From: Streptomyces sp. TG1A-60
Lineage (GTDB): Bacteria > Actinomycetota > Actinomycetes > Streptomycetales > Streptomycetaceae
NCBI RefSeq assembly: GCF_037201975.1
Contig: NZ_CP147520.1
Location: 5,828,001-5,892,000, forward strand
Reading direction: 5' to 3'
DNA: 64,000 nt
Shown piece after piece: positions 1 to 64,000 of the stretch; the stretch's first letter is position 1; each line of letters starts with the position of its first letter. Below the pieces are notes generated by a model, which saw only the letters and a list, made by a program, of their open reading frames with translations, made no database searches and had not been told where the DNA came from. A program made the translations under genes and the position numbers.

Positions 1-62
1 TGCGTGCGACGCGGCGAAGTCCCGACCGAGGCGAACCGCACTTTTTCGCTCCTCTACGCGCG

Positions 63-1271
63 TCAGGCCGCAGCGCTGTCGGAGAGACCCGTCAGACACG
101 CGTCGTCCTCCCGCGCACAGTGCACCGACTGATACGTGCCGATGCCGATCTCGGCGAAGTTGTACAGGCTCTCGGTGCCCGGCTCGAAATAGCCGCTGTG
201 TCCCTCGGCGTCGGCCGCCGACAGGATGCGCGCACCGAACTCCGCGGACATCGGGTCGGCGCCGTGGCCGAGCCCGCCGACCTCCAGGTAGGGCACGTCC
301 TGGACCCAGTCGTCGGCGTCCCGCATGGCCCACACCCGGGCAGCCGTGCGCAGTTGGGCGGCCGTGTCGGCGCGCATGCCGGGGCTGCCCGCGACCGCTA
401 TGTCGGTGACCCGCGACGGCAGCGAGCGAGCGGCGACCCCGCACACCACGGAGCCGTAGCTGTGGCACACCAGCGCGACCGTGGAGCTGCCGGGCAGGCT
501 GCGCACCAGCGCGTTCAGCCGGATCGAGCCCTGCTCGGCGCGGAGCGCGGTGGCCGAGTCGAGGCCGAGCCCGCCGGGCGCGGTGTAGTCGGCCCAGGCG
601 ATCACGGCCGTACGCGTCACGGGGCTCGCCGCGCGCTCGGCCTTGTAGAGCGACTCGGCCATGCCGACGGGCGCGGAGTACCGGCGGTTGGTGCGCTGGA
701 AGTTGATGACGTTGGTGTCGACGCCCGGGACGACGACCGAGACGCGCTCGGCCCGGTCGAGGTCACCGAAGACCTCGGCGACCCGGCCGGTGCCCTCGGG
801 GTCGAAGGCGAGGATCTGCCGGTTCACCGCGGCCAGCATGTCGAAGCGGTGCATCCGGCGGCCCGCCTGCTGTCGGCCGGTCCCGGAGAGCCGCTTGTCG
901 TGCATGCGCTCGCGTTCCCGCCCGCTCTGCTCCTTCAGCGCGATGCGGTTGGCCCGGTAGCGCAGCTCGACGGGGGCGCCGTTCATGTTGCCGACCGCGA
1001 GCGGATAGCGGTGGACGAGCCCGGTGCGCTGCCGGTCGGTGAGCGAGGTGAAGAAGGCGGCCAGGCGGTGCGGGGAGGCGTCGGCGTCCGGCAGTTCACG
1101 GCCGTCGAGGTGGCCGCGCTGCCACGCGGAGAGCGACGCCTGGAGCGGCGGCTCCGCTCGATGACTGCGGATCGCCGTCCAGCCGGTGGTCGCCAGCATC
1201 ACGAAAACCACGGCCAGCGCCAGCAGTAGGCGCCAGACGTTCGGTTGCGGGGAGGTGTCGAAGGAAGTCAC
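63..1271 (-). CDS. DUF1023-type alpha/beta hydrolase, membrane-anchored
   Basis: This 402-residue protein has a short N-terminal stretch and then one hydrophobic segment (about residues 13-32), so it is probably exported and anchored, or secreted. The C-terminal half is an alpha/beta hydrolase of the DUF1023 type. The nucleophile elbow reads CHSYGS (Cys-His-Ser-Tyr-Gly), with the Ser as expected nucleophile. A later D-D-W-V-Q-D stretch and a GHGADP-S stretch would supply the acid and the His region. Streptomyces carries many such proteins and the substrate is unknown. The start is GTG at 1271 with only a weak upstream purine stretch. The gene is transcribed away from the small membrane protein at 1737. 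Hydrolase fold is confident; substrate is not. Confidence 0.85.
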   Translation of the reverse strand: MTSFDTSPQPNVWRLLLALAVVFVMLATTGWTAIRSHRAEPPLQASLSAWQRGHLDGRELPDADASPHRLAAFFTSLTDRQRTGLVHRYPLAVGNMNGAPVELRYRANRIALKEQSGRERERMHDKRLSGTGRQQAGRRMHRFDMLAAVNRQILAFDPEGTGRVAEVFGDLDRAERVSVVVPGVDTNVINFQRTNRRYSAPVGMAESLYKAERAASPVTRTAVIAWADYTAPGGLGLDSATALRAEQGSIRLNALVRSLPGSSTVALVCHSYGSVVCGVAARSLPSRVTDIAVAGSPGMRADTAAQLRTAARVWAMRDADDWVQDVPYLEVGGLGHGADPMSAEFGARILSAADAEGHSGYFEPGTESLYNFAEIGIGTYQSVHCAREDDACLTGLSDSAAA

Positions 1272-1736
1272 TGAAAGGACACACTAAGAGAACGGAAGGG
1301 TCTCGCGTTAGCCGAGTGAGGGGGATCACGTTTCGATCACACCCGTTCAGCGTGCTGCGCAGAGAACCTCCGGATGCTGCCGGTACGGGTGCGCTTCAGT
1401 CACCAAGCGCGGCGAGAACGCCGAGGCGGTGCCGGAGGGGCGCACATCTAACAGCCACCGCTCCGCTCCGTGCACGGGTTTGCGCCCACGTTCGCCTATC
1501 AGGGTGACAAGACCGAAGACCGCTTCCACCCGGTGCGCGTCGCAGGTCACAGTAAGTCAAGTCCTCCGCACGGCATGGTCCATCGACGGCGGAGTGACCC
1601 GGGAGTCTGCGGCGCGCTGCCGGAGGGGGCAGCGCGCGCAGACAGACCCGACAACTCTCCCCGGTTTCAACCACACCGTAGGGGTACTCGCCGTTCTGTA
1701 CGCGAACTGACCGCGAGGTTCAGGGAGTTGTTGACG
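1272..1736. other. Divergent intergenic region with hairpin, no gene seen
   Basis: These 465 bases separate two divergent genes. All reading frames crossing it give Arg/Pro/Cys-rich translations without a ribosome-binding site or recognisable domain. The only clear structure is a perfect 10-bp inverted repeat, GCGCGCTGCC at 1612-1621 and GGCAGCGCGC at 1628-1637, about 100 bases upstream of the 1737 gene. It could be a leader hairpin or regulatory element. Confidence 0.4.
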
Positions 1737-2042
1737 ATGGCGGGCTTCGGACACGGTACGCGCAGGCACCCCCGATCACGTGGCCGGACGTGGTCACGGA
1801 CCGGGCCGGATCGCGCGACCCTCGGCATCATCGGAGTCATCTGCGCGGTCGCGGGCTTCTTCGTCCTGGGCATCATCCTCGGCCCTGTCGCGATCCTCTG
1901 CGGCTGGCTGGCCATGAACCGCAGCTGGTCCGGCGCCCGCCCCGTCCCCGCGGTCATCGCGGTCGTCCTGGGTGCCATCGACACCGTCCTGGCCATCGTC
2001 TGGCTGGCGGGCACCGCCACTCCCGGGACCGGTTTCCTCTGA
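1737..2042 (+). CDS. Small two-TM membrane protein (DUF4190-like)
   Basis: The product is 101 residues. A basic, Arg-rich N-terminus (residues 1-27) is followed by two hydrophobic segments, about residues 29-58 (GIIGVICAVAGFFVLGIILG within it) and 73-95. This is the layout of DUF4190-type small membrane proteins common in actinobacteria. ATG at 1737 is preferred to an in-frame start 267 bases upstream because the hydrophobic core follows it directly and GGGAG lies just upstream. Function is unknown. It ends at a strong hairpin shared with the convergent K+ channel gene. Confidence 0.6.
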   Translation: MAGFGHGTRRHPRSRGRTWSRTGPDRATLGIIGVICAVAGFFVLGIILGPVAILCGWLAMNRSWSGARPVPAVIAVVLGAIDTVLAIVWLAGTATPGTGFL

Positions 2043-2056
2043 GTCGCCAGGAGTGA

Positions 2057-2100
2057 GGGAAAGGGCAGGACCCTCGGCAGAAGCCGAGGGCCCCTTTCCC
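2057..2100. terminator. Bidirectional hairpin terminator
   Basis: Nested inverted repeat: GGGAAAGGG ... CCCTCGGC, loop AGAA, GCCGAGGG ... CCCTTTCCC. It lies 14 bases after the stop of the 1737 gene and in the convergent gap before the K+ channel stop, so it can serve both strands. Confidence 0.75.
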
Positions 2101-2193
2101 CGTCCCCGAGGGTCGGCGGACCTGCTTCTCAGAGGTGCGCGCAACCGCGCGACACGCCACGACGCGCCCGCGCACGCACCGGCGGACCCACGA

Positions 2194-2955
2194 TCATCGG
2201 CTCTGCTTCTCCGTGCCCCCCGCAGGCGCGGAGCGCAACGACGCGACCTCCGCCCGCAGCAACCGCACCTCCTCGGCCAGTTCCGCTATCGCGGCGGTCT
2301 GCCGCCGCTCCTCCGCGTCGTCCTTCTCGAACCGCGATATGAACCACGCCGCGATGTTCGCCGTCACCACACCCAGCAACGCGATCCCCGACAACATCAA
2401 CCCGACGGCCAGCACCCGCCCCAGCCCGGTCGTCGGCGCGTGGTCCCCGTACCCCACCGTCGTCATCGTCGTGAACGACCACCACACCGCGTCGCCCAAC
2501 GTGCCGATGTTCCCGTCGGGCGAGTCCCGCTCCACGGAGAGCACCGCCAGCGACCCGAACATCAACAGTCCGAGCACCGACCCGCCGACGTAGGTGGTGA
2601 GGCGGATCTGCGACGCCATCCGCGCCCGCCTGCCGACCAGCAGCAGCGTCGCCACCAGCCGCAGCAGCCGCAGCGGCTGGATCATCGGCAGCAGCACCGC
2701 GCACAGGTCCAGCCAGTGCGACCGCACGAAGTCCCACCGCCGCCGGGCGAGTACGAGCCGGGTGACGTAGTCGACCGCGAAGGCGCCCCACACGCCCCAC
2801 TCGGCGACATCGCACCACCACGTCACCTCCGCGCTCGCGTCCGGCCGGACGATCGGCACGGCGTAGGCCACGGCGAACACCACCGCCAGGCCGAACAGTG
2901 GCCGCTGTGTGTGCTGTTCCCAACGGATCCGGGCCGAGACCGATCGCTGCTTCAT
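2194..2955 (-). CDS. Potassium channel family protein
   Basis: This 253-residue integral membrane protein carries the K+ selectivity filter TTVGYGD in a pore loop (around residues 160-166), flanked by an outer and an inner helix. Four hydrophobic segments precede the pore, including an Arg-containing S4-like helix (LRLLRLVATLLLVGRRARM), so the overall plan is 6TM with one pore, presumably a tetramer. The C-terminus is a short cytoplasmic coiled coil (AEERRQTAAIAELAEEVRLL). There is no RCK/TrkA_N domain, so gating is not obvious. I start at the ATG at 2955 because the 17 residues available upstream are encoded by the adjacent hairpin region. Confidence 0.85.
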   Translation of the reverse strand: MKQRSVSARIRWEQHTQRPLFGLAVVFAVAYAVPIVRPDASAEVTWWCDVAEWGVWGAFAVDYVTRLVLARRRWDFVRSHWLDLCAVLLPMIQPLRLLRLVATLLLVGRRARMASQIRLTTYVGGSVLGLLMFGSLAVLSVERDSPDGNIGTLGDAVWWSFTTMTTVGYGDHAPTTGLGRVLAVGLMLSGIALLGVVTANIAAWFISRFEKDDAEERRQTAAIAELAEEVRLLRAEVASLRSAPAGGTEKQSR

Positions 2956-2971
2956 GGCCGCATCGTAGGAA

Positions 2972-3016
2972 ACGTGAAGGGGTGGCGTACCCCACGGGTG
3001 CACCACCCCTTCACGC
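2972..3016 (-). terminator. Perfect 12-bp inverted repeat downstream of aceE
   Basis: GTGAAGGGGTGG at 2974-2985 pairs perfectly with CCACCCCTTCAC at 3003-3014 across a 17-nt loop. On the minus strand the stem is followed by GTTTCC. It sits 34 bases after the aceE stop, fitting an aceE terminator. It also lies directly upstream of the K+ channel start, so a regulatory role there cannot be excluded. Confidence 0.6.
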
Positions 3017-3049
3017 GGACAGCTGTGCTATGCGGCCCCCGCCGTGCGA

Positions 3050-5797
<2,748 letters not shown>

Positions 5798-6200
5798 GCT
5801 GTTCCTTAGCTGTCAGAGGGCCGCTCTTCATGGGTGTTCCATAGGTGCCTGCACCGTCCCCCATCGTGTACCTCGGGGACTCAAACGTCATCTCTACCGA
5901 GAGGTAACCAGGGGGGATACTCGCTCGACAAAGGTAGTAAAGGTAATCGAGTCCCGTCCCCCGGGATGGTTGCCCAATTCGCAAACCGGGCAGAAAGGTG
6001 TGGCGTGTGTCACGTGGGGCTGTGAATCCAGGCAGAGAGTTGCGGTGACACGGCCCGGATCGTCACCGTTTCGGCGGTCTCGGAGGCTGGGTACTTGCGC
6101 GATCCGTCCCGCCCGTGTGGACTACGGCCAATGCTTCGCGCACGCGCGTGGCTGATTCCCCAGGGGGCGACCCCACCCGAACATGATCAGGAGGCAACCC
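5798..6200. promoter_or_regulatory. Divergent aceE / DUF3052 regulatory region
   Basis: There is no credible gene in these 403 bases. It has local features of a control region: three AGGTA(A/G) repeats at about 5902, 5932 and 5941; a small dyad TCTC-TACC-GAGA near 5891; and a distant complementary pair, GGGACTC (about 5876) with GAGTCCC (about 5949). AT content is higher than in flanking genes. A regulator of aceE may bind here, but no named operator is recognised. Confidence 0.4.
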
Positions 6201-6638
6201 GTGAGCGCGACCGCGGACCACGCGGAGGAGCGGACGAACCCTGCCGCAAGGCTGGGGTTCCAGCCCGAGCAGGTGGTCCAGGAGATCGGCTACGACGACG
6301 ACGTCGACCAGGAGCTCCGCGAGGCCATCGAGGAAGTCGTGGGCAGCGAGCTCGTCGACGAGGACTACGACGACGTGGCCGATGCCGTCGTGCTGTGGTT
6401 CCGAGACGACGACGGCGACCTGACCGATGTGCTGGTGGACGCCACCACGTACATCGAGGAAGGTGGCTCGATCCTGCTGCTGACGCCCAAGACCGGGCGG
6501 GACGGCTATGTGGAGCCCAGCGACATCTCCGAAGCCGCGACGACCGCGGGGCTGTCCGCGTCGAAGAGTGTCAGCGTCGGCAAGGACTGGAGTGGCAGCC
6601 GGCTGGTGACGCCCAAGGCGGCCAAGGCGAAGAAATAG
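6201..6638 (+). CDS. DUF3052 family protein
   Basis: This is a 145-residue acidic cytoplasmic protein, conserved across actinobacteria as DUF3052. It contains GFQPEQVVQEIGYDDDVDQ near the start and a Lys-rich tail (KAAKAKK). Start choice: GTG at 6201 is placed 6 bases after a perfect AGGAGG (6189-6194); the ATG at 6183 lies upstream of that site and is rejected. The function is not established. It is divergent from aceE and heads a run of stress genes. There is no transmembrane or signal sequence. Confidence 0.85.
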   Translation: MSATADHAEERTNPAARLGFQPEQVVQEIGYDDDVDQELREAIEEVVGSELVDEDYDDVADAVVLWFRDDDGDLTDVLVDATTYIEEGGSILLLTPKTGRDGYVEPSDISEAATTAGLSASKSVSVGKDWSGSRLVTPKAAKAKK

Positions 6639-6680
6639 CGTCGACCAAGTAGCCCGGGGGTTCCGCGCCTCGTCGGGTCA

Positions 6681-6755
6681 CGACTTCGGCGTGGCTTGTC
6701 GCGCGGTTCCCCGCCCCCCGGAGATGGGCCTTTCCAGGCCCCCTCCGGGGGTTTT
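6681..6755 (+). terminator. Dispersed repeat copy followed by intrinsic terminator
   Basis: 6681-6720 carries a copy of the dispersed element (GTGGCTTGTCGCGCGGTTCC within it). Just after it CCCCC-TCC-GGGGG runs directly into TTTT (6739-6755), a compact rho-independent terminator between the DUF3052 and peroxiredoxin genes. Confidence 0.65.
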
Positions 6756-6810
6756 CCCGTCTTCCGCATAGGGTGGGCCACCCGAACAGTCCATGAAGGG
6801 ACCACGAATC

Positions 6811-7269
6811 ATGGGGATCCGGGTCGGCGACAAGGCACCCGACTTCGAGCTCAGGGACAACCACGGCGCCACCGTGCGGCTCTCGGACTTCCGGGGCGAG
6901 AAGAACGTGGTCGTGCTGTTCTACCCGTTCGCGTTCACCGGCGTGTGCACCGGCGAGCTGTCGGAGCTGCGGGACAACCTGGCGACGTTCGTCAACGACG
7001 AGGTGCGGCTCCTGGCGGTGTCCAACGACTCCATCCACACGCTGCGGGTCTTCGCGGAGCAGGAGGACTTCGGGTTCCCGCTGCTGTCGGACTTCTGGCC
7101 GCACGGCGAGGTCTCCCGGGCGTACGGCGTCTTCGACGCGGACAAGGGCTGCGCGGTGCGCGGGACGTTCGTCATCGACAAGGAGGGCGTCGTCCGCTGG
7201 TCGGTCGTCAACGCTCTGCCGGACGCCCGCGACCTGAACGAGTACGTCGCCGCCCTCGACACCCTGTGA
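6811..7269 (+). CDS. AhpE-type peroxiredoxin
   Basis: This 152-residue 1-Cys-like peroxiredoxin reduces hydroperoxides. The peroxidatic site is [12 protein letters not shown], fitting the P-x(3)-T-x(2)-C pattern with the catalytic Cys after V. No obvious resolving Cys lies in the AhpC position; a Cys in KGCAVRGTF occurs later. Start: ATG at 6811, nine bases after GAAGGGA; the ATG at 6793 has no ribosome-binding site. A small palindrome GGGTGG-G-CCACCC at 6771-6783 sits in the leader. It lies between DUF3052 and the TerD genes, consistent with an oxidative or metal stress cluster. Confidence 0.9.
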
Positions 7270-7384
7270 TTGTTCGGTTCCAGGGCCTGCGGGGAACGGG
7301 AACCCGTCACTAGGATCGACACGTTGATCCGATACCAAAGCGCACGACGGGGCTCCCCGCCCCTGACATCCAAGGGAGGACTTC

Positions 7385-7960
7385 GTGGGAGTCAGCCTCA
7401 GCAAGGGCGGCAACGTATCGCTGACCAAGGAGGCCCCGGGCCTGACCGCGGTCATCGTCGGTCTGGGGTGGGACATCCGCACCACGACCGGCACCGACTT
7501 CGACCTGGACGCCAGCGCCCTGTTGCTCGACTCGTCGGGCAAGGTCAGCAGCGACGCCAACTTCATCTTCTTCAACAACCTGAAGAGCCCGGACGGCTCG
7601 GTCGAACACACCGGGGACAACCTCACCGGTGAGGGCGAGGGCGACGACGAGCAGATCAAGGTCAACCTCGCGACCGTCCCGGCCGAGATCGAGAAGATCG
7701 TCTTCCCGGTCTCCATCTACGACGCCGAGAACCGCCAGCAGTCCTTCGGCCAGGTCCGCAACGCGTTCATCCGTGTGGTGAACCAGGCGGGCGGGACGGA
7801 GATCGCCCGTTACGACCTCTCCGAGGACGCCTCCACCGAGACCGCCATGGTCTTCGGCGAGCTGTACCGGCACGGCGCCGAGTGGAAGTTCCGCGCCATC
7901 GGCCAGGGCTACGCCTCGGGCCTGCGCGGTATCGCCCAGGACTTCGGTGTGAACGTCTGA
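7385..7960 (+). CDS. terD: TerD family stress protein, copy 1
   Basis: This 191-residue protein is a single TerD domain starting [13 protein letters not shown]. The typical TerD signatures are present: [31 protein letters not shown] and the metal-binding acidic stretch EGEGDDE, ending in [13 protein letters not shown]. TerD domains bind Ca2+ in characterised homologues and act in tellurite, oxidative and envelope stress responses. The start is GTG at 7385 with AAGGGAGG six bases before it. A TAGGAT -10-like hexamer lies at 7311-7316. It is about 75% identical by eye to the next gene, so the pair is a recent tandem duplication. Confidence 0.95.
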
Positions 7961-7986
7961 ACCACCGGGGAAGACCCACTCGTCAC

Positions 7987-8024
7987 GTCCGGCGCCGCAG
8001 TCGTCACCGACCGCGGCGCCGGAC
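7987..8024 (+). terminator. Hairpin between the two terD genes
   Basis: GTCCGGCGCCGC (7987-7998) pairs with GCGGCGCCGGAC (8013-8024) over a 14-nt loop. It lies 26 bases after the first terD stop, suggesting the two copies are at least partly separate transcription units. Confidence 0.6.
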
Positions 8025-8087
8025 GCGCTCGCATGGGCAACCGAACGGCTGAGCAACGGAAGCTCGAAATCGGGGAGGACCAGCACC

Positions 8088-8663
8088 ATGGGCGTCACGC
8101 TCGCCAAGGGAGGCAATGTCTCCCTCTCCAAGGCCGCGCCGAACCTCACTCAGGTGATGGTCGGGCTCGGCTGGGACGTCCGGACCACCACCGGAGCCCC
8201 TTTCGACCTCGACGCCAGCGCACTGCTGTGCCAGAGCGGCCGGGTGCTGGGGGACGAGTGGTTCGTCTTCTACAACAACCTCAAGAGTCCCGACGGCTCG
8301 GTCGAGCACACCGGCGACAACCTCACCGGCGAGGGTGACGGTGACGACGAGTCGCTCATCGTCGACCTCTCCCGGGTGCCGGCCAACGTCGACAAGATCA
8401 TCTTTCCGGTCTCCATCCATGACGCGGAGAACCGCGGCCAGGCCTTCGGCCAGGTCGGCAACGCCTTCATCCGTGTGGTCAACCAGGCGGACGGCCAGGA
8501 GCTCGCCCGCTACGACCTCTCCGAGGACGCTTCCACCGAGACCGCGATGATCTTCGGCGAGCTCTACCGCTACGGCGGGGAGTGGAAGTTCCGCGCGGTG
8601 GGACAGGGGTATGCGTCCGGCCTGCGAGGCATCGCACTCGACTTCGGGGTCAGTGTCTCGTAG
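8088..8663 (+). CDS. terD: TerD family stress protein, copy 2
   Basis: This is a second 191-residue TerD-domain protein, same length and alignment as the upstream copy ([20 protein letters not shown] at the start, ending [15 protein letters not shown]). The Ca-binding acidic stretch is GEGDGDDE. The start is ATG at 8088 with GGGGAGGA about 10 bases upstream. Paralogous TerD copies are thought to assemble with TerC-like membrane proteins in metal or stress complexes, and such a gene (DUF475) follows immediately. Substitutions are spread along the length, so both copies look functional. Confidence 0.95.
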
Positions 8664-8787
8664 CGCTATATGCGCAAAAGCCGGGGCCGTGCGGGGTGCG
8701 GGAGGTGCCCGACTAGACTTCGGGTTCAAAGTTTCGTAAAGCCGCGCGCGGCGCGGGGGAACCCCAGTACACACGATTGGGTAGCCA

Positions 8788-9933
8788 GTGGTTCTGAAAA
8801 CCTTCGGGTGGTCGTTCACGGTCACCGCGCTCGGCTTGGTCGCGGCGTTCTTGTTCGGAGGATGGACGGCCTTCGGGATCGTGGCCATCCTCTCCGTCCT
8901 GGAGATCTCGCTCTCCTTCGACAACGCGGTGGTCAACGCCGGGATCCTGAAGAAGATGAATGCCTTCTGGCAGAAGATCTTCCTCACCATCGGCATCCTC
9001 ATCGCCGTGTTCGGTATGCGCCTGGTCTTCCCCGTCGTGATCGTCGCCGTCAGCGCCCAGCTGGGCCCGATCGAGGCCGTCGAGCTCGCGCTCAACGACA
9101 AGGACCAGTACCAGCAGTACGTGACCGACGCCCACCCGTCGATCGCCGCCTTCGGCGGCATGTTCCTGTTGATGATCTTCCTCGACTTCATCTTCGAGGA
9201 CCGGGACATCAAGTGGCTGGGCTGGCTGGAGCGCCCGCTGTCCAAGCTCGGCAAGATCGACATGCTGTCGGCCTGCATCGCGATGATCATCCTGCTGATC
9301 ACCTCGATGACCTTCGCGACCCAGGCCCACCAGCACGGCGGCGCCCATGTCGACAAGGCGGAGACGGTACTGATCTCCGGCCTCGCCGGCCTCATCACCT
9401 ATCTCGTCGTCGGCGGTCTCTCCAGCTTCTTCGAGAACAAGCTGGAGGAAGAGGAGGAGCGCGAGCACGAGGCGGAGGAAGCGGCGGAGCGCGCCGGCAG
9501 GCCGCGCTCGGCCGTCGCCCTCGCGGGCAAGGCCGCGTTCTTCATGTTCCTCTACCTGGAGGTCCTGGACGCGTCCTTCTCCTTCGACGGCGTGATCGGC
9601 GCCTTCGCCATCACCAACGACATCGTCCTGATGGCGCTCGGCCTCGGCATCGGCGCCATGTACGTCCGGTCACTGACCGTGTACCTGGTCCGCCAGGGCA
9701 CCCTCGACGACTACGTCTACCTGGAGCACGGCGCGCACTACGCGATCGGCGCCCTCGCGACGATCCTGCTCATCACCATCCAGTACCAGATCGACGAGAT
9801 CATCACCGGTCTCATCGGTGTCGTCCTGATCGGCTGGTCCTTCTGGTCCTCCGTCCGCCGCAACAAGGCGCTGGCGGCAGCGGAGGGAAAGGCTGACGCC
9901 GCCGACAAGGCGGAGGTCTCCTCCGGGGTGTGA
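8788..9933 (+). CDS. DUF475 / TerC-superfamily integral membrane protein
   Basis: This 381-residue polytopic membrane protein has about eight hydrophobic segments. Two TerC-like repeats are visible, each with an acidic intramembrane motif: EISLSFDNAVVNAG (about residues 36-49) and EVLDASFSFDGVIGAF (about 254-269). A highly charged cytoplasmic loop (LEEEEEREHEAEEAAERAG) separates the halves. The family is implicated in metal ion (Mn2+ or Ca2+) handling, and TerC proteins pair with TerD. GTG at 8788 is used although no strong ribosome-binding site is visible; a TAGACT -10-like element is at about 8713. The gene ends before a perfect 20-bp terminator stem. Confidence 0.85.
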   Translation: MVLKTFGWSFTVTALGLVAAFLFGGWTAFGIVAILSVLEISLSFDNAVVNAGILKKMNAFWQKIFLTIGILIAVFGMRLVFPVVIVAVSAQLGPIEAVELALNDKDQYQQYVTDAHPSIAAFGGMFLLMIFLDFIFEDRDIKWLGWLERPLSKLGKIDMLSACIAMIILLITSMTFATQAHQHGGAHVDKAETVLISGLAGLITYLVVGGLSSFFENKLEEEEEREHEAEEAAERAGRPRSAVALAGKAAFFMFLYLEVLDASFSFDGVIGAFAITNDIVLMALGLGIGAMYVRSLTVYLVRQGTLDDYVYLEHGAHYAIGALATILLITIQYQIDEIITGLIGVVLIGWSFWSSVRRNKALAAAEGKADAADKAEVSSGV

Positions 9934-10004
9934 CCCGCCCGGAACCCGGGGCCGGTGTGTCCGGTTCCGGAGTGTGACGGCCCTCCGGCGGAGGGAACGC
10001 TCTG

Positions 10005-10048
10005 AGCGGGGCGGCCGACGAGGACTCGTCCTCGTCGGCCGCCCCGCT
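10005..10048 (+). terminator. Perfect 20-bp stem terminator
   Basis: AGCGGGGCGGCCGACGAGGA (10005-10024) is exactly complementary to 10029-10048 with a CTCG tetraloop. No U-tail follows, typical of Streptomyces I-shaped terminators. It closes the terD-DUF475 segment and separates it from the terA-like gene. Confidence 0.85.
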
Positions 10049-10086
10049 GGTGGTTGACGCGACGACACGGCAGTTGTGGGGCGGGC

Positions 10087-10824
10087 ATGAGTTTCCTGGA
10101 CAACCTCTGGCGCGGGCGGGCCTCGGAGTTCGACTCGGGCAACGCGGCGACCAACGCCATCGAGCTGACCAAGCGGCACCAGAAGGTCTCGCTCAGCAAG
10201 CAGAACGCCGCGGGCGGTCATCTGCGCGTCAACCTGTCCTGGCGGATGCGGACCTCCGACATCGGCGCGCCGAAGCGGCAGAGCGTGCTGCGCCACCCCT
10301 TCAAGGCGCTGCGGCCGGAGGAGGTGCAGGCGCACAGCCAGAGCATGGTCAACGTCGACCTCGACCTCGGCTGTCTGTATGAACTGGCCGACGGGACGAA
10401 GGGGGTCGTGCAGCCGCTGGGCGGCTTCCTCGGGGACATCAACGAACCGCCGTACATGCGGCTCAGCGGGGACGACCGGTTCGGGTCCGGGTCGGGCGAG
10501 ACGATGTACATCAACCTCGACCACCGGGACGACTTCAAGCGGATGCTGGTGTTCGTCTACATCTACGACCAGACGCCGGCGTTCGACCGTACGCACGCGA
10601 TCGTGACGCTCTATCCGAGCAACGGGCCGCGGATCGAGATAGGCCTGGACGAGAGGCACCCCCAGGCACGGTCGTGCGCGGTCGTGATGATCGAGAACGT
10701 GAAGGGGGAGATCACCGTGCGACGGGAGGTGAAGTTCGTCTACGGCTTCCAGTCGGAGCTCGACCGGTTGTACGGGTGGGGGTTGCAGTGGGGGCGGGGG
10801 TACAAGACCAAGGCCGGGCGCTGA
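10087..10824 (+). CDS. terA: TerA-like tellurium/stress resistance protein
   Basis: This 245-residue protein resembles TerA in its central and C-terminal region. It contains VNVDLDLGCLYELADGTKG, GGFLGDINEPPYMRLSGDDR and a YINLDHRDDFKRMLVFVYIY stretch, which together resemble a divergent TerD fold. The N-terminus (residues 1-50) is a separate basic stretch with a KVSLSKQ motif echoing TerD starts. ATG at 10087 is used because the upstream in-frame sequence overlaps the terminator tail region. TerA accompanies TerD and TerC in tellurite-type clusters; its molecular role is not settled. It is convergent with the Pro-rich TerD gene. Confidence 0.85.
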   Translation: MSFLDNLWRGRASEFDSGNAATNAIELTKRHQKVSLSKQNAAGGHLRVNLSWRMRTSDIGAPKRQSVLRHPFKALRPEEVQAHSQSMVNVDLDLGCLYELADGTKGVVQPLGGFLGDINEPPYMRLSGDDRFGSGSGETMYINLDHRDDFKRMLVFVYIYDQTPAFDRTHAIVTLYPSNGPRIEIGLDERHPQARSCAVVMIENVKGEITVRREVKFVYGFQSELDRLYGWGLQWGRGYKTKAGR

Positions 10825-10845
10825 CGGGTGTCCCGGCCCACACGG

Positions 10846-10875
10846 CCGGCCCGCAGGCCGGGCCCCGCGCCCCTC
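10846..10875. terminator. Convergent-gap hairpin
   Basis: CCGGCC-CGCA-GGCCGG at 10846-10861 followed by a GC-rich tail resembling the end of the dispersed repeat. It lies in the 60-base gap between convergent terA-like and TerD-like genes. Confidence 0.45.
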
Positions 10876-10884
10876 ACGCGGCGC

Positions 10885-11685
10885 TCACCGGCCGACGAAC
10901 CGGGGGCCCTGCGGCGGGAGGCGGAAGTTCGGGTCCAGGGGCGCGGCTGTGGGCTGGGGGTAGCCGTAGCCCGGGCCGTTGGCGGTGGCGGGGGCGGGCT
11001 GCGTGGGGGGCGCCGGAGGGTAGCCGTACGAGGGCTGGGACGGGACGCCCGTGGGAGGCTGCTCGGGGGGCAGCGGCACCGAGATCTCGGGTACCTGAGC
11101 CTGGGTCGCGGCGGTCTGGTCGGCCGCGGCTGCCGCCGCCTCCGACTCGTCGACCGAGATGCCGTAGTCCGTGGCGAGGCCCTGGAGGCCGTCGGTGTAG
11201 CCCTCGCCGAGGGCGCGGAACTTCCAGCCGCCGCCACGGCGGTAGAGTTCGCCGCAGATGAGGGCCGTCTCCTCGCCGGTCTCGGGTTTGACGTCGAAGT
11301 ACGCCAGCGGTTCGGCGTCGGCGACCGTGGCGTCGTACAGCAGGATGCGCAGGGACCGTACGTGGTCGAAGGTGACGTCGTCGGCGGAGGCCACGAGGAG
11401 AATCTGGCTGACGGCGGACTCGACACCCGCCAGATCTGTCTGGATGGTGTCGGTGAGGCCGTCGGCCACACGCTTCTTGCCGAGCCGCCACACCTTGCCC
11501 GAGGGGTGGCGCGGCTGGTTGTAGAAGATGAAGTCCTCGTCGGACCGTACGCGGCCGTCGGGGCCGAGGAGCAGCGCCGAGGCGTCGACTTCCGGGGCGC
11601 CCTGCCCCGGCGCCCAGCGCAACACGGCGCGGACCGCCGTGGCTTCGATCGGAACGTTCGACCCCTTCAGCATCGCGTGCGTCAT
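10885..11685 (-). CDS. TerD-domain protein with Pro/Gln-rich C-terminal tail
   Basis: This 266-residue protein has an N-terminal TerD domain (about residues 1-180: [56 protein letters not shown]). A disordered tail follows, rich in Pro, Gln, Ala and Tyr-Gly-Tyr, as in TerD/TerZ paralogues that act as scaffolds. The acidic Ca-site loop typical of TerD is replaced here by a [14 protein letters not shown] stretch, so metal binding may differ. The start is ATG at 11685 or the second ATG at 11673. It is transcribed toward terA and divergently from the CitE-like gene. Confidence 0.88.
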
Positions 11686-11769
11686 GCGGTCATCCTGCCC
11701 TCTCGGTCCTGATCACGACAACGCGGGGGCGGCGATGCGCCGGTGGACTCGTCCGGCGCCCGACATGGC

Positions 11770-11874
11770 CGGGTTACCAGAACTTCACGCCTGGCGGGAA
11801 CTGATGTCACATATTTGTACGTACTATTACCGGCCACCATCGCGACCGGCCGCCCAGCAGCCACGGGGGAACAC
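11770..11874 (+). promoter_or_regulatory. AT-rich promoter region of the CitE-PRTase-HAD operon
   Basis: A short AT-rich block (11801-11830) contains the palindrome GTACGTAC and a TACTAT -10-like hexamer at 11822-11827, with GGAACT about 17 bases upstream of it. A GGGGGA ribosome-binding site precedes ATG 11875. The composition contrasts with its surroundings, fitting a regulated divergent promoter. Confidence 0.45.
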
Positions 11875-13041
11875 ATGCGTCACTTCGGGCACGTCGCCCC
11901 TGAGGAGCGGCAGCGCCTCTTCCACCGGGAGCCCGGCGCCTTCGACGCCGACTCGCCCGCCCGGGTGCTCGCCGCCGCCCTCGGCGCCACGCTCTACAGC
12001 CCTGCGACCCGGGAGCGGCTGGCCGACGACATCGTCAAGCAGGCCCGGCGCGGAGTCGTCTCCATGGTGCTCTGCCTGGAGGACTCCATCGACGACGCGG
12101 AGGTAGTGGGCGCAGAGGAGAACCTGGTCCGGCAGTTCGCCGACCTCGCCGGGCGGCCGGACGCCGAGCTTCCGCTGCTGTTCATCCGGGTCCGCCGGCC
12201 CGGGCAGATACCCGACCTTGTCCACCGTTTCGGCCCGGCGGTGCGGCTGCTGTCCGGGTTCGTGTTCCCGAAGTTCACCGAGGAGCGGGGCGTGCCGTTC
12301 CTGGAGGCGCTCACCGCCGCCGAGGCCGCGAGCGGGCGGCGGCTGTTCGGCATGCCGGTGCTGGAATCACCCGAGCTGATGTACCGGGAAACGCGGGTGG
12401 AGGCCCTTCAGGGCATCGCCCACACCGTCGACAAGTACCGCGACCGCGTCCTCGCGCTGCGCCTCGGCGTCACCGATTTCTGCTCCTCGTACGCGCTGCG
12501 CCGACCGCCCGACATGACCGCGTACGACGTCCAGATCGTCGCCTCCGTGATCGCGGACGTGGTGAACGTGCTGGGGCGCGCGGACGGCACCGGGTTCACG
12601 GTGACCGGGCCAGTGTGGGAGTACTTCCGGGTCCAGGAGCGCATGTTCAAGCCGCAGTTGCGGACCAGCCCCTTCCTGCAGAACCGGGCCGGGCGGCTGC
12701 GCGAGACGCTCATCGAGCACGCGCTGGACGGTCTGCTGCGCGAGGTCTCCCTCGACCAGGCCAACGGGCTGCTCGGCAAGACCTGCATCCACCCCTCCCA
12801 TGTACTGCCGGTGCACGCGCTGTCCGTGGTGAGCCACGAGGAGTTCGGCGACGCCCAGGACATCGTGCGGCCCGACCGCGACGGCGGCGGCGTCCTGCGG
12901 TCCGCCTCCCGGAACAAGATGAACGAGGTCAAGCCGCACCGGGCCTGGGCGGAAAGGGTTCTGCAGCGGGCCGAGGCGTTCGGTGTGGCCAACGAGGACA
13001 TCGGGTTCGTGGATCTGCTGGCCGCAGGGCTGCCCGACTGA
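11875..13041 (+). CDS. HpcH/HpaI aldolase / citrate-lyase-beta-like protein of the Ter module
   Basis: This 388-residue protein belongs to the CitE/HpcH TIM-barrel aldolase superfamily. Visible pieces are a GVVSMVLCLEDSIDD stretch with the acidic metal-binding residues, LFIRVRRPGQIPDL, FVFPKFTEERG and TDFCSSYALRRPPDM. ATG 11875 follows CACGGGGGA. A CitE-like aldolase next to phosphoribosyltransferase and HAD genes is a known combination in Ter gene neighbourhoods, proposed to make a nucleoside-like metabolite; that proposal comes from comparative genomics, not from this sequence. It is followed 58 bases later by the PRTase-StiP fusion, so they are probably co-transcribed. Confidence 0.85.
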   Translation: MRHFGHVAPEERQRLFHREPGAFDADSPARVLAAALGATLYSPATRERLADDIVKQARRGVVSMVLCLEDSIDDAEVVGAEENLVRQFADLAGRPDAELPLLFIRVRRPGQIPDLVHRFGPAVRLLSGFVFPKFTEERGVPFLEALTAAEAASGRRLFGMPVLESPELMYRETRVEALQGIAHTVDKYRDRVLALRLGVTDFCSSYALRRPPDMTAYDVQIVASVIADVVNVLGRADGTGFTVTGPVWEYFRVQERMFKPQLRTSPFLQNRAGRLRETLIEHALDGLLREVSLDQANGLLGKTCIHPSHVLPVHALSVVSHEEFGDAQDIVRPDRDGGGVLRSASRNKMNEVKPHRAWAERVLQRAEAFGVANEDIGFVDLLAAGLPD

Positions 13042-13099
13042 GTCCGCGGCCCGCCCGCGCACCGACGTCCGCTTTCATGTCGTACCGACTGAGGAATCG

Positions 13100-15772
13100 A
13101 TGACTGACGCAGTGAACGACACGTCCGGCGCGTCCGGCGCCGCAGGTGCCCTCTGGTCCGGGGCCTGGGTCGCCGAGCGGCTCGGGGTCGAACTGGTGGG
13201 CGGTGAGGAGCTGAGCGCCCTGCTGGGGCTCGCGCTGCGGCGCAACCCCAAACGGGCGCATCTGCTGGTGTCGAACGTCCTCGGCAAGCATGTGCCGCGG
13301 TCGCCGGCCGTCGTGCACGGGCACGGGTTCGCGCTCGGCCGCCGGGTGCGGGACCTGCTGGGCGAGGACGGGAGGCGGGGCACGGTCGTCCTCGGGTACG
13401 CCGAGACGGCCACCGGGCTCGGCCACTCGGTCGCGGACGGGCTGGGCGACGCGCCCTACCTCCACTCCACCCGGCGCCCGGTCGACGGCGTCGAGCAGGC
13501 CGGCGGCTTCGAGGAGTCCCACTCCCACGCCACGTCCCATCTGCTGCTGCCGGAGCACCCCACGCTGCTCGCCGGGCGGGGGCCGCTGGTGCTCGTCGAC
13601 GACGAGTTCTCCACGGGGAACACGGTCCTCAACACCGTCCGGGCGCTGCACGAGCGGTATCCGCGGGAGCGGTACGTCGTCGTGGCGCTGGTCGACATGC
13701 GGTCGGCGCGGGACCAGGGGCGGTTGGCCGAGTTCGCGCGTGAGATCGGTGCCCGGGTGGATCTGGTCGCCGCGGCGAAGGGGACCGTGCGGCTGCCGGA
13801 GGGGGTGCTGGAGAAGGGACGGGCACTGGTCGCGGAGTACGAGGGGGCCGCGGCCGGGGCCCCGCCGCCGGCTTCGGCCGCGCGGGTCGTCCGGGTCGGG
13901 CTGGGCTGGCCCGACGGGGTGCCCGACGGCGGGCGGCACGGGTTCACGCCCGCGCACCGCTCGCGTCTGGAGAGCGCGCTGCCCGGCATGGCCGCGCGCC
14001 TCGCCTCGGCCCTGCCGCCGGGTGCCCGCCGTGTGCTCGTCCTCGGCTTCGAGGAGCTGATGTACGCGCCGCTCGCGCTCGCGCGGGAGCTGGAACGGCT
14101 TGTGGAAGGGACGGAGATACGGTTCTCCACCACCACGCGGTCACCCGTCCTCGCCGTCGACGACCCCGGCTACGCGATACGCAGCCGCATCGTCTTCCCC
14201 GCGCACGACGACCCGGCGGACGGGCCGGGGGAGCGGTACGCGTACAACGTGGCGGGAGGGGGATTCGACGCGGTGATCGCCGTCGTCGACTCGGTGGCCG
14301 ACACGCCCGCGCTGCACGCCGCCGACGGGCTGTTGGCGGTCCTGGCCACGCACACCCCGACCGTACTGCTCACCGTCGTCCCGTCCTACGTCCCCCCACC
14401 CCGGCCCCTTCGCGGCACGCCGCCTCGGCCGAGCGCCGTCGCGGCGGGGGAAGGGGGCGGGCGGTTGGAGACGGCCGGGCAGAAGGAGGTGGCCGAGGTG
14501 CAGGAGACGCCGTGCGGCGACCCTGGGCCCGGCGCCGAGTCCTTCGCCCCGTTCTCCTCGATCGGACCCCACGCGTCGGCGCGCCCGGTCGCGTCCGCGA
14601 CCGAAAGGCCCCCGATGCTCCCCGAGCCCCTGCGCGGTCCCGACTTCTCCTCCTACGCGCCTGACGAGGTCGGGTGGTTGTTGCGGGATCTCTCGGCGGT
14701 GACGTTGGAGGCGCCTACCGAGGAACGGGAGGAGGCGATTCAGAGTGGTGGGGCGCACTACGCGGAGTCGCTGCCGGTGGAGTACCAGCCGAGTGGGCAG
14801 TATCAGGCGCTCTTCCACAGCGCCCTCGAAGCGTCGGCCGAGCGGATCGCCCTGGCCGTCGGGGTCGTGACCGAGACCGTGCTGGCGGAGCGGTCGTCGC
14901 GGCCCGTCATCGTGTCGTTGGCGCGGGCCGGGACACCCGTCGGGGTGTTGATGCGGCGGTGGGCGCGGTACCGGTACGGGGTCGAGCCGGCGCACTACGC
15001 CGTGTCGATCGTGCGGGGGCGCGGGATCGACGCCAACGCGTTGCGGTGGCTGGCGGCTCACCATGACCCCGCCGACGTCGTGTTCGTCGACGGCTGGACC
15101 GGCAAGGGAGCCATCACCCGCGAACTCGCCGCCGCGATCGAGGAGTTCGAGGCATCGGACGGGATCACCGGGTTCGACCCGGAGATCGCGGTGCTCGCCG
15201 ATCCGGGGTCGTGCGTGCGGACGTACGGTACGCGGGAGGACTTCCTCATACCGTCCGCCTGCCTCAACTCGACCGTGTCCGGGCTGATCTCGCGGACCGT
15301 GCTGCGCGCGGACCTCGTCGGGCCCGGCGACTTCCACGGGGCGAAGTTCTACCGGGAGCTGGCCGGCGTCGATGTGTCGGTGCGGTTCCTGGACGCGATA
15401 TCGGATCGCTTCGCCGCGGTGACGGACGACGTCGACGCCCGCACCAAGGAGCTGCTCGCCGCCGACCGCACGCCCACCTGGGAGGGGTGGGCGGCAGTCG
15501 AACGGATCAGCGAGGAGTACGGGATCCACGACGTCAACCTGGTCAAGCCGGGTGTCGGCGAGACCACTCGGGTGCTGTTGCGCCGGGTACCGTGGAAGAT
15601 CCTCGCGCGGGCCGGGGCGGGCGCGGACCTCGACCACGTACGTCTGCTCGCCGAACAGAGAGGGGTACCGGTGGAAGAGGTGGCCGAACTGCCGTACACA
15701 TGCGTGGGGTTGATCCACCCGCAGTACACGCGGGGCGCGACCGGCGCCGACGGCAGGGCGGTGGCGGTCTGA
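13100..15772 (+). CDS. Fusion protein: phosphoribosyltransferase-TRSP plus StiP-like protein with Pelota RNA-binding domain
   Basis: This 890-residue protein joins two proteins that are separate in most Ter clusters. Residues about 25-240 are a type I phosphoribosyltransferase with the PRPP loop LVLVDDEFSTGNT (about 163-175). Residues about 255-430 are the TRSP-type domain usual after such PRTases. A low-complexity linker (about 430-505) follows. From residue 506 (MLPEPLRGPDF) the sequence matches the StiP family layout, with a second PRTase-like fold (VFVDGWTGKGAITREL) and a C-terminal Pelota-like RNA-binding domain (about 813-883). ATG 13100 follows GAGGAA. An internal ATG at 14615 has GAAAGG eight bases upstream, so StiP could also be made alone. 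The stop overlaps the HAD start (TGATG). Confidence 0.85.
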   Translation: MTDAVNDTSGASGAAGALWSGAWVAERLGVELVGGEELSALLGLALRRNPKRAHLLVSNVLGKHVPRSPAVVHGHGFALGRRVRDLLGEDGRRGTVVLGYAETATGLGHSVADGLGDAPYLHSTRRPVDGVEQAGGFEESHSHATSHLLLPEHPTLLAGRGPLVLVDDEFSTGNTVLNTVRALHERYPRERYVVVALVDMRSARDQGRLAEFAREIGARVDLVAAAKGTVRLPEGVLEKGRALVAEYEGAAAGAPPPASAARVVRVGLGWPDGVPDGGRHGFTPAHRSRLESALPGMAARLASALPPGARRVLVLGFEELMYAPLALARELERLVEGTEIRFSTTTRSPVLAVDDPGYAIRSRIVFPAHDDPADGPGERYAYNVAGGGFDAVIAVVDSVADTPALHAADGLLAVLATHTPTVLLTVVPSYVPPPRPLRGTPPRPSAVAAGEGGGRLETAGQKEVAEVQETPCGDPGPGAESFAPFSSIGPHASARPVASATERPPMLPEPLRGPDFSSYAPDEVGWLLRDLSAVTLEAPTEEREEAIQSGGAHYAESLPVEYQPSGQYQALFHSALEASAERIALAVGVVTETVLAERSSRPVIVSLARAGTPVGVLMRRWARYRYGVEPAHYAVSIVRGRGIDANALRWLAAHHDPADVVFVDGWTGKGAITRELAAAIEEFEASDGITGFDPEIAVLADPGSCVRTYGTREDFLIPSACLNSTVSGLISRTVLRADLVGPGDFHGAKFYRELAGVDVSVRFLDAISDRFAAVTDDVDARTKELLAADRTPTWEGWAAVERISEEYGIHDVNLVKPGVGETTRVLLRRVPWKILARAGAGADLDHVRLLAEQRGVPVEEVAELPYTCVGLIHPQYTRGATGADGRAVAV

Positions 15773-16590
15773 TGCCGGGGACCCGGGTGCTCGTCGCGAG
15801 CGACCTCGACCGTACGCTCATCTACTCGTCCGCCGCGCTCGCGCTGACCATGCCGGACGCGCGGGCGCCCCGGCTGCTCACCGTCGAGGTGCACGAGAGC
15901 AAGCCGCTGTCGTACATGACGGAGACGGCCGCGCGGCTGCTCGCCGAGCTGGGCGACGCGGCGGTGTTCGTGCCGACGACGACCCGCACCCGCAAGCAGT
16001 ACCAGCGGATCAACCTGCCGGGCCCGACACCGCAGTACGCGATCTGTGCCAACGGCGGCCACCTGCTGGTGGACGGCGTCTCGGACACCGCCTGGTACGA
16101 GCGGGTCACCGCCCGGCTCGCCGACGAGTGCGCGCCGCTCGCCGAGGTGCGCGACCACATGGCGGCCACGACCGACCCGGCCTGGGTGCGCAGGCACCGG
16201 GTCGCGGAGGACCTCTTCGTCTATCTCGTCGTCGAGCGTGAACTGCTCCCCGACGAGTGGGTGAAGGACCTCGCGGTGTGGGCCGAGAACCGGGGCTGGA
16301 CGGTCTCCTTGCAGGGCCGCAAGCTGTACGCCGTGCCGAAGCCGCTCACCAAGAGCGCGGCGATGCGGGAGGTCGCGCGGCGGACCGGGGCCGAGCTGAC
16401 GCTCGCCGCCGGTGACTCCCTGCTCGACGCGGATCTGCTGCTCGCGGCGGACCGGGCGTGGCGGCCGGGGCACGGGGAGCTGGCCGACGCGGGGTGGGCG
16501 GGGCCGGCGGTCACCGTTCTTCCGGAACGAGGTGTGACGGCGGGGGAGCGGATTCTTCGGGAGTTCCTGCTGGCCTCACGGGAACGCTGA
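15772..16590 (+). CDS. HAD superfamily phosphatase of the Ter metabolite module
   Basis: This 272-residue protein has HAD motif I as SDLDRTLIYSS near the N-terminus and motif IV as AGDSLLDADLL near residue 210, with a Lys in the PKPLTKSAAM region as motif III. A Cof-like C2 cap lies between. ATG 15772 overlaps the previous stop codon by one base (TGATG), so translation is coupled to the PRTase-StiP fusion. In Ter neighbourhoods this HAD is predicted to dephosphorylate the product of the PRTases. It is the last gene of the operon and convergent with the dedA gene. Substrate is inferred only from context. Confidence 0.88.
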   Translation: MPGTRVLVASDLDRTLIYSSAALALTMPDARAPRLLTVEVHESKPLSYMTETAARLLAELGDAAVFVPTTTRTRKQYQRINLPGPTPQYAICANGGHLLVDGVSDTAWYERVTARLADECAPLAEVRDHMAATTDPAWVRRHRVAEDLFVYLVVERELLPDEWVKDLAVWAENRGWTVSLQGRKLYAVPKPLTKSAAMREVARRTGAELTLAAGDSLLDADLLLAADRAWRPGHGELADAGWAGPAVTVLPERGVTAGERILREFLLASRER

Positions 16591-16642
16591 GCGGGGAGCC
16601 TGTGCCGTTCAGGGGGCGGGGCTCGCCGTGGTGTGCGCTGCG

Positions 16643-16712
16643 GGTTCGTCGTGGCTTGTCGCGCCCCGCGGCGGAGCCGCACATCGATACGGTCCCGCGC
16701 CCCTGTCAGCGC
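16643..16712 (+). repeat. Dispersed intergenic repeat, longest copy
   Basis: The copy starts CGGGTTCGTCGTGGCTTGTC, has an inserted 30-base section containing GCGGCGGAGCCGC, and ends TCCCGCGCCCCTGTCAG. The last 13 bases (CGCGCCCCTGTCA) are tandemly repeated. It fills the convergent gap between the HAD and dedA genes. Confidence 0.5.
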
Positions 16713-17350
16713 GCCCCTGTCAGCGCGCCCCTTCTCAGGAAGCGGACGATCACGAACGCCAGCACTGCCACGGCCGCCCCCGCCAGCACGATCTTCGAGT
16801 ACGTCGAGACGATCGCGGTGACCTCGGTCCAGTTGGCGCCGAGGAAGTAACCGGCGAGGACGAAGACCGTGTTCCACAGGGCGCTGCCGAGAGCGGTGAG
16901 GAGGGTGAAGACGGGCAGGGGCATGCGTTCGACGCCGGCCGGTACGGAGATCAGGCTGCGGAAGACGGGGAGCATGCGGCCGAAGAAGATCGCCTTGGTG
17001 CCGTGCTTGAGGAACCAGGCCTCCGTCTTCTCGATGTCCGACACCTTGACCAGCGGCAGCCTGGCCGCGATGGCGACCGTGCGCTCGCGGCCGAGGAGCG
17101 CGCCGACGCCGTAGAGGGCGAGGGCGCCGACGACGGAGCCGACGGTGGTCCACAGCAGGGCGGCCAGGAGGTCCATCCGGCCGGTGCTCGCGGCGAAGCC
17201 GGCGAGGGGGAGGACGACCTCGCTGGGGATCGGCGGGAAGAGGTTCTCCAGGGCGACGGCCAGACCGGCGCCCGGCGCCCCGAGGCGGTCCATCAGATCG
17301 ATGATCCACAGGGGCGCGCCGCTCACTGACTCCGCTTGCATGGCTGTCAT
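16706..17350 (-). CDS. DedA/SNARE-associated (VTT) membrane protein
   Basis: This 214-residue polytopic protein has the DedA signature ENLFPPIPSEVVLPLAGF near residues 36-53, a second conserved stretch FGRMLPVFRSLISVPAGVERM, and five or six hydrophobic segments. DedA proteins are proposed undecaprenyl-phosphate or phospholipid flippases needed for envelope homeostasis. The start is the first ATG at 17350; a second Met at position 4 is also possible. It is not in an operon with its neighbours. A second, more distant VTT-type protein lies at 28557. Confidence 0.92.
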   Translation of the reverse strand: MTAMQAESVSGAPLWIIDLMDRLGAPGAGLAVALENLFPPIPSEVVLPLAGFAASTGRMDLLAALLWTTVGSVVGALALYGVGALLGRERTVAIAARLPLVKVSDIEKTEAWFLKHGTKAIFFGRMLPVFRSLISVPAGVERMPLPVFTLLTALGSALWNTVFVLAGYFLGANWTEVTAIVSTYSKIVLAGAAVAVLAFVIVRFLRRGALTGAR

Positions 17351-17438
17351 GGGGGCACGCTAGGCGAGCGAAGCTGAAGAGACCCTGAGGGGCGGGTGAA
17401 CGTTCATGGCCCGGGGGCCGTAGTTCGAAGTGTGCCGA

Positions 17439-17663
17439 TCAACCGCAGCAGCCGCCACCGCAGCATCCGCCGCCGCCGCCACCGCCCGACCGGGGCGTGG
17501 GCGCTGACGCGGCGGCCGAGCCGCCGACCGCGACCGTAGACAGAAGTTTGACCGTGTCGGAGTGGCCCGAGGGGCAGTCCGCGGGGGCGGACGACGCGGC
17601 CATCGGACGGCTCAGTTCGAAGGTGTCGCCGCAGGTCCGGCAGCGGAATTCGTAGCGAGGCAT
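17439..17663 (-). CDS. FmdB-type zinc-ribbon protein
   Basis: This small protein of 74 residues begins MPRYEFRCRTCGDTFE, the FmdB/CxxC_CxxC_SSSS zinc-ribbon start. The second knuckle is CPSGH rather than CPxCG, as in many Streptomyces homologues. It ends in a Gly/Cys run, GGGGGGGCCGGGCCG, that may bind metal. ATG 17663 is preferred over an ATG two codons upstream because the family begins MPxYEF. The family is loosely tied to regulation; no function is assigned here. It is monocistronic. Confidence 0.85.
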   Translation of the reverse strand: MPRYEFRCRTCGDTFELSRPMAASSAPADCPSGHSDTVKLLSTVAVGGSAAASAPTPRSGGGGGGGCCGGGCCG

Positions 17664-18204
17664 GGGCACAGGCTAACCGCTCGCCCGCGCGGCGACAGGG
17701 GGCCTCGTTGATGGCTGGTCCGTCACACTGGCCGAATTTTCGCACTGCCGACCGAAGCAGTTGTGAAAGCGACTGATAATTTGTGGTCGCAGTGTGGAGG
17801 CCGAGAGGCCGGGGGAGTAGGGGGCTCGCAGCCGCGAACGCGGCGGCTGTGACCGTCCACACGGGCGATGCCAAGTGGGGAAGGGGGGCAGTCGTGACCG
17901 CTGTCCTGGGACGATCGGGAGCCACGTCTCCCGGTCGTATGGTCGCCGCGCGCGGGCGAAAAGTTGCCGCGCACCGCCGAATAGTCGCCGCACATCGCGC
18001 GGAGCACCACCGAGCAGGTGCCGCGCGTCGCTCGGACCGCCCGTGCACGGGAGTCCGCCGTGGCTAGGCCGGGGAACACGACCGGCCCTGAGGGCGAAGG
18101 CCGCCCGCACCGCTCACGTCTCCCGGCGAAGGAGAGGGTGCGGGGGGCACCGGAGTCCGACCTCACGATGCAGTTGAAGCTTCCCCGTCGCGGCGGACGA
18201 GACC
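17664..18204. other. 541-base gap with three 21-base tandem repeats
   Basis: No convincing gene is seen. Three imperfect 21-base units occur in tandem at 17940-18002 (cores GGTCGCCGCGC, AGTTGCCGCGC and AGTCGCCGCAC). On the plus strand they fall in a frame that would encode heptads VAARGRK, VAAHRRI and VAAHRAE inside a possible 94-residue basic peptide (17783-18067) without a good ribosome-binding site. The right-hand part must carry the promoter for the penicillin-binding protein gene. Confidence 0.35.
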
Positions 18205-20292
18205 ATGCAGCTGCGGGTGCCCGAGCAGCGTGCGCTCGACAGGCGGGAGGAGGAGCGGAACCCGGGGAAGAGGGGCCGGCGCAAGGCGCCCAGGCCGTCC
18301 GTCCTGGCCAGGGCCTCCGCCGTCGCCGGTTCGCGGCTGGCTCCCTTCGCCCCCTTCGCCCGCCGTCTGCGTCCCCGGTACCCCCGACCGGGCCGCACGG
18401 ACTGGCGCCGCTGGGTGCCGTCCTGGCGCCAGTCGCTCGGGGCCGTGGGCCTGACCGTGGGTGTCAGCGGCATGCTGCTGACCGCCGCCTACGCCGCCAC
18501 GGACATACCGGAGGATCTCAACACCTTCGCCACCCAGCAGGACAACGTGTACTTCTGGTCCGACGGCACCCCGATGGCCCGTACGGGCTGGGTGCGGCGT
18601 CAGGCGATGCCGCTGAAGGACGTGCCCGAGGACGTGCGCTGGGCGGTCCTCGCGGCGGAGAACGCGAGCTTCTACTCCGACCCCGGCATCTCCGTCAGCG
18701 GTATCACCCGCGCGCTGGTGCGCACCGTCGGTGAGGGCGACACCCAGGGCGGCTCGACGATCACCCAGCAGTACGTCAAGAACGTGTACCTCTCCCAGGA
18801 CCGCTCGCTGGGCCGCAAGTTCGACGAGGCGATGATCGCCCTCAAGCTCGACAACAGGATGAGCAAGGACCAGATCCTGGAGGGCTACCTCAACACCAGC
18901 TGGTTCGGCCGCGGCACCTACGGCATCCAGCGGGCCGCCCAGGCGTACTACGGCAAGGACGTCGGCGAGCTGAACGTCAGCGAGGCCGCCCTCCTCGCCT
19001 GCCTCCTCAAGGGCGCGGGCCTGTACGACCCCGCCCTCAGCCAGGCCAACCGCGAACGGGCGGTGGACCGCTGGGAGTGGATCATGGACCGGATGGTGGC
19101 CATCGGGAAGCTGTCCAAGGCCGAGCGCGCCAAGTACACCAAGTTCCCCGAACCGCTGGAGCAGTCCAGCCAGTACGACACCGGCAAGCAGAGCGACTAC
19201 CTGGTGGAGCTGGCGGCGCAGTACGCGAAGAAGGCCGCGAACCTCTCCGACCAGGACTTCGACCGGGGCGGCTACCAGGTCTACACGACCTTCGACCGCG
19301 ACCGGCAGTCCGAGCTGACCGACGCCGTCACCGAGGCTCGTAAGAAGGTGCGCAAGGACGATCCGAAGAAGGCGAAGGCCGCACACTTCGGGGCCTCCTC
19401 GGTCGCCGCCGACGGCCGGATACTCGCCGTCTACGGCGGCCCCGACCACCGCAAACAGGGCTTCAACGAGTCGAACGCGACCACGGTCCCGGCCGGCTCC
19501 GCCTTCCTGCCGTTCGTCTACGCCGCCGGTCTGGAACACGGTGTCGTCAAGGAACGCGACGGCGAGGCGACACCTGTCACCCCGCAGACGGTCTACAACG
19601 GCGACGACGGCGTCCCGGTGACCACACCGGAGGGGCCGTACTGGGACCGGGGCGGCAAGCGGGTCGCCGCCCACAACGACGGCGAGAAGTCCTACGGCCC
19701 CATCACCCTGCACGACGCGCTCGCGGGCTCGGTGAACACACCCTTCATGCAGCTCGGCATGGACACCGGCCTGACCAAGGTGCGCGCCACCGCCGAGGCG
19801 GCCGGACTGCTCCCCTCCAGCTTCGGGGCCCAGGTGCCCGCGCTGTCGGTGGGCAGCGCCAGGCCCAGCGCGATCCGTATGGCCAGCGGCTACAGCACCT
19901 TCGCCGCCCTCGGCAAGCACACCGAGCCGTACTCCGTGCGGAAGGTGACCCACAACGGATCCAAGGTCGCGCTGAAGACCCCCAAGCCCCGGCGGGCGAT
20001 GGGCGGCAAGGTGGCCGCCCAGGTCACCGAGGCGCTCACGGACGCCTTCCGCCGCGACCACCCCGCCTCGCCCGGCGCCGCCTCCTTCGAGGTGGCCGGC
20101 AAGGGCGGGACCACACAGGACGACAAGGCCGCCTGGTACGTCGGGACGGCGGAGGACGTGTCGACCGCCGTCGTCGTCTACCGCATCGACCTCACCAAGA
20201 GCCTGGAGCCGCTACCGCTCGACGGGATCGCCGGAACCCCCAACTCCGGTGTCCCCTACGACATCTGGTCCAGTGCGATGAGTATCGGCTGA
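18205..20292 (+). CDS. Class A penicillin-binding protein, glycosyltransferase 51 plus degenerate transpeptidase
   Basis: The 695-residue protein has a basic cytoplasmic N-terminus, one membrane helix (about 76-97), then GT51. GT51 motifs are retained: Glu152 in AAENASFYSDPG, GGSTITQQYVKNVY, RKFDEAMIALKL (Glu208) and QILEGYLNTSWFGRGTYGIQ. The transpeptidase domain (about 370-690) has lost its catalytic Lys: the SxxK site reads PAGSAFLPF (Ser432, Leu435). SVN is present, and KTGT is altered to KGGT. It should polymerise glycan but is unlikely to cross-link. ATG 18205 is used, with a weak ribosome-binding site. A polysaccharide deacetylase follows after 47 bases, suggesting a joint cell-wall operon. 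Confidence 0.92.
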   Translation: MQLRVPEQRALDRREEERNPGKRGRRKAPRPSVLARASAVAGSRLAPFAPFARRLRPRYPRPGRTDWRRWVPSWRQSLGAVGLTVGVSGMLLTAAYAATDIPEDLNTFATQQDNVYFWSDGTPMARTGWVRRQAMPLKDVPEDVRWAVLAAENASFYSDPGISVSGITRALVRTVGEGDTQGGSTITQQYVKNVYLSQDRSLGRKFDEAMIALKLDNRMSKDQILEGYLNTSWFGRGTYGIQRAAQAYYGKDVGELNVSEAALLACLLKGAGLYDPALSQANRERAVDRWEWIMDRMVAIGKLSKAERAKYTKFPEPLEQSSQYDTGKQSDYLVELAAQYAKKAANLSDQDFDRGGYQVYTTFDRDRQSELTDAVTEARKKVRKDDPKKAKAAHFGASSVAADGRILAVYGGPDHRKQGFNESNATTVPAGSAFLPFVYAAGLEHGVVKERDGEATPVTPQTVYNGDDGVPVTTPEGPYWDRGGKRVAAHNDGEKSYGPITLHDALAGSVNTPFMQLGMDTGLTKVRATAEAAGLLPSSFGAQVPALSVGSARPSAIRMASGYSTFAALGKHTEPYSVRKVTHNGSKVALKTPKPRRAMGGKVAAQVTEALTDAFRRDHPASPGAASFEVAGKGGTTQDDKAAWYVGTAEDVSTAVVVYRIDLTKSLEPLPLDGIAGTPNSGVPYDIWSSAMSIG

Positions 20293-20339
20293 CCACCGAT
20301 GAGCATCCGCGCCCGCCACCCTCGCAGAATGAGCCGTAC

Positions 20340-21632
20340 ATGAAGCCTGGCAGCAAGTCGCAACGGGGCCGCCGCCGCAAGGCCCGCCCGCCGCGCCGCA
20401 CCACCCGCCCGCAGTTCCTCACCCTGGCCGCGCTGCTCGTGGTGGCCTCGCTGGTCGGCGGCTACATGGTCCTCAACCGTTCGGCCGACACCGCGCCGAC
20501 CGCCTCCTCGGCCGGCGGCGGGAACGACAAGGACTCCACCAAGGCCTCCACGGAGCCCGAGTGGGACGGCAAGACGAAGATCATCGGCGACGGCTCCACC
20601 TCGTACACCGGCCCGCAGAAGGGGCGGTTGAAGCCCGTACCGCTCAAGGAGGGCGAGAAGCCTCCGCAGTTCGTCGTCTTCTCCTGGGACGGCGCGCTGG
20701 CCGGCGACGACGAACTCTTCCAGCACTACCGGCAGATGGCCAAGCAGTACGACGCCCATATGACGTTCTTCCTCACCGGCATCTACCTGCTGCCCAAGGG
20801 CAAGCGGCACCTGTACGACCCGCCGCAGCACGACAAGGGCGCCGCCGCGATCAGCTACCCCACGGACGAACACGTCCGCACCACCCTGGAACAGCTCGGC
20901 AAGGCGTGGAAGGAGGGCAACGAGATCGGGACCCACTTCAACGGCCACTTCTGCGGCGAGAAGGGCGGCGGGGACTGGAGCGTCTCGGAGTGGAAGCAGG
21001 AGATCGAGGAGTTCAACTCCTTCGTCGAGAACTGGAAGACCCACACCGGCTACACCGACCTCGACCCGCTGCCCTTCGACATCAAGGCCGTCAAGGGCGG
21101 CCGGGCCCCCTGCCTGGAGGGCCAGGAGAACCTGATGAAGGCCTCCGAGGAGTTCGGCTACCGCTACGACGCCAGTTCCGCCGGCGACTTCCAGATATGG
21201 CCCATCAAGAAGAACGGCATCTGGGACTTCCCGCTGCAGATGCTCCCCTACGAGGGCGGCGACTACCAGGGCCTGTCGATGGACTTCAACTTCCTCTACA
21301 ACCAGTCCGACGGCTCCACCGAGGGCGACCCCGCCATGTACCCGACCTGGCAGCAGGAGACCATCGACTCCTACATGGCGGGCTTCAACCGCGTGTACTA
21401 CGGCAGCCGGGCGCCCCTGTTCATCGGCAACCACTTCGAGCAGTGGAACGGCGGTATCTACATGAACGCCGTCGACGAGACCATCAGGACCGTCTGTGTG
21501 AAGAAGGACGTGAAGTGCGTGTCCTTCGACGAACTGGCCGACTGGATGGACGTCCAGAAGCCGGAGACCCTCGCCAATCTGCGCGCTCTGGACCCCGCCC
21601 AGTCGCCGGACTGGTCGACGGTCGTGAAGTAG
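20340..21632 (+). CDS. Membrane-anchored CE4-like polysaccharide deacetylase
   Basis: This 430-residue protein has an Arg/Lys-rich N-terminus and a signal-anchor (about 26-45), then a Ser/Thr/Gly-rich linker. The catalytic part resembles NodB/CE4 enzymes: FSWDGALAGDDE at motif 1 keeps only the second Asp of the usual TFDDG, MTFFLTGIYLL follows, and motif 2 is GTHFNGHFCG, an H-x3-H metal pair. The late motif GNHFEQWNGG may supply the last His. It would remove acetyl groups from a wall glycan outside the membrane. It begins 47 bases after the class A PBP gene and is probably co-transcribed. Confidence 0.8.
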   Translation: MKPGSKSQRGRRRKARPPRRTTRPQFLTLAALLVVASLVGGYMVLNRSADTAPTASSAGGGNDKDSTKASTEPEWDGKTKIIGDGSTSYTGPQKGRLKPVPLKEGEKPPQFVVFSWDGALAGDDELFQHYRQMAKQYDAHMTFFLTGIYLLPKGKRHLYDPPQHDKGAAAISYPTDEHVRTTLEQLGKAWKEGNEIGTHFNGHFCGEKGGGDWSVSEWKQEIEEFNSFVENWKTHTGYTDLDPLPFDIKAVKGGRAPCLEGQENLMKASEEFGYRYDASSAGDFQIWPIKKNGIWDFPLQMLPYEGGDYQGLSMDFNFLYNQSDGSTEGDPAMYPTWQQETIDSYMAGFNRVYYGSRAPLFIGNHFEQWNGGIYMNAVDETIRTVCVKKDVKCVSFDELADWMDVQKPETLANLRALDPAQSPDWSTVVK

Positions 21633-21737
21633 CCGCACAGTTGCCCACTTGTTATTCCCCCCGGCCTCACTCCGGTTGAGGAGGTCATGTAAAGATTCGC
21701 TCCCGGGGACGACCAACCCGGGGCAAGGAGAAAACCA

Positions 21738-22865
21738 GTGAGATCAAGGATGTTGAGCCGCAGAGGCTCGACCGTCGCGACGGCCGCGCTGGCCGTCGCG
21801 CTGCTGCCGGTGACGGCAGCCCACGCGGCTCCCGCCGCGCCGGCCCCGGCCGACACCTTCGGCCGCGTCGCCGACGCCGTGCTCACCGCGCGCACCGCCG
21901 CCCTGCTCGACAACGGCAAGCCGGCCCGTGCGGCGCTGAAGTCGACGAACGGCGTCAAGCTGTCCGCCGCCCGGTCGAAGGCCGAGGGCACCGCCCTGAC
22001 CGCCCTGCGGGGCACCAAGTCCCGGCTGGCCGCCCTGGGCGAGGCCTACTCGGCCGCCGACACGGACGTCAAGGTGACGAGCACCAAGGTCAAGGGCAGG
22101 AAGGCCACGGTCAAGGTCACCGAGACCACGACGCTCACGTACAAGAAGATACGTGGCGACGAGCCGTCCACCACGGGCTTCAGCGCGCACCACGAGCTGA
22201 CCTTCGCACGGCAGGCGAACGGCGGTTGGCAGCTGACCGGCCTGCGCGCGACGGACGAGGGACCCGGACAGGTCAACACGCCCGTCACCACGACGGACGG
22301 GCCCCGGATGTCGCCGATGGCCATCATCAGCGCCCCCAAGGCCGCCACCACCCGGCCCGCACCCGCCAAGCCCAAGACCCTCACGGGCGGCGCCTACGAC
22401 TACAGGGCGATGGCCACGTACACCGAGAGGTACTGGAAGAACTACAACCCGGCGTACCGCAAGTACAACGCGGTCGGCGGCGACTGCACCAACTACCTCA
22501 GCCAGGGCCTCCTGGCGGGCGGCTGGAAGCAGATCTCCACGGTCACGCCCGAGGAGTACGACACCTGGTACTACGCGTCGAACGGCACGGCCGACGCCTG
22601 GATCGGGGTCAACGAGTGGTCCTGGTTCACCCAGACCGCCAAGCGGACCACCCCGCTCGCGAACGTCTACCAGATGGACATCGGCGACGTGCTGCAGATC
22701 GACTTCAACAGGGACGGGTCCAAGGACCACTCCATGATGACGACCTACCGCAGCTCCAGCGGCGTCCCGTACCTGACGTACCACGACGTGGACACCTACC
22801 GCCGTTCGATGGCGAGCATCATCGCGTCCTACCCGAACGCGAACTACTTCGCCTACCGCACCTGA
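21738..22865 (+). CDS. Secreted amidase-domain (Amidase_6) protein
   Basis: This 375-residue exported protein has a classical signal peptide ending AAHAA (about residue 31) and an Ala/Lys-rich helical middle region (40-210). The C-terminal Amidase_6 domain (about 220-375) reads YDYRAMATYTERYWKNYNPA, GGDCTNYLSQ (catalytic Cys), KDHSMMTTYR (catalytic His) and YPNANYFAYRT at the end. These papain-like domains occur in wall-lytic enzymes. GTG 21738 is preceded by AAGGAGA at about 10 bases. Substrate is not known; peptidoglycan stem peptide is a fair guess from neighbours. Confidence 0.88.
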   Translation: MRSRMLSRRGSTVATAALAVALLPVTAAHAAPAAPAPADTFGRVADAVLTARTAALLDNGKPARAALKSTNGVKLSAARSKAEGTALTALRGTKSRLAALGEAYSAADTDVKVTSTKVKGRKATVKVTETTTLTYKKIRGDEPSTTGFSAHHELTFARQANGGWQLTGLRATDEGPGQVNTPVTTTDGPRMSPMAIISAPKAATTRPAPAKPKTLTGGAYDYRAMATYTERYWKNYNPAYRKYNAVGGDCTNYLSQGLLAGGWKQISTVTPEEYDTWYYASNGTADAWIGVNEWSWFTQTAKRTTPLANVYQMDIGDVLQIDFNRDGSKDHSMMTTYRSSSGVPYLTYHDVDTYRRSMASIIASYPNANYFAYRT

Positions 22866-22996
22866 TCCCCAGGCCTCACCAGGGGCCTGCCGACGACCTT
22901 CCCGTCCGTCTCGGATTCTCCGTCCCGGTTCCGGGGAGGGCGTCGGCCCGCCTCGGCTTCCCCGTCCCCGCCCGCAACCCGGGGGCCGGGCCCATG

Positions 22997-24511
22997 TCAG
23001 GTACTGCCGCCCCCGCGCTCCTTGCGGATCCGCTCCACCACGCCCGCCACGGTCTGCCGTACGGCGTCGGTCTCCGTCAGGAAGTGCCAGTAGTCGGGGT
23101 GGCGCCCCTCCAGCGTGGCGATCGCCCGGTCCAGGCGGGCGACGGAGTCGTCCAGCGGACGGGCGTCCCGGGGGTCGGGCGTGTCGCGGCCGGCCATGGC
23201 CAGCCGCTGGGCGTCCCGGATCGCGAACCGGGTGCGGTCGATCTCCTGCCGGGGGTCCTTCTGCACGGCGTTCAGCTGTCGCAGCCGCTCGCCCGCCGCC
23301 GAGACCGCCTCGTCGGTGTCGTTCAGCAGCGCCCGCACGGTCGACAGCAGCGCGGTCGCGTCCGGCCAGCGCTGGGCGTCCCGCGCGGCCCGCGCCTCGC
23401 GCAGCTTCAGCTGGGCCTGCTCGACGTCCCGCGCGGCCTCGTCCGGCACCTGCTGGAGGTCCTGCCAGCAGGCCGCCACGAACCGCCGCCGCAGCTCGCT
23501 CAGCACCTGCGGCACCTGTCCCGCCCTGGTGCCCAGCGCCTCCGCGCGGGTCCGCAGCGACACCAGCCGGCGGTCGATCTCGGCGGCTCTCTCCGGCAGC
23601 CGCTCGGCCTCCGCCCGCACCGCCTCCGCCTCGCGCACGACGCGATCGGCCCGCTCCAGCGTCTCCCGTACGCCGTGCTGCCCCGCTCCCTGGTTGAGCT
23701 TGGTCAGCTCCGGCGCGAGGGCCGCGAGCCGGGCGGCGAGGTCGTCGGCCTTCAGCCGCGAACCGCGAACGGCGTCCAGGGCGTTGGAGGCGGCGAGCAG
23801 TGCCTGCCGGGCGCGCTCCACCGCCGGGACCAGCCGGGCCAGCTGGGTCTCGGCCTTGCCGAGCAGCGGCCCGAGACTTTGGGCGAATCGGTCCAGTTCC
23901 TGCTTGACCCGCCCCAGCTCGTCCTTGGCCGCCGTCAGCTCGGTCCGGGCCCGTGCGGCGGCGGAGGCATCCAGGTCGTCCCGGTCCAGGTCATGGGAGT
24001 CGACGGCGTTGATGTACTGGTGACTGACCTCGTCGATCCGCCGCCCCAGCGCCTCGAAACCGGAGACGGTCTGCCGGGCGGCGGGGGAGTCGTCCACCGC
24101 CGAGATCGTCTCTATCGAGATCCGCAGATCGCGCTGCGCGGTGTCCAGCTCGTAGAACGCCGCCGCCGCAGCGTCCTTCGCCTCCTGCGCCTCGGCCCGC
24201 TGACTCTCCGCCCGCCCCCCGAACCACCGCCGCGTGCCGCCCCCGGCGAAGGCGGCGGGCAGCGCGAGCGCGGCGAGGAGGGGGAGGGCGAGGAGGGTGA
24301 CGGTGTCCCGGCCCGCCGAGCGGCGGACGCGCCGCGAGCGGGCCGCACGGCTGCCGGCCGGTCGTGGTGCACGGCTGTGCCGTTCTGGTCGTGGTGCATG
24401 GCTGAGGGGATCTGGTCGTGGCGCACGGCTGTGGGGTTGGTGTGCGCTCGGCACCATCGGCGTGTACGGCTCTGCAGGTGTCGCCGTCACATCCCTCTCC
24501 CGTGCTGTCAT
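22997..24511 (-). CDS. Membrane-associated coiled-coil protein with 9-residue repeats
   Basis: This protein of about 504 residues is not one I recognise by family. Its N-terminus carries three 9-residue units related to QPHSRAPRP, DPLSHAPRP and ERHSRAPRP, then an Arg-rich segment and one hydrophobic helix (LLALPLLAALALPAAFAGG). The remainder, about 400 residues, is Glu/Arg/Leu/Ala-rich and predicted to form long coiled coils (for example AKDELGRVKQELDRFAQSLG). It ends with a Trp-containing PDYWHFLTETDAVRQTV stretch. The start could be ATG 24511 or 24538. It is downstream of, and possibly co-transcribed with, the DUF4097 lipoprotein (79-base gap). It may be a structural envelope protein. Confidence 0.75.
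   Translation of the reverse strand: MTARERDVTATPAEPYTPMVPSAHQPHSRAPRPDPLSHAPRPERHSRAPRPAGSRAARSRRVRRSAGRDTVTLLALPLLAALALPAAFAGGGTRRWFGGRAESQRAEAQEAKDAAAAAFYELDTAQRDLRISIETISAVDDSPAARQTVSGFEALGRRIDEVSHQYINAVDSHDLDRDDLDASAAARARTELTAAKDELGRVKQELDRFAQSLGPLLGKAETQLARLVPAVERARQALLAASNALDAVRGSRLKADDLAARLAALAPELTKLNQGAGQHGVRETLERADRVVREAEAVRAEAERLPERAAEIDRRLVSLRTRAEALGTRAGQVPQVLSELRRRFVAACWQDLQQVPDEAARDVEQAQLKLREARAARDAQRWPDATALLSTVRALLNDTDEAVSAAGERLRQLNAVQKDPRQEIDRTRFAIRDAQRLAMAGRDTPDPRDARPLDDSVARLDRAIATLEGRHPDYWHFLTETDAVRQTVAGVVERIRKERGGGST
24360..24440 (-). repeat. Three 27-base coding repeats
   Basis: Three tandem units, each beginning GGTCGTGG(T/C)GCA(C/T)GGCTG on the plus strand, encode the 9-residue HSRAPRP-type units at the N-terminus of the coiled-coil protein. 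Divergence between units is low, so copy number may vary between strains. Confidence 0.7.
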
Positions 24512-24589
24512 CCACCCTGGCCGCTGCCATTCTCCCACCGGTCGAAGACGAAAACACGGGCGATCGGTTCAGGGTTTCCCGCCGAGGGC

Positions 24590-25366
24590 TCAGCGCACGG
24601 TGACCGAGCCGTCCTCGGTGTGGGCGCTCACCACGTGGGAGCTGTCCTCGTCGCGGGGCACGGACACGTCCACGGAACCGTCGTCGCTCCCGGTCTCCAC
24701 CCGGTACGACGCGCCGCGCGGCAGCCCGACGCTGATCGAGCCGTCGTTGCTGCGGGACTCCACCAGGTCCGGTACGACGCCGAGTTCCAGCTTGACCGAG
24801 CCGTCCTTCGTGCTCGCCCGGACGCTCCGCGACCCGACACCGAGCGCGCGCACCGCACCGTCGTCGGTGTGCAGCTCCAGGGGCCCGGTGGAGTCGCTGA
24901 CGTGGACGGAACCATCGCCCGTCCGAATCCTCAGCGGCTCCGCGAAGCCCTTCGCGCTCACGCTCCCGTCCCCGTCCTCCACGGTGACGGTGACCCCGCG
25001 CGGCACCTCGATGCGGTGCTTGGCCGAGCAGTCGGCGACGATGCCGGAGCACTTCAGCCGCAGCTTCAGCCGGTCGTCCTTCATCTCCCAGGTCACCCGC
25101 GGGCTCCCGCCCACCATGACCCGTCCCTCGAACCACCGGGTCACCTCGACCTCGTCCACGTCCGCCGCGACCAGTTCGAGCGCGGAGTCGTCCGAGTCGA
25201 CCGTGAGCGTACGGCCCTCAAGGGCGAAGCTCCGGTGCTCGGGGTCCCGGTCCTCCCCGGCGTCCGCCCCGCACGCGGCCACCGACGCCATGAGCGCGAC
25301 GGCGAGACCGGCGACGGCCACCGCTCCTGTGCGTGACCTGCGAGCCGTGCGAGCCGTGCGTGCCAT
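24590..25366 (-). CDS. DUF4097 beta-repeat lipoprotein
   Basis: This 258-residue protein has a lipobox VAAC after a basic signal peptide (Cys at about residue 32), so it is likely lipid-anchored. The body is a right-handed beta-helix-like DUF4097 repeat: GDGSVSA, GDGSVHV, DDGAVRA, KDGSVKL, NDGSISV, DDGSVDV and EDGSVTV recur about every 20 residues. Two Cys (LKCSGIVADCS) could form a disulfide. The start is ATG 25366. Such proteins are often linked to envelope-stress regulators, but no such gene is adjacent. Function unknown. Confidence 0.88.
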   Translation of the reverse strand: MARTARTARRSRTGAVAVAGLAVALMASVAACGADAGEDRDPEHRSFALEGRTLTVDSDDSALELVAADVDEVEVTRWFEGRVMVGGSPRVTWEMKDDRLKLRLKCSGIVADCSAKHRIEVPRGVTVTVEDGDGSVSAKGFAEPLRIRTGDGSVHVSDSTGPLELHTDDGAVRALGVGSRSVRASTKDGSVKLELGVVPDLVESRSNDGSISVGLPRGASYRVETGSDDGSVDVSVPRDEDSSHVVSAHTEDGSVTVR

Positions 25367-25597
25367 GACGATCTCCCCCTGGGCCGGTCTTCCGTCGTCC
25401 CGGACTCTGCCGAGCCGTTCCGAGCCGTTCCGCGCTGTCCCGCGATGTACGTCGACCGTACGGAGCGGGCGCGTTCGGGGGATCCGGCCCGCTCCCGGAT
25501 CGGGGGTGGGGTTAGCCCCCGGACCGGCCCCGAGGGCGGGCCGGACACGGGTTTGCGGGGCACGCCCTCGGGCAATGTAGGCTGTCGGCTCGTACTC

Positions 25598-25669
<72 letters not shown>

Positions 25670-25676
25670 CTTTGAC

Positions 25677-25708
25677 GAAGACCCCGGCCGATCACGGCCG
25701 GGGTCTTC
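25677..25708. terminator. Perfect 14-bp terminator after tRNA-Val
   Basis: GAAGACCCCGGCCG (25677-25690), loop ATCA, and its exact complement 25695-25708. It lies eight bases after the tRNA and seven bases before the stop of the convergent 25715 gene, so it can serve both directions. Confidence 0.9.
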
Positions 25709-25714
25709 CGCGTC

Positions 25715-26041
25715 TCAGGACTCGCGCGCGTGTTTCAGCCGGGTCCGGGCGTCGACCTTCTCGTCGGTGGAGACCTCCGCCCAGAAGCGGTGGCAGCTCA
25801 CGAACACCGCCAGCTCGCGCTCGCGTTCGCGGAGCTTCTCCACCTCGGCCTGCTCGTCGGGTGTCCAGCCAGGGGAGGCGGGGCGCTCGACCTTGCGCCA
25901 GCCGTTGTCGTCGTGGAAACCGTCCAGGGGCTCCACCGACCAGGGCAGTCGCTTCAGCAGCGCCAGGAGTTCGGCCCGGACCTGATGCAGCTCCTCCTGA
26001 CCGGCGAGGAGGTCACTGGGGAAGTCGTAGGTCTTAGCCAC
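25715..26041 (-). CDS. Conserved actinobacterial hypothetical protein
   Basis: This 108-residue soluble protein begins MAKTYDFPSDLLAGQEELHQ. It is largely helical, with a Trp/Pro-containing middle (LPWSVEPLDGFHDDNGWRKVERP) and a Glu/Arg-rich second helix (EVEKLRERERELAVFVSCHRFW). No enzymatic motif is visible. Similar short proteins are common in Streptomyces next to tRNA-Val genes as I recall, but I assign no function. The start is ATG 26041, and the gene is convergent with the tRNA. Confidence 0.7.
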   Translation of the reverse strand: MAKTYDFPSDLLAGQEELHQVRAELLALLKRLPWSVEPLDGFHDDNGWRKVERPASPGWTPDEQAEVEKLRERERELAVFVSCHRFWAEVSTDEKVDARTRLKHARES

Positions 26042-26185
26042 ACGGCAATGCTACGCCTGTTCGATTTCGGGATGCGAGTTCCTTCTGTCACTTCGGCCAC
26101 AGCTTCATCCGAACGAGCGGATGAGTGAAGGGCCGCCTTGAGGACGGCTTCATGCCCCAAGGCCGGGCTTGGGTATCGTCGGTCC

Positions 26186-27112
26186 ATGACCCTCGACGAT
26201 CTCCGAGTCTTCGTCGCCGTGTGCCGGGCCGGGAGCCTCAGCGCGGTGGCCCGTGAGCTGGGCTGCACGCAGTCGGCGGTGAGCCAGCACGTGCGGCGGC
26301 TGGAGCGGGAGGTGGGCGTCGGGCTGGTGGAGCGGCAGGCCCGTGGGGTCGTGCCCACCCGGGCCGGGCGGGTGCTCCAGGAGGCGGCGGCCGAGGGGAT
26401 CAGCGGGCTCGACCTGGCGTTGCGGCGGCTGGCCGAGATGGTGCGTGGGGACGGCGGTGCCGTACGGATCGTCACCGGCGGCACGACCGTGCGGCACTTC
26501 ATGGCGCAGGGCATCGTCGACTTCCGGCGCTCGTACCCGGACGTGGGCCTGGAGTTCCAGACCGTACGGTCGAGCGCCGGGTGCTTCGAGGCGCTGGCCG
26601 ACCCCTCCCGCGACCTCGACCTGTCGTGGGTGACCCTCGGGCCCGCCGTCCGCGGCATCGAACAGCGGGCCGTGGCGGAGCTGCCCTGGGTGCTCGCCGT
26701 ACGCGCCGACGACGAACTCGCCGGCCGGGAACGGGTGGAGGGCCGGGAGCTGGACGGGATGCGGCTCATCGGGCTGCCGGAGAACTCCACCTCCTACGCC
26801 CATCTCGACGCCGCCTACCGTGCGTTGGGTGTCGCCGTCAGCCCGTCCGGCGCCGGTGTCGCCGACTGGGACACCGCGATCCTCCTCACCGAACTCGGCG
26901 TCGGCCACGCCGTCGTCCCCGCGCTCCCCGGCTGGACCGGCCCCGGCCACCCCGGGCTGCGTTTCGTCCCGGTCCCCGATCTGCCCCCGCTCACCGTCGG
27001 CTGGGCCGTGCGACGCTGGGAGGCCCTGTCGCCCCCGGCCCGCGCCTTCGCGGACACGGTGGCCCGGCATGCGGTGCGGGTGGGGGGCGGGGTGCGGGCG
27101 GTCGACGGGTGA
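26186..27112 (+). CDS. LysR family transcriptional regulator
   Basis: This 308-residue protein begins with a LysR winged HTH (residues 1-60: TLDDLRVFVAVCRAGSLSAV, then ELGCTQSAVSQHVRRLEREV). The C-terminal two-lobed LysR substrate-binding domain covers about 90-300 (VRIVTGGTTVRHFMAQGIVD, LPWVLAVRADDELAG). ATG 26186 is chosen because the HTH starts there; GGGTAT lies only 10 bases upstream, so the mRNA may be leaderless or nearly so. Its target is unclear: the neighbour downstream (PanE-like) is convergent, and the upstream neighbour is divergent and unrelated. Confidence 0.92.
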   Translation: MTLDDLRVFVAVCRAGSLSAVARELGCTQSAVSQHVRRLEREVGVGLVERQARGVVPTRAGRVLQEAAAEGISGLDLALRRLAEMVRGDGGAVRIVTGGTTVRHFMAQGIVDFRRSYPDVGLEFQTVRSSAGCFEALADPSRDLDLSWVTLGPAVRGIEQRAVAELPWVLAVRADDELAGRERVEGRELDGMRLIGLPENSTSYAHLDAAYRALGVAVSPSGAGVADWDTAILLTELGVGHAVVPALPGWTGPGHPGLRFVPVPDLPPLTVGWAVRRWEALSPPARAFADTVARHAVRVGGGVRAVDG

Positions 27113-27127
27113 ACGCCTCTCGGCCGG

Positions 27128-28036
27128 TCAGTGGCCCGCCGCCCGCAGTTGCTCCACCACCTTGGCCGCCACCGGCACCGGTACGCCGTGACGCCGCGCC
27201 GCGCGGAGCAACGCGCCGCCGATCGCGTCCAGTTCGACAGGGCGGCCGGCCTCGGCGTCACGCTGCATGGACGACCTGGTGGCGGGCCGGAAGGCGTCGT
27301 AGCGACGCAGGGCCTCGGCCGGGTCCATGGGGGCGCCGGAGGCCGCGCTGACCGCCGCGGTCTCCTCCACCAGGGCGGTCAACTCCGCGCGGTGGCGCGT
27401 GCGGATCTCGCCGAGGGGCAGGCCGTGGCGGGTGGTCAGCAGGGCGAACGGCGCCAGGAACGACATCTTCGCCCACAGCACCGCCGTCTCGTCCGCCAGG
27501 ACCCTGGTGCTCACACCGGACCATTCCAGGGCCCCGGCAAGGGAGTTGAGCCGCTCGCGCGGGACCGTGTCGCCGGTGAGGTCGACCTCCGCGAAGGGAC
27601 TGCCGTGTTCGATGACGCCCGGGGCGACGCGGGTCGACTCGACGCGGATGGTGGCCGGGGCGACGGGGGCGGCGTCGCCGTAGTGGGCGCGGAGAGCCGC
27701 CGGGTGTTCGACGCCGTTCAGGAACGGTACGACGAGGGTGCCGCCGTCCAGCGCCGTCGCCGGGAGCCGGTCCAGGGCCGCCGTCAGGGCCGTGTGCTTC
27801 ACCGCGATCAAAGCCGCGCCGACCGGTTCACGGAGTTCGGTCGCGGTCTCCACGCGGCTGGTGAACTCCCCGAAGAGGGGGCTCCTGACCGCGATCCCGT
27901 CCTTCTCCAGAACGCGTGCCGATTCCTCACCGGCCAGGCAGACCACGCGGTTCCCGGCGCGGGCCAGCAGCGCGGCGAGCAGGCCGCCCACGCCGCCCGG
28001 ACCCAGAACCGCCACCGTCCGCCGTTCGTCCGTCAT
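27128..28036 (-). CDS. Ketopantoate reductase family (PanE/ApbA) oxidoreductase
   Basis: This 302-residue protein begins with a Rossmann motif AVLGPGGVGGLLAALLARAG (NADP-binding). The central Lys of the family is in IAVKHTALTAAL, and the C-terminal helical domain has LWAKMSFLAPFALLT and SSMQRDAEAGRPVELDAIGG, the PanE signature with E-x-D. It could reduce 2-dehydropantoate to pantoate, but streptomycetes carry several paralogues and this may be a different 2-oxoacid reductase. ATG 28036 follows GAGGGAAATC. It ends 15 bases from the convergent LysR gene. Confidence 0.88.
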   Translation of the reverse strand: MTDERRTVAVLGPGGVGGLLAALLARAGNRVVCLAGEESARVLEKDGIAVRSPLFGEFTSRVETATELREPVGAALIAVKHTALTAALDRLPATALDGGTLVVPFLNGVEHPAALRAHYGDAAPVAPATIRVESTRVAPGVIEHGSPFAEVDLTGDTVPRERLNSLAGALEWSGVSTRVLADETAVLWAKMSFLAPFALLTTRHGLPLGEIRTRHRAELTALVEETAAVSAASGAPMDPAEALRRYDAFRPATRSSMQRDAEAGRPVELDAIGGALLRAARRHGVPVPVAAKVVEQLRAAGH

Positions 28037-28214
28037 GATTTCCCTCGTCTCTGTCGGTCGATCCGGCCTCGGTGATGATCACAAGGAGCCGAGAGCGTAG
28101 TCAATCCTCTGGATAACTCGCTGATGCCCAAGGATTAGCTTGGGTAGGGTGTGGCCTGGCCACCAGTCCGGTCCCGGGGTGTGGGTCGTACGGCGGACGC
28201 GCGAGACTGGTCCC

Positions 28215-28442
28215 ATGTGCCGCAGCATCAAGACCCTCCGACCGCCCGTCCTCCCCGAAGAGGCCACCGAGGACGACATCCGCGCCGCCGCCCTCCAGTA
28301 CGTCCGCAAGGTCTCCGGCTTCCGCGCCCCCGCCGCCCACAACCGCGAGGTCTTCGACCACGCGGTGGACGCGATCGCGACGGCCACGGCCGAACTGCTG
28401 GCCGGTCTGGAAGTACGGGGTGCCCCGCGCCGGGCGGGGTGA
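28215..28442 (+). CDS. DUF2277 family small protein
   Basis: This is a 75-residue protein beginning MCRSIKTLRPPVLPEEATED, the DUF2277 hallmark (MCRxIxxLr). A helical region follows (AALQYVRKVSGFRAPAAHNR) and ends ATAELLAGLEVRGAPRRAG. The conserved Cys2 is notable and may bind metal or be post-translationally relevant, but no role is established. ATG 28215 is the only sensible start. The 3' end is followed by a copy of the dispersed repeat. Confidence 0.88.
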   Translation: MCRSIKTLRPPVLPEEATEDDIRAAALQYVRKVSGFRAPAAHNREVFDHAVDAIATATAELLAGLEVRGAPRRAG

Positions 28443-28471
28443 GGGGGCGGCTGTTCGTGCGCGGGTGAGCG

Positions 28472-28512
28472 GGGGTTGCTCGCGCGGTTCCCCGAGCCCC
28501 TGAAGAGCGGGG
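28472..28512 (+). repeat. Dispersed intergenic repeat copy
   Basis: Copy containing TTGCTCGCGCGGTTCCCCGA followed by GCCCCTGA, in the convergent gap between the DUF2277 gene and the VTT membrane protein gene. Confidence 0.5.
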
Positions 28513-28556
28513 CCGCTGAAAGCAGTGGCAGCGCCTCGTGCTCTTCGTTCGGCCGG

Positions 28557-29159
28557 TCAGGCGGGGCGGCGCATGAAGTGCGCCGCCGCCGCGCCCGCTC
28601 CGAAGAGGGCGGCGAACGGGACCGCCGTGGCGAGCCAGGACGGGCCCAGCCACTGGGCGCCGAGGTAGCCCAGGGTGACGCTGTACGCGGCCCAGGTGAG
28701 GCCTGCGACGGCGGACCAGGGGAGGAAGTCGCGGGCACGGTGACGGGCGGCGCCGGCGCCGAGGGAGACGACGGAGCGGCCGGCGGGGGCGAAGCGGGCG
28801 ACGACGACCAGGAGGCCGCCGCCCCGGGCCAGCGCCGAGCCGAGACGTTCCTGCGCGTTCCGCAGCCGCCGGGAGCGGGCGATCGCGCGGTCGAGGCGCG
28901 CGCTGCCCCGCCAGGCTAGCCGGTACGCCACCAGATCACCGAGCACGGACGCGGTCGTCGCCGAGAGCAGCAGTACCAGGATGTCGGGGACCTCGCGGGA
29001 CATCGCCCCCGCCGCCGTCTCCGCCGCCGCGGCCGTGGCCACCGCGATGACCAGGACACCGCTCGGCAGGACCGGGAGGAACACGTCCAGCACGACGGAC
29101 GCGGCCACCAAGGCGTAGATCCATGGGCCGGCGGCCAGCCAACCCAGACTCTCAAGCAC
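28557..29159 (-). CDS. VTT/DedA-like membrane protein
   Basis: This 200-residue polytopic protein has four or five hydrophobic segments and DedA-like motifs in VLDVFLPVLPSGVLVIAVAT near residues 20-40 and ARFAPAGRSVVSLGAGAARH in the middle. It differs clearly from the DedA protein at 16706. Start: GTG 29159, seven bases after CAGGAGAG, is preferred to the in-frame ATG 29189, which lies before that site. It probably acts in lipid or membrane homeostasis. It is monocistronic. Confidence 0.8.
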   Translation of the reverse strand: MLESLGWLAAGPWIYALVAASVVLDVFLPVLPSGVLVIAVATAAAAETAAGAMSREVPDILVLLLSATTASVLGDLVAYRLAWRGSARLDRAIARSRRLRNAQERLGSALARGGGLLVVVARFAPAGRSVVSLGAGAARHRARDFLPWSAVAGLTWAAYSVTLGYLGAQWLGPSWLATAVPFAALFGAGAAAAHFMRRPA

Positions 29160-29544
29160 CGAGCACTCTCCTGTTTTCCCCGACGGCACGGTTGACCCGT
29201 GACAGCCGGAAAGCGTACGCCCCGAAGATGAGAGACGGCTGACAGGGGCTCATGTGTCCGTCACACCGTGTTCATCCCGTTGCCCGGCCGTCCGGCGACG
29301 GCGGGCGTCACCCGGCTGCCGTCCAGGAACGGCGTACCGCCCGGCGATGCCGTGCGCGTGGGATCGACGGGGGATCGGGGGAATCGATCGAGGAGTTGGC
29401 AGCGATGGTGCCGGGTATGGCCCTCGCCCTCACCACGGCCGTGTTCACGGCGACCGGGGCCGGGTCGTCCGAGGGTTCGGGTGGGCCGCCGGGGGCGGGT
29501 GACACCTCCGGCGACCTGGTCGTGCGAGCGGCGAGCGATCCGGG
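29160..29544. other. Intergenic region without a clear gene
   Basis: This 385-base stretch has possible short reading frames on both strands, one with a hydrophobic run MVPGMALALTTAVFTATGAG followed by Ser/Gly sequence (about 29405-29674). That frame runs antisense into doxX, has no ribosome-binding site, and is not supported. The left part must hold the promoter for the VTT gene. Confidence 0.3.
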
Positions 29545-30000
29545 TCAGGCCGCCACGGGTGCCTCGCGCGTGGCCTTCTGGTCCGTGGACGAGGCCTGGC
29601 GCCTGGTGAGGAACTGGTCGAGGCCGAGCGCCCCGGAACCGGTGAAGACCAGGAGGAACATGGCCCAGCAGTAGAGGGCCGCGCCCTCGCCGCCGTTCTC
29701 GATCGGCCACAGGCCCCCCGGCTGGTGCACCTTGAAGTACGCGTAGGCCATCGCACCGGAGGCGATGAACGCCGCGAAGCGGGTGCCGAGGCCGAGAAGC
29801 ACCAGAGCGCCGCCGACGAGTTGGATGACGGACGCGTACCAGCCGGGCCAGGTGCCGGCCGAGACGGTGGCACCCTGCCCGTCCACACCACCGAGGACGC
29901 CGAAGAGGCTCCGGACGCCGTGGCAGGTGAAGAGCAGGCCGATGACGATGCGGAACAGACCGAGGACGTATGGCTGGGCGCTGTTGAGGCGTCCGGTCAT
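29545..30000 (-). CDS. DoxX family membrane protein
   Basis: This 151-residue protein with four hydrophobic segments matches DoxX: GLFRIVIGLLFTCHGVRSLFG at the start, then WYASVIQLVGGALVLLGLGTR, AAFIASGAMAYAYFKVHQP and ALYCWAMFLLVFTGSGALGLDQ. DoxX proteins are linked to oxidative stress and membrane redox complexes, for example with SodA and SseA in mycobacteria. ATG 30000 follows AAGGAG. A candidate iron-box lies about 80 bases upstream. Confidence 0.92.
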   Translation of the reverse strand: MTGRLNSAQPYVLGLFRIVIGLLFTCHGVRSLFGVLGGVDGQGATVSAGTWPGWYASVIQLVGGALVLLGLGTRFAAFIASGAMAYAYFKVHQPGGLWPIENGGEGAALYCWAMFLLVFTGSGALGLDQFLTRRQASSTDQKATREAPVAA

Positions 30001-30075
30001 CGTGGGGACTCCTTCGGTGGTGACCCGGTCCGCGTGCGACCGGTGGGGACGGTTGTTACCAGTGAGTCACCTACG

Positions 30076-30094
30076 TTAGGCAGGGCTAATCAAT
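30076..30094 (-). promoter_or_regulatory. Candidate DmdR/IdeR iron-box upstream of doxX
   Basis: TTAGGCAGGGCTAATCAAT matches about 13 of 19 positions of the Streptomyces iron-box TTAGGTTAGGCTAACCTAA. It overlaps the last codon of the FAD/NAD(P) gene and lies 76 bases upstream of the doxX start. The match is moderate. Confidence 0.35.
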
Positions 30095-32128
30095 ACTTTC
30101 AAGTTCAACATCTGGCCAGGTGTTCGCCTGCGCCTGAGGGCTTTCCCCGCATGTCGTCGCACGTAGAACCGCTCGCGCCACGGCATCCGCATCCGAAAGA
30201 GTGACCGAATCCACCCCTGGGCGGGCGCCCGCGGCCGTCACCCAGTGCACCCCTTCCGTGGGAACCCCGAACGCGAATCGCCGTGTGTGTGCGACACCTT
30301 GACGGTCTATCAGGTGATACGGCCGGTGCGTCACGTCCAGTCCGCCCGTTTCGTACCCGTCCACCAGGTGCGGACGGCACCCTCCCTCCCTCAGCAGGCT
30401 CGCGAGCAGGTCGTCGGCGGTCCTGCGCAGGTCCGGCTCCGGAAGGCGGGCCTCGACGACGGTCGTCACCCGGACCGCCGACCCCGGCACATCGGGCGAG
30501 TGCGCCAGCCAGGCCCCGCCCTCCGGCCGTACCTCGAGGCGCGGGCCGAGCACCGTCAGCACGCCCGCCTCGACCAGCGCGGACATCTCCTCGATACGGC
30601 TGCGGGGCGGGCCGATGGACAGGAACGCGTTCAGCGGCGTGTACCAGCGGTCCAGATGCTCCCGGCGTGACGCCCCCGCCAGTCCGCCGTGGTCCACGAT
30701 CAGCCGCAGTTCGTTCCGCAGGTCCCGCAGCACGTCCAGCGCCGCCTTCAGCGGACCCTCGACGTTCCCGAGCGCCGCCTGCGCGGCGTCCTCCCGCAGA
30801 TATCCCAGCAGCCAGTCCTGCCAGGCCCGCGGGCCCGTGAACACCCGTCCCGTGTACGGCCGTGAGATCCGGTCCCACGACCACCGGTCGGCCTCCACGA
30901 CCCCGAACTCGTCCAGGACGGCGGCCTCTTGGGCCGAGCGGTGGGGTACGGCGAGGAAACGGTCGCGGAAGCGGCCGAGGGGCGCGTCGGCGCAGGAGGG
31001 GCCGAAGGCCCCGCAGCACGCGGCCGGGACCCCCGACGCCCCCAGCACCCCCTCGTAGTAGACCGTTTCGACCTCCTTGGCCACCAGCGGCCATATCTCC
31101 GCGAGGAAGTCCGGCGCCTCCCCGGAGTCCGCGCGCTTGCGGAAGCCGGTGATCACCTCGGAGGTCAGGACGAGCGGGGTGTGGCGGCCGTAGGGGCCCT
31201 TGGCGTTGTCGCCGCGCGCCTGGTACGGGACGCCGCGCCGGGAGCCCGCGTACAGGCGCGGCTCGCGGCCCGAGGGGACGTACCGCAGCCGCCCCTTCCC
31301 GCCGCCTTCGCCACCCCCGTCGTCGTGTACGAAGAGGCCGCCCCGGCCGGTCGTCAGCAGGGCCATGTGATCGAAGAAGTTGAGGCCGAGGCCCCGAAGG
31401 AGGACCGGCTCGCCCGGGGTGACGGGGGAGAGGTCGAGGTCGGCCGGGTTGGCGGGCGGGAAGTGGCGCAGGCCGTGGCGGGCGGCGTACGCGGTCAGGC
31501 CCCGTGCCGCCTCGTCCGGGACCGTGGGGAGGTGGCCCTGGGTGAGGACCACGGCGGCGAGGCCGGTCAGGACACGGCCGGTGGCGAGGGTCAGCCGCTG
31601 GCTGCCGTCGGGGGCGTCGTCGAGGCGGACCGCGCGGGTGCCGTGGACCTCGACCCGGATCTCGGGCGGCGCGCCCCGCACCACCTCGGCGAAGACCCAC
31701 TCCAGGTAGCGGCCGTACCGGGCCCGGGTCGGATAGTCGTCGGGCCCCGGCCCGCCCGCCGCGCCCACCCCGTCCACCGCACCCGGATCTCCCGGGTTTC
31801 CCCGATCTCCCGGCCCGCCCGCCGCGCCGGTCGCCCACTCGTACAGGCTCGGGCCCGGCCGTATCGGACCCGAGCAGTCCACGCTGTCGTCGGTGAAGAG
31901 GGTGACCTGGGAGGCCACGGTGTTCATCAGCAGGTGGGGGGACTGGTCGGTGCGCCACACCTGGCCCGGGCCCGGCGGCGCGGGGTCGACGACGTGGACG
32001 GTCAGGCGGGTGCCGGGGCGGAGCAGTTCGGGGGCTGAGGCGCAGAGGCGCTCCAGGACGCTGGTGCCACGAGGGCCGGCGCCGACGAGAGCGATGCCGA
32101 TGCCACTGATCCCTAGCAAATCGGACAA
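30086..32128 (-). CDS. FAD/NAD(P)-binding protein (NAD_binding_9 type)
   Basis: This protein of about 680 residues starts with a dinucleotide motif GIALVGAGPRGTSVLERL and continues LLMNTVASQVTLFTDDS, VVLTQGH and LLRGLGLNFFDHMALLT, which are typical of the FAD-NAD(P) family related to ornithine/lysine N-hydroxylases but lacking a clear hydroxylase context. Low-complexity Gly/Pro insertions lie near residues 125-150 and 330-345. Start: TTG 32128, nine bases after ACGGGAG, is favoured because the family begins just before the Rossmann motif; an upstream extension of up to 60 residues to 32308 is possible. It follows the PhoD gene by about 200 bases. Substrate unknown. Confidence 0.8.
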   Translation of the reverse strand: MSDLLGISGIGIALVGAGPRGTSVLERLCASAPELLRPGTRLTVHVVDPAPPGPGQVWRTDQSPHLLMNTVASQVTLFTDDSVDCSGPIRPGPSLYEWATGAAGGPGDRGNPGDPGAVDGVGAAGGPGPDDYPTRARYGRYLEWVFAEVVRGAPPEIRVEVHGTRAVRLDDAPDGSQRLTLATGRVLTGLAAVVLTQGHLPTVPDEAARGLTAYAARHGLRHFPPANPADLDLSPVTPGEPVLLRGLGLNFFDHMALLTTGRGGLFVHDDGGGEGGGKGRLRYVPSGREPRLYAGSRRGVPYQARGDNAKGPYGRHTPLVLTSEVITGFRKRADSGEAPDFLAEIWPLVAKEVETVYYEGVLGASGVPAACCGAFGPSCADAPLGRFRDRFLAVPHRSAQEAAVLDEFGVVEADRWSWDRISRPYTGRVFTGPRAWQDWLLGYLREDAAQAALGNVEGPLKAALDVLRDLRNELRLIVDHGGLAGASRREHLDRWYTPLNAFLSIGPPRSRIEEMSALVEAGVLTVLGPRLEVRPEGGAWLAHSPDVPGSAVRVTTVVEARLPEPDLRRTADDLLASLLREGGCRPHLVDGYETGGLDVTHRPYHLIDRQGVAHTRRFAFGVPTEGVHWVTAAGARPGVDSVTLSDADAVARAVLRATTCGESPQAQANTWPDVELESID

Positions 32129-32326
32129 GGGTGGTAACTCCCGTGCGATTGGGGCGCATCGTGGGGCGCGGTGCGGCGGACCGTCCGCCGGGAAGCGGAC
32201 GGTCCGCCTCATCATGCCGTCGTACGCGACGGGGGCAGAGCTTGGGCACCCCTCGGGAACGCCGGGTGTGGGATGCCTCACGAGCATCTCGGACAACAGG
32301 GGTGACAACCGTGCGCAATCGGCGTA

Positions 32327-33976
<1,650 letters not shown>

Positions 33977-34062
33977 CGGCGATCACCTTCCTCCGTCGCC
34001 CCGTACGGTACGGAACGACCGGGGTGGGTGGGGAGGTTCCGGGGCCACGGCTTCGAGCCGGT

Positions 34063-34707
34063 TCAGCAGTTGGCCAGGTGACCGGTGAGCGCGCTCTTCT
34101 CGGCGGAGTCGACCGAGAGGTCGTAGTAGTACTTCACCTGGACCCAGGCGCGGACGTACGTGCAGGTGTACGCGGAGCGCGAGGGCATCCACTCGGCCGG
34201 GTCCCTGTCGCCCTTCGACTGGTTCACGTTGTCCGTGACGGCGATGAGCTGAGGGCGGGTCAGGTCGTTGGCGAAGTTCCGGCGCTGGGTGCCGCTCCAG
34301 CTGCCGGCGCCGGAGTCCCAGGCCTCGGCCAGCGGTACCAGGTGGTCGATGTCCAGGTCGGAGGCGGCGGTCCAGGTGGCGCCGTCGTACGGGGAGTACC
34401 AGCTGCCGCTGGTGGCGGCGCAGGCGGAGCTGGTGACGACGTTCGTGCCGTCGCGCTTGAGGACGGTCTCGCGGGTGTTGCAGGTCCCGCTGATGGTGAT
34501 CCAGTGGTTGAACAGGTCCCGGCTGTACCCGGTGCGGTTCTCGCTCGTCACGTCCAGGGCGGCGAGGTAGGACCGGGCGGTGGCGGCGCTGACCGGGGTC
34601 GGGAGGGCGGCGGAGGCGGTCGGGGCGTGGAAGAGCGCGGCGGAGGCTATCAGTCCGCTGAGCGCCGCGAGTATGTTCACTCGTCGACGCGCGTAGAACC
34701 TGCGCAT
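34063..34707 (-). CDS. Secreted HNH nuclease family protein (DUF1524)
   Basis: This 214-residue protein has an N-terminal signal peptide (RRR, hydrophobic core, cleavage after TASA at about residue 33). The mature part matches the DUF1524/GmrSD-C-like HNH family: LDIDHLVPLAEAWDSG holds the catalytic Asp-His, and a later Asn/His-type loop is NVNQSKGDRDPAEWMP. Two Cys pairs (TCNTRE/SSACAAT and YTCTYV/LANC) fit extracellular disulfides. ATG 34707 follows AAGGAG at six bases. Secreted HNH nucleases of this type are frequent in Streptomyces and may degrade environmental DNA. Confidence 0.92.
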   Translation of the reverse strand: MRRFYARRRVNILAALSGLIASAALFHAPTASAALPTPVSAATARSYLAALDVTSENRTGYSRDLFNHWITISGTCNTRETVLKRDGTNVVTSSACAATSGSWYSPYDGATWTAASDLDIDHLVPLAEAWDSGAGSWSGTQRRNFANDLTRPQLIAVTDNVNQSKGDRDPAEWMPSRSAYTCTYVRAWVQVKYYYDLSVDSAEKSALTGHLANC

Positions 34708-35121
34708 GTGAACTCCTTGTGGGGCCGGGGGCGTTGGGGTGCGAGCGATTGAAGGGTCGCGTCGCGGTGTTACCGGCGGATGTTCGTCTGGTGAGAAGCT
34801 AGTGACGTGTGCATGACGCGACAAGGGTTGCGGCCGTGATCGGTGGACGGTGAGTGCGCGGCGAGTGGCCGGGGCGGGGACGGGAAGCGGGGCCGGGGCA
34901 GGGGTGGTTCGGTGCCGGGGACGGCGCGTGAGTGGTTCCGGGACCGGCCGGGAAGTGGTCCTGTGGCGGGTTCGGGGTTCGGCCCCCGGGTGGTCCGGGG
35001 ACGGCCGGCCGGGAGGCGGTCCTGATGGGGCCGGGCCTTGGCGGGGGTGGTCGGTGACGCGGGCGGGGATCGGCCCGGAGGTGGCCTCGGGATCGGCGCG
35101 GGGGTGTCGCGTACGATGGGT
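34708..35121. other. GC-rich low-complexity gap
   Basis: This 414-base stretch between the nuclease promoter and the riboswitch is a run of GGCCGGGG/CGGGGACGG-type sequence. Long open frames through it are Arg/Gly/Pro low-complexity with no ribosome-binding site. The promoter for the riboswitch transcript should lie at its right end (TACGAT near 35112). Confidence 0.4.
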
Positions 35122-35238
35122 GGCGCAGAAGGGGAGTAGCTCTACGCCGGACCGTCGACACACTGCTCAGCTCGTCTGAGCCGGCGCCCGGAGGCAGGTT
35201 CCGTGATCACGGGGCCCGCCAGCGAGACCTTCGGCAAG
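35122..35238 (+). ncRNA. yybP-ykoY (manganese) riboswitch
   Basis: The conserved elements are present in order: AAGGGGAGTAGC (35129-35140), CGTCGACA in the internal loop, a GCCCGGAGGC stretch, and the closing GCGAGACCTT (35222-35231). GAAGG at 35128-35132 pairs with CCTTC at 35228-35232 to form P1. This aptamer class senses Mn2+ and usually turns on export genes. It stands about 140 bases upstream of a GDT1-family gene, one of its canonical targets. Confidence 0.85.
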
Positions 35239-35379
35239 CAGTGCGCCGTCCGTGCCGTTCGTTCGGCACGGGCCGTCCGTCCCGTGCCGTCCGGCGCGGG
35301 TGACCGTGTGCTGCCGTGCCGAGGTGTCGCGTCAGCGGTTGATTTCTCTCGGTGGGGCGGCCCGACCGATTGAGGAACC

Positions 35380-35967
35380 TTGATCAGCTTCAGTGTCACG
35401 GCGCTCGTCTTCGGCGTCGTCCTCCTCGCCGAACTCCCCGACAAGACCGCGCTGGCCGGTCTCGTCCTCGGCACGCGCTATCGCGCCTCGTACGTCTTCG
35501 CCGGTGTCGCGGCGGCGTTCGCCGTCCATGTCGCGCTGGCGGTGGCGGCGGGGAGCGTGCTCACGCTGCTGCCGCAGCAGATCGTGCACGCGGTGACGGG
35601 TGTGCTCTTCCTCGGCGGCGCGGCGGTGCTGCTGAGGACGAAGGGCGGGGCCGACGACGACGCGGAGATCCGGCGGCCCGAGGACCAGGGCTTCTGGAAG
35701 GTCTCGGGGGCGGGCTTCATGCTCATCCTGGTCGCCGAGTTCGGGGACCTGACCCAGATCATGACCGCGAACCTCGCGGCCCGTTACGACGATCCGCTCT
35801 CCGTCGGGCTCGGGGCGGTGCTCGCGCTGTGGGCCGTGGCCGGGCTCGGCATCCTCGGCGGCAGGGCGCTGATGAAGCGGGTGCCGCTGAAGCTGATCAC
35901 GCGGATCGCCGCCGTGCTGATGGTGGGGCTCGGTGTGTGGAGTCTGTGGGAGGCCGTGACGGGATGA
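35380..35967 (+). CDS. GDT1/UPF0016 family Mn2+/Ca2+ transporter
   Basis: This 195-residue protein has six hydrophobic segments in two repeats, each carrying the acidic family motif E-x-G-D-(K/R)-(T/S): AELPDKTALAGLVLG (about 17-31) and AEFGDLTQIMTANLA (about 119-133). Here the first motif has Pro for Gly, and the second Leu for Lys. Homologues (TMEM165, MneA/MneP type) move Mn2+ or Ca2+ out of the cytoplasm. Start: TTG 35380 behind TGAGGAA. The upstream riboswitch makes Mn2+-induced expression very likely. It is a single gene. Confidence 0.9.
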   Translation: MISFSVTALVFGVVLLAELPDKTALAGLVLGTRYRASYVFAGVAAAFAVHVALAVAAGSVLTLLPQQIVHAVTGVLFLGGAAVLLRTKGGADDDAEIRRPEDQGFWKVSGAGFMLILVAEFGDLTQIMTANLAARYDDPLSVGLGAVLALWAVAGLGILGGRALMKRVPLKLITRIAAVLMVGLGVWSLWEAVTG

Positions 35968-36189
35968 GGGAAGGGGGTGGCGGAGAGCCGCGCTCTTTTG
36001 TACCGTAGAGAAACAAAGTGGCTCCCGCCCGCACTCCCTGACCGGCGGGCGGGGCCGCCTTGTCCCTCCGGGGCCGCCCGGTCCTCGCGGACCAGGGCTC
36101 CTGGCCGGAATTCAAGGCCTGGGGCCTGGGACTCGGGGCTTCCGGGTCCGACCGGTCGTGGCCCCCTTTCCCGCGCCTTGGAGCTGCTG

Positions 36190-36855
36190 ATGACGGCCAC
36201 CACCGTTCTGACCGCCCGCGCCCTCCTGCTGGACATGGACGGCACCCTCGTCAACTCGGACGCCGCCGTCGAGCGCGTCTGGCGGCGCTGGGCCGAGCGG
36301 CACGGGCTGGACGGCACCGAGATCATGCAGGTCGTGCACGGCCGCCAGGGCTACGCCACGATGGCCGTACTCCTGCCCGACCGGCCCATGGAGCAGAACC
36401 TCGCGGACGACGCGCGGATGCTGGCCGAGGAGACCGCCGACGTGGACGGTGTCGTCCCGGTACCCGGCGCGCCGGAGTTCCTCGCCTCCCTCGTCACCGC
36501 CGGGGTGCCGCACGCCCTGGTGACCTCGGCGAACGTCCCGCTGTCCACGGCCCGGATGGCCGCGGCCGGGCTGGCGCTGCCCGGGGTGCGCGTCACCGCC
36601 GAGTCGGTCGGCGCGAGCAAGCCGGACCCCGAGGGCTTCCTGAAGGGGGCCGCCGAGCTGGGTGTCGCGCCCGAGCAGTGCGTCGTCTTCGAGGACTCCG
36701 GGGCCGGGATCGAGGCCGGGCGGGCCGCGGGGATGCGGGTCGTGGGGGTCGGGCAGCGGGCGCGGTTCCACGGGCCCGACGTGGTGGCGCCCGACCTGCG
36801 GGCGGTGCGCGTGGAGGCGGCCGGGGGCGGGCTGGTCCGGCTGCACGTCGGGTAG
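36190..36855 (+). CDS. HAD hydrolase, beta-phosphoglucomutase-like
   Basis: This 221-residue protein has HAD motif I LLLDMDGTLVNSD (DxDGT), motif II LVTSAN, motif III in GASKPDPEGF (Lys) and motif IV FEDSGAGIEAG. A C1 helical cap lies between (about 18-85). The set fits the DhaK/GPP-type phosphatase or sugar phosphatase subgroup. ATG 36190 is at the start of the fold; no strong ribosome-binding site is visible except GGAGCTG. It lies about 220 bases after the GDT1 gene. Substrate unknown. Confidence 0.9.
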   Translation: MTATTVLTARALLLDMDGTLVNSDAAVERVWRRWAERHGLDGTEIMQVVHGRQGYATMAVLLPDRPMEQNLADDARMLAEETADVDGVVPVPGAPEFLASLVTAGVPHALVTSANVPLSTARMAAAGLALPGVRVTAESVGASKPDPEGFLKGAAELGVAPEQCVVFEDSGAGIEAGRAAGMRVVGVGQRARFHGPDVVAPDLRAVRVEAAGGGLVRLHVG

Positions 36856-36934
36856 GGGCGGGCCGCCGTTCGGGTGCGGCCGTTTCCTCCTGCCCAGGCG
36901 TCGTCGGCGGCCGACCGTTCCCTCGGCCGACGGC

Positions 36935-36956
36935 TGCGGGGGCCAAGTCGCCCCCG
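36935..36956. terminator. Convergent-gap hairpin
   Basis: GCGGGGGC (36935-36942) and GCCCCCGC (36949-36956) form an 8-bp perfect stem with a six-base loop between the HAD gene and the convergent MhuD-like gene. Confidence 0.55.
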
Positions 36957-37021
36957 CCCGGCGGCTGTTACGTGGCCGTCGGCGGGGGGCGGTGGTCGGT
37001 TCGAGGCGCTCGGGGCGGTCG

Positions 37022-37342
37022 TCAGGCCTCGGTCTTCGGGCCCGTCTGCTGGAGGACCTCGAAGGTCCAGACGGACGAGCCGGAGGCGGCCGGCTTGGGG
37101 CGCTCGCCGCCGCCCTGGTGGGCCTGCTTCATGGGGCCCTCCATCCACGCCTGGAAGGCGGCCTCGTCGCGCCAGCGGGTGTAGACGAGGTAGTTGTCGG
37201 TGCCGTCGACGGGGCGCAGCAGCTCGAACCACTCGAAGCCGTCCGAGTTCTCGACCACCCCGGCGCGGGAAGCGAAGCGCTTCTCCAGCACCTCGCGCTG
37301 CTCGACTGGGACCGTGAGGACATTGATCTTGACGATGCTCAT
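37022..37342 (-). CDS. MhuD-like heme-degrading monooxygenase
   Basis: This 106-residue ABM-fold protein begins MSIVKINVLTVPVEQ and aligns end to end with mycobacterial MhuD as I remember it. The three MhuD active-site residues fall at identical numbers: Asn7 (KIN), Trp66 (EAAFQAW) and His75 (KQAH). ENSDGFEWFELLRPV is also typical. MhuD opens heme to release iron, making mycobilin rather than biliverdin; whether this protein does so is inference. ATG 37342 follows AGGATGAAG. It is a single gene with no heme transporter or iron-box visible next to it. Confidence 0.88.
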   Translation of the reverse strand: MSIVKINVLTVPVEQREVLEKRFASRAGVVENSDGFEWFELLRPVDGTDNYLVYTRWRDEAAFQAWMEGPMKQAHQGGGERPKPAASGSSVWTFEVLQQTGPKTEA

Positions 37343-37460
37343 GGCTTCATCCTGCATCACGCACCGCTGGAGGGCGCGCGCCGACCCCCACGGGTTGCCC
37401 AGCGCCCAAGTCGTTTCGTCGGCTGTCCGTCGGCTGGTGGGCGTCCGTCGGCCCCGGCGG

Positions 37461-38735
37461 TCACGGTTCCTTCGTCTCGGACTCCAGTTGGCCACAGGTC
37501 ACCGGGCCGTAGACGCCCGGCTCGTCCTGTTCCTTCCCGATGCCACGGATGTTCTGGTAGAAGAGGACGGCCTGTTCGACCTGGCTGTCGTAGTACTGGT
37601 CGATGTCGCCGTTGTAGATGCCCAACTGGTGCAGCCGCAGTTGGAGTTCGGTGACCTCGGGGCCGCTGTCGCCGGGGCGCAGCGTCTGGGGCGCCGCGAG
37701 CCGGCTGCCCGACTCCTCCACGCCGGCGGCCGACGAGTCGGCGGAGTCGTCGGAGGCATCGGCGCTGGGCGTGCTCTGCGGCGGGGCCGCCGAGGCGGAC
37801 GCCGACGGTGAGCCGGACGGCTCCGAGGGCGACGGGGAAGGGGACGGGCTCTTCGTCGGGCTCGGCGGCGGGGCGTTGCCCGGCGGCGCCGGCGCGGGTG
37901 CTCGGCCCCCGCCCGCCCCGGACGGCTTCACCGGCGACGCGCCCCCGTCGGGGTCGGTGTCCGGCGCGCTCGCCCGCAGATCCTCCGGCAGCGCGCGGTC
38001 CCGCTCGGGCGCGTCGTAGGAGAACAGCCCACTCGCGAGTCCGGCGGCCGTCAGGACCCCCGCGGCGGCGGTGCCCGCGAGGGCGGCGACGACTCCCGTA
38101 CGGCGGCGCCGCCGACGCCTCGCGTGCCGCATCGCGGAGGAGACGGGGGAGACGGGGGAGGTGGGAGGACCGGACACGGTGGAGGGGCCCGAGGTGGCAG
38201 GGGACGCGAAGGGTGTGAGGGCCGTAGCGGTGGCCCCTGGGCCCGACGAAGCGCCGAACCCGTTCGCGCCCGCTTCCCCGCCCCGCTGCTCGAACGGCCG
38301 TACGTCCATGGCGCCCGGCCCTGCCGCGCTCGCCGTCGTGGTCATCGGCGTGCGCACGGCCATGGGCATGGGCGTCGTCGGAGTGTGGTCGAACCCGGGA
38401 GTGCCCGACCCGGGCGTACTGGCCCCCGGCCGCGCCCGACCCTGCTGAATCGTTAAGGCTTCATCGCTCGCGGGGTCTCCGGCTTTTCCGGGGCCCGCGT
38501 AGTACCCGCGGTGCCCGCCATGCGCGCCGCCCTGGTGATGCTGGTGGTTCTCGTCCCCCAACTCCACATACGGCCGTATCCGGAGGGGGTCGAAGTCCTC
38601 CGCGGCTGCCGCCTCGGCTGAGCGGGTTTCGAGGAGGGCCTCGGAGGCGCGGCGGCCACACGGGCAGGACGGTGTGCCGTCCGATGCCCGGGGTGTGAAG
38701 CACTCCGGGCATATGTGGCTGTTCGGTTCACTCAC
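37461..38735 (-). CDS. Membrane protein with N-terminal zinc ribbon and C-terminal peptidoglycan-binding domain
   Basis: This 424-residue protein has an N-terminal zinc-ribbon (ICPECFTPRA ... SCPCGRRAS). A long cytoplasmic Gly/Pro/Thr-rich disordered stretch follows, then a basic run HARRRRRRR before a single membrane helix (TGVVAALAGTAAAGVLTAAG). An extracytoplasmic Pro/Ser linker (PSPTKSPSPSPSPSEPSG) leads to a PG_binding_1 domain (about 355-424: LRPGDSGPEVTELQLRLHQL). It therefore ties a cytoplasmic zinc ribbon to the wall. Streptomyces has many paralogues. The start is GTG 38735. Divergent from the 39072 gene. Confidence 0.88.
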   Translation of the reverse strand: MSEPNSHICPECFTPRASDGTPSCPCGRRASEALLETRSAEAAAAEDFDPLRIRPYVELGDENHQHHQGGAHGGHRGYYAGPGKAGDPASDEALTIQQGRARPGASTPGSGTPGFDHTPTTPMPMAVRTPMTTTASAAGPGAMDVRPFEQRGGEAGANGFGASSGPGATATALTPFASPATSGPSTVSGPPTSPVSPVSSAMRHARRRRRRRTGVVAALAGTAAAGVLTAAGLASGLFSYDAPERDRALPEDLRASAPDTDPDGGASPVKPSGAGGGRAPAPAPPGNAPPPSPTKSPSPSPSPSEPSGSPSASASAAPPQSTPSADASDDSADSSAAGVEESGSRLAAPQTLRPGDSGPEVTELQLRLHQLGIYNGDIDQYYDSQVEQAVLFYQNIRGIGKEQDEPGVYGPVTCGQLESETKEP

Positions 38736-39071
38736 GTGTGGTCCCTCCCCGCGAAGACTTCAGAGTTTAAGCAAATGATCGCCACGGAATCTTCCAGGCA
38801 CCTCAGGAATCACGGGTTCCGGAAAACCTCGACAGGTCATAACCGGTCACACCAACCACGATGGAAGGGAAAGCGGAGGATGGGGAGACTGAGGACGCCC
38901 TCAACGCGTGAGGCCCCGGTCGACGCGTGAGGCCCTCTGTCTCGGCCGCTGACGAACGGCGGCCCGCCCTCCTCCGACGCTTGCCGTTTGAACGAAGTCG
39001 TTCGGGCAACTCGGTGCGCAAGGCGGCCCGGTGGGGCGAGAAGCCCGGGCCGAGGACTCTGGAAGGCATTC
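38736..39071. promoter_or_regulatory. Divergent promoter region with 13-bp direct repeat
   Basis: There is no gene in these 336 bases. The left end (38755-38870) is clearly AT-richer, as expected for a promoter. Two direct copies of ACGCGTGAGGCCC lie at 38904-38916 and 38923-38935, 19 bases apart. Confidence 0.4.
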
Positions 39072-39824
39072 ATGTCCACAGGCTTGATCATCGCTTTGAT
39101 CGTGATCGTGGCGGCCGTGGTCGTCGTGGCGGCCGTCCTGACCCTGCGTGCCCGTGGCGGTGCGAATGGCGGCGGATCGTTGAAGCGGCGTTTCGGACCC
39201 GAGTACGACCGGACCGTGGCACGCCATGACGGTGACGAGCGGGCCGCCACGCGGGAACTCGCGGAGCGGGTGAAGCGGCACGGCTCGATGGAGAAGAGGG
39301 CGCTGCCCGGCGCGGAGCGCGAACGGTACGAGTCCCGCTGGGCGGCGGCCCAGGAACGCTTCGTCGACTCGCCCCGTGAGGCGGTCGCGGAGGCGGACCG
39401 GCTGCTCTCCGAGCTGGCCGCGGCGCGCGGCTTCCCGGACGGCGGTCGCTACGAGACCCAGCTGGAGGCGCTCTCCGTCCACCACGGCCCCCACGTGCAC
39501 GGCTACCGCCGGGTGCACCTCGCGGCGCACGGCACCGGCGACACGGCCGAGGGCCGCGCGGGTACCGCCGACGGCGTCGCTCCCGGCACCGGTACGGAGG
39601 AGATGCGCGAGGCCATGATCGAGGCCCGCGCGCTGTTCGACGATCTGGTGGCACCGGACCGCCGGGACGCGCGGTCGGACCGTGACGGCCGCGCCGAGCG
39701 CGACGGCCTGGGCCACCGCGACGGCAAGGCGCGGCGCGACGAGCGCGACGGGACGGCCCCCGGCGGCCGGCACCGGTCCCATCTGCCATGGGCGCCCACC
39801 AGGCGCCACGCGAAGGGGAGTTGA
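39072..39824 (+). CDS. Single-pass membrane protein, member 1 of a paralogous pair
   Basis: This 250-residue protein starts MSTGLIIALIVIVAAVVVVA, a clear N-terminal membrane anchor, followed by a cytoplasmic helical region. The core RWAAAQERFVDSPREAVAEA continues to DRLLSELAAARGFP and closely resembles the core of the next gene. The C-terminal tail is a repetitive Asp/Arg/Gly stretch (SDRDGRAERDGLGHRDGKAR). ATG 39072 is at the start of the membrane helix. The next gene starts five bases after its stop, so they are co-translated. No known enzyme motif; function unknown. Confidence 0.8.
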   Translation: MSTGLIIALIVIVAAVVVVAAVLTLRARGGANGGGSLKRRFGPEYDRTVARHDGDERAATRELAERVKRHGSMEKRALPGAERERYESRWAAAQERFVDSPREAVAEADRLLSELAAARGFPDGGRYETQLEALSVHHGPHVHGYRRVHLAAHGTGDTAEGRAGTADGVAPGTGTEEMREAMIEARALFDDLVAPDRRDARSDRDGRAERDGLGHRDGKARRDERDGTAPGGRHRSHLPWAPTRRHAKGS

Positions 39825-39829
39825 GGGGG

Positions 39830-40372
39830 ATGACTGACGACGTGACGAGGGGCGAGGACATCCGAGGCCGACACGAGGCGCGGGAAACCCACGGGAGGCG
39901 TGACGGCATGAAGGGGAGCGGGACGGCACCGGGCACCCGGGCGACGGACACCACGACCTCCGCGGGCGCCGCGGGCACCCGGGCCACGGTGGTGCCGGGC
40001 CACGACACCGAGGCGGGCCGCAAGGACCAGGCGACACCCACGCCGGCCGGGTCCCGGACCGGGCCCCAGCAGAACGGGTCGTCGACCGGGACGCCCCTGC
40101 TCCCGCATGACGAGTGCGACAAGCTGGACTTGCGGCTGCAGCACGCGGTCGGCGAATTCGTGGACGGGCCCCGGTCCGCCGTGGAGGAGGCCGACCAGGT
40201 GCTGGAGGAGGTGGCCGCCCGCGTCACCGACGCGGTCAGCCAGCGGCGCCGCACCCTGCGCGCCTCCTGGCAGACCACCGCCGACGACCGTCCCGCCTCC
40301 TCCGACACCGAACAACTCCGCCTGGCCCTGCGCGACTACCGCGAACTCACCGAACGGCTGCTGCGGCTCTGA
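39830..40372 (+). CDS. Soluble helical protein, member 2 of the pair
   Basis: This 180-residue protein begins MTDDVTRGEDIRGRHEARET with a disordered Thr/Gly-rich half (residues 1-95). It ends in a helical domain LDLRLQHAVGEFVDGPRSAV followed by EEADQVLEEVAARV, homologous to the core of the upstream gene (FVD-x-PR-x-AV-x-EAD-x-x-L). It lacks a membrane anchor. Start: ATG 39830 after GAGGGGG, five bases past the previous stop. The pair may form hetero-oligomers at the membrane. Function unknown. A strong terminator follows. Confidence 0.8.
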   Translation: MTDDVTRGEDIRGRHEARETHGRRDGMKGSGTAPGTRATDTTTSAGAAGTRATVVPGHDTEAGRKDQATPTPAGSRTGPQQNGSSTGTPLLPHDECDKLDLRLQHAVGEFVDGPRSAVEEADQVLEEVAARVTDAVSQRRRTLRASWQTTADDRPASSDTEQLRLALRDYRELTERLLRL

Positions 40373-40392
40373 CGCCGACAGCGGCACACGAC

Positions 40393-40430
40393 GAGACCGC
40401 GCCCCGGATCGTGCACCGGGGCGCGGTCTC
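40393..40430. terminator. Perfect 15-bp terminator
   Basis: GAGACCGCGCCCCGG (40393-40407) and its exact complement 40416-40430 with an eight-base loop, in the convergent gap before the DUF1992 gene. Followed by a reverse-oriented copy of the dispersed repeat (40451-40475). Confidence 0.85.
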
Positions 40431-40450
40431 ATGCGTGCGCGGGGCCTGCC

Positions 40451-40475
40451 ACGTCAGGGGCGCGGGGAACTGAGC
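40451..40475 (-). repeat. Dispersed intergenic repeat copy (reverse)
   Basis: On the minus strand this reads CAGTTCCCCGCGCCCCTGAC, matching the core of the element found at 6681, 16643 and 28472. Confidence 0.5.
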
Positions 40476-40489
40476 GGGGACGCCCCCGC

Positions 40490-40891
40490 TCACCCCTCCC
40501 GCCGCGCAGCCCACTCCCGTACGACCTCGTCGACGTCGTACGGCTTCAGGCCCAGCGGTGGCCCCGGCGGCGGCTTGAACATCATCTCGCGGATCTTGCC
40601 GTTGATCTCGGTGATGATCTGGCGGACGACGCGTTCGGAAGGGGCCGAGGCCGCCGCGGCCAGTGCGTCCTCCGCCTCCTTGCGGAGCGCCAGCGTGGGC
40701 GGCAGGACGGACATCCCCTCGCGGGCCATCTTCTGCTTGATCCACCAGAGTTCGTCGTAGGTCGTGTCGTCGCCGCGCAGCGGCCGGCCCACGCCGGGAA
40801 GCGCCGTGAAGTCGCCGCGCGCCTCCGCGTCGCGGATCTGTTTGTCGACGAAGGACTCGAAGCTGACACCGGGTGGCTTTCGCTCGGTCAT
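40490..40891 (-). CDS. DUF1992 (DnaJC28-like) protein
   Basis: This 133-residue protein carries the DUF1992 signature SFESFVDKQIRDAEARGDFT and LPGVGRPLRGDD, then LWWIKQKMAREGMSVLPPTLALR. This domain is found in human DNAJC28 without the J domain, as here. It ends in a Pro-rich stretch and EVVREWAARREG. ATG 40891 fits the family start. The bacterial function is not known. It is convergent with the small-protein pair. Confidence 0.9.
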   Translation of the reverse strand: MTERKPPGVSFESFVDKQIRDAEARGDFTALPGVGRPLRGDDTTYDELWWIKQKMAREGMSVLPPTLALRKEAEDALAAAASAPSERVVRQIITEINGKIREMMFKPPPGPPLGLKPYDVDEVVREWAARREG

Positions 40892-41010
40892 ACGTCCATT
40901 GTGCCGGAGCCCGCACACCAGGACGATCCGGCGATTTATCATGCGGCGGCGGTGCGCGCAGTGCGCCGTGCGCAGCGACAACCGGAGTTTGACCCGTTAA
41001 GGAGTGGTAC

Positions 41011-41406
41011 GTGCTCGAACTCACCATGGCCTCGGTCTCCGAGGCGGACGCCGGGGCGACGGCCGGTATGCAGATGGCCGACGCGCCCAGCGAGCCGGGC
41101 AACGTGCTCCGGGTGGGCCGTGATCGGGTGGTGTGCCGGCTCGCCACACCGGACGACTGGCTCTTCGTCTCCCGCGTGCACCTGGAGTTCCTGTGCGGAC
41201 CCGACGGCACCTGGCAGGTCACCTGGCTGCGCGGCTCGCACGCCGACCCCTCCTCCGAGGTGCGGCTGGCGCTGCTCGGCCACCAGCCCCAGCCGCTCCC
41301 GTACGGCGGCACGGCGAAACTCCCGCACGGCGGCTCCGGTGAACTCGTCGTCTACGACCGCACGGGCCCGCGCAGCGTCAACGTGGGTTTCTACCACGAG
41401 GCCTGA
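41011..41406 (+). CDS. FHA-like small protein
   Basis: This 131-residue protein contains NVLRVGRDRVVCRLATPDDW followed by LFVSRVHLEFLCGPDG, which has the Gly-Arg ... Ser-Arg-x-His pattern of a forkhead-associated (phosphothreonine-binding) domain. A C-terminal beta region (SGELVVYDRTGPRSVNVGFY) completes it. The usual Asn of FHA loops is replaced in TWLRGSHADPSSE, so phospho-binding is uncertain. Start: GTG 41011 after TTAAGGAG. It may read a Ser/Thr kinase signal, but none is encoded nearby. Confidence 0.65.
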   Translation: MLELTMASVSEADAGATAGMQMADAPSEPGNVLRVGRDRVVCRLATPDDWLFVSRVHLEFLCGPDGTWQVTWLRGSHADPSSEVRLALLGHQPQPLPYGGTAKLPHGGSGELVVYDRTGPRSVNVGFYHEA

Positions 41407-41428
41407 CCGGACGGCACGGCGGTGACGC

Positions 41429-42100
41429 TCACTCCAGCACCCGGGCCAGCGCGAACCCGTCGTAGCCCTTGCCGCCCACCGTCTGGATCGCCGTGCCGCT
41501 CAACTTCGGGTGCGTGGCGATGAGTTCGATGGCGGCCCGGGTGCCGCGGATGTCCGGCTCGGCGCTGTCGGCGTCGGTGACCCGGCCGCCGCGTACGACG
41601 TTGTCGACGACGATCACGCTGCCGGCGCGGGTGAGCCTGAGGGCCCACTCCACGTAGTGCGGGTTGTTGGCCTTGTCCGCGTCGATGAAGACCAGGTCGA
41701 ACGGCTCGGGGTTCTCGTCGGTGAGTTGGGGAAGCGACTCCAGGGCGGGGCCCACCCGTACCTCGACGAGCGCGTCGAGTCCGGCGCGCGCGATGTTGCG
41801 GTTGGCGACCTCGGCGTGCCGGGCGCTGTACTCCAGGGAGATCAGCCGGCCGTCGGCGGGCAGCGCGCGGCCCAGCCAGATGGTGCTGTAGCCGCCGAGG
41901 GTGCCGATCTCCAGGATGCGGCGGGCCCCTTGGATCTGGGCCAGGAGCTGGAGGAACTTGCCCTGGTTGGCCGTGACGTTGACCTGCGGGAGTCCGGCGG
42001 CGGCGCTGTCGCGCAGCGCCGCCGCCAGAGGCTCGTCGTCGGGGGAGAGGTGGGTGGTGAAGTAGTCGTCGACGTCGTCCCAGGCCTGCGACTCGCTCAT
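41429..42100 (-). CDS. Class I SAM-dependent O-methyltransferase
   Basis: This 223-residue protein matches the catechol-type O-methyltransferase family: SAM motif ILEIGTLGGYSTIWLGRALP (about 62-81), LISLEYSARHAEVA, FDLVFIDADKANNPHYVEW with the metal ligand Asp, and VIVVDNVVRGGRV. It would methylate a small phenolic or catechol using a divalent metal. ATG 42100 follows AGGAGG. An 8-bp palindrome lies 31-51 bases upstream, so it is probably controlled by a repressor. Substrate unknown. Confidence 0.93.
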   Translation of the reverse strand: MSESQAWDDVDDYFTTHLSPDDEPLAAALRDSAAAGLPQVNVTANQGKFLQLLAQIQGARRILEIGTLGGYSTIWLGRALPADGRLISLEYSARHAEVANRNIARAGLDALVEVRVGPALESLPQLTDENPEPFDLVFIDADKANNPHYVEWALRLTRAGSVIVVDNVVRGGRVTDADSAEPDIRGTRAAIELIATHPKLSGTAIQTVGGKGYDGFALARVLE

Positions 42101-42130
42101 GAAGCTCTGCCTCCTGTGCCCTTCGTGTGT

Positions 42131-42151
42131 CTAGTTAGGTCAGCTAACTAG
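42131..42151 (-). promoter_or_regulatory. Operator-like palindrome upstream of the O-methyltransferase
   Basis: CTAGTTAG (42131-42138) and CTAACTAG (42144-42151) form a perfect 8-bp inverted repeat with five bases between; a further GCTAAC follows at about 42156. It is AT-rich in a GC-rich region and sits in the promoter of the minus-strand methyltransferase. Symmetry suits a TetR or MarR family regulator. Confidence 0.55.
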
Positions 42152-42218
42152 TTGCGCTAACGAATATAGGCGCAGGTCGACGCTCTGTCAGTGATTCCCC
42201 CTCTCGCGGCGTGCGAGT

Positions 42219-42488
42219 TCAGTCGATCGGGCCGGACTTCGGGTCCGTCGGCGACACCGGTGCGGGCGGACCCTGCGGGTACGTCCCGGGCGGTACAGGC
42301 GGCCCCTGCGGGTAGGCCCCCGGCGGTGTGAAGGCCGCGCCCGGCGGCGGTGGCGGGGGCAGTTGCTTGCGGGTGTTGCGCCGGAGCACGATCGCGACCG
42401 CCACCGCCTTGATCGCGAGCACGGCGATGCCGATGCCGAACGACAGCAGCCAGCCGGGGATGCCCCACACGGTCCACATCTCGTCCAC
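42219..42488 (-). CDS. Small membrane protein with Pro-rich tail
   Basis: This product of about 89 residues has one long hydrophobic helix (GIPGWLLSFGIGIAVLAIKA) followed by a Pro/Gly-rich cytoplasmic tail with repeated PPG-YPQGPP units. The start is uncertain: GTG 42488 has GAAAGG eight bases upstream; ATG 42479 and an extended ATG 42560 are alternatives. Many such short proteins occur in Streptomyces. Function unknown. It is divergent from the GT87-PAP2 gene; the 288 bases between hold promoters only. Confidence 0.6.
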   Translation of the reverse strand: MDEMWTVWGIPGWLLSFGIGIAVLAIKAVAVAIVLRRNTRKQLPPPPPPGAAFTPPGAYPQGPPVPPGTYPQGPPAPVSPTDPKSGPID

Positions 42489-42776
42489 GTAGATGACCTT
42501 TCGATAGGTTTCGTCGGCGGCGGCCCGCCGCAGGTGTGCTCGCCGGCGATCCCGGGCCATGCTTCCAGGTGTTTGTCAGTGGCCTGTCACAGCCCCACCC
42601 GTGATGTGCGTCCGTGATCCGCGTCGCACTCGTGGGGTGCGGGCAACCGTCCGCGCACTATCGTCATCCGGAAAAACATGGGCGACTCTCAGGTGAAGCG
42701 AGGGTTGCCCGCGTCTCACAGCGCGGGCAGTGCGAGCCTTCTGTGAGGCGATGACGGGGTGGGAGGGCGACGGGGC

Positions 42777-44822
42777 GTGGCGACGGAGCAGAGCAGACCG
42801 GGCGGTGCCGCAGGTGCGGGCTTGGCGGCGGCGCGGCTGGGGACGGTACGGGCCGCGCTGTGGCTGTTCGCCACGGTCCTGGCGGTGCGGCAGATCGCGG
42901 TCGTGCTGAACCCGCCCAAGGGCGAGCGGCTGACGGATCTGGAGACCTGGGTCGGGCCGAGCGGTGTCCTGCGTGTGAAGGGCTCGCTGTACGAGTCGAC
43001 GCAGTTCACGGGCACACCGTTCGGCGGCCTCGTCCTCAAGCCCCTGACCCGGACGGCCGAGCAGGCGCTCGGCTGGGGCTGGACCTTCGGCACCCTCCTG
43101 CTGGTCGTCGCCCTCGGCCTGGTCGCCGCGCGCGCCCTCCCACAGCCCGTCACCCGGCGTACGGCCCTGCTCGCCGCCCCCGTCGCGGTCACCCTGCTGA
43201 TGCTGTCGCTGCCGGTGCGCAACACCCTGTACCTGGGCCAGACCAGCATCATCCCCGTGCTGCTCGTCCTCGCGGGCTGCTTCGCGGTCCGGGGAGAGCG
43301 CACCAGCGGGTTCTGTGTCGGGCTCGCCGCGGCCTTCCAGCCGACCGTGCTGCTCTTCGTGGTGCTGCTGTGGTTCACCGGCCGCAGGCGGGCCGCCGCG
43401 AGCACCGGGATCACGTTCGCCGGGGCCACCGCGCTGGCCTGGGCCGCGATGCCGCACGACTCGTTCACCTACTGGGTGCACCATCTCGCGGGCGTCGGCC
43501 TCGGCGGCCGGGCGGACGACCTCGCCAACCACTCACTGCACGGCGCGCTGCTCCGGCTCGGCCTGGAGGGCCCGCTGGAGATCGTCGTCTTCCTCGCGCT
43601 GGCCGTCGCCGTCGCCGTGGTCGGCATGCGGCGGGCCGTCCACTACGCCCGCGACGGACAGCTGCTGCTGGCCGTCGCCCTCACCGGCTGCGTCGTGGTC
43701 GCCGTCTCGCCGACGTCCTGGAAGCACCAGTTGCTGTGGGTGCTGCTCGCGGTGGTCGGCCGGGTCGGCAAGAAGGCCTCCTCGCGGTATGTGTGGCCGG
43801 TCGCGGTGGTGCTGGTGATGACGCTGCCCGCGAAGATGATGGTGCCGAACATGGGTGCCCTGCACCCGGTGCGCGACAACGTCGTCCTGCTGGCCGCGCT
43901 CGCCGCCGCCCTCGTCGTGCCGTTCCTGTCCCGCACCTCGGAGTACTACCGGGCGCCGATCCCCACGGAGTACGCCCCCAGGGCCGAGACCCGCTTCAGA
44001 CGGGCCCCGCTGCTGCGCCGGGTCGCCACCCGCCCGAACCTGCTCCTGGAACTGCTGCTGATCCGCGTCACCTACGCCGCCTACCAGCGCACCCGCCTGG
44101 AGGCCACCGGCAGCCGGGCCGCCGCCGAGGAGCACGCCGGGCAGGTCCTCGCCGTGGAGAAGGCCCTGTTCATCGACGTCGAGCACTGGTTCAACCACGC
44201 GGTGGTCCAGGTCGACTGGCTGCGGGGCTTCTTCGACTTCTACTACACGTCGTTCCACTTCGTCGTGCCGCTCAGCGTCCTCGGCATCCTCTACTGGCGC
44301 CGCCCCGCCGACTACCGCTGGGCCCGCACCTCCATCGGCTTCACCACGGTCCTCGCCCTCGTCGGCTTCTTCTTCTACCCGCTGGCCCCGCCGCGCCTGA
44401 TGCCCGGCCTCGGCATCATCGACACCATCTACGGCGTCCAGGACTTCTCCAGGCCGGACTACGGCAGGCTGACCGAGCTGACCAACCAGTACGCGGCGAT
44501 GCCGTCCCTGCACTTCGGCTGGTCGCTGTGGTGCGGGCTCACGATCGCGCTGGTCGCGCCCAAGGTGTGGATGAAGGTGCTGGGCCTGCTCCACCCCTTC
44601 TTCACGGCCCTGGCCATCGTCGCCACCGGCAACCACTGGATCCTCGACGCGGTCGGCGGCGCCGCGGTGGTGGGCGCGGGCTTCGGCCTGACGTACCTCC
44701 TGACCGGCCCTCGCACGAGCGCGCCCCGCAGGGCGCGCGGCGAGCCGCGTGAGCAGCCGCAGCCGGACGGCCCACTCGTGCCGGCCGTCCAGCAGGGCGG
44801 GGGAGGCAGGGGCGTGGCGTAG
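42777..44822 (+). CDS. Bifunctional GT87 glycosyltransferase - PAP2 phosphatase membrane enzyme
   Basis: This 681-residue polytopic protein joins two enzymes. The N-terminal part (about 1-400) resembles GT87 polyprenyl-phosphomannose mannosyltransferases: about ten hydrophobic segments, LYLGQTSIIPVLLVLAGCFA and SWKHQLLWVLLAVVG. The C-terminal part (about 440-650) is a PAP2/inositol-phosphotransferase-like domain with AMPSLHFGWSLWCG and GNHWILDAVGG, the P-S-x-H and H-x3-D catalytic motifs. It probably builds or remodels a lipid-linked glycan or inositol lipid. GTG 42777 lies 10 bases after GGGAGGG. Confidence 0.88.
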   Translation: MATEQSRPGGAAGAGLAAARLGTVRAALWLFATVLAVRQIAVVLNPPKGERLTDLETWVGPSGVLRVKGSLYESTQFTGTPFGGLVLKPLTRTAEQALGWGWTFGTLLLVVALGLVAARALPQPVTRRTALLAAPVAVTLLMLSLPVRNTLYLGQTSIIPVLLVLAGCFAVRGERTSGFCVGLAAAFQPTVLLFVVLLWFTGRRRAAASTGITFAGATALAWAAMPHDSFTYWVHHLAGVGLGGRADDLANHSLHGALLRLGLEGPLEIVVFLALAVAVAVVGMRRAVHYARDGQLLLAVALTGCVVVAVSPTSWKHQLLWVLLAVVGRVGKKASSRYVWPVAVVLVMTLPAKMMVPNMGALHPVRDNVVLLAALAAALVVPFLSRTSEYYRAPIPTEYAPRAETRFRRAPLLRRVATRPNLLLELLLIRVTYAAYQRTRLEATGSRAAAEEHAGQVLAVEKALFIDVEHWFNHAVVQVDWLRGFFDFYYTSFHFVVPLSVLGILYWRRPADYRWARTSIGFTTVLALVGFFFYPLAPPRLMPGLGIIDTIYGVQDFSRPDYGRLTELTNQYAAMPSLHFGWSLWCGLTIALVAPKVWMKVLGLLHPFFTALAIVATGNHWILDAVGGAAVVGAGFGLTYLLTGPRTSAPRRARGEPREQPQPDGPLVPAVQQGGGGRGVA

Positions 44823-44839
44823 GGGTGGGCCCCGGCCTC

Positions 44840-44880
44840 CCGCGGGACGGGCCGACGGCGCCGGGAGGCCGTCGGCCCGG
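44840..44880. terminator. Convergent-gap hairpin
   Basis: GGGCCGACGGC (44849-44859) pairs with GCCGTCGGCCC (44868-44878) over an eight-base loop; overlapping CCGGCCTCCCG/CGGGAGGCCG gives an alternative fold. Lies between the GT87-PAP2 and P450 genes. Confidence 0.7.
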
Positions 44881-44896
44881 GTCCGAGGGGGTGGGG

Positions 44897-46132
44897 TCAG
44901 GTGATGGTCACCTTGAGGTGCTTCACCCCGTTGATCCACGCCGAGCGCAGCCGGCTCGGTTCGCCGACGAGGCGGAGGTCCGGCATGGCGTCGGCGATCG
45001 CGTGGAAGATGAGGTCGATCTCCAGGACGGCCAGGGACTTGCCGAGGCAGAAGTGGGGGCCTCCGCCGCCGAAGCCGAGGTGGGGGTTGGGGTCGCGGGT
45101 GATGTCGAAGCTGTCGGGGTGGTCGAAGACGTCCGGGTCGTGGTTGGCGGAGGCGTAGAAGATGCCGACGCGGTCGCCCTTCCTGATGAGTTTGCCGCCC
45201 AGTTCGACGTCCTGGGTGGCGGTGCGCTGGAAGGAGTTGACCGGCGCGGCCCAGCGGACGATCTCCTCGGCGGCGGTGGCCGGGCGCTCACGCTTGTAGA
45301 GCTCCCACTGGTCGGGGTGGGTGAGGAAGGCGTGCATGCCGTGGGTGATGGCGTTGCGGGTCGTCTCGTTGCCCGCGACCGCCAGCATCAGCACGAAGAA
45401 GCCGAACTCGTCGGAGGTGAGGTTGCCCTCGTCCTCGGCGGCCACCAGCGTCGTCACGATGTCCTTGGCCGGGCACTGCTTGCGGTCGGCGGCCATGTTC
45501 ATGGCGTACGCGATGAGTTCCATGGCCGACTCCTGGCCGGCCTCCTCGGTGACGGCGTACTCCGGGTCGTCGTAGGAGATCATCCGGTTCGACCACTCGA
45601 AGATCCGGATGCGGTCCTCCTGCGGGATGCCGATCAGCTCCGCTATGGCCTGCAGGGGCAGTTCGCAGGCGACCTCGGTGACGAAGTCGAAGGGGCCGGG
45701 GTGGGCGACGGCCTCCCGCGCGATGGCGAGGGCGCGGTGGCGCAGGTTGTCCTCCAGCGCCCGGATCGCCCTCGGGGTGAAGACGCGCTGCACGATCTGG
45801 CGGACCCGGGTGTGCTCCGGCGGGTCCATGTTCAGCAGGATCAGCCGCTGGGCGTCGATCGCGTCGCGCTCGATGTGCTCGTTGAAGCGGATGATCGCCG
45901 TGTTGACCGTGGAGGAGAACAACTCGGGGTGTGTGGAGACGTACTTGACGTCCGCGTGCCGGGTGACGGCCCAGTAGCCCTCGTCCGAGAAGCCCGCGAT
46001 GCCGGGCGCCTGCGGGATCCAGCGGACCGGTTCCGTGCGGCGCAGTTCGGCGAACTCCGGGAGAGGGACACGGTGGTGCAGCAGGTCGGGGTCGGTGAAG
46101 TCGAACCCGTCGGGCAGCGCTGGACAGGGCAT
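44897..46132 (-). CDS. cyp125: Cytochrome P450 of the CYP125 (steroid C26/C27 hydroxylase) type
   Basis: This 411-residue P450 has the heme loop LGFGGGGPHFCLGKSLA, the I-helix AVAGNETTRNAITHGM and the ExxR region AAEEIVRWAAPVNSFQRTA. Sequence near both ends (LPDGFDFTDPDLL; ERLRSAW-like SRLRSAWINGVKHLKV) and CELPLQAIAELIGIPQEDR strongly resemble mycobacterial CYP125A1, which oxidises the cholesterol side-chain terminus. Start: ATG 46132 six bases after CAGGAG. It is divergent from a FadA5-like thiolase, the same gene pair as Rv3545c-Rv3546 in M. tuberculosis. Substrate is inferred. Confidence 0.88.
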   Translation of the reverse strand: MPCPALPDGFDFTDPDLLHHRVPLPEFAELRRTEPVRWIPQAPGIAGFSDEGYWAVTRHADVKYVSTHPELFSSTVNTAIIRFNEHIERDAIDAQRLILLNMDPPEHTRVRQIVQRVFTPRAIRALEDNLRHRALAIAREAVAHPGPFDFVTEVACELPLQAIAELIGIPQEDRIRIFEWSNRMISYDDPEYAVTEEAGQESAMELIAYAMNMAADRKQCPAKDIVTTLVAAEDEGNLTSDEFGFFVLMLAVAGNETTRNAITHGMHAFLTHPDQWELYKRERPATAAEEIVRWAAPVNSFQRTATQDVELGGKLIRKGDRVGIFYASANHDPDVFDHPDSFDITRDPNPHLGFGGGGPHFCLGKSLAVLEIDLIFHAIADAMPDLRLVGEPSRLRSAWINGVKHLKVTIT

Positions 46133-46180
46133 CGGCAACTCCTGACGGAGCATCAGATATGCGGGATTGCGGTGACCGTA

Positions 46181-46194
46181 GTAACGGGTTCTAC
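46181..46194 (-). promoter_or_regulatory. KstR-like palindrome near cyp125
   Basis: AGTAACGGGTTCTA matches the actinobacterial KstR operator TnnAACnnGTTnnA at all fixed positions except the first. It lies 49 bases upstream of the P450 start. Confidence 0.5.
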
Positions 46195-46277
46195 AAGTAG
46201 CAAGGGGTACGGGGCTTTCAGTTGGCGCACGCCCCTTGCGGTTCCGGAGCCGCGCTCAGCAGACTGCTGAAGAGAAC

Positions 46278-46291
46278 TAGAACGCGTACTA
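46278..46291 (+). promoter_or_regulatory. KstR-like palindrome near the thiolase
   Basis: TAGAACGCGTACTA differs from TnnAACnnGTTnnA only at one T. It is centred in a longer perfect dyad, AGAACTAG (46273-46280) and CTAGTTCT (46289-46296), about 65 bases upstream of the thiolase start. Confidence 0.6.
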
Positions 46292-46292
46292 G

Positions 46293-47525
<1,233 letters not shown>

Positions 47526-47750
47526 AGCGCCGGTGGCGCTGACGGAAGCGGCCCTGTCGGTCGTCCCACGACCAACAGGGCCTTCCCCCGTCGAGCGGTC
47601 CCCCGGCCGCCCTTTCCCCCGTGAGCGGCAGGTCGGTTGCGCCGCCCTTGTTCCCCCGTGAGCGGCGAGTCCCCCGTGCCCGGCCGCCCTTGTTCCCCCG
47701 TTCGTGCGCGGCCCCCGCACCGCCCACACCACTGATTCCATCGGATCGCG
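47526..47750 (+). terminator. Terminator followed by GCCGCCCTTG-type repeats
   Basis: GGCCCTGT-GGTCGT / ACGACC-ACAGGGCC (47550-47582, one mismatch) is a strong stem 25 bases after the thiolase stop. Directly after it come four related units containing (T)TTCCCCCGT(G/C)-GAGCGG at about 47583, 47615, 47650 and 47690, the last three preceded by GCCGCCCTT. No gene is seen here. Confidence 0.6.
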
Positions 47751-47787
47751 CATTGTTTGGCAGGGGTGGTGCACCTGCCAAACAATG
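47751..47787. promoter_or_regulatory. Perfect 14-bp palindrome upstream of the nSTAND-WD40 gene
   Basis: CATTGTTTGGCAGG (47751-47764), a nine-base centre, and its exact complement CCTGCCAAACAATG (47774-47787). It is AT-richer than its surroundings and ends 87 bases before the proposed start codon. It may be an operator or an mRNA hairpin controlling the large gene. Confidence 0.6.
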
Positions 47788-47874
47788 GCCGGACGCGATC
47801 TCGCCGCTCAGGTGGCCGGATGCGTACGTTGGCTGTCCGAGATGGTGCGGGTGTGGCGGGAGGGGAGCACAGCG

Positions 47875-50800
47875 GTGGCGGGGCGTCGTGAGGTACCGGT
47901 CGATCCGGGGGCCGGACCGGTGCAGCGGTTCGCGTTCGAGTTGCGCAAACTGCGGACCGAGGCGGGCGGCCTCACCTATCGGGCGATGGCCCGGCAGGCC
48001 GGCTACTCGATCACCACCCTGTCCCAGGCCGCGGGAGGCGACCAGCTGCCGACGCTGCCGGTGGCTCTGGCCTTCGTGAGGGCCTGCGGGGGCGACCCGG
48101 CGGAATGGGAGACCAGGTGGCACCAGGCGGCCGAGGAGGCCGCCGCCTTCGACCCGGACGACGACGGGGCGGGCTCGGAGCCGCCGTACCGGGGGCTGTC
48201 CCGGTTCGAGACCGACGACAGCGACCTCTTCTTCGGCCGGGACCGGCTCACCACCGAACTCGTCGGTCTGCTGCGCCGCCGACGGTTCGCGGCGGTCTTC
48301 GGCCCCTCCGGCATCGGCAAGTCCTCGCTCCTGCGCGCCGGACTCATCCCCGTCCTGCGGCGTCCGCAGGAGGCGGGCCCGCCCCTGTCCGGCATCCGCG
48401 TCCTGACGCCCGGCGACCAGCTGGCCCGCACCCGCGAACTGCTCCTGGAGGGCGGCGGCACCGGTGAGGACGGCGGTGACCGGCTCGTGGTCGTCGACCA
48501 GTTCGAGGAGGTCTTCACCCTCTGCCACGACGCGGCCGAACGCGCCCGCTTCATCGACCTGCTGCTGACCGCCCGCGACCCGGAGAGCCGGCTGCGCGTC
48601 CTGCTCGCCGTTCGCGCGGACTTCTACGGCCGGTGCGCCGAGCACCGCGAGCTGGCCGAGGCCCTGGGCGACGCCAACCTGCTGGCCGGGCCGATGAGTC
48701 CGGCGGAGCTGCGCGAGGTCGTCGTCAAGCCGGCCGCGGCGGCCGGGCTGACCGTGGAACGGGCGCTGACGGCCCGGCTGGTCGAGGAGATCTCCGACGC
48801 GCCCGGCGGTCTGCCCCTGCTGTCGCACGTCCTGCTGGAGACCTGGCGCCGCCGCCGGGGCAAAACCCTCACCCTGGCCGGGTACGAGGCGGCCGGCGGC
48901 CTGGACGGGGCCATCGCGAAGACCGCCGAGGACGTCTACAGCCGCTTCACCCCGGGTGAGGCCGCCACGGCCCGCCGGGTGCTGCTGCGGCTGATCTCCC
49001 CCGGCGACGGCACCCCCGACACCCGCCGGCCCGCGGGCCGCGCCGAGCTGGAGACCACCGGCACCGGCCGGGAGGAGGTCGCCCAGGTCCTCGAAGCGCT
49101 CACCCGGGCCCGCCTCCTCACCCTCGACGGCCCCACCGTCGAGCTCGCCCACGAGGCGCTCATCACCGCCTGGCCCCGCCTGCGCGGCTGGATCGAGGAG
49201 GACCGGGAGCGGCTGCGCGCGCACCGGCAGCTCACCGAGGCGGCCCGCGCCTGGGAGGAGCTGGGCCGCGACGAGGGCGCCCTGTACCGGGGGAGCCGGC
49301 TCGTCACGGCCCGGGAGCACTTCGGCGGCCCCGGCCGCACCGACGACCTGACCGACCTGGAAGCCGCCTTCCTCACCGCCGGTGTCACCGCCCTCGAACA
49401 GGAGGAGCGCGCCACGGCCCGCACGACCCGCCGCCTGCGCCTCCTCGTCACCTCCCTGGCCTGCCTCCTCGCCCTCGCCCTGACCGCGACCGCCCTCGCC
49501 TACTGGCAGCGCCAGACAGCCGTGAACGCCCAACGCGAAGGCCTCTCCCGGCAGCTGGCCGCCCAGTCCGCCGCCCTGCTGGACAGCGACACCGACCTCG
49601 CCTCCCTCCTGGCCATCAAGGCGTACCGCACCAGCCCCACCCGCGAGGCCACCCGGAGCCTGTACGCCGCCGCGGCCGTCCCGCTCGAACGGCGGCTGAC
49701 CGGCCACACCGGCACCGTCGCCTCCCTGGCCTACAGCTCCGACGGGAGGACCCTCGCCACCGGCAGCTACGACGGCACGGCCCGGCTGTGGGACACGGCG
49801 AGCGGACGCACCCGGAAGGTGCTCACCGACGGCACCGGCTCCGACGGCACCGGCTCCGACGGTCCCGGCCTCGTGCGCACCGTGGCCTTCGGCCCGGACG
49901 GCGGGACCTTCGCCACCAGCGGCAGCGACGAGGCACGGCTGTGGGACCTGGACACCGGACGCGTCCGGGCCTCGGTCGCCGTCCGCGACCCCGACGACGA
50001 CAACATGGCGGCGGTGGGCTTCGCCGGGGACGGCCGCGCCCTGGCCGTCGCGGAGGGCGGGCAGGTGCTGGACGTGGCCACCGGCCGGGTCGCCACCACC
50101 CTCAAGGGGCCCACCGGTCTGGAGATGGCGGTCGCGTTCAGCCCCGACGGGCGCACCCTCGCCACCAGCACCCGGGACCGCACCGCCCAACTGTGGGACC
50201 TCGACACCGGCAGCGTGCTGGCCAGCGTCAAGAGCAGTACGGGCGTGGTGAGTTCGCTGGCGTTCGACTCCGACGGCAAAACCCTGGCCACCGGCACCGA
50301 GGACGGCACCGTACAGCTGTGGAACGTCGCCGACGGCAAGCGGCGCACCACGCTCACCAGCGCCAGCAGCCGCGTCGAGTCCCTGGCGTTCGCCCCGGAC
50401 GGCAAGACCCTGGCCGCCGGCAGCTACGACAGCACCGTACGCCTGTGGGATCTCGCCACCGGGCGCGTCGAGTCCACCCTCACCGGCCACAACAGCCCCG
50501 TGACGGCGGTGGCGTTCAGCCCCGGCGGCCACGGCCTGGCGACGGGCGACGAGGCCGACAGCTTCGGCGGCGGCGACGTAGGCGTCCGGCTGTGGAACGT
50601 GGCCACGAACCGACCCCGCGCCACGATGGCCGTCCCCGGCGGCTCCCTGGAGTTTGTCGCGTTCGGCCCCGACGGCGACACCATCGTCACCAGCAGTGTC
50701 CGGACGACCGCCGACTTCGGTGACATCACCAGCACGGTACGCCTGTGGGACACGGCCACCCGCCGCAGCCGGGCCACCCTCGACGAGGGGCTGACCCACG

Positions 50801-51654
50801 TGGGGCCGGTCCTCTTCAGCCCCGACGGCAGGACACTCGCCCTCACCGACGAGGTCGAGGCGCAGTTGTGGGACGTCCGCACCCGGCGACCGCGGACCAC
50901 TCTGCCCGGCCGGTTCGTCAACGGGATGGCGTTCAGCCCCGACGGCCGCACGCTGGTGACGGTGGGCGACGGCCTCGTGCTGTGGGACACCGCGACCGTG
51001 CGCCCCCGAGCCGAACTCCCCAAAGCCGAGGAGGGCTCGCAGGTTGCGTTCAGCCCCACGGGCGACGTCTTCGCCACCACCGGAGGCCAGGAGGGGGAGA
51101 TCCGGCTACGGGACGCCGCCACCGGCCGAATCCGGACCAGGCTCGTCGAACCCGCCGGCCGCGCCACGCCGAAGGGAGCCGAGGAGGACCTCGCCCTGAT
51201 GTTCAGGCAGGTGGAGTCGATGGCCTTCAGCCCGGACGGCCGCACCCTCGCCTCCGCCAACGCCGACGGCCGGGTACGGCTCTGGAACACCGGCACGGGA
51301 GAACTCGACGCCACCCTGACCGTGAGCCTCACGGAGGGCCCCGTGCAGGTGGCGTTCAGCCCCGACGGCCGCACCCTCGCCACCGCCGCCGGTGGCACGG
51401 TACGGCTGTGGGACGCCACCACACACTACGCGCGCGCGACGCTCCCGGTCCGAGGCGCCAGGACGCTGGCCTTCAGTCCCGACGGCCGCACCCTCGCCAC
51501 CGGCGGGTACGACGACCGCCTGCGCCTGTGGAACGCGGCCCTGCCCCGCCCCAACCAGGCGATCATTAACCTCTGCCGGGCCCTGCACCGAGACCTCACC
51601 CAGCGGGAGCGGGCCCTGTATCTGCCGGACGAGGAATCAGACCGCGTGTGCTGA
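47875..51654 (+). CDS. HTH-nSTAND NTPase-WD40 repeat membrane protein
   Basis: This 1259-residue protein has four parts. Residues about 18-85 are an XRE-like HTH (FELRKLRTEAGGLTYRAMAR). Residues about 110-500 are an nSTAND P-loop ATPase with Walker A GPSGIGKSSLL (from residue 143) and Walker B LVVVDQFEEVF. A membrane helix follows at about 520-545 (LLVTSLACLLALALTATALA). From about 600 to the end there are some 13-14 WD40 repeats (SPDGRTLAT ... LWD). Similar proteins act as sensors, and some are in defence loci. Start: GTG 47875 behind GGGAGGGGAG; ATG 47842 is an alternative. The next gene is convergent. Confidence 0.88.
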   Translation: MAGRREVPVDPGAGPVQRFAFELRKLRTEAGGLTYRAMARQAGYSITTLSQAAGGDQLPTLPVALAFVRACGGDPAEWETRWHQAAEEAAAFDPDDDGAGSEPPYRGLSRFETDDSDLFFGRDRLTTELVGLLRRRRFAAVFGPSGIGKSSLLRAGLIPVLRRPQEAGPPLSGIRVLTPGDQLARTRELLLEGGGTGEDGGDRLVVVDQFEEVFTLCHDAAERARFIDLLLTARDPESRLRVLLAVRADFYGRCAEHRELAEALGDANLLAGPMSPAELREVVVKPAAAAGLTVERALTARLVEEISDAPGGLPLLSHVLLETWRRRRGKTLTLAGYEAAGGLDGAIAKTAEDVYSRFTPGEAATARRVLLRLISPGDGTPDTRRPAGRAELETTGTGREEVAQVLEALTRARLLTLDGPTVELAHEALITAWPRLRGWIEEDRERLRAHRQLTEAARAWEELGRDEGALYRGSRLVTAREHFGGPGRTDDLTDLEAAFLTAGVTALEQEERATARTTRRLRLLVTSLACLLALALTATALAYWQRQTAVNAQREGLSRQLAAQSAALLDSDTDLASLLAIKAYRTSPTREATRSLYAAAAVPLERRLTGHTGTVASLAYSSDGRTLATGSYDGTARLWDTASGRTRKVLTDGTGSDGTGSDGPGLVRTVAFGPDGGTFATSGSDEARLWDLDTGRVRASVAVRDPDDDNMAAVGFAGDGRALAVAEGGQVLDVATGRVATTLKGPTGLEMAVAFSPDGRTLATSTRDRTAQLWDLDTGSVLASVKSSTGVVSSLAFDSDGKTLATGTEDGTVQLWNVADGKRRTTLTSASSRVESLAFAPDGKTLAAGSYDSTVRLWDLATGRVESTLTGHNSPVTAVAFSPGGHGLATGDEADSFGGGDVGVRLWNVATNRPRATMAVPGGSLEFVAFGPDGDTIVTSSVRTTADFGDITSTVRLWDTATRRSRATLDEGLTHVGPVLFSPDGRTLALTDEVEAQLWDVRTRRPRTTLPGRFVNGMAFSPDGRTLVTVGDGLVLWDTATVRPRAELPKAEEGSQVAFSPTGDVFATTGGQEGEIRLRDAATGRIRTRLVEPAGRATPKGAEEDLALMFRQVESMAFSPDGRTLASANADGRVRLWNTGTGELDATLTVSLTEGPVQVAFSPDGRTLATAAGGTVRLWDATTHYARATLPVRGARTLAFSPDGRTLATGGYDDRLRLWNAALPRPNQAIINLCRALHRDLTQRERALYLPDEESDRVC

Positions 51655-51915
51655 CGCCCAGCCGAGGAAGGCGCTGAACGCGGCGGGGCCGAGGGCGAGT
51701 CGGGGTCCCGCAGGGCTCTTGGAGTCGCGGACGGCGATGGTGGGGCAGGGGGTTTCGGCGACTTCTACGCAGTCGCCGCCCTGGTCGCCGCTGTACGAGG
51801 ACTTACGCCAGGTGAGGGGGCCGACGGGGGCGCACTCGATGCATTCGCCCCCCTGGTCGCTGCTGTAGGACGACTTACGCCACCGGGTCCCCATCGGGAT
51901 CGCGTTGCTCTCCAT
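51637..51915 (-). CDS. Tandem DUF397 protein
   Basis: This 92-residue protein has two DUF397 units back to back: WRKSSYSSDQGGECIECAPV (about 12-31) and WRKSSYSGDQGGDCVEVAET (about 36-55), followed by PTIAVRDSKSPAGPRLALGP. DUF397 proteins (like BldB-neighbour or WhiJ-partner proteins) are developmental partners of XRE/DUF5753 regulators. It overlaps the 3' end of the XRE gene by 41 bases, so expression is coupled. Its 3' end overlaps the WD40 gene's stop by 18 bases on the other strand. Confidence 0.93.
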   Translation of the reverse strand: MESNAIPMGTRWRKSSYSSDQGGECIECAPVGPLTWRKSSYSGDQGGDCVEVAETPCPTIAVRDSKSPAGPRLALGPAAFSAFLGWASAHAV

Positions 51916-52723
51916 AACGCTCCTCCATCACGCGTCGGATCAGCTCCGCCGAATCCCTGAGGGAGAGGGCGGCGGCTTGAAGATGATCGTAACGGAGCGA
52001 GCAGTTCTTGACGGTGTCTGGGTTGGCGGTCGGGTGCCCGCTCCCGTAGCCCTCTGTGTAGACGATGTCCGGGTCTTGCCGGCAGCGGAAGAGCGTGAAT
52101 GAGCCGGTCAGTCCCGCATGTGCCCCGGCGTCGAAGGGCAGGATCTGGATGTTGATCCGGGGATTCTTCTCGAAGGCCAACAGTTTCCGCAGTTGGCCCC
52201 GCATCACTTTCGTGCCGCCGATCTGCTGGTACAGCGCGGCCTCACTGATGACGGCCCACAGGATCGGCGGCTCTTCCTTCTCGAAGATGCGCTGGCGGGC
52301 CAACCGTACGGCGGTCCGGTCGTCGAGACCGGTGTCGTCCAAGGCGCCCAGCACGGCACGGACGTAGTCCTCAGTCTGTAGCAGTCCGTGGATCAACTGC
52401 GTCTGGAACGAGCAGATCTCGGCGGCCCGAACCTCCAGCTCCGCCACCTGCTGGAACCAGGCCGGAAGTTGATGGCGCATCACCAGCACGGCGAGCCGGG
52501 ACAGCAACCCGCCCGTCTCCAACGCCACATCCACCCGCTCGCTGAACTCCAGCGTCGGTACCTTCCTCGCCGTCTCGATCTGCCCGACCAGCGACGCGGT
52601 GTAGCCGAGGATGTCCCCCAGTTGCCTCTGTGTCAGGCTCGCGGCCTCGCGGCAGCGCCGCAACTCGTAGCCGTAGTAGTCCAGTGGTGAGGCGCCGGGA
52701 TCGAGGGTGTGGATCTGGGTCAC
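51875..52723 (-). CDS. XRE family regulator with DUF5753 (WhiJ-like)
   Basis: This 282-residue protein has an HTH_31-type XRE domain at about 15-75 (YYGYELRRCREAASLTQRQL, then GYTASLVGQIETARKVPT). A DUF5753 ligand-like domain spans about 90-275 (ICSFQTQLIHGLLQTEDYVR, then ILPFDAGAHAGLTGSFTLF). This architecture, with a DUF397 partner, is that of WhiJ and many Streptomyces paralogues that repress differentiation or a local target. GTG 52723 is the start. It is divergent from the ATPase at 52816 with a 92-base intergenic promoter region. Confidence 0.93.
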   Translation of the reverse strand: MTQIHTLDPGASPLDYYGYELRRCREAASLTQRQLGDILGYTASLVGQIETARKVPTLEFSERVDVALETGGLLSRLAVLVMRHQLPAWFQQVAELEVRAAEICSFQTQLIHGLLQTEDYVRAVLGALDDTGLDDRTAVRLARQRIFEKEEPPILWAVISEAALYQQIGGTKVMRGQLRKLLAFEKNPRINIQILPFDAGAHAGLTGSFTLFRCRQDPDIVYTEGYGSGHPTANPDTVKNCSLRYDHLQAAALSLRDSAELIRRVMEERYGEQRDPDGDPVA

Positions 52724-52815
52724 GGGCGGTCCCCTCTTTGAGACTTCAACTCACTTTTGCACGCGTTGTGTCTGATCTGTGGCTGACGGTAGTCGCGGTG
52801 GGCCAGTCTTGTGGT

Positions 52816-53235
52816 GTGAACGGACACTTTCCGTCCTTCCTTCTGGGCGCCCTGCCCGCCCAGTACCGGATCTGCCTCACCGTCGGCGAGCACTCCGCGC
52901 ATCACATCCGCCGTATCGTCCGCTCGTATCTGGACGAGTGGGAGATGGCGGAGCTGACCGACGCGGTCGAGCTGGGCGTGACCGAGCTGCTCGCCAACGT
53001 CGTACGGCATGTGCCGGACCGGCGGTGCACCCTGCTGTTGCTGCGCGCGGCGGCCGGGGTGAGGGTGGAGGTCGCGGACGGGTCGGCCCGACTGCCCTCC
53101 CCGCGGGAGGACCTGCCGCCGGACTCCGAAGGGGGGCGCGGGCTGCTGCTGTTGGACGCGGTGGCCCACAAGTGGGGCGTCGGGCCCCGGCTCGCCGGAG
53201 GCAAGACCGTGTGGTTCGAGTGCCGTCGCGGCTGA
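52816..53235 (+). CDS. Anti-sigma-like HATPase (RsbW type)
   Basis: This product of about 139 residues has a GHKL ATPase fold: N-box DAVELGVTELLANVVRHVPD, a VEVADGSARLPSPRE region, and G2 EGGRGLLLLDAVAHKWGVG. It resembles single-domain RsbW-like proteins that usually accompany XRE/DUF397 pairs in Streptomyces. GTG 52816 (VNGHFPSFLLGALPAQYR) gives the usual N-terminus but has no ribosome-binding site; starts 45 bases or more upstream are possible. It ends five bases before the convergent patatin gene. Confidence 0.88.
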   Translation: MNGHFPSFLLGALPAQYRICLTVGEHSAHHIRRIVRSYLDEWEMAELTDAVELGVTELLANVVRHVPDRRCTLLLLRAAAGVRVEVADGSARLPSPREDLPPDSEGGRGLLLLDAVAHKWGVGPRLAGGKTVWFECRRG

Positions 53236-53240
53236 GGCGG

Positions 53241-54488
53241 TCACCGCTCCGGCGGGCGGAGCCGCGTCAGGTCGGCCGGGAGCAGTTCGGGATGGTAGGC
53301 GGCGAGGCCGGCGCCGCCGAGCCACCAGCCCCGGTGGACGAGTGCTCGGCACAGGGACGGCGCGAGACGGTCGAACACCGTCGGGACCAGGGCGAGATCG
53401 CGGCCGTCGTGGGTGCGGTGCTCGGGGAAGGTCGCCCGCCAGCGGTGCAGAACCGGGTCCGCGAGCGGGAAGTCCGTGGACAGCTGGACCAGGAAGCCCC
53501 GGCGGGCGCCGCGCCGGAAGCGTTCGACCATGGCCCGGGTGCGCAGCGCGGTGCTCTGGCGGTAGAGGAGGGAGTTGGCTCTCGCCAGGTCGCGGATCAC
53601 CGGGATGCGGCCGTACATGCCGGGGCGGAGCAGGCCCCCGGCGTTGAGGACGCACAGGAACGTGTGCCGGTAGGTGTCGCTGTCCAGGGCCTCCAGGCCG
53701 GTGTTGTCGTAGGTGCCGCCGTCCAGGAGGGCCGGGCGGTGGGTGGCGCAGGGGAAGGGTCCACGGTCGAGGACCACGGGCGGGAAGGCGCCGGGGACCG
53801 CCGCCGAGGCCGAGACGGCGCGGCTGAGGCGTAGGCCCGTACCGGCCGTGGGGGCGAGACCGATCGTGTAGTCGCCGTACACGTCGCGTTCGAAGGTGAA
53901 GCGGACGCCGGTGGTCAGGTTGGCGGCGTTGACGATCCAGCGGACCTGAGGGTCCAGGTGTTCCAGCTCGGTCTGTCCGAAGAACCAGTCGTCGAGCCGT
54001 CCGGCCAGCAGGTCCGTGCGGGTGGTCGGGCCGAGGGTGCGCCAGACGTCCCGCAGGAGCGTCCGCTTGAGGGAGCGGGCGGAGACCCGGTCGACGAGGG
54101 GCGTGATCACCAGCTCGTCCACCGCCTGCGCGGTGAAGTCCCGCTCGCGCAGGGCCGGCCAGGCGCGGGCCAGGCAGCCGTTGGCTATCGAACCCCCGGA
54201 CACGGAGGAGGAGTAGCGCAGGTGGGGGAGGAGCCCGGTGTCGGCCAGCAGACGGACGAAGCCCAGCGCGGAGAGCGTGGCGCGGAAGCCTCCGCCGGAG
54301 AGGGCGAGGGCGAGGGGGGTGGCCGTGGCGGGTGGTGGTGGGGCCGGGCGGAGGAGGTCGCCGCAGGGGCGGGCGGTCAGGCCGGTGCCGACTGCGGGGG
54401 AGTCGACGGCCCACGGCGACACGCCGTTCGGGGCGGCGGACGGGACGGTGTCCGTGAACGTGTCCGGTGCGTGGCGGGACTTGGTCAT
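53241..54488 (-). CDS. Patatin-like phospholipase (cPLA2/PNPLA type)
   Basis: This 415-residue protein has the oxyanion-hole loop ALSGGGFRATLSALGFVRLL (about 61-80), the nucleophile SSVSGGSIANG (Ser in V-S-G-G) and the catalytic Asp in LLDGGTYDNTGLEALDSD. The first 55 residues are Pro/Thr-rich and disordered; there is no signal peptide or membrane helix, so it acts in the cytoplasm or on the inner membrane face. The start ATG 54488 overlaps the stop of the MBL gene by four bases (ATGA), giving translational coupling. It is third in an operon S8-MBL-patatin. It could degrade membrane lipids when activated. Confidence 0.9.
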   Translation of the reverse strand: MTKSRHAPDTFTDTVPSAAPNGVSPWAVDSPAVGTGLTARPCGDLLRPAPPPPATATPLALALSGGGFRATLSALGFVRLLADTGLLPHLRYSSSVSGGSIANGCLARAWPALRERDFTAQAVDELVITPLVDRVSARSLKRTLLRDVWRTLGPTTRTDLLAGRLDDWFFGQTELEHLDPQVRWIVNAANLTTGVRFTFERDVYGDYTIGLAPTAGTGLRLSRAVSASAAVPGAFPPVVLDRGPFPCATHRPALLDGGTYDNTGLEALDSDTYRHTFLCVLNAGGLLRPGMYGRIPVIRDLARANSLLYRQSTALRTRAMVERFRRGARRGFLVQLSTDFPLADPVLHRWRATFPEHRTHDGRDLALVPTVFDRLAPSLCRALVHRGWWLGGAGLAAYHPELLPADLTRLRPPER

Positions 54489-55684
54489 GGCCGGTCTCCG
54501 ATCGCGATGACGAGTGCCTGGTCGGTGGGGCCTCTGACGTCGACCTCGAAGGCACGGTCCGCGCGCAGTTCCTCCAGCGCCTCCTCGGCGAAGGGGATGT
54601 GGTTGGTGAGGTGGATGACGTACGTGTCGTCGGGTGCGCGGGACTCGACGAGCCGGCGCAGGGTCTCCTCGTCGGGGTGGTGGTGGCGGACGCCGTCGGC
54701 CGAGATGACGTAGTGGTCGGCGTGGATCCACTCGAAGAAGTCGGGTTCCACGTTGCGGTCGCTGCCGTGGTGCGGCAGCTTCAGCAGGTCGAGGTGGAGC
54801 GGGGCGGAGTCGTCGAGCAGGTCGAGGGCGCGCAGGCCGGCCAGGACGTGGTCGCCCCGTGCGTCGCCGGTGAGCAGGGCGGTCCCGTCCTCGTGGCGCA
54901 GGAGCAGCACGATGCTGGAGAGGTTCTGCACCGAACCGTCCGTGTACGCCGCCGAGATGATCTTCGGGTCGCCGCGCCGCCTCGCCTCGCGCCACTTCTT
55001 CTCCAACCGGGCCAGCGCGGCCTCGTCCGGCGCGACGACCGTGACGTCCAGGTCGTGGAGGGTCGCCTCGGCGCCCTCGGTGAGGGGGCCGAGGAAGGGG
55101 GAGTTGCCGTCCAGGCGCAGGGCGCCGGCCGCGTCGCGGAGGTCCCGGCCCTGGTTGTAGCTGGCGGTGACCGCCGAGTCGGAGGCGGCGGCGCGTTCGA
55201 GGAGCGGGTGGACGGAGGCGCTGAGGCCGGGGGCCCGCTGGTCGACCAGTTCCTCCACGGAGTTGAACCACAGGGCGTCGACCGCGTACGGCAGGGCGTC
55301 CCCGTCCTGCTGGGCCCGGCGCATGTCGCGGAAGAGCCGCAGAAGTCCGCCGGCGTGGTCGTCGTCGACGTGGGAGAGGCAGACGACGTCGAGGTGGGGC
55401 GGCGCGAGGCCGTCGCGGCTCTCCTCGTCGGCGAGTCGGCGCAGTCGGCCCCGGAGCGTGGACGTGTAGACGCCGGCCGGGCCGCCGTCGACGAGCATGA
55501 CCCGCTCGCCGGTCGGGCGCCGCTCGTCGTGCGTACGCTGCTCGCCGGGCCGTTCCCGCTCGTCCTGCGTGTCCGGCTCGTCGGGCGGTTCCGGCTCGTC
55601 CTGCGTGTCCTGCTCGTCGTGCGTGTCCCAGCGGACGAGGAAGCAGTCGCCGTGGCGGGCGTCGAGGAAGTCGAAGGTCAACAT
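54485..55684 (-). CDS. ComEC/Rec2-like MBL-fold metallohydrolase
   Basis: This 399-residue cytoplasmic MBL hydrolase resembles the soluble MBL domain of ComEC: it opens MLTFDFLDARHGDCFLVRW, the metal motif is SHVDDDHAGGL (H-x-D-x-D-H variant), and ALLTGDARGDHVLAGL and LKLPHHGSDRN follow. Between strands 1 and 2 lies an inserted repetitive acidic stretch (about 20-61: THDEQDTQDEPEPPDEPDTQ and similar). ComEC-type MBLs can cut DNA or nucleotides, but the target here is unknown. It begins 27 bases after the S8 protease stop and overlaps the patatin start. ATG 55684. Confidence 0.9.
   Translation of the reverse strand: MLTFDFLDARHGDCFLVRWDTHDEQDTQDEPEPPDEPDTQDERERPGEQRTHDERRPTGERVMLVDGGPAGVYTSTLRGRLRRLADEESRDGLAPPHLDVVCLSHVDDDHAGGLLRLFRDMRRAQQDGDALPYAVDALWFNSVEELVDQRAPGLSASVHPLLERAAASDSAVTASYNQGRDLRDAAGALRLDGNSPFLGPLTEGAEATLHDLDVTVVAPDEAALARLEKKWREARRRGDPKIISAAYTDGSVQNLSSIVLLLRHEDGTALLTGDARGDHVLAGLRALDLLDDSAPLHLDLLKLPHHGSDRNVEPDFFEWIHADHYVISADGVRHHHPDEETLRRLVESRAPDDTYVIHLTNHIPFAEEALEELRADRAFEVDVRGPTDQALVIAIGDRP
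55500..55627 (-). repeat. Imperfect coding repeat in the MBL gene
   Basis: Several units related to GCTCGTCCTGCGTGTCC (plus strand) encode the DEQDTQDEPEPPDEPDTQDE-type acidic insert. Likely variable between strains. Confidence 0.55.
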
Positions 55685-55711
55685 GGGGTCTGCCTCGCCG
55701 GGCGGCGGCCG

Positions 55712-57559
55712 TCACACGGACTGCATGGCACGCAGCACGTCGACGAGCCCATGGCCCTGGAAGTCGCGTTCACGGTCGAGGTCGGTCGCCGTCGCGCACA
55801 GGATCTGCTTCACGCGCTCGGGGCGGCCGAGCAACTCGCGGTAGCGGGCCAGCAGCATGGCCGCGGCCCCGCTGACATGTGCCGCCGCCTGGCTGGTGCC
55901 GTGCATGGCGGCGATGCCCTCGCCGGGGATCGGTCCGTCGATGTCCTCCCCCGGCGCCACCAGGTCGGGCTTGCGCCGCCCGTCGCCGGTGGGGCCACGG
56001 CCGGAGAAGTAACTGACGCCGTGGCGGTGCGGATTGCTGCGGTGGGTGGAGCCGACGGTGATGACCGACTCCGCGTTGCCGGGGTCCGAGATGCTGATGT
56101 CGTGGTAGCCGGTGCCCAGGGTGCGCGCGGTCCCGGTGAACCCGGAGTTCCCGGCGGCGGTCACGACCACCACGCCCGACCGTGTCAGCCGGTCGCACTC
56201 GACGCACACCGGTGTCCACCCAGTGGAGTGGGCGGCGACGTCGTGCGGCACCGACAGGCTGATGTTGACCCCGGCGATGACGAACCGGCCGGCCTGCTCG
56301 TTGATGTGCCGGACCGCCTGGAGCGCGGTGACGATGGAGAACTCGTCGCCCTCCCCGTCGTCGTCCAGGACCCGGAAGTCGTACAGCCGGACGCGCGGAC
56401 AGATGCCCCGGAACTCCAGCTCCGGCCACCACCCGCCGATGATCCCGGCGATGTGCGTACCGTGCTGGTCGCCGGGCGGTACGTAGGGGTCCGGCCGTCC
56501 CGGCGAGGGCGGCCCGGGGTCCGACGCGGTCTCGACGGACGGCAGGGCGGCCGACCAGTTCACCAGCCCGTTGATCAGCGCGTCGTCGGGCAGTTTCTCC
56601 CGCACGCACGTGAAGTCGAACGACCGGGCGATACGCGTCTCCAGCCGCCGAGGCGGCGAGACGCCGGTGTCCCACTCGTGGAACGCCGAGTGGCGTGCGT
56701 CGATCCCGCTGTCGACCACCGCCCAGCCGATGGAGGCGCTGTCCACCGAGAACACCTGCTCGGCGGCGTCCGCCTTGATCGTCCGCCGGGACCGTACGAC
56801 CGCGCGGGTCGCCCGGCGGTTCGTCGTCACGGAGACGACGGGGTACTTCTGCCGCCGGTCCACGACACGGCCGACGGGGGTGTGGGGGCCGCGCACCGGG
56901 TGCGTGTCCGGGACGGCGGCGGCCAGCATGCGGACGAGTACGCCGGTCACGTCCCGTTCGCCGGGGTGGGAGTCCGCCACGACCCGGCGCAGCAGGTTCA
57001 GGAACCAGGTCAGCTGACGGCCGCGTTCCTGACGGCGCTGCATGCTGTCGTGGATCTCGCTGGTCGCCGGAGCACGGATGTGCCCGTGCAGAGCCGCCTC
57101 CATCCCCTCCGCGCCGCTCTCCACGGCGAGTTCATGGGCGACCCGCACCACCCCGGCGAGACTCGTCAGCGGCAGCAGGGCCCTGACCAGTTCCTCCAGC
57201 GTCATCCGCACCGCCACGAAGCTCCCGGCCGCGACCGGCCGGCACTCCCGCGTCAGCCGCAGCCGCTGAAGACGTTCGAGGGCCCGCTCGACCCCGTGCT
57301 CCTCACGGACGGAGAGGATCAGGTCCTGCCGGTACGGCGACGGCGGTGGCTCTGAAGGCGATGACGGCGCTTCTGAAGGCGACGGCGGCGGCCGGGACGG
57401 CGTTGACGGCGGCTCTGAAGTCGACGGCGGCGGCCGGTACGGCGACGGCGGCTGCGCGAACGCCAGCCACACGTCGAAGTGCACGGGACAGCCCGTCGCC
57501 CACAACACCGGGACGGGCCCCTCCCCGTAGAACACCGCCAAGAGGTCCGCTCGGTCCAT
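55712..57559 (-). CDS. Subtilisin-like serine protease (S8) with unusual N-terminal module
   Basis: This 615-residue protease has a complete triad: Asp283 (AVVDSGIDARHSAF), His366 (GDQHGTHIAGIIGG) and Ser556 (MHGTSQAAAHVSGAAA). Residues 1-36 (MDRADLLAVFYGEGPVPVLW) are a small hydrophobic-rich module with no signal sequence. Residues about 37-80 are a Pro/Ser repeat linker. Residues about 82-150 could be an inhibitor-I9-like segment, and a helical region (150-260) precedes the protease. Lack of export signal implies a cytoplasmic protease. ATG 57559 follows GGGAGCC. It is first in the operon with the MBL and patatin genes, suggesting it activates or inactivates them. Confidence 0.9.
   Translation of the reverse strand: MDRADLLAVFYGEGPVPVLWATGCPVHFDVWLAFAQPPSPYRPPPSTSEPPSTPSRPPPSPSEAPSSPSEPPPSPYRQDLILSVREEHGVERALERLQRLRLTRECRPVAAGSFVAVRMTLEELVRALLPLTSLAGVVRVAHELAVESGAEGMEAALHGHIRAPATSEIHDSMQRRQERGRQLTWFLNLLRRVVADSHPGERDVTGVLVRMLAAAVPDTHPVRGPHTPVGRVVDRRQKYPVVSVTTNRRATRAVVRSRRTIKADAAEQVFSVDSASIGWAVVDSGIDARHSAFHEWDTGVSPPRRLETRIARSFDFTCVREKLPDDALINGLVNWSAALPSVETASDPGPPSPGRPDPYVPPGDQHGTHIAGIIGGWWPELEFRGICPRVRLYDFRVLDDDGEGDEFSIVTALQAVRHINEQAGRFVIAGVNISLSVPHDVAAHSTGWTPVCVECDRLTRSGVVVVTAAGNSGFTGTARTLGTGYHDISISDPGNAESVITVGSTHRSNPHRHGVSYFSGRGPTGDGRRKPDLVAPGEDIDGPIPGEGIAAMHGTSQAAAHVSGAAAMLLARYRELLGRPERVKQILCATATDLDRERDFQGHGLVDVLRAMQSV
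57319..57455 (-). repeat. Coding repeat encoding the Pro/Ser linker of the S8 protease
   Basis: Repeats of GGCGGC(G/T)GCT/GGCTCTGAAGGCGACGGCGG type (plus strand) encode a run of PSEPPSTP/PSPSEAPSS units. Near-identical neighbouring units suggest length variation. Confidence 0.6.
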
Positions 57560-57687
57560 CAGGGCTCCCGATGCGCGTGGCGTGGGGGGAGGGCTGACTC
57601 CATTCTCCGCCCTGGTCATGAACACCGCATCATGACGCGCGGTACAGGCCGGCGGGGGCCCCGGGGAGGGCCGGGCTCACGGGGCGC

Positions 57688-57725
57688 GAAGGCGGCGGCC
57701 CCGGGGATCGGGGGCCGCCGCCTTC
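57688..57725 (-). terminator. Perfect 15-bp terminator of the transglycosylase gene
   Basis: GAAGGCGGCGGCCCC (57688-57702) and its exact complement 57711-57725 with an eight-base loop, 31 bases past the transglycosylase stop on the minus strand. Confidence 0.85.
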
Positions 57726-57755
57726 AGTCGGGGGGCGCCTGGTAGTGATCGCGGA

Positions 57756-58166
57756 TCAGTACCAGTGGTTGGCCTGCCAGAAGTTCCACGCGCCACAGGG
57801 GCTGCCGTAGCGGTCCTTCATGTAGTCCACGCCCCACTTGATCTGCGTGGCGGCGTTGGTCTTCCAGTCGGAGCCGGCGGAGGCCATCTTCGAGCCGGGG
57901 AGCGCCTGGACCAGGCCGTAGGCGCCGGAGGACGCGTTCCTCGCGTTGACGTCCCAGTCGCTCTCGCGGTCCACGATCTTGGCGAAGCAGCTGTACTGGA
58001 CCGGGTCCCCGACCATCTTCTTCGCGACAGCCTGGGCCTGAGATGCCTCCGACGCGGCCTGGGCGGGCGCGGCGCCGAGCAGCGTACCGGCGGTGGCGGC
58101 GGCCACGGCGGCACCGGCGAGGGCCTTCTTCGGGGAGGCGATGCGGCGCAGGAGGGTGAGGGACAC
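57756..58166 (-). CDS. Secreted lysozyme-like transglycosylase
   Basis: This 136-residue exported protein has a signal peptide ending AQAA at about residue 34. The mature part is an SLT-like domain: KIVDRESDWDVNARNASSGA with the catalytic Glu, YGLVQALPGSKMASAGSDWK, and QIKWGVDYMKDRYGSPCGAW, ending in ANHWY. This short type is common in Streptomyces and cleaves peptidoglycan glycan chains. Start: GTG 58166 with GAGAAGG about nine bases upstream. It is monocistronic, and the 545-base upstream gap is presumably its regulatory leader. Confidence 0.9.
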   Translation of the reverse strand: MSLTLLRRIASPKKALAGAAVAAATAGTLLGAAPAQAASEASQAQAVAKKMVGDPVQYSCFAKIVDRESDWDVNARNASSGAYGLVQALPGSKMASAGSDWKTNAATQIKWGVDYMKDRYGSPCGAWNFWQANHWY

Positions 58167-58711
58167 GGGGAACCTTCTCTTCGGGGACACGGCCGTCGCG
58201 GGCATGCCTTCACCACGCGGTGTGCGGTGGGGGCGTAGGTCGGCGCCGAGGCCCGGGAGGGCACGTCGGCGCCGTGCGACTCGTCCAGAGAAACAGCCGG
58301 AGCAGCCGCCCGCAATGACCCCTTTTGCTAGTGGCCGTCGTACCCGAGGAGGATGCGCCTTCTGTGACGTGGCTCTCAATGCGCAGGTCAGAGCCCGAAT
58401 CGTCGCGCGCATGCCACGTACTTCGATCTACGAGCCCGCTTCGTATGTGACGTGCGTCCTGTGGGGTGGTTCACGCCTCATGCGACAGGCCTCATAACGC
58501 CCTCTGAAGCCGCCGGGCCCGGCTTGTGGCCGGTTCGGGGAGATGGAGACCGCCGGTGCCGATCCGGGTCGGTTGTGCATCGTGACGTTTGCGGGTCGCG
58601 AGTCCGGTGGGAGGCGCGGGCGGGATACTCACGCCGGTCGTCGGCGGGTGTTCACGACGCACACCCCATTGAACTGCGAGAGGCGAGGCATCCGTGTGTC
58701 CTGGCCCGCGC
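58167..58711. promoter_or_regulatory. Long upstream region of the transglycosylase gene
   Basis: There is no gene in these 545 bases. The repeat GTCGGCGCCG occurs at about 58239 and 58266. Streptomyces wall hydrolases often have long structured leaders (some with ydaO c-di-AMP riboswitches), but I could not recognise the ydaO consensus here. The right part is downstream sequence of the response regulator. Confidence 0.35.
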
Positions 58712-59368
58712 TCAGAGGTCGTCCACGTCGACCAGCCCGTCCTGGACGGCGCGGGCCACCAGGCTGGCCTTCGTCCGCGCGGGGCGGCCGACGTTCGCGT
58801 ACTTGATCCGCACGCGGTCCAGATACGAGTTGACCGTCCGTACGGAGATGCCGAGACGCTGCGCGACCAGCTCCTTCGACTCCGACTGGAACCATTCGAT
58901 GAGCACGTTCTCCTCGCGCGCGGAGAGCTGGGGGCGGTCGGCGCGGGCGTTCGTTCCCAGCGCGCCGGCCAGCGCGGGCGGCATGTAGGGCCGCTCATCG
59001 GCTGCTGCCAGCGTCGCCTCGACAAGGTGTTGTCGGCCCTCGCTCTTGGTCAGAAAGGTCGCGGCTCCCAGGTCAAGGCAGCTGAGCGCTGTCTTCTCGT
59101 CATCCCGCATCGAATAGACGACCACCTGCCGCCCGGCGTCGACGAGTCTTCGAAGGCTGCCGAAGGCGGGGGCGCCCTCGCCCAGTTGCAGATCCAGGAT
59201 GACGACATCGGCCGTGCTGCCCGGCGCGGTCCAGGCTTCCCCTACGGAGCCGCCGGCCGCGACCACGGTGATGGGTCGCCGCGATGCGGCGTACCACGCC
59301 TCTACGCCCGCGAGGATGGCGGGATGGTCGTCGACGACGACCACGCTGACTGGTGCGTTGGTGCTCAT
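58712..59368 (-). CDS. NarL/LuxR-family response regulator
   Basis: This 218-residue protein has a receiver domain (VVVVDDHPAILAGVEAWYAA with Asp-Asp, phospho-acceptor Asp in VVILDLQLGEG, Lys in TFLTKSEGRQH) and a C-terminal LuxR HTH (LSAREENVLIEWFQSESKEL, then VAQRLGISVRTVNSYLDRVR). The start ATG 59368 overlaps the kinase stop by four bases (ATGA), so the two are coupled. It would be phosphorylated by the kinase encoded upstream. Its target may include the adjacent secreted proteins. Confidence 0.94.
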   Translation of the reverse strand: MSTNAPVSVVVVDDHPAILAGVEAWYAASRRPITVVAAGGSVGEAWTAPGSTADVVILDLQLGEGAPAFGSLRRLVDAGRQVVVYSMRDDEKTALSCLDLGAATFLTKSEGRQHLVEATLAAADERPYMPPALAGALGTNARADRPQLSAREENVLIEWFQSESKELVAQRLGISVRTVNSYLDRVRIKYANVGRPARTKASLVARAVQDGLVDVDDL

Positions 59369-61779
59369 GTCAGGTCAACTCCGGAGGCCGCCGGTCGTCT
59401 CCAACCAGCCTCCACCCACACACTTCCGCCACGCGTCGTTCTGGCCACGGTCACGTTCGCGGCCGTGGCGCGGCCGCGAGCTTGAGCGGCCTCTGCCGTG
59501 TCATGGCTGTCGGTGCAGTCCTCGCTGATCACGCTCACGCGTACCGCGCGGGGTGTCCACACGACGGTCACCCGCGCGGTCGAGCGGGTACGGCCCAGAA
59601 CCACCGCCACCGGGTCGATCAACTCCCTGCGTACCTCCACAGGCACCTCACCCTGCTGGCCTCGTACGGCCAGGCTCACCGTCACCCCCTGGTGCTCGGC
59701 CACCTCGACGCATGCCCGCAACTCGTTCAGCAGCGGGTCGGAGACGGCGTCGCTCTCCGCGAACAGGCGGCGCATACGGGCGGCTTCCACACCGCACCGC
59801 AGCCTGACCTCCTCGTCGTGCGGGCTCAGCACACCGTGGCCGAGGCCCACGAGCAGCGGCACTGTCGTCATCGTCAGGGCGCGGTAGCGCTCCTTGTGAC
59901 CACGCTGCATGTCCTCGAGGATGCGTTCCCGGGTACGCAGTTCTTCCTCCCGTGCGGCCGCGGTCCCCGCTGCCGGCGCCGTACCGTGGAGCAGGTGCGT
60001 CACCAGTACACCGACGGAGAGCTGGAAGCCGCAGGCGCCTATCGTGGCGATCCCCATGGTGGCCGACTCGGCGGCGGTTGGCGCCCCGGACAAGAACACA
60101 GCGGTCGCGTTGAGCCCCGTATGCGCCCCAAGGAACGCCGCGAACACCCTGACCCGCAGGTCTGCCAGCAGGAACAGCGCATGCCAGCCGACCACTCCGA
60201 ACGCCCAGTCCGCCGGACCCGTCGACTGTTCCGGCGGGATCGTGAACGCGCATACCGCCGAAACGGCCAGCACCGAGCCCAGGCTCCACCCGCGCACCCT
60301 CGGCGGGATCTGCCTGCCGCGCAGCAGATAGGCGCCCCCGGCCACCGCGACGGCGGCGAGGCAGACGAAGGCGGCTGTCTGTGCCCACGCGGGGCGGTAC
60401 ACGTCCTGGTGGACCGTGAGCCGGCGCAGCGAGACGGTGAACTGCCACACCAGGCTGATCAGCAGCACGGCCAGTTGGGCTCCGTAAAGGAGATGCCCGC
60501 GGATGAAGCGGACGGCAGCCGTGTGCTGTGCCTGGGCGCGAGGCGGGCGCGGTACGCCCGTCACGTGCGCTCCGTCCCCTGCCTGTGACGCCCGGGTCCG
60601 GTCGTGCCAGCGCCACCGCACGCGGGTCCCGGTGCCCGGATGTGAGGTGACGGAAGCGGAGCCTCCGACCGCGTGCATCCTGCCGATGATGGAACCGGAG
60701 ATGCCCCGGCGCCGTGCGGGGACGGACTCCGGGTCGAAGCCCCGTCCCGCGTCGGTCAGTTCGACGACGGCGCCGTCCCCCTCTGGCCATGCCCTGAGCT
60801 CCGCTTCCCGCACCCCGGCATGGCGTGCCACATTGGTGACGGCCTCCCGGACCCCGTTGAATATCGCAAGCCCAGGGCCGGACGGAATCGCGAGCGGGCC
60901 GTCGACGTGCGTCTTGAGCCGCACCCTGGCCTGTCCCTCGCCCTCGGGCACACAGCCGAGAAGCGCCGCGAGGTCGACGCTCCCCGTCTCGAATCCGGGC
61001 ACGGCGGACAACGCCTCCAGATCCTGTCTGGCACGCGGAGGCAGCCACGACCAGTCCCGGCCGTCGCCCTGGGAGACCATCAGCAGCGTCGCGCTCGCCG
61101 TATCGTGCAGGGTCGCCAGGTACTCGCGCTCGGTTGCCCTCCGTGTGGCGGCGACCTCGGCCTCCCGGCGCGCCGCCGCCCTGGCCGCGGCCGACCGGTC
61201 AGCCGCCCTGGCCCGCGCCCGAACCATGAGGTAAGCGGCCCTCGACAGGGCCACCTGGACAAACATGCGTACCAGGGGTATCAACTCCGGGCTGTGCCCG
61301 GGCGAGGAGAGGACGTCGCCCAGCACGAAGACGACAGCCCCCAACCCGGCCAGGGCGGCACCGGCCACTGGGCGCGTCGCCCACTCGTACTGGAAGGCGA
61401 TGACGCTGATGCCGACGATCGCCTCCACCATCACATCCGCGCCGTCGCCGCCGAGCACCGGCTGAGACAGCCCCGTCAACACCACCACGGCCGCGTCCAA
61501 CGTCCACAGCAGGGCGAGCGGGAACGGGCGCGGGCGGCGCAGCGAGTAAAGGCGCACACCACAGGCGAGGAGAGCGGGCACCAGCAGAGACATCGCCAGG
61601 GGAATGTCCGCCACGTCCGCCGAGACGACGCCCAGCGCACCGCACAGGCAGACCACGGTGGACCGGAGCCACACCCCGTACCGCTCGAGGGTCAGGATCA
61701 ACAGGCGCTCGCTGGACCTGGGACCGTCCAGCGGCTCAGCGGCTCCGCGCCCGTTCCCCTCGCGCCCCTCGTGCCCCAT
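59365..61779 (-). CDS. Double sensor histidine kinase
   Basis: This protein of about 804 residues has two membrane-kinase halves. The first half has about five hydrophobic segments, a HisKA_3-like box with His225 in YLATLHDTASATLLMVSQ, and a complete HATPase (N-box IFNGVREAVTNVARHAG; G-box DAGRGFDPES; RRGISGSIIGRM). The second half (from about 430) repeats a membrane domain (AVLLISLVWQFTVSLRRLTV onward) and then a kinase-like region with no phospho-acceptor His and a weak ATPase (VVWTPRAVRVSVISEDCTD). The second half may be a sensor or regulatory domain. ATG 61779 has a weak ribosome-binding site. It is followed by the coupled response regulator gene. Confidence 0.85.
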   Translation of the reverse strand: MGHEGREGNGRGAAEPLDGPRSSERLLILTLERYGVWLRSTVVCLCGALGVVSADVADIPLAMSLLVPALLACGVRLYSLRRPRPFPLALLWTLDAAVVVLTGLSQPVLGGDGADVMVEAIVGISVIAFQYEWATRPVAGAALAGLGAVVFVLGDVLSSPGHSPELIPLVRMFVQVALSRAAYLMVRARARAADRSAAARAAARREAEVAATRRATEREYLATLHDTASATLLMVSQGDGRDWSWLPPRARQDLEALSAVPGFETGSVDLAALLGCVPEGEGQARVRLKTHVDGPLAIPSGPGLAIFNGVREAVTNVARHAGVREAELRAWPEGDGAVVELTDAGRGFDPESVPARRRGISGSIIGRMHAVGGSASVTSHPGTGTRVRWRWHDRTRASQAGDGAHVTGVPRPPRAQAQHTAAVRFIRGHLLYGAQLAVLLISLVWQFTVSLRRLTVHQDVYRPAWAQTAAFVCLAAVAVAGGAYLLRGRQIPPRVRGWSLGSVLAVSAVCAFTIPPEQSTGPADWAFGVVGWHALFLLADLRVRVFAAFLGAHTGLNATAVFLSGAPTAAESATMGIATIGACGFQLSVGVLVTHLLHGTAPAAGTAAAREEELRTRERILEDMQRGHKERYRALTMTTVPLLVGLGHGVLSPHDEEVRLRCGVEAARMRRLFAESDAVSDPLLNELRACVEVAEHQGVTVSLAVRGQQGEVPVEVRRELIDPVAVVLGRTRSTARVTVVWTPRAVRVSVISEDCTDSHDTAEAAQARGRATAANVTVARTTRGGSVWVEAGWRRPAASGVDLT

Positions 61780-62241
61780 GGGGTCAAGGGTAGTTGAACG
61801 GCGATCGAGGTAGCCGCTCCTTGTGGGGCAAACAACCGGCACACCCGGTGACCGGGCCGGGCTACTGTGCTCGTCGTACGGGGCTGGGAAGTCCACACTC
61901 AATCACGGGGGAATCTCTATTACGCTGTTCGTTCGCGAATTAGAGTTGCTCGCACAACAAGAACACTCAAAGAAGGCCGCACGCTTGGCGCCCCACACGT
62001 CGGAACCAAGTGGTCCAGCACCTGAGAAGGTGCCGAATTGCGGGGGATCCGGGCCTCGCACCGCTGTTCCCGCCCGCCACTGAAGGTGGCCGGGGCCGGC
62101 GCAAGGGGCCGCACAGGTCCCTCATCAGCGAAACCATGGCCATGTATCGCGCGGAGAGTAGTTCCACGCTGCTCTCACGCGTGCAGGCCTCCACCGGGTT
62201 CACCACCCTTGTCCCCGAGTAATTCTCAACCAGGGAGATTC
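61780..62241 (+). other. Intergenic region with possible decayed or short coding stretches
   Basis: In these 462 bases I see two short plus-strand frames of gene-like composition: about 61919-62083 (translating ITLFVRELELLAQQEHSKKA and onward, with a TTA codon at 61940 and GGGGGAA ahead) and about 62010-62222 (ending MAMYRAESSSTLLSRVQAST). They are in different frames and lack standard starts. They could be parts of one frameshifted gene or a real small gene with an unusual start. The right end holds the promoter for the 62242 gene. Confidence 0.3.
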
Positions 62242-62814
62242 ATGTCTTCACTCCGCTCCATCCGTCGTGTGCTGCGTAAAGCGGCTGTCCCCGTCGTCGG
62301 CGCGGCGTTGGCCTTCAGTGTCACCGTCACCATCGCCACGCCGGCCGCGGCCAGCGGCTCCTACAGTGGCAGGGCCTACGTCTACGGCAACGGCGGGGTA
62401 AACAACGACTTCGACAACGAGGGCGTCGTCAACGTCGCCACGCACCGCTACTCGAACGTCGCCTGTCTGTGGCAGACGATTCTTTGGGCACATGGTTACC
62501 TGCCCTCGTCCGGGATCGATGGCGTCTTCGGCGACCAGACCGACGCCGCAACGAGGAAGTTCCAAGCTGACAAGGGCCTCGTCGTGGACGGCTCCGCCGG
62601 CCGGAACAGCTGGACAAAGGCAGGCAACAGAATCAGGCAGCACGACAACCAGAACGGGTGGCTGTACGTGGTGTATGACGGCGTGACAGGTTCCAGGAGC
62701 CCGTACGGCTCGCACGACTTCGTGCTGCAGCGTTCACCCAACGGGAACTACCGATTCTACCCGCCTCAGGGGGGCGGCCCTTATTGGGCCTCCTACAACT
62801 CCCGCACCTGCTGA
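62242..62814 (+). CDS. Secreted peptidoglycan-binding domain protein
   Basis: This 190-residue exported protein has a signal peptide (MSSLRSIRRVLRKAAVPVVG, cleavage near PAAAS). The middle is a PG_binding_1-like domain (ACLWQTILWAHGYLPSSGID, then GVFGDQTDAATRKFQADKGL). The last about 75 residues are an uncharacterised Tyr/Asn/Gly-rich extracellular part ending YNSRTC. ATG 62242 follows CAGGGAG. It is divergent from the double sensor kinase and could be part of its regulon. No catalytic motif is visible. Confidence 0.88.
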   Translation: MSSLRSIRRVLRKAAVPVVGAALAFSVTVTIATPAAASGSYSGRAYVYGNGGVNNDFDNEGVVNVATHRYSNVACLWQTILWAHGYLPSSGIDGVFGDQTDAATRKFQADKGLVVDGSAGRNSWTKAGNRIRQHDNQNGWLYVVYDGVTGSRSPYGSHDFVLQRSPNGNYRFYPPQGGGPYWASYNSRTC

Positions 62815-62848
62815 CCTCGCCTGGCCTGAGCCACGGCAATCCGGACGT

Positions 62849-62880
62849 CGCGGGGCCGGGGCAGGCTCGCCGGCCCCGCG
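62849..62880. terminator. Convergent-gap hairpin
   Basis: CGCGGGGCCGG (62849-62859) and CCGGCCCCGCG (62870-62880) form an 11-bp perfect stem with a 10-base loop between the PG-binding gene and the right-edge MBL gene. Confidence 0.75.
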
Positions 62881-62980
62881 AACAGGCCGGGTCGCCGGGG
62901 CGCTGGTCGTACAACCCCCGGCCTCCGGAGCGATGAGGACGAAGGTAAGCGGGAATCCCGGCTTCAGCCGGGAGAGCACG

Positions 62981-64000
62981 TCAAACCGCCACGTACGTCA
63001 CCGGATCGCTCCCGGTCACCGCCTCCGCGCGCCCCAGCTTCACCAGGCGCCGCAGGTGGGCCTCGGCCTCGGAGACGGCGATGTTGCGGGAGCCGAAGGG
63101 GATCTGGGCCCAGGGGCGGTTCCACTCCATGCGTTCGGCGAGCTGCCAGGCGGTGAGGGGCTCGGCGAGGAGGGCGAGCAGCCCGGTGAGCCGGGACTCG
63201 TGGTGGGCCAGCAACTCCCGCACGCGGGCGGCGGTGTCGGTGAACGCGTACTGGTGGGCCGGTAGGACCTCGGCGGGAGCGAGGCGGCCGACGCGTTCGA
63301 GGGAGTCCAGGTAGTCGCCGAGGGGATCGGTGACGGTGTCGTCGTCCGGATCCTCGTACAGACCGATGTGCGGGCTGATCTCCGGGAGGAGATGGTCGCC
63401 GGAGAACAGGCGGCCGTCGCCCGGGAGCCGCGCGGGATGCGCCTCCTCCAGGTGGAGGCAGACGTGGCCGGGGGTGTGGCCCGGGGTCCAGATCGCGCGG
63501 ACGCGACGGCCGGGCAGGCCGAGGAGTTCGCCGGGGACGATCTCACGGTCGGGCAGCGCGGGGGAGAAGCCGGGCAGGGCGCGGGGGTGGCGCGGGGCGC
63601 GCAGGACGGCGAGGTGCTCCTCGGGGGCGCCGGCGGCCGTGAGCCTGTCCGTCAGGTACGAGAACCAGCGGTCGGGGCCGGTCACCCGGGTGCGCCGTAC
63701 GATCGCCGTGTCCGCCGCGTGCATCGCGATCCACGCGCCGGACGCCTCCCGCACCGCGCCCGACAGGCCGTGGTGGTCGGGGTGATGGTGGGTGATCACG
63801 ACGCCGTGGATCTCCTCGACCGACGTACCGCACGCCGTCAGGCCCGCGATGAGCGTGTCCCACGACGCCGGGTCGTCCCAGCCGGTGTCGACCAGCACGG
63901 GTCCGCGGTCGGTGTCGACGACGTACACGAGCGTGTGGCCCAGCGGGTTGTCCGGAATGGGAACCTCGACGGACCGTACGCCGCCGCCGTGGTCGTGCAC
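62981..64000 (-). CDS. MBL-fold metallohydrolase (glyoxalase-II-like), runs off the right edge
   Basis: At least 339 residues are encoded up to the window edge, where a GTG lies exactly at the last bases; the true start is probably outside. The MBL metal motif is ITHHHPDHHGLSG (HxHxDH), with GHTPGHVCLHLEE, LFSGDHLLPEISPHIGLYED and a C-terminal winged-helix (LTAWQLAERMEWNRPWAQIP, then EAEAHLRRLVKLGRAEAV). This architecture is common in actinobacteria; the substrate is unknown. It is convergent with the secreted PG-binding gene. Confidence 0.9.
   Translation of the reverse strand: MHDHGGGVRSVEVPIPDNPLGHTLVYVVDTDRGPVLVDTGWDDPASWDTLIAGLTACGTSVEEIHGVVITHHHPDHHGLSGAVREASGAWIAMHAADTAIVRRTRVTGPDRWFSYLTDRLTAAGAPEEHLAVLRAPRHPRALPGFSPALPDREIVPGELLGLPGRRVRAIWTPGHTPGHVCLHLEEAHPARLPGDGRLFSGDHLLPEISPHIGLYEDPDDDTVTDPLGDYLDSLERVGRLAPAEVLPAHQYAFTDTAARVRELLAHHESRLTGLLALLAEPLTAWQLAERMEWNRPWAQIPFGSRNIAVSEAEAHLRRLVKLGRAEAVTGSDPVTYVAV

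What the first reader, a model, noticed from the sequence alone, without database searches (positions are those of the whole stretch)
53241..57625. Candidate new three-gene system: cytoplasmic subtilisin, ComEC-like MBL hydrolase and patatin phospholipase in a tight operon
Seen: three consecutive minus-strand genes with 27-base spacing and a 4-base ATGA overlap. All have intact catalytic motifs (S8 triad Asp283/His366/Ser556; H-x-D-x-D-H MBL; patatin SGGGFRA/VSGGS/DGGTYD), and none has a signal peptide. Known: patatin phospholipases, MBL hydrolases and serine proteases each serve as effectors or activators in bacterial conflict systems (for example CapV in CBASS). Inference: the protease may process the MBL or patatin, which then attack nucleic acid and membrane on activation. 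I do not know a named system with exactly these three genes.
Basis: partly seen in the sequence, partly recalled or inferred. Interest (0 to 1): 0.78.

Follow-up and report, generated by a model that had tools for sequence, protein, structure and literature searches.

The report
Subtilisin-triggered nuclease with phospholipase partner
Three neighbouring Streptomyces genes look like a cell self-defence switch in which an internal protease cuts open a locked DNA-cutting enzyme, and possibly a membrane-attacking one too; protease-unlocked nucleases are known, but this protease type and this partner appear to be a new version.

Summary
In detail: a tight minus-strand operon encodes a cytosolic S8 protease, a ComEC/Avs1a-like MBL hydrolase and a patatin with intact catalytic motifs. 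It is a real unit: among 392 Streptomyces genomes, all 5 with the S8 and all 5 with the patatin also have the MBL (6 genomes), and this patatin is the genome's only PF01734 match. The MBL carries two insertions relative to the genome's ComEC, where HamM, Avs1a and CanC carry the 'gates' their partner protease cuts (PMC12799240). S8-linked MBLs form one clade apart from caspase-, trypsin- and ABC-3C-linked ones and reach Thermoleophilia and Alphaproteobacteria. Ten of 18 hand-picked plasmid MBL loci have S8 directly upstream; 4 of those 10 have a phospholipase (patatin or Tle1-like) within two genes; one lies beside Pycsar, one near Shedu. Best reading: a subtilisin-gated pro-nuclease suicide module; S8-MBL is the core, the patatin an add-on. 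New variant of a known kind. A 2023 PADLOC 'subtilase' model already matches this S8, and the supplement of PMC12799240 was not seen, so the pair may have been catalogued.

The parts
55712..57559 (-). S8 (subtilisin) protease, 615 aa from ATG 57559 (alternative GTG 57625); triad D283 (56711-56713), H366 (56462-56464), S556 (55892-55894)
   Evidence: start inferred from relatives
56810..57559 (-). about 250-residue N-terminal part of the S8, conserved in relatives, no Pfam match; candidate regulatory or sensor part (inference)
54485..55684 (-). MBL-fold hydrolase, 399 aa, Avs1a/ComEC-like candidate pro-nuclease; HVDDDH at 55355-55372
55154..55258 (-). MBL insertion 1 ('gate 1', about residues 143-177), ends in A-S-Y176 before the conserved QG; candidate cut site 55157-55159 (prediction)
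54926..55027 (-). MBL insertion 2 ('gate 2', about residues 220-253), contains A-A-Y247; candidate cut site 54944-54946 (prediction)
53241..54488 (-). Patatin-like phospholipase, 415 aa; Ser97 (54198-54200), Asp256 (53721-53723)
54485..54488 (-). ATGA overlap of MBL stop and patatin start, kept in 10 of 10 orthologous loci
57756..58412 (-). Flank: SLT/lysozyme-like gene; an SLT-like match lies directly beside the 46457-47785 gene in 3 of 7 relatives that lack the trio there
47704..51654 (+). Convergent neighbour: HTH-nSTAND1-WD40 protein, in the same variable stretch in L001 and L002 (fragment in L003); link to the trio unproven
46457..47785 (-). Flank: gene with a match in 17 of 21 close genomes, other edge of the variable stretch

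Best explanation
A subtilisin-gated pro-nuclease module with an accessory phospholipase, most likely an abortive-infection (phage or mobile-element) defence. Proposed steps: (1) all three proteins sit in the cytosol, the MBL as an inactive DNase whose active site is covered by two insertions; (2) an infection cue, sensed or relayed through the S8's own N-terminal part, switches on the S8; (3) the S8 cuts gate 1 (near Tyr176) and gate 2 (near Tyr247) and frees the ComEC-like nuclease; (4) the nuclease destroys DNA while the patatin, cut by or co-released with the S8, damages the membrane, so the cell dies or stops growing before progeny are released. Shown here: operon, intact motifs, conserved S8-MBL pairing and order, co-divergence, dual insertions (by alignment), separate clade, variable location, defence neighbours of two relatives. 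Inferred: activity, cleavage, trigger, the patatin's role, defence.
For: Co-occurrence in 392 Streptomyces genomes: close MBL relatives in 6, S8 in 5, all among those 6, patatin in 5, all among those 6. S8 beside MBL in 9 of 10 named contigs, a remnant in the tenth. S8 directly upstream in 10 of 18 hand-picked plasmid MBL loci, and of the distant MBL of G752 from the class-wide sample. MBL matches Avs1a, LmuA, RTasMBL and 6A-MBL models, below the curated cut-offs where a cut-off is given; S8 matches PADLOC 'subtilase' (29 of 29 rows). Two insertions versus own ComEC: first-His-to-Asn distance 149 against 79. One S8-linked side of a branch, 92/100. Mirror correlation r 0.877 for 46 S8-MBL pairs, permuted maximum 0.271. 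Published mechanism for trypsin- and caspase-linked relatives (PMC12799240). Pycsar operon upstream of the pair in Methylorubrum; SduA-annotated gene near the Rhizobium indicum pair. Phospholipases beside S8-MBL or caspase-MBL in different gene orders.
Against: No biochemistry, no phage data, no structure. No recognised sensor in the operon; the S8 N-terminus matches no Pfam family. The hydrophobic residue before QG is also seen in MBLs without S8 (Runella, Shewanella, Priestia), so it may be structural and not a cut site. ISL-100 (G085, L008, L027) keeps MBL and patatin with S8 nearly gone. The patatin family also exists without the pair (G496), and 6 of 10 S8-MBL plasmid loci show no annotated phospholipase. 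Of ten window proteins around the trio only two partial PADLOC matches were found and none is a recognised system. The genome searches scored only the best 3-5 first-look candidates per genome, so absences are not absolute. Streptomyces programmed cell death in development is not excluded.
Confidence: 0.62

Rival explanations
1. The S8-MBL pair alone is the working unit; the patatin is a separately acting or passenger gene that only shares the transcript.
For: G159/L021 has S8-MBL and no patatin match; in L009 the patatin frame is interrupted by a stop beside open S8-MBL; 6 of 10 S8-MBL plasmid loci have no annotated phospholipase nearby.
Against: ATGA coupling kept in 10 of 10 loci; no patatin match without MBL in 392 Streptomyces genomes; patatin distances track the MBL's (r 0.81, 17 contigs); phospholipases recur in other orders.
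Confidence: 0.25
2. A developmental or stress-triggered programmed-cell-death module of Streptomyces mycelium, not aimed at phages.
For: Chromosomal; no transposase or integrase among the flanking genes tested; Streptomyces has developmental cell death (recalled).
Against: Found in few species (6 of 392), variable site, 6 of 10 S8-MBL plasmid relatives on plasmids typed conjugative, one beside Pycsar and one near Shedu.
Confidence: 0.12
3. The neighbouring HTH-nSTAND1-WD40 protein is the sensor and the whole stretch is an unfused AVAST-like system.
For: Adjacent in the window, L001, L002 and as a fragment in L003; Avs1a works with a protease-bearing AVAST protein (PMC12799240).
Against: No match to it in L004-L010, L021, L026 or L027; convergent strand; an N-terminal HTH, an architecture that I recall as common in Streptomyces.
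Confidence: 0.06
4. The three enzymes are metabolic (protein, nucleotide or lipid turnover) and merely co-transcribed.
For: Each superfamily has housekeeping members (recalled).
Against: MBL matches defence models and carries the insertions; sparse distribution; S8-MBL order conserved across phyla.
Confidence: 0.05

Closest known systems
Gated nuclease-protease pairs of Hachiman (HamMAB) and AVAST type 1 (Avs1a/Avs1b), Tuck et al. 2025
   Same: ComEC-like MBL with two insertions, adjacent protease gene, protease-nuclease co-divergence
   Different: Protease there is trypsin-like and fused to HamA or within Avs1b; here a free S8 with its own N-terminal part, protease gene upstream of the MBL, plus a patatin; no helicase or STAND in the operon
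Canu (CanABC), caspase-nuclease system, Tuck et al. 2025
   Same: Unfused protease gene upstream of the MBL gene; canu-like loci L022, L024, L025 and L087 also carry a Tle1-like/DUF2235 gene
   Different: Caspase and CanB instead of S8; MBLs fall outside the S8-linked side of the tree
MBL-containing Lamassu (LmuA), ABC-three-component and DRT (RTasMBL) systems
   Same: MBL matches the LmuA and RTasMBL models
   Different: No SMC/ABC ATPase or reverse transcriptase among operon and flanking genes tested
PADLOC 'subtilase' model PDLC03014 (2023)
   Same: Matches this S8 at 4.8e-44 and all 29 aligned relatives
   Different: Which candidate system the model belongs to is not given by the tool and I do not know it; it may already cover S8 genes of this kind
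IetAS
   Same: S8 protease in a phage-defence context; weak match to IetS (7.9e-9)
   Different: No IetA AAA ATPase beside it
CapV-type patatin effectors of CBASS
   Same: Patatin phospholipase as a possible membrane-attacking effector
   Different: No CD-NTase seen beside it; this patatin matches no PADLOC model at E 0.1
NucA-trypsin(-S8) conflict systems, Kaur et al. 2020 (PMC7159879)
   Same: Protease plus nuclease, occasionally an S8 domain
   Different: HNH-type NucA nuclease, fused proteins; passages read only

Membership tests
Gated MBL pro-nuclease with partner protease (Tuck et al. 2025) | ComEC-like MBL core with intact HxDxDH, D and HH motifs | tested here: met
Gated MBL pro-nuclease with partner protease (Tuck et al. 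2025) | Two insertions relative to ComEC at the gating positions | tested here: met
   by sequence alignment only; whether they cover the active site could not be tested, structure prediction was off
Gated MBL pro-nuclease with partner protease (Tuck et al. 2025) | Conserved adjacent protease that co-diverges with the MBL | tested here: met
Gated MBL pro-nuclease with partner protease (Tuck et al. 2025) | Protease cuts the gates and unleashes DNase activity | not testable with these tools
   candidate cut sites only
Gated MBL pro-nuclease with partner protease (Tuck et al. 2025) | Protects against phage | not testable with these tools
   no assay
AVAST type 1 | Avs1a above the NCBIfam cut-off (420 bits) with Avs1b protease | tested here: not met
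   129.8 bits; partner is a free S8
Canu | Caspase CanA and CanB beside the MBL | tested here: not met
   operon and flanking proteins; tree
Lamassu with MBL-type LmuA | SMC-type LmuB beside LmuA | tested here: not met
   LmuA model matches (5e-51) but the flanking genes tested show no SMC
CBASS with patatin effector | CD-NTase in the operon | tested here: not met
   none among operon and flanking genes tested
IetAS | IetA AAA ATPase beside the S8 | tested here: not met
   none among operon and flanking genes tested

The most novel reading that the evidence does not exclude
One subtilisin simultaneously fires two executioners, a gated DNase and a phospholipase, with its own N-terminal part as the infection sensor and no ATPase, STAND or helicase: a minimal caspase-like cascade built on a subtilisin. 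Beyond this operon, phospholipases (patatin, Tle1-like) would be a recurrent second arm of protease-gated nuclease immunity.
Probability: 0.3. Interest if true: 0.8.

Novelty: new variant of a known kind. Interest (0 to 1): 0.62.

Why it matters
Protease-activated DNases are a freshly described immune principle with two tested protease types. A third, unrelated protease class (subtilisin) on the same gated nuclease would suggest that the nuclease is a plug-in for many endopeptidases. The recurring phospholipase would be a candidate for the 'other proteolytically activated enzyme classes' that Tuck et al. consider possible. The predicted cut sites make this directly testable.

Tried and rejected
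Phage records held no MBL relative at 1e-10. The one viral-contig hit (L095, 28% identity) is a trypsin/ABC-3C-linked MBL, not S8. The patatin has no relative on plasmids at 1e-40 or in the PDB at 0.01. The S8 N-terminus has no Pfam match; a propeptide (I9-like) reading was considered and no search supported it. No Rfam match in 44000-64000; one tRNA-Val at 25598-25670, far away. Class-wide samples of 394 genomes: MBL profile in 3 (own; G752, a distant MBL that turned out to have S8 directly upstream; G013, a match inside a 1092-aa frame whose surroundings beyond the short locus were not viewed), patatin profile in 2 (own; G496, standing alone). S2 of PMC12799240 ('other diverse families' of proteases) may list S8.
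Full report
OBSERVATION. The window lies at 5,828,001-5,892,000 of a single-contig 7.83-Mb genome whose relatives are Streptomyces. The three minus-strand genes exist as described. Pfam confirms Peptidase_S8, Lactamase_B and Patatin. None shows a membrane helix or signal peptide in a simple hydropathy scan.

IS IT A UNIT? In 392 Streptomyces genomes sampled, close MBL relatives (63-100% identity over the matched part) were found in 6 (the own genome, G296, G281, G114, G085, G159), plus 4 distant ones at 33-37%. The S8 family (E <= 1e-80) was found in 5, all among those 6. The patatin family (E <= 1e-60) was found in 5, all among those 6. These searches scored only the best 3-4 first-look candidates per genome, so absences are not absolute. 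The exceptions are informative: G159 has S8-MBL and no patatin match, and G085 has MBL and patatin with only a 26-residue S8 remnant. The patatin is open in 8, interrupted by an in-frame stop in L009, and cut off by the contig end in L005. The MBL-patatin ATGA overlap is kept in 10 of 10. This patatin is the only PF01734 match in the genome, while S8 gives 13 matches, so the patatin's place is unlikely to be chance.

WHERE IT SITS. The stretch between the SLT-like gene (57756-58412) and the gene at 46457-47785 is variable. Three trio-bearing relatives with the same flanks (L001, L002, L003) carry the trio there, with an nSTAND1-WD40 gene (a fragment in L003). Of the 16 other close genomes with a hit to the flank gene I fetched 7, those on long contigs. 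None of the 7 stretches has the trio, and in 3 (L074, L076, L077) an SLT-like match lies directly beside the flank gene, in two of them only a partial match. Other trios sit elsewhere: behind enoyl-CoA hydratase-like and 2OG-oxygenase genes in L009, L010 and L026 (the oxygenase gene looks damaged in L008), or behind a pirin gene in L004 (Pfam was run on the oxygenase of L010 and the pirin of L004 only, the other names are my reading of the sequence). Hence an accessory, moving module.

WHAT THE MBL IS. It matches Avs1a (1e-37), 6A-MBL and ComEC models, all under their curated cut-offs, and the PADLOC models LmuA, RTasMBL and Avs1a. Aligned to the genome's own ComEC (itself under the ComEC model's cut-off), it has two extra stretches, between W139-F-N and Q178-G and between P219 and N254-L-S-S. 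The distance from the first His of HxDxDH (HxHxDH in this ComEC) to that Asn is 149 residues, against 79 in ComEC, 147-157 in four caspase-linked MBLs, 145 and 159 in two of unknown partner, 148 and 155 in two ABC-3C-linked, 135 in a serine-protease-linked one, 196 in an annotated Avs1a, and 128-210 in the 42 MBLs I class as S8-linked. Tuck et al. (PMC12799240) showed for HamM that the partner protease cuts after I118 and I218, in two insertions predicted to cover the active site, and that this turns on DNase activity. For EpiAvs1a, changes at the two conserved isoleucines (I134, I234) reduced defence, both together abolished it, and a cut next to I134 was seen on infection. For CanC the sites were predicted, and changing either ablated defence. 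I read the abstract, the Results in full, the Discussion and the legends. The annotated Cupriavidus Avs1a has Ile at 134 and 235, Ile134 lying four residues before the same QG; the EpiAvs1a sequence itself was not seen. In the S8-linked MBLs the residue two before Q178 is hydrophobic in 42 of 42 (Y20, I11, V8, F2, L1), and the residue matching Tyr247 is Y, F, L, I or V in 40 of 42. These are my predicted cut sites; that subtilisins favour large hydrophobic residues there is recalled. Against this: Runella, Shewanella and Priestia MBLs without S8 also have I or V before QG, so the position may be structural.

WHAT 'S8-LINKED' RESTS ON. Ten of the 42 are plasmid loci viewed directly. Of the 32 rows of alignment A1, the window's is viewed directly and 17 share their contig length with an S8 hit; for the other 14 the link is assumed from family membership. 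In the tree the 29 S8-linked rows are 9 viewed plasmid loci (Paroceanicella fell out through my script), the window, 10 with contig-length support and 9 assumed.

PROTEASE CLASS AND CLADE. In that 40-row tree the 29 rows form one side of a branch (92/100; 90% of 200 bootstrap trees), apart from caspase, trypsin, ABC-3C and Avs1a rows. The bootstrap had not fully settled and ComEC is a very long branch. S8 and MBL distances correlate (r 0.877, 46 pairs, permuted maximum 0.271); shared species history contributes to this. The S8 itself matches a PADLOC model named 'subtilase' (4.8e-44; 29 of 29 aligned relatives). The tool does not say which system that model serves and I do not know it, so some prior cataloguing is likely.

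BEYOND STREPTOMYCES. A plasmid search with the Miltoncostaea MBL found 73 records. I viewed 18 MBL loci (four, the rest), chosen by hand for variety. Ten have S8 directly upstream: Miltoncostaea, Methylorubrum, Paroceanicella, and seven Rhizobium/Sinorhizobium plasmids (in L083 the S8 is not in the gene table and was seen by tblastn, and in L049 it is split over two frames). Two have a caspase, two ABC-3C genes, one Avs1b, one another serine protease, and two no identified protease. Six of the ten S8-linked plasmids are typed conjugative. The distant MBL of G752 (class sample) also has S8 directly upstream. Phospholipase within two genes of the S8-MBL pair: 4 of 10 (patatin before S8 in L048; patatin two genes before S8 in L080; a patatin with a marginal Pfam score after MBL in L083; DUF2235/Tle1-like after MBL in L046). 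Canu-like loci L022, L024, L025 and L087 carry the Tle1-like gene too. The window's, the Sinorhizobium and the Paroceanicella patatins are 28-39% alike and lie on different sides of the pair, so I infer separate recruitment. No background rate for phospholipases near other plasmid genes was measured. In Rhodococcus an S8 relative is followed by an alpha/beta hydrolase-like gene (match under the Pfam cut-off) and no MBL. Defence neighbours: a Pycsar operon upstream in Methylorubrum (PycC 2e-220, E2, PycTIR), an SduA-annotated gene near the R. indicum pair, SIR2- and NERD-kinase-annotated genes near the R. phaseoli pair.

MECHANISM. Best reading: infection -> S8 activation -> gate cutting -> DNase release, with the phospholipase as a second arm, leading to death or arrest of the infected cell. 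Shown by others for relatives: gate cutting and DNase release. Inferred here: that S8 does the same, what triggers it, and that the patatin is part of the response. The S8 N-terminal ~250 residues, conserved but without Pfam match, are the natural place for sensing, since no ATPase, STAND or helicase is in the operon.

COMPARISON AND NOVELTY. It works like the Hachiman/AVAST/canu nuclease-protease pairs but is a member of none of the named systems: AVAST, canu, Lamassu, CBASS and IetAS each miss a defining partner (see membership table). The main text of PMC12799240 mentions neither subtilisin nor patatin but says that nuclease homologues also occur with 'other diverse families' of proteases (fig. 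S2 not seen). Hence new variant of a known kind. Kaur et al. 2020 (PMC7159879, passages only) mention an S8 domain with a NucA nuclease, a different enzyme.

LIMITS. No structure, no assay, one protein-database search per gene with listings cut at 120 rows, plasmid loci hand-picked. The name 'ATPk' used in my scripts for 52720-53235 is mine; that 171-aa frame has no Pfam match.

Noticed in passing
window 47704-51654 (+): HTH-nSTAND1-WD40 protein (nSTAND1 7.3e-127) convergent to the trio and shared with L001, L002 and (fragment) L003; possibly a defence gene of its own or a sensor.
   Followed up: partly
L022, L024, L025, L086, L087: Canu-like caspase-middle gene-MBL operons in Streptomyces and Bradyrhizobium; those in L022, L024, L025 and L087 carry a Tle1-like (DUF2235) phospholipase gene beside the caspase and L086 an alpha/beta-fold hydrolase gene, hinting that a lipase arm is general.
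   Followed up: partly
L093 5503-8601: Rhodococcus plasmid: S8 relative followed by an alpha/beta hydrolase-like gene with no MBL, a possible protease-lipase pair without nuclease.
   Followed up: no
L087 7090-10782: An S8 peptidase plus AAA ATPase pair (IetAS-like by annotation) lies directly beside a canu-like operon on a Bradyrhizobium plasmid.
   Followed up: no
L023 1-2766 and 6347-7432: Streptomyces MBL of unclear protease partner with a patatin-like frame of at least 921 aa about 3.6 kb upstream.
   Followed up: no
window 55502-55628 and 57328-57452: In-frame tandem repeats (18/36/54 and 21/42/63 bases) make an acidic insert in the MBL and a proline-rich insert in the S8 N-terminal part; they are absent or shorter in most aligned relatives.
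   Followed up: partly
L008 / L027 (G085 C104) and L009: Decaying copies: S8 nearly gone with MBL and patatin open; and a patatin interrupted by an in-frame stop with S8-MBL open.
   Followed up: partly
L089 3398-5983: 861-aa protein without a Pfam match directly upstream of a gated-type MBL on a Cupriavidus plasmid; possible further partner type.
   Followed up: no
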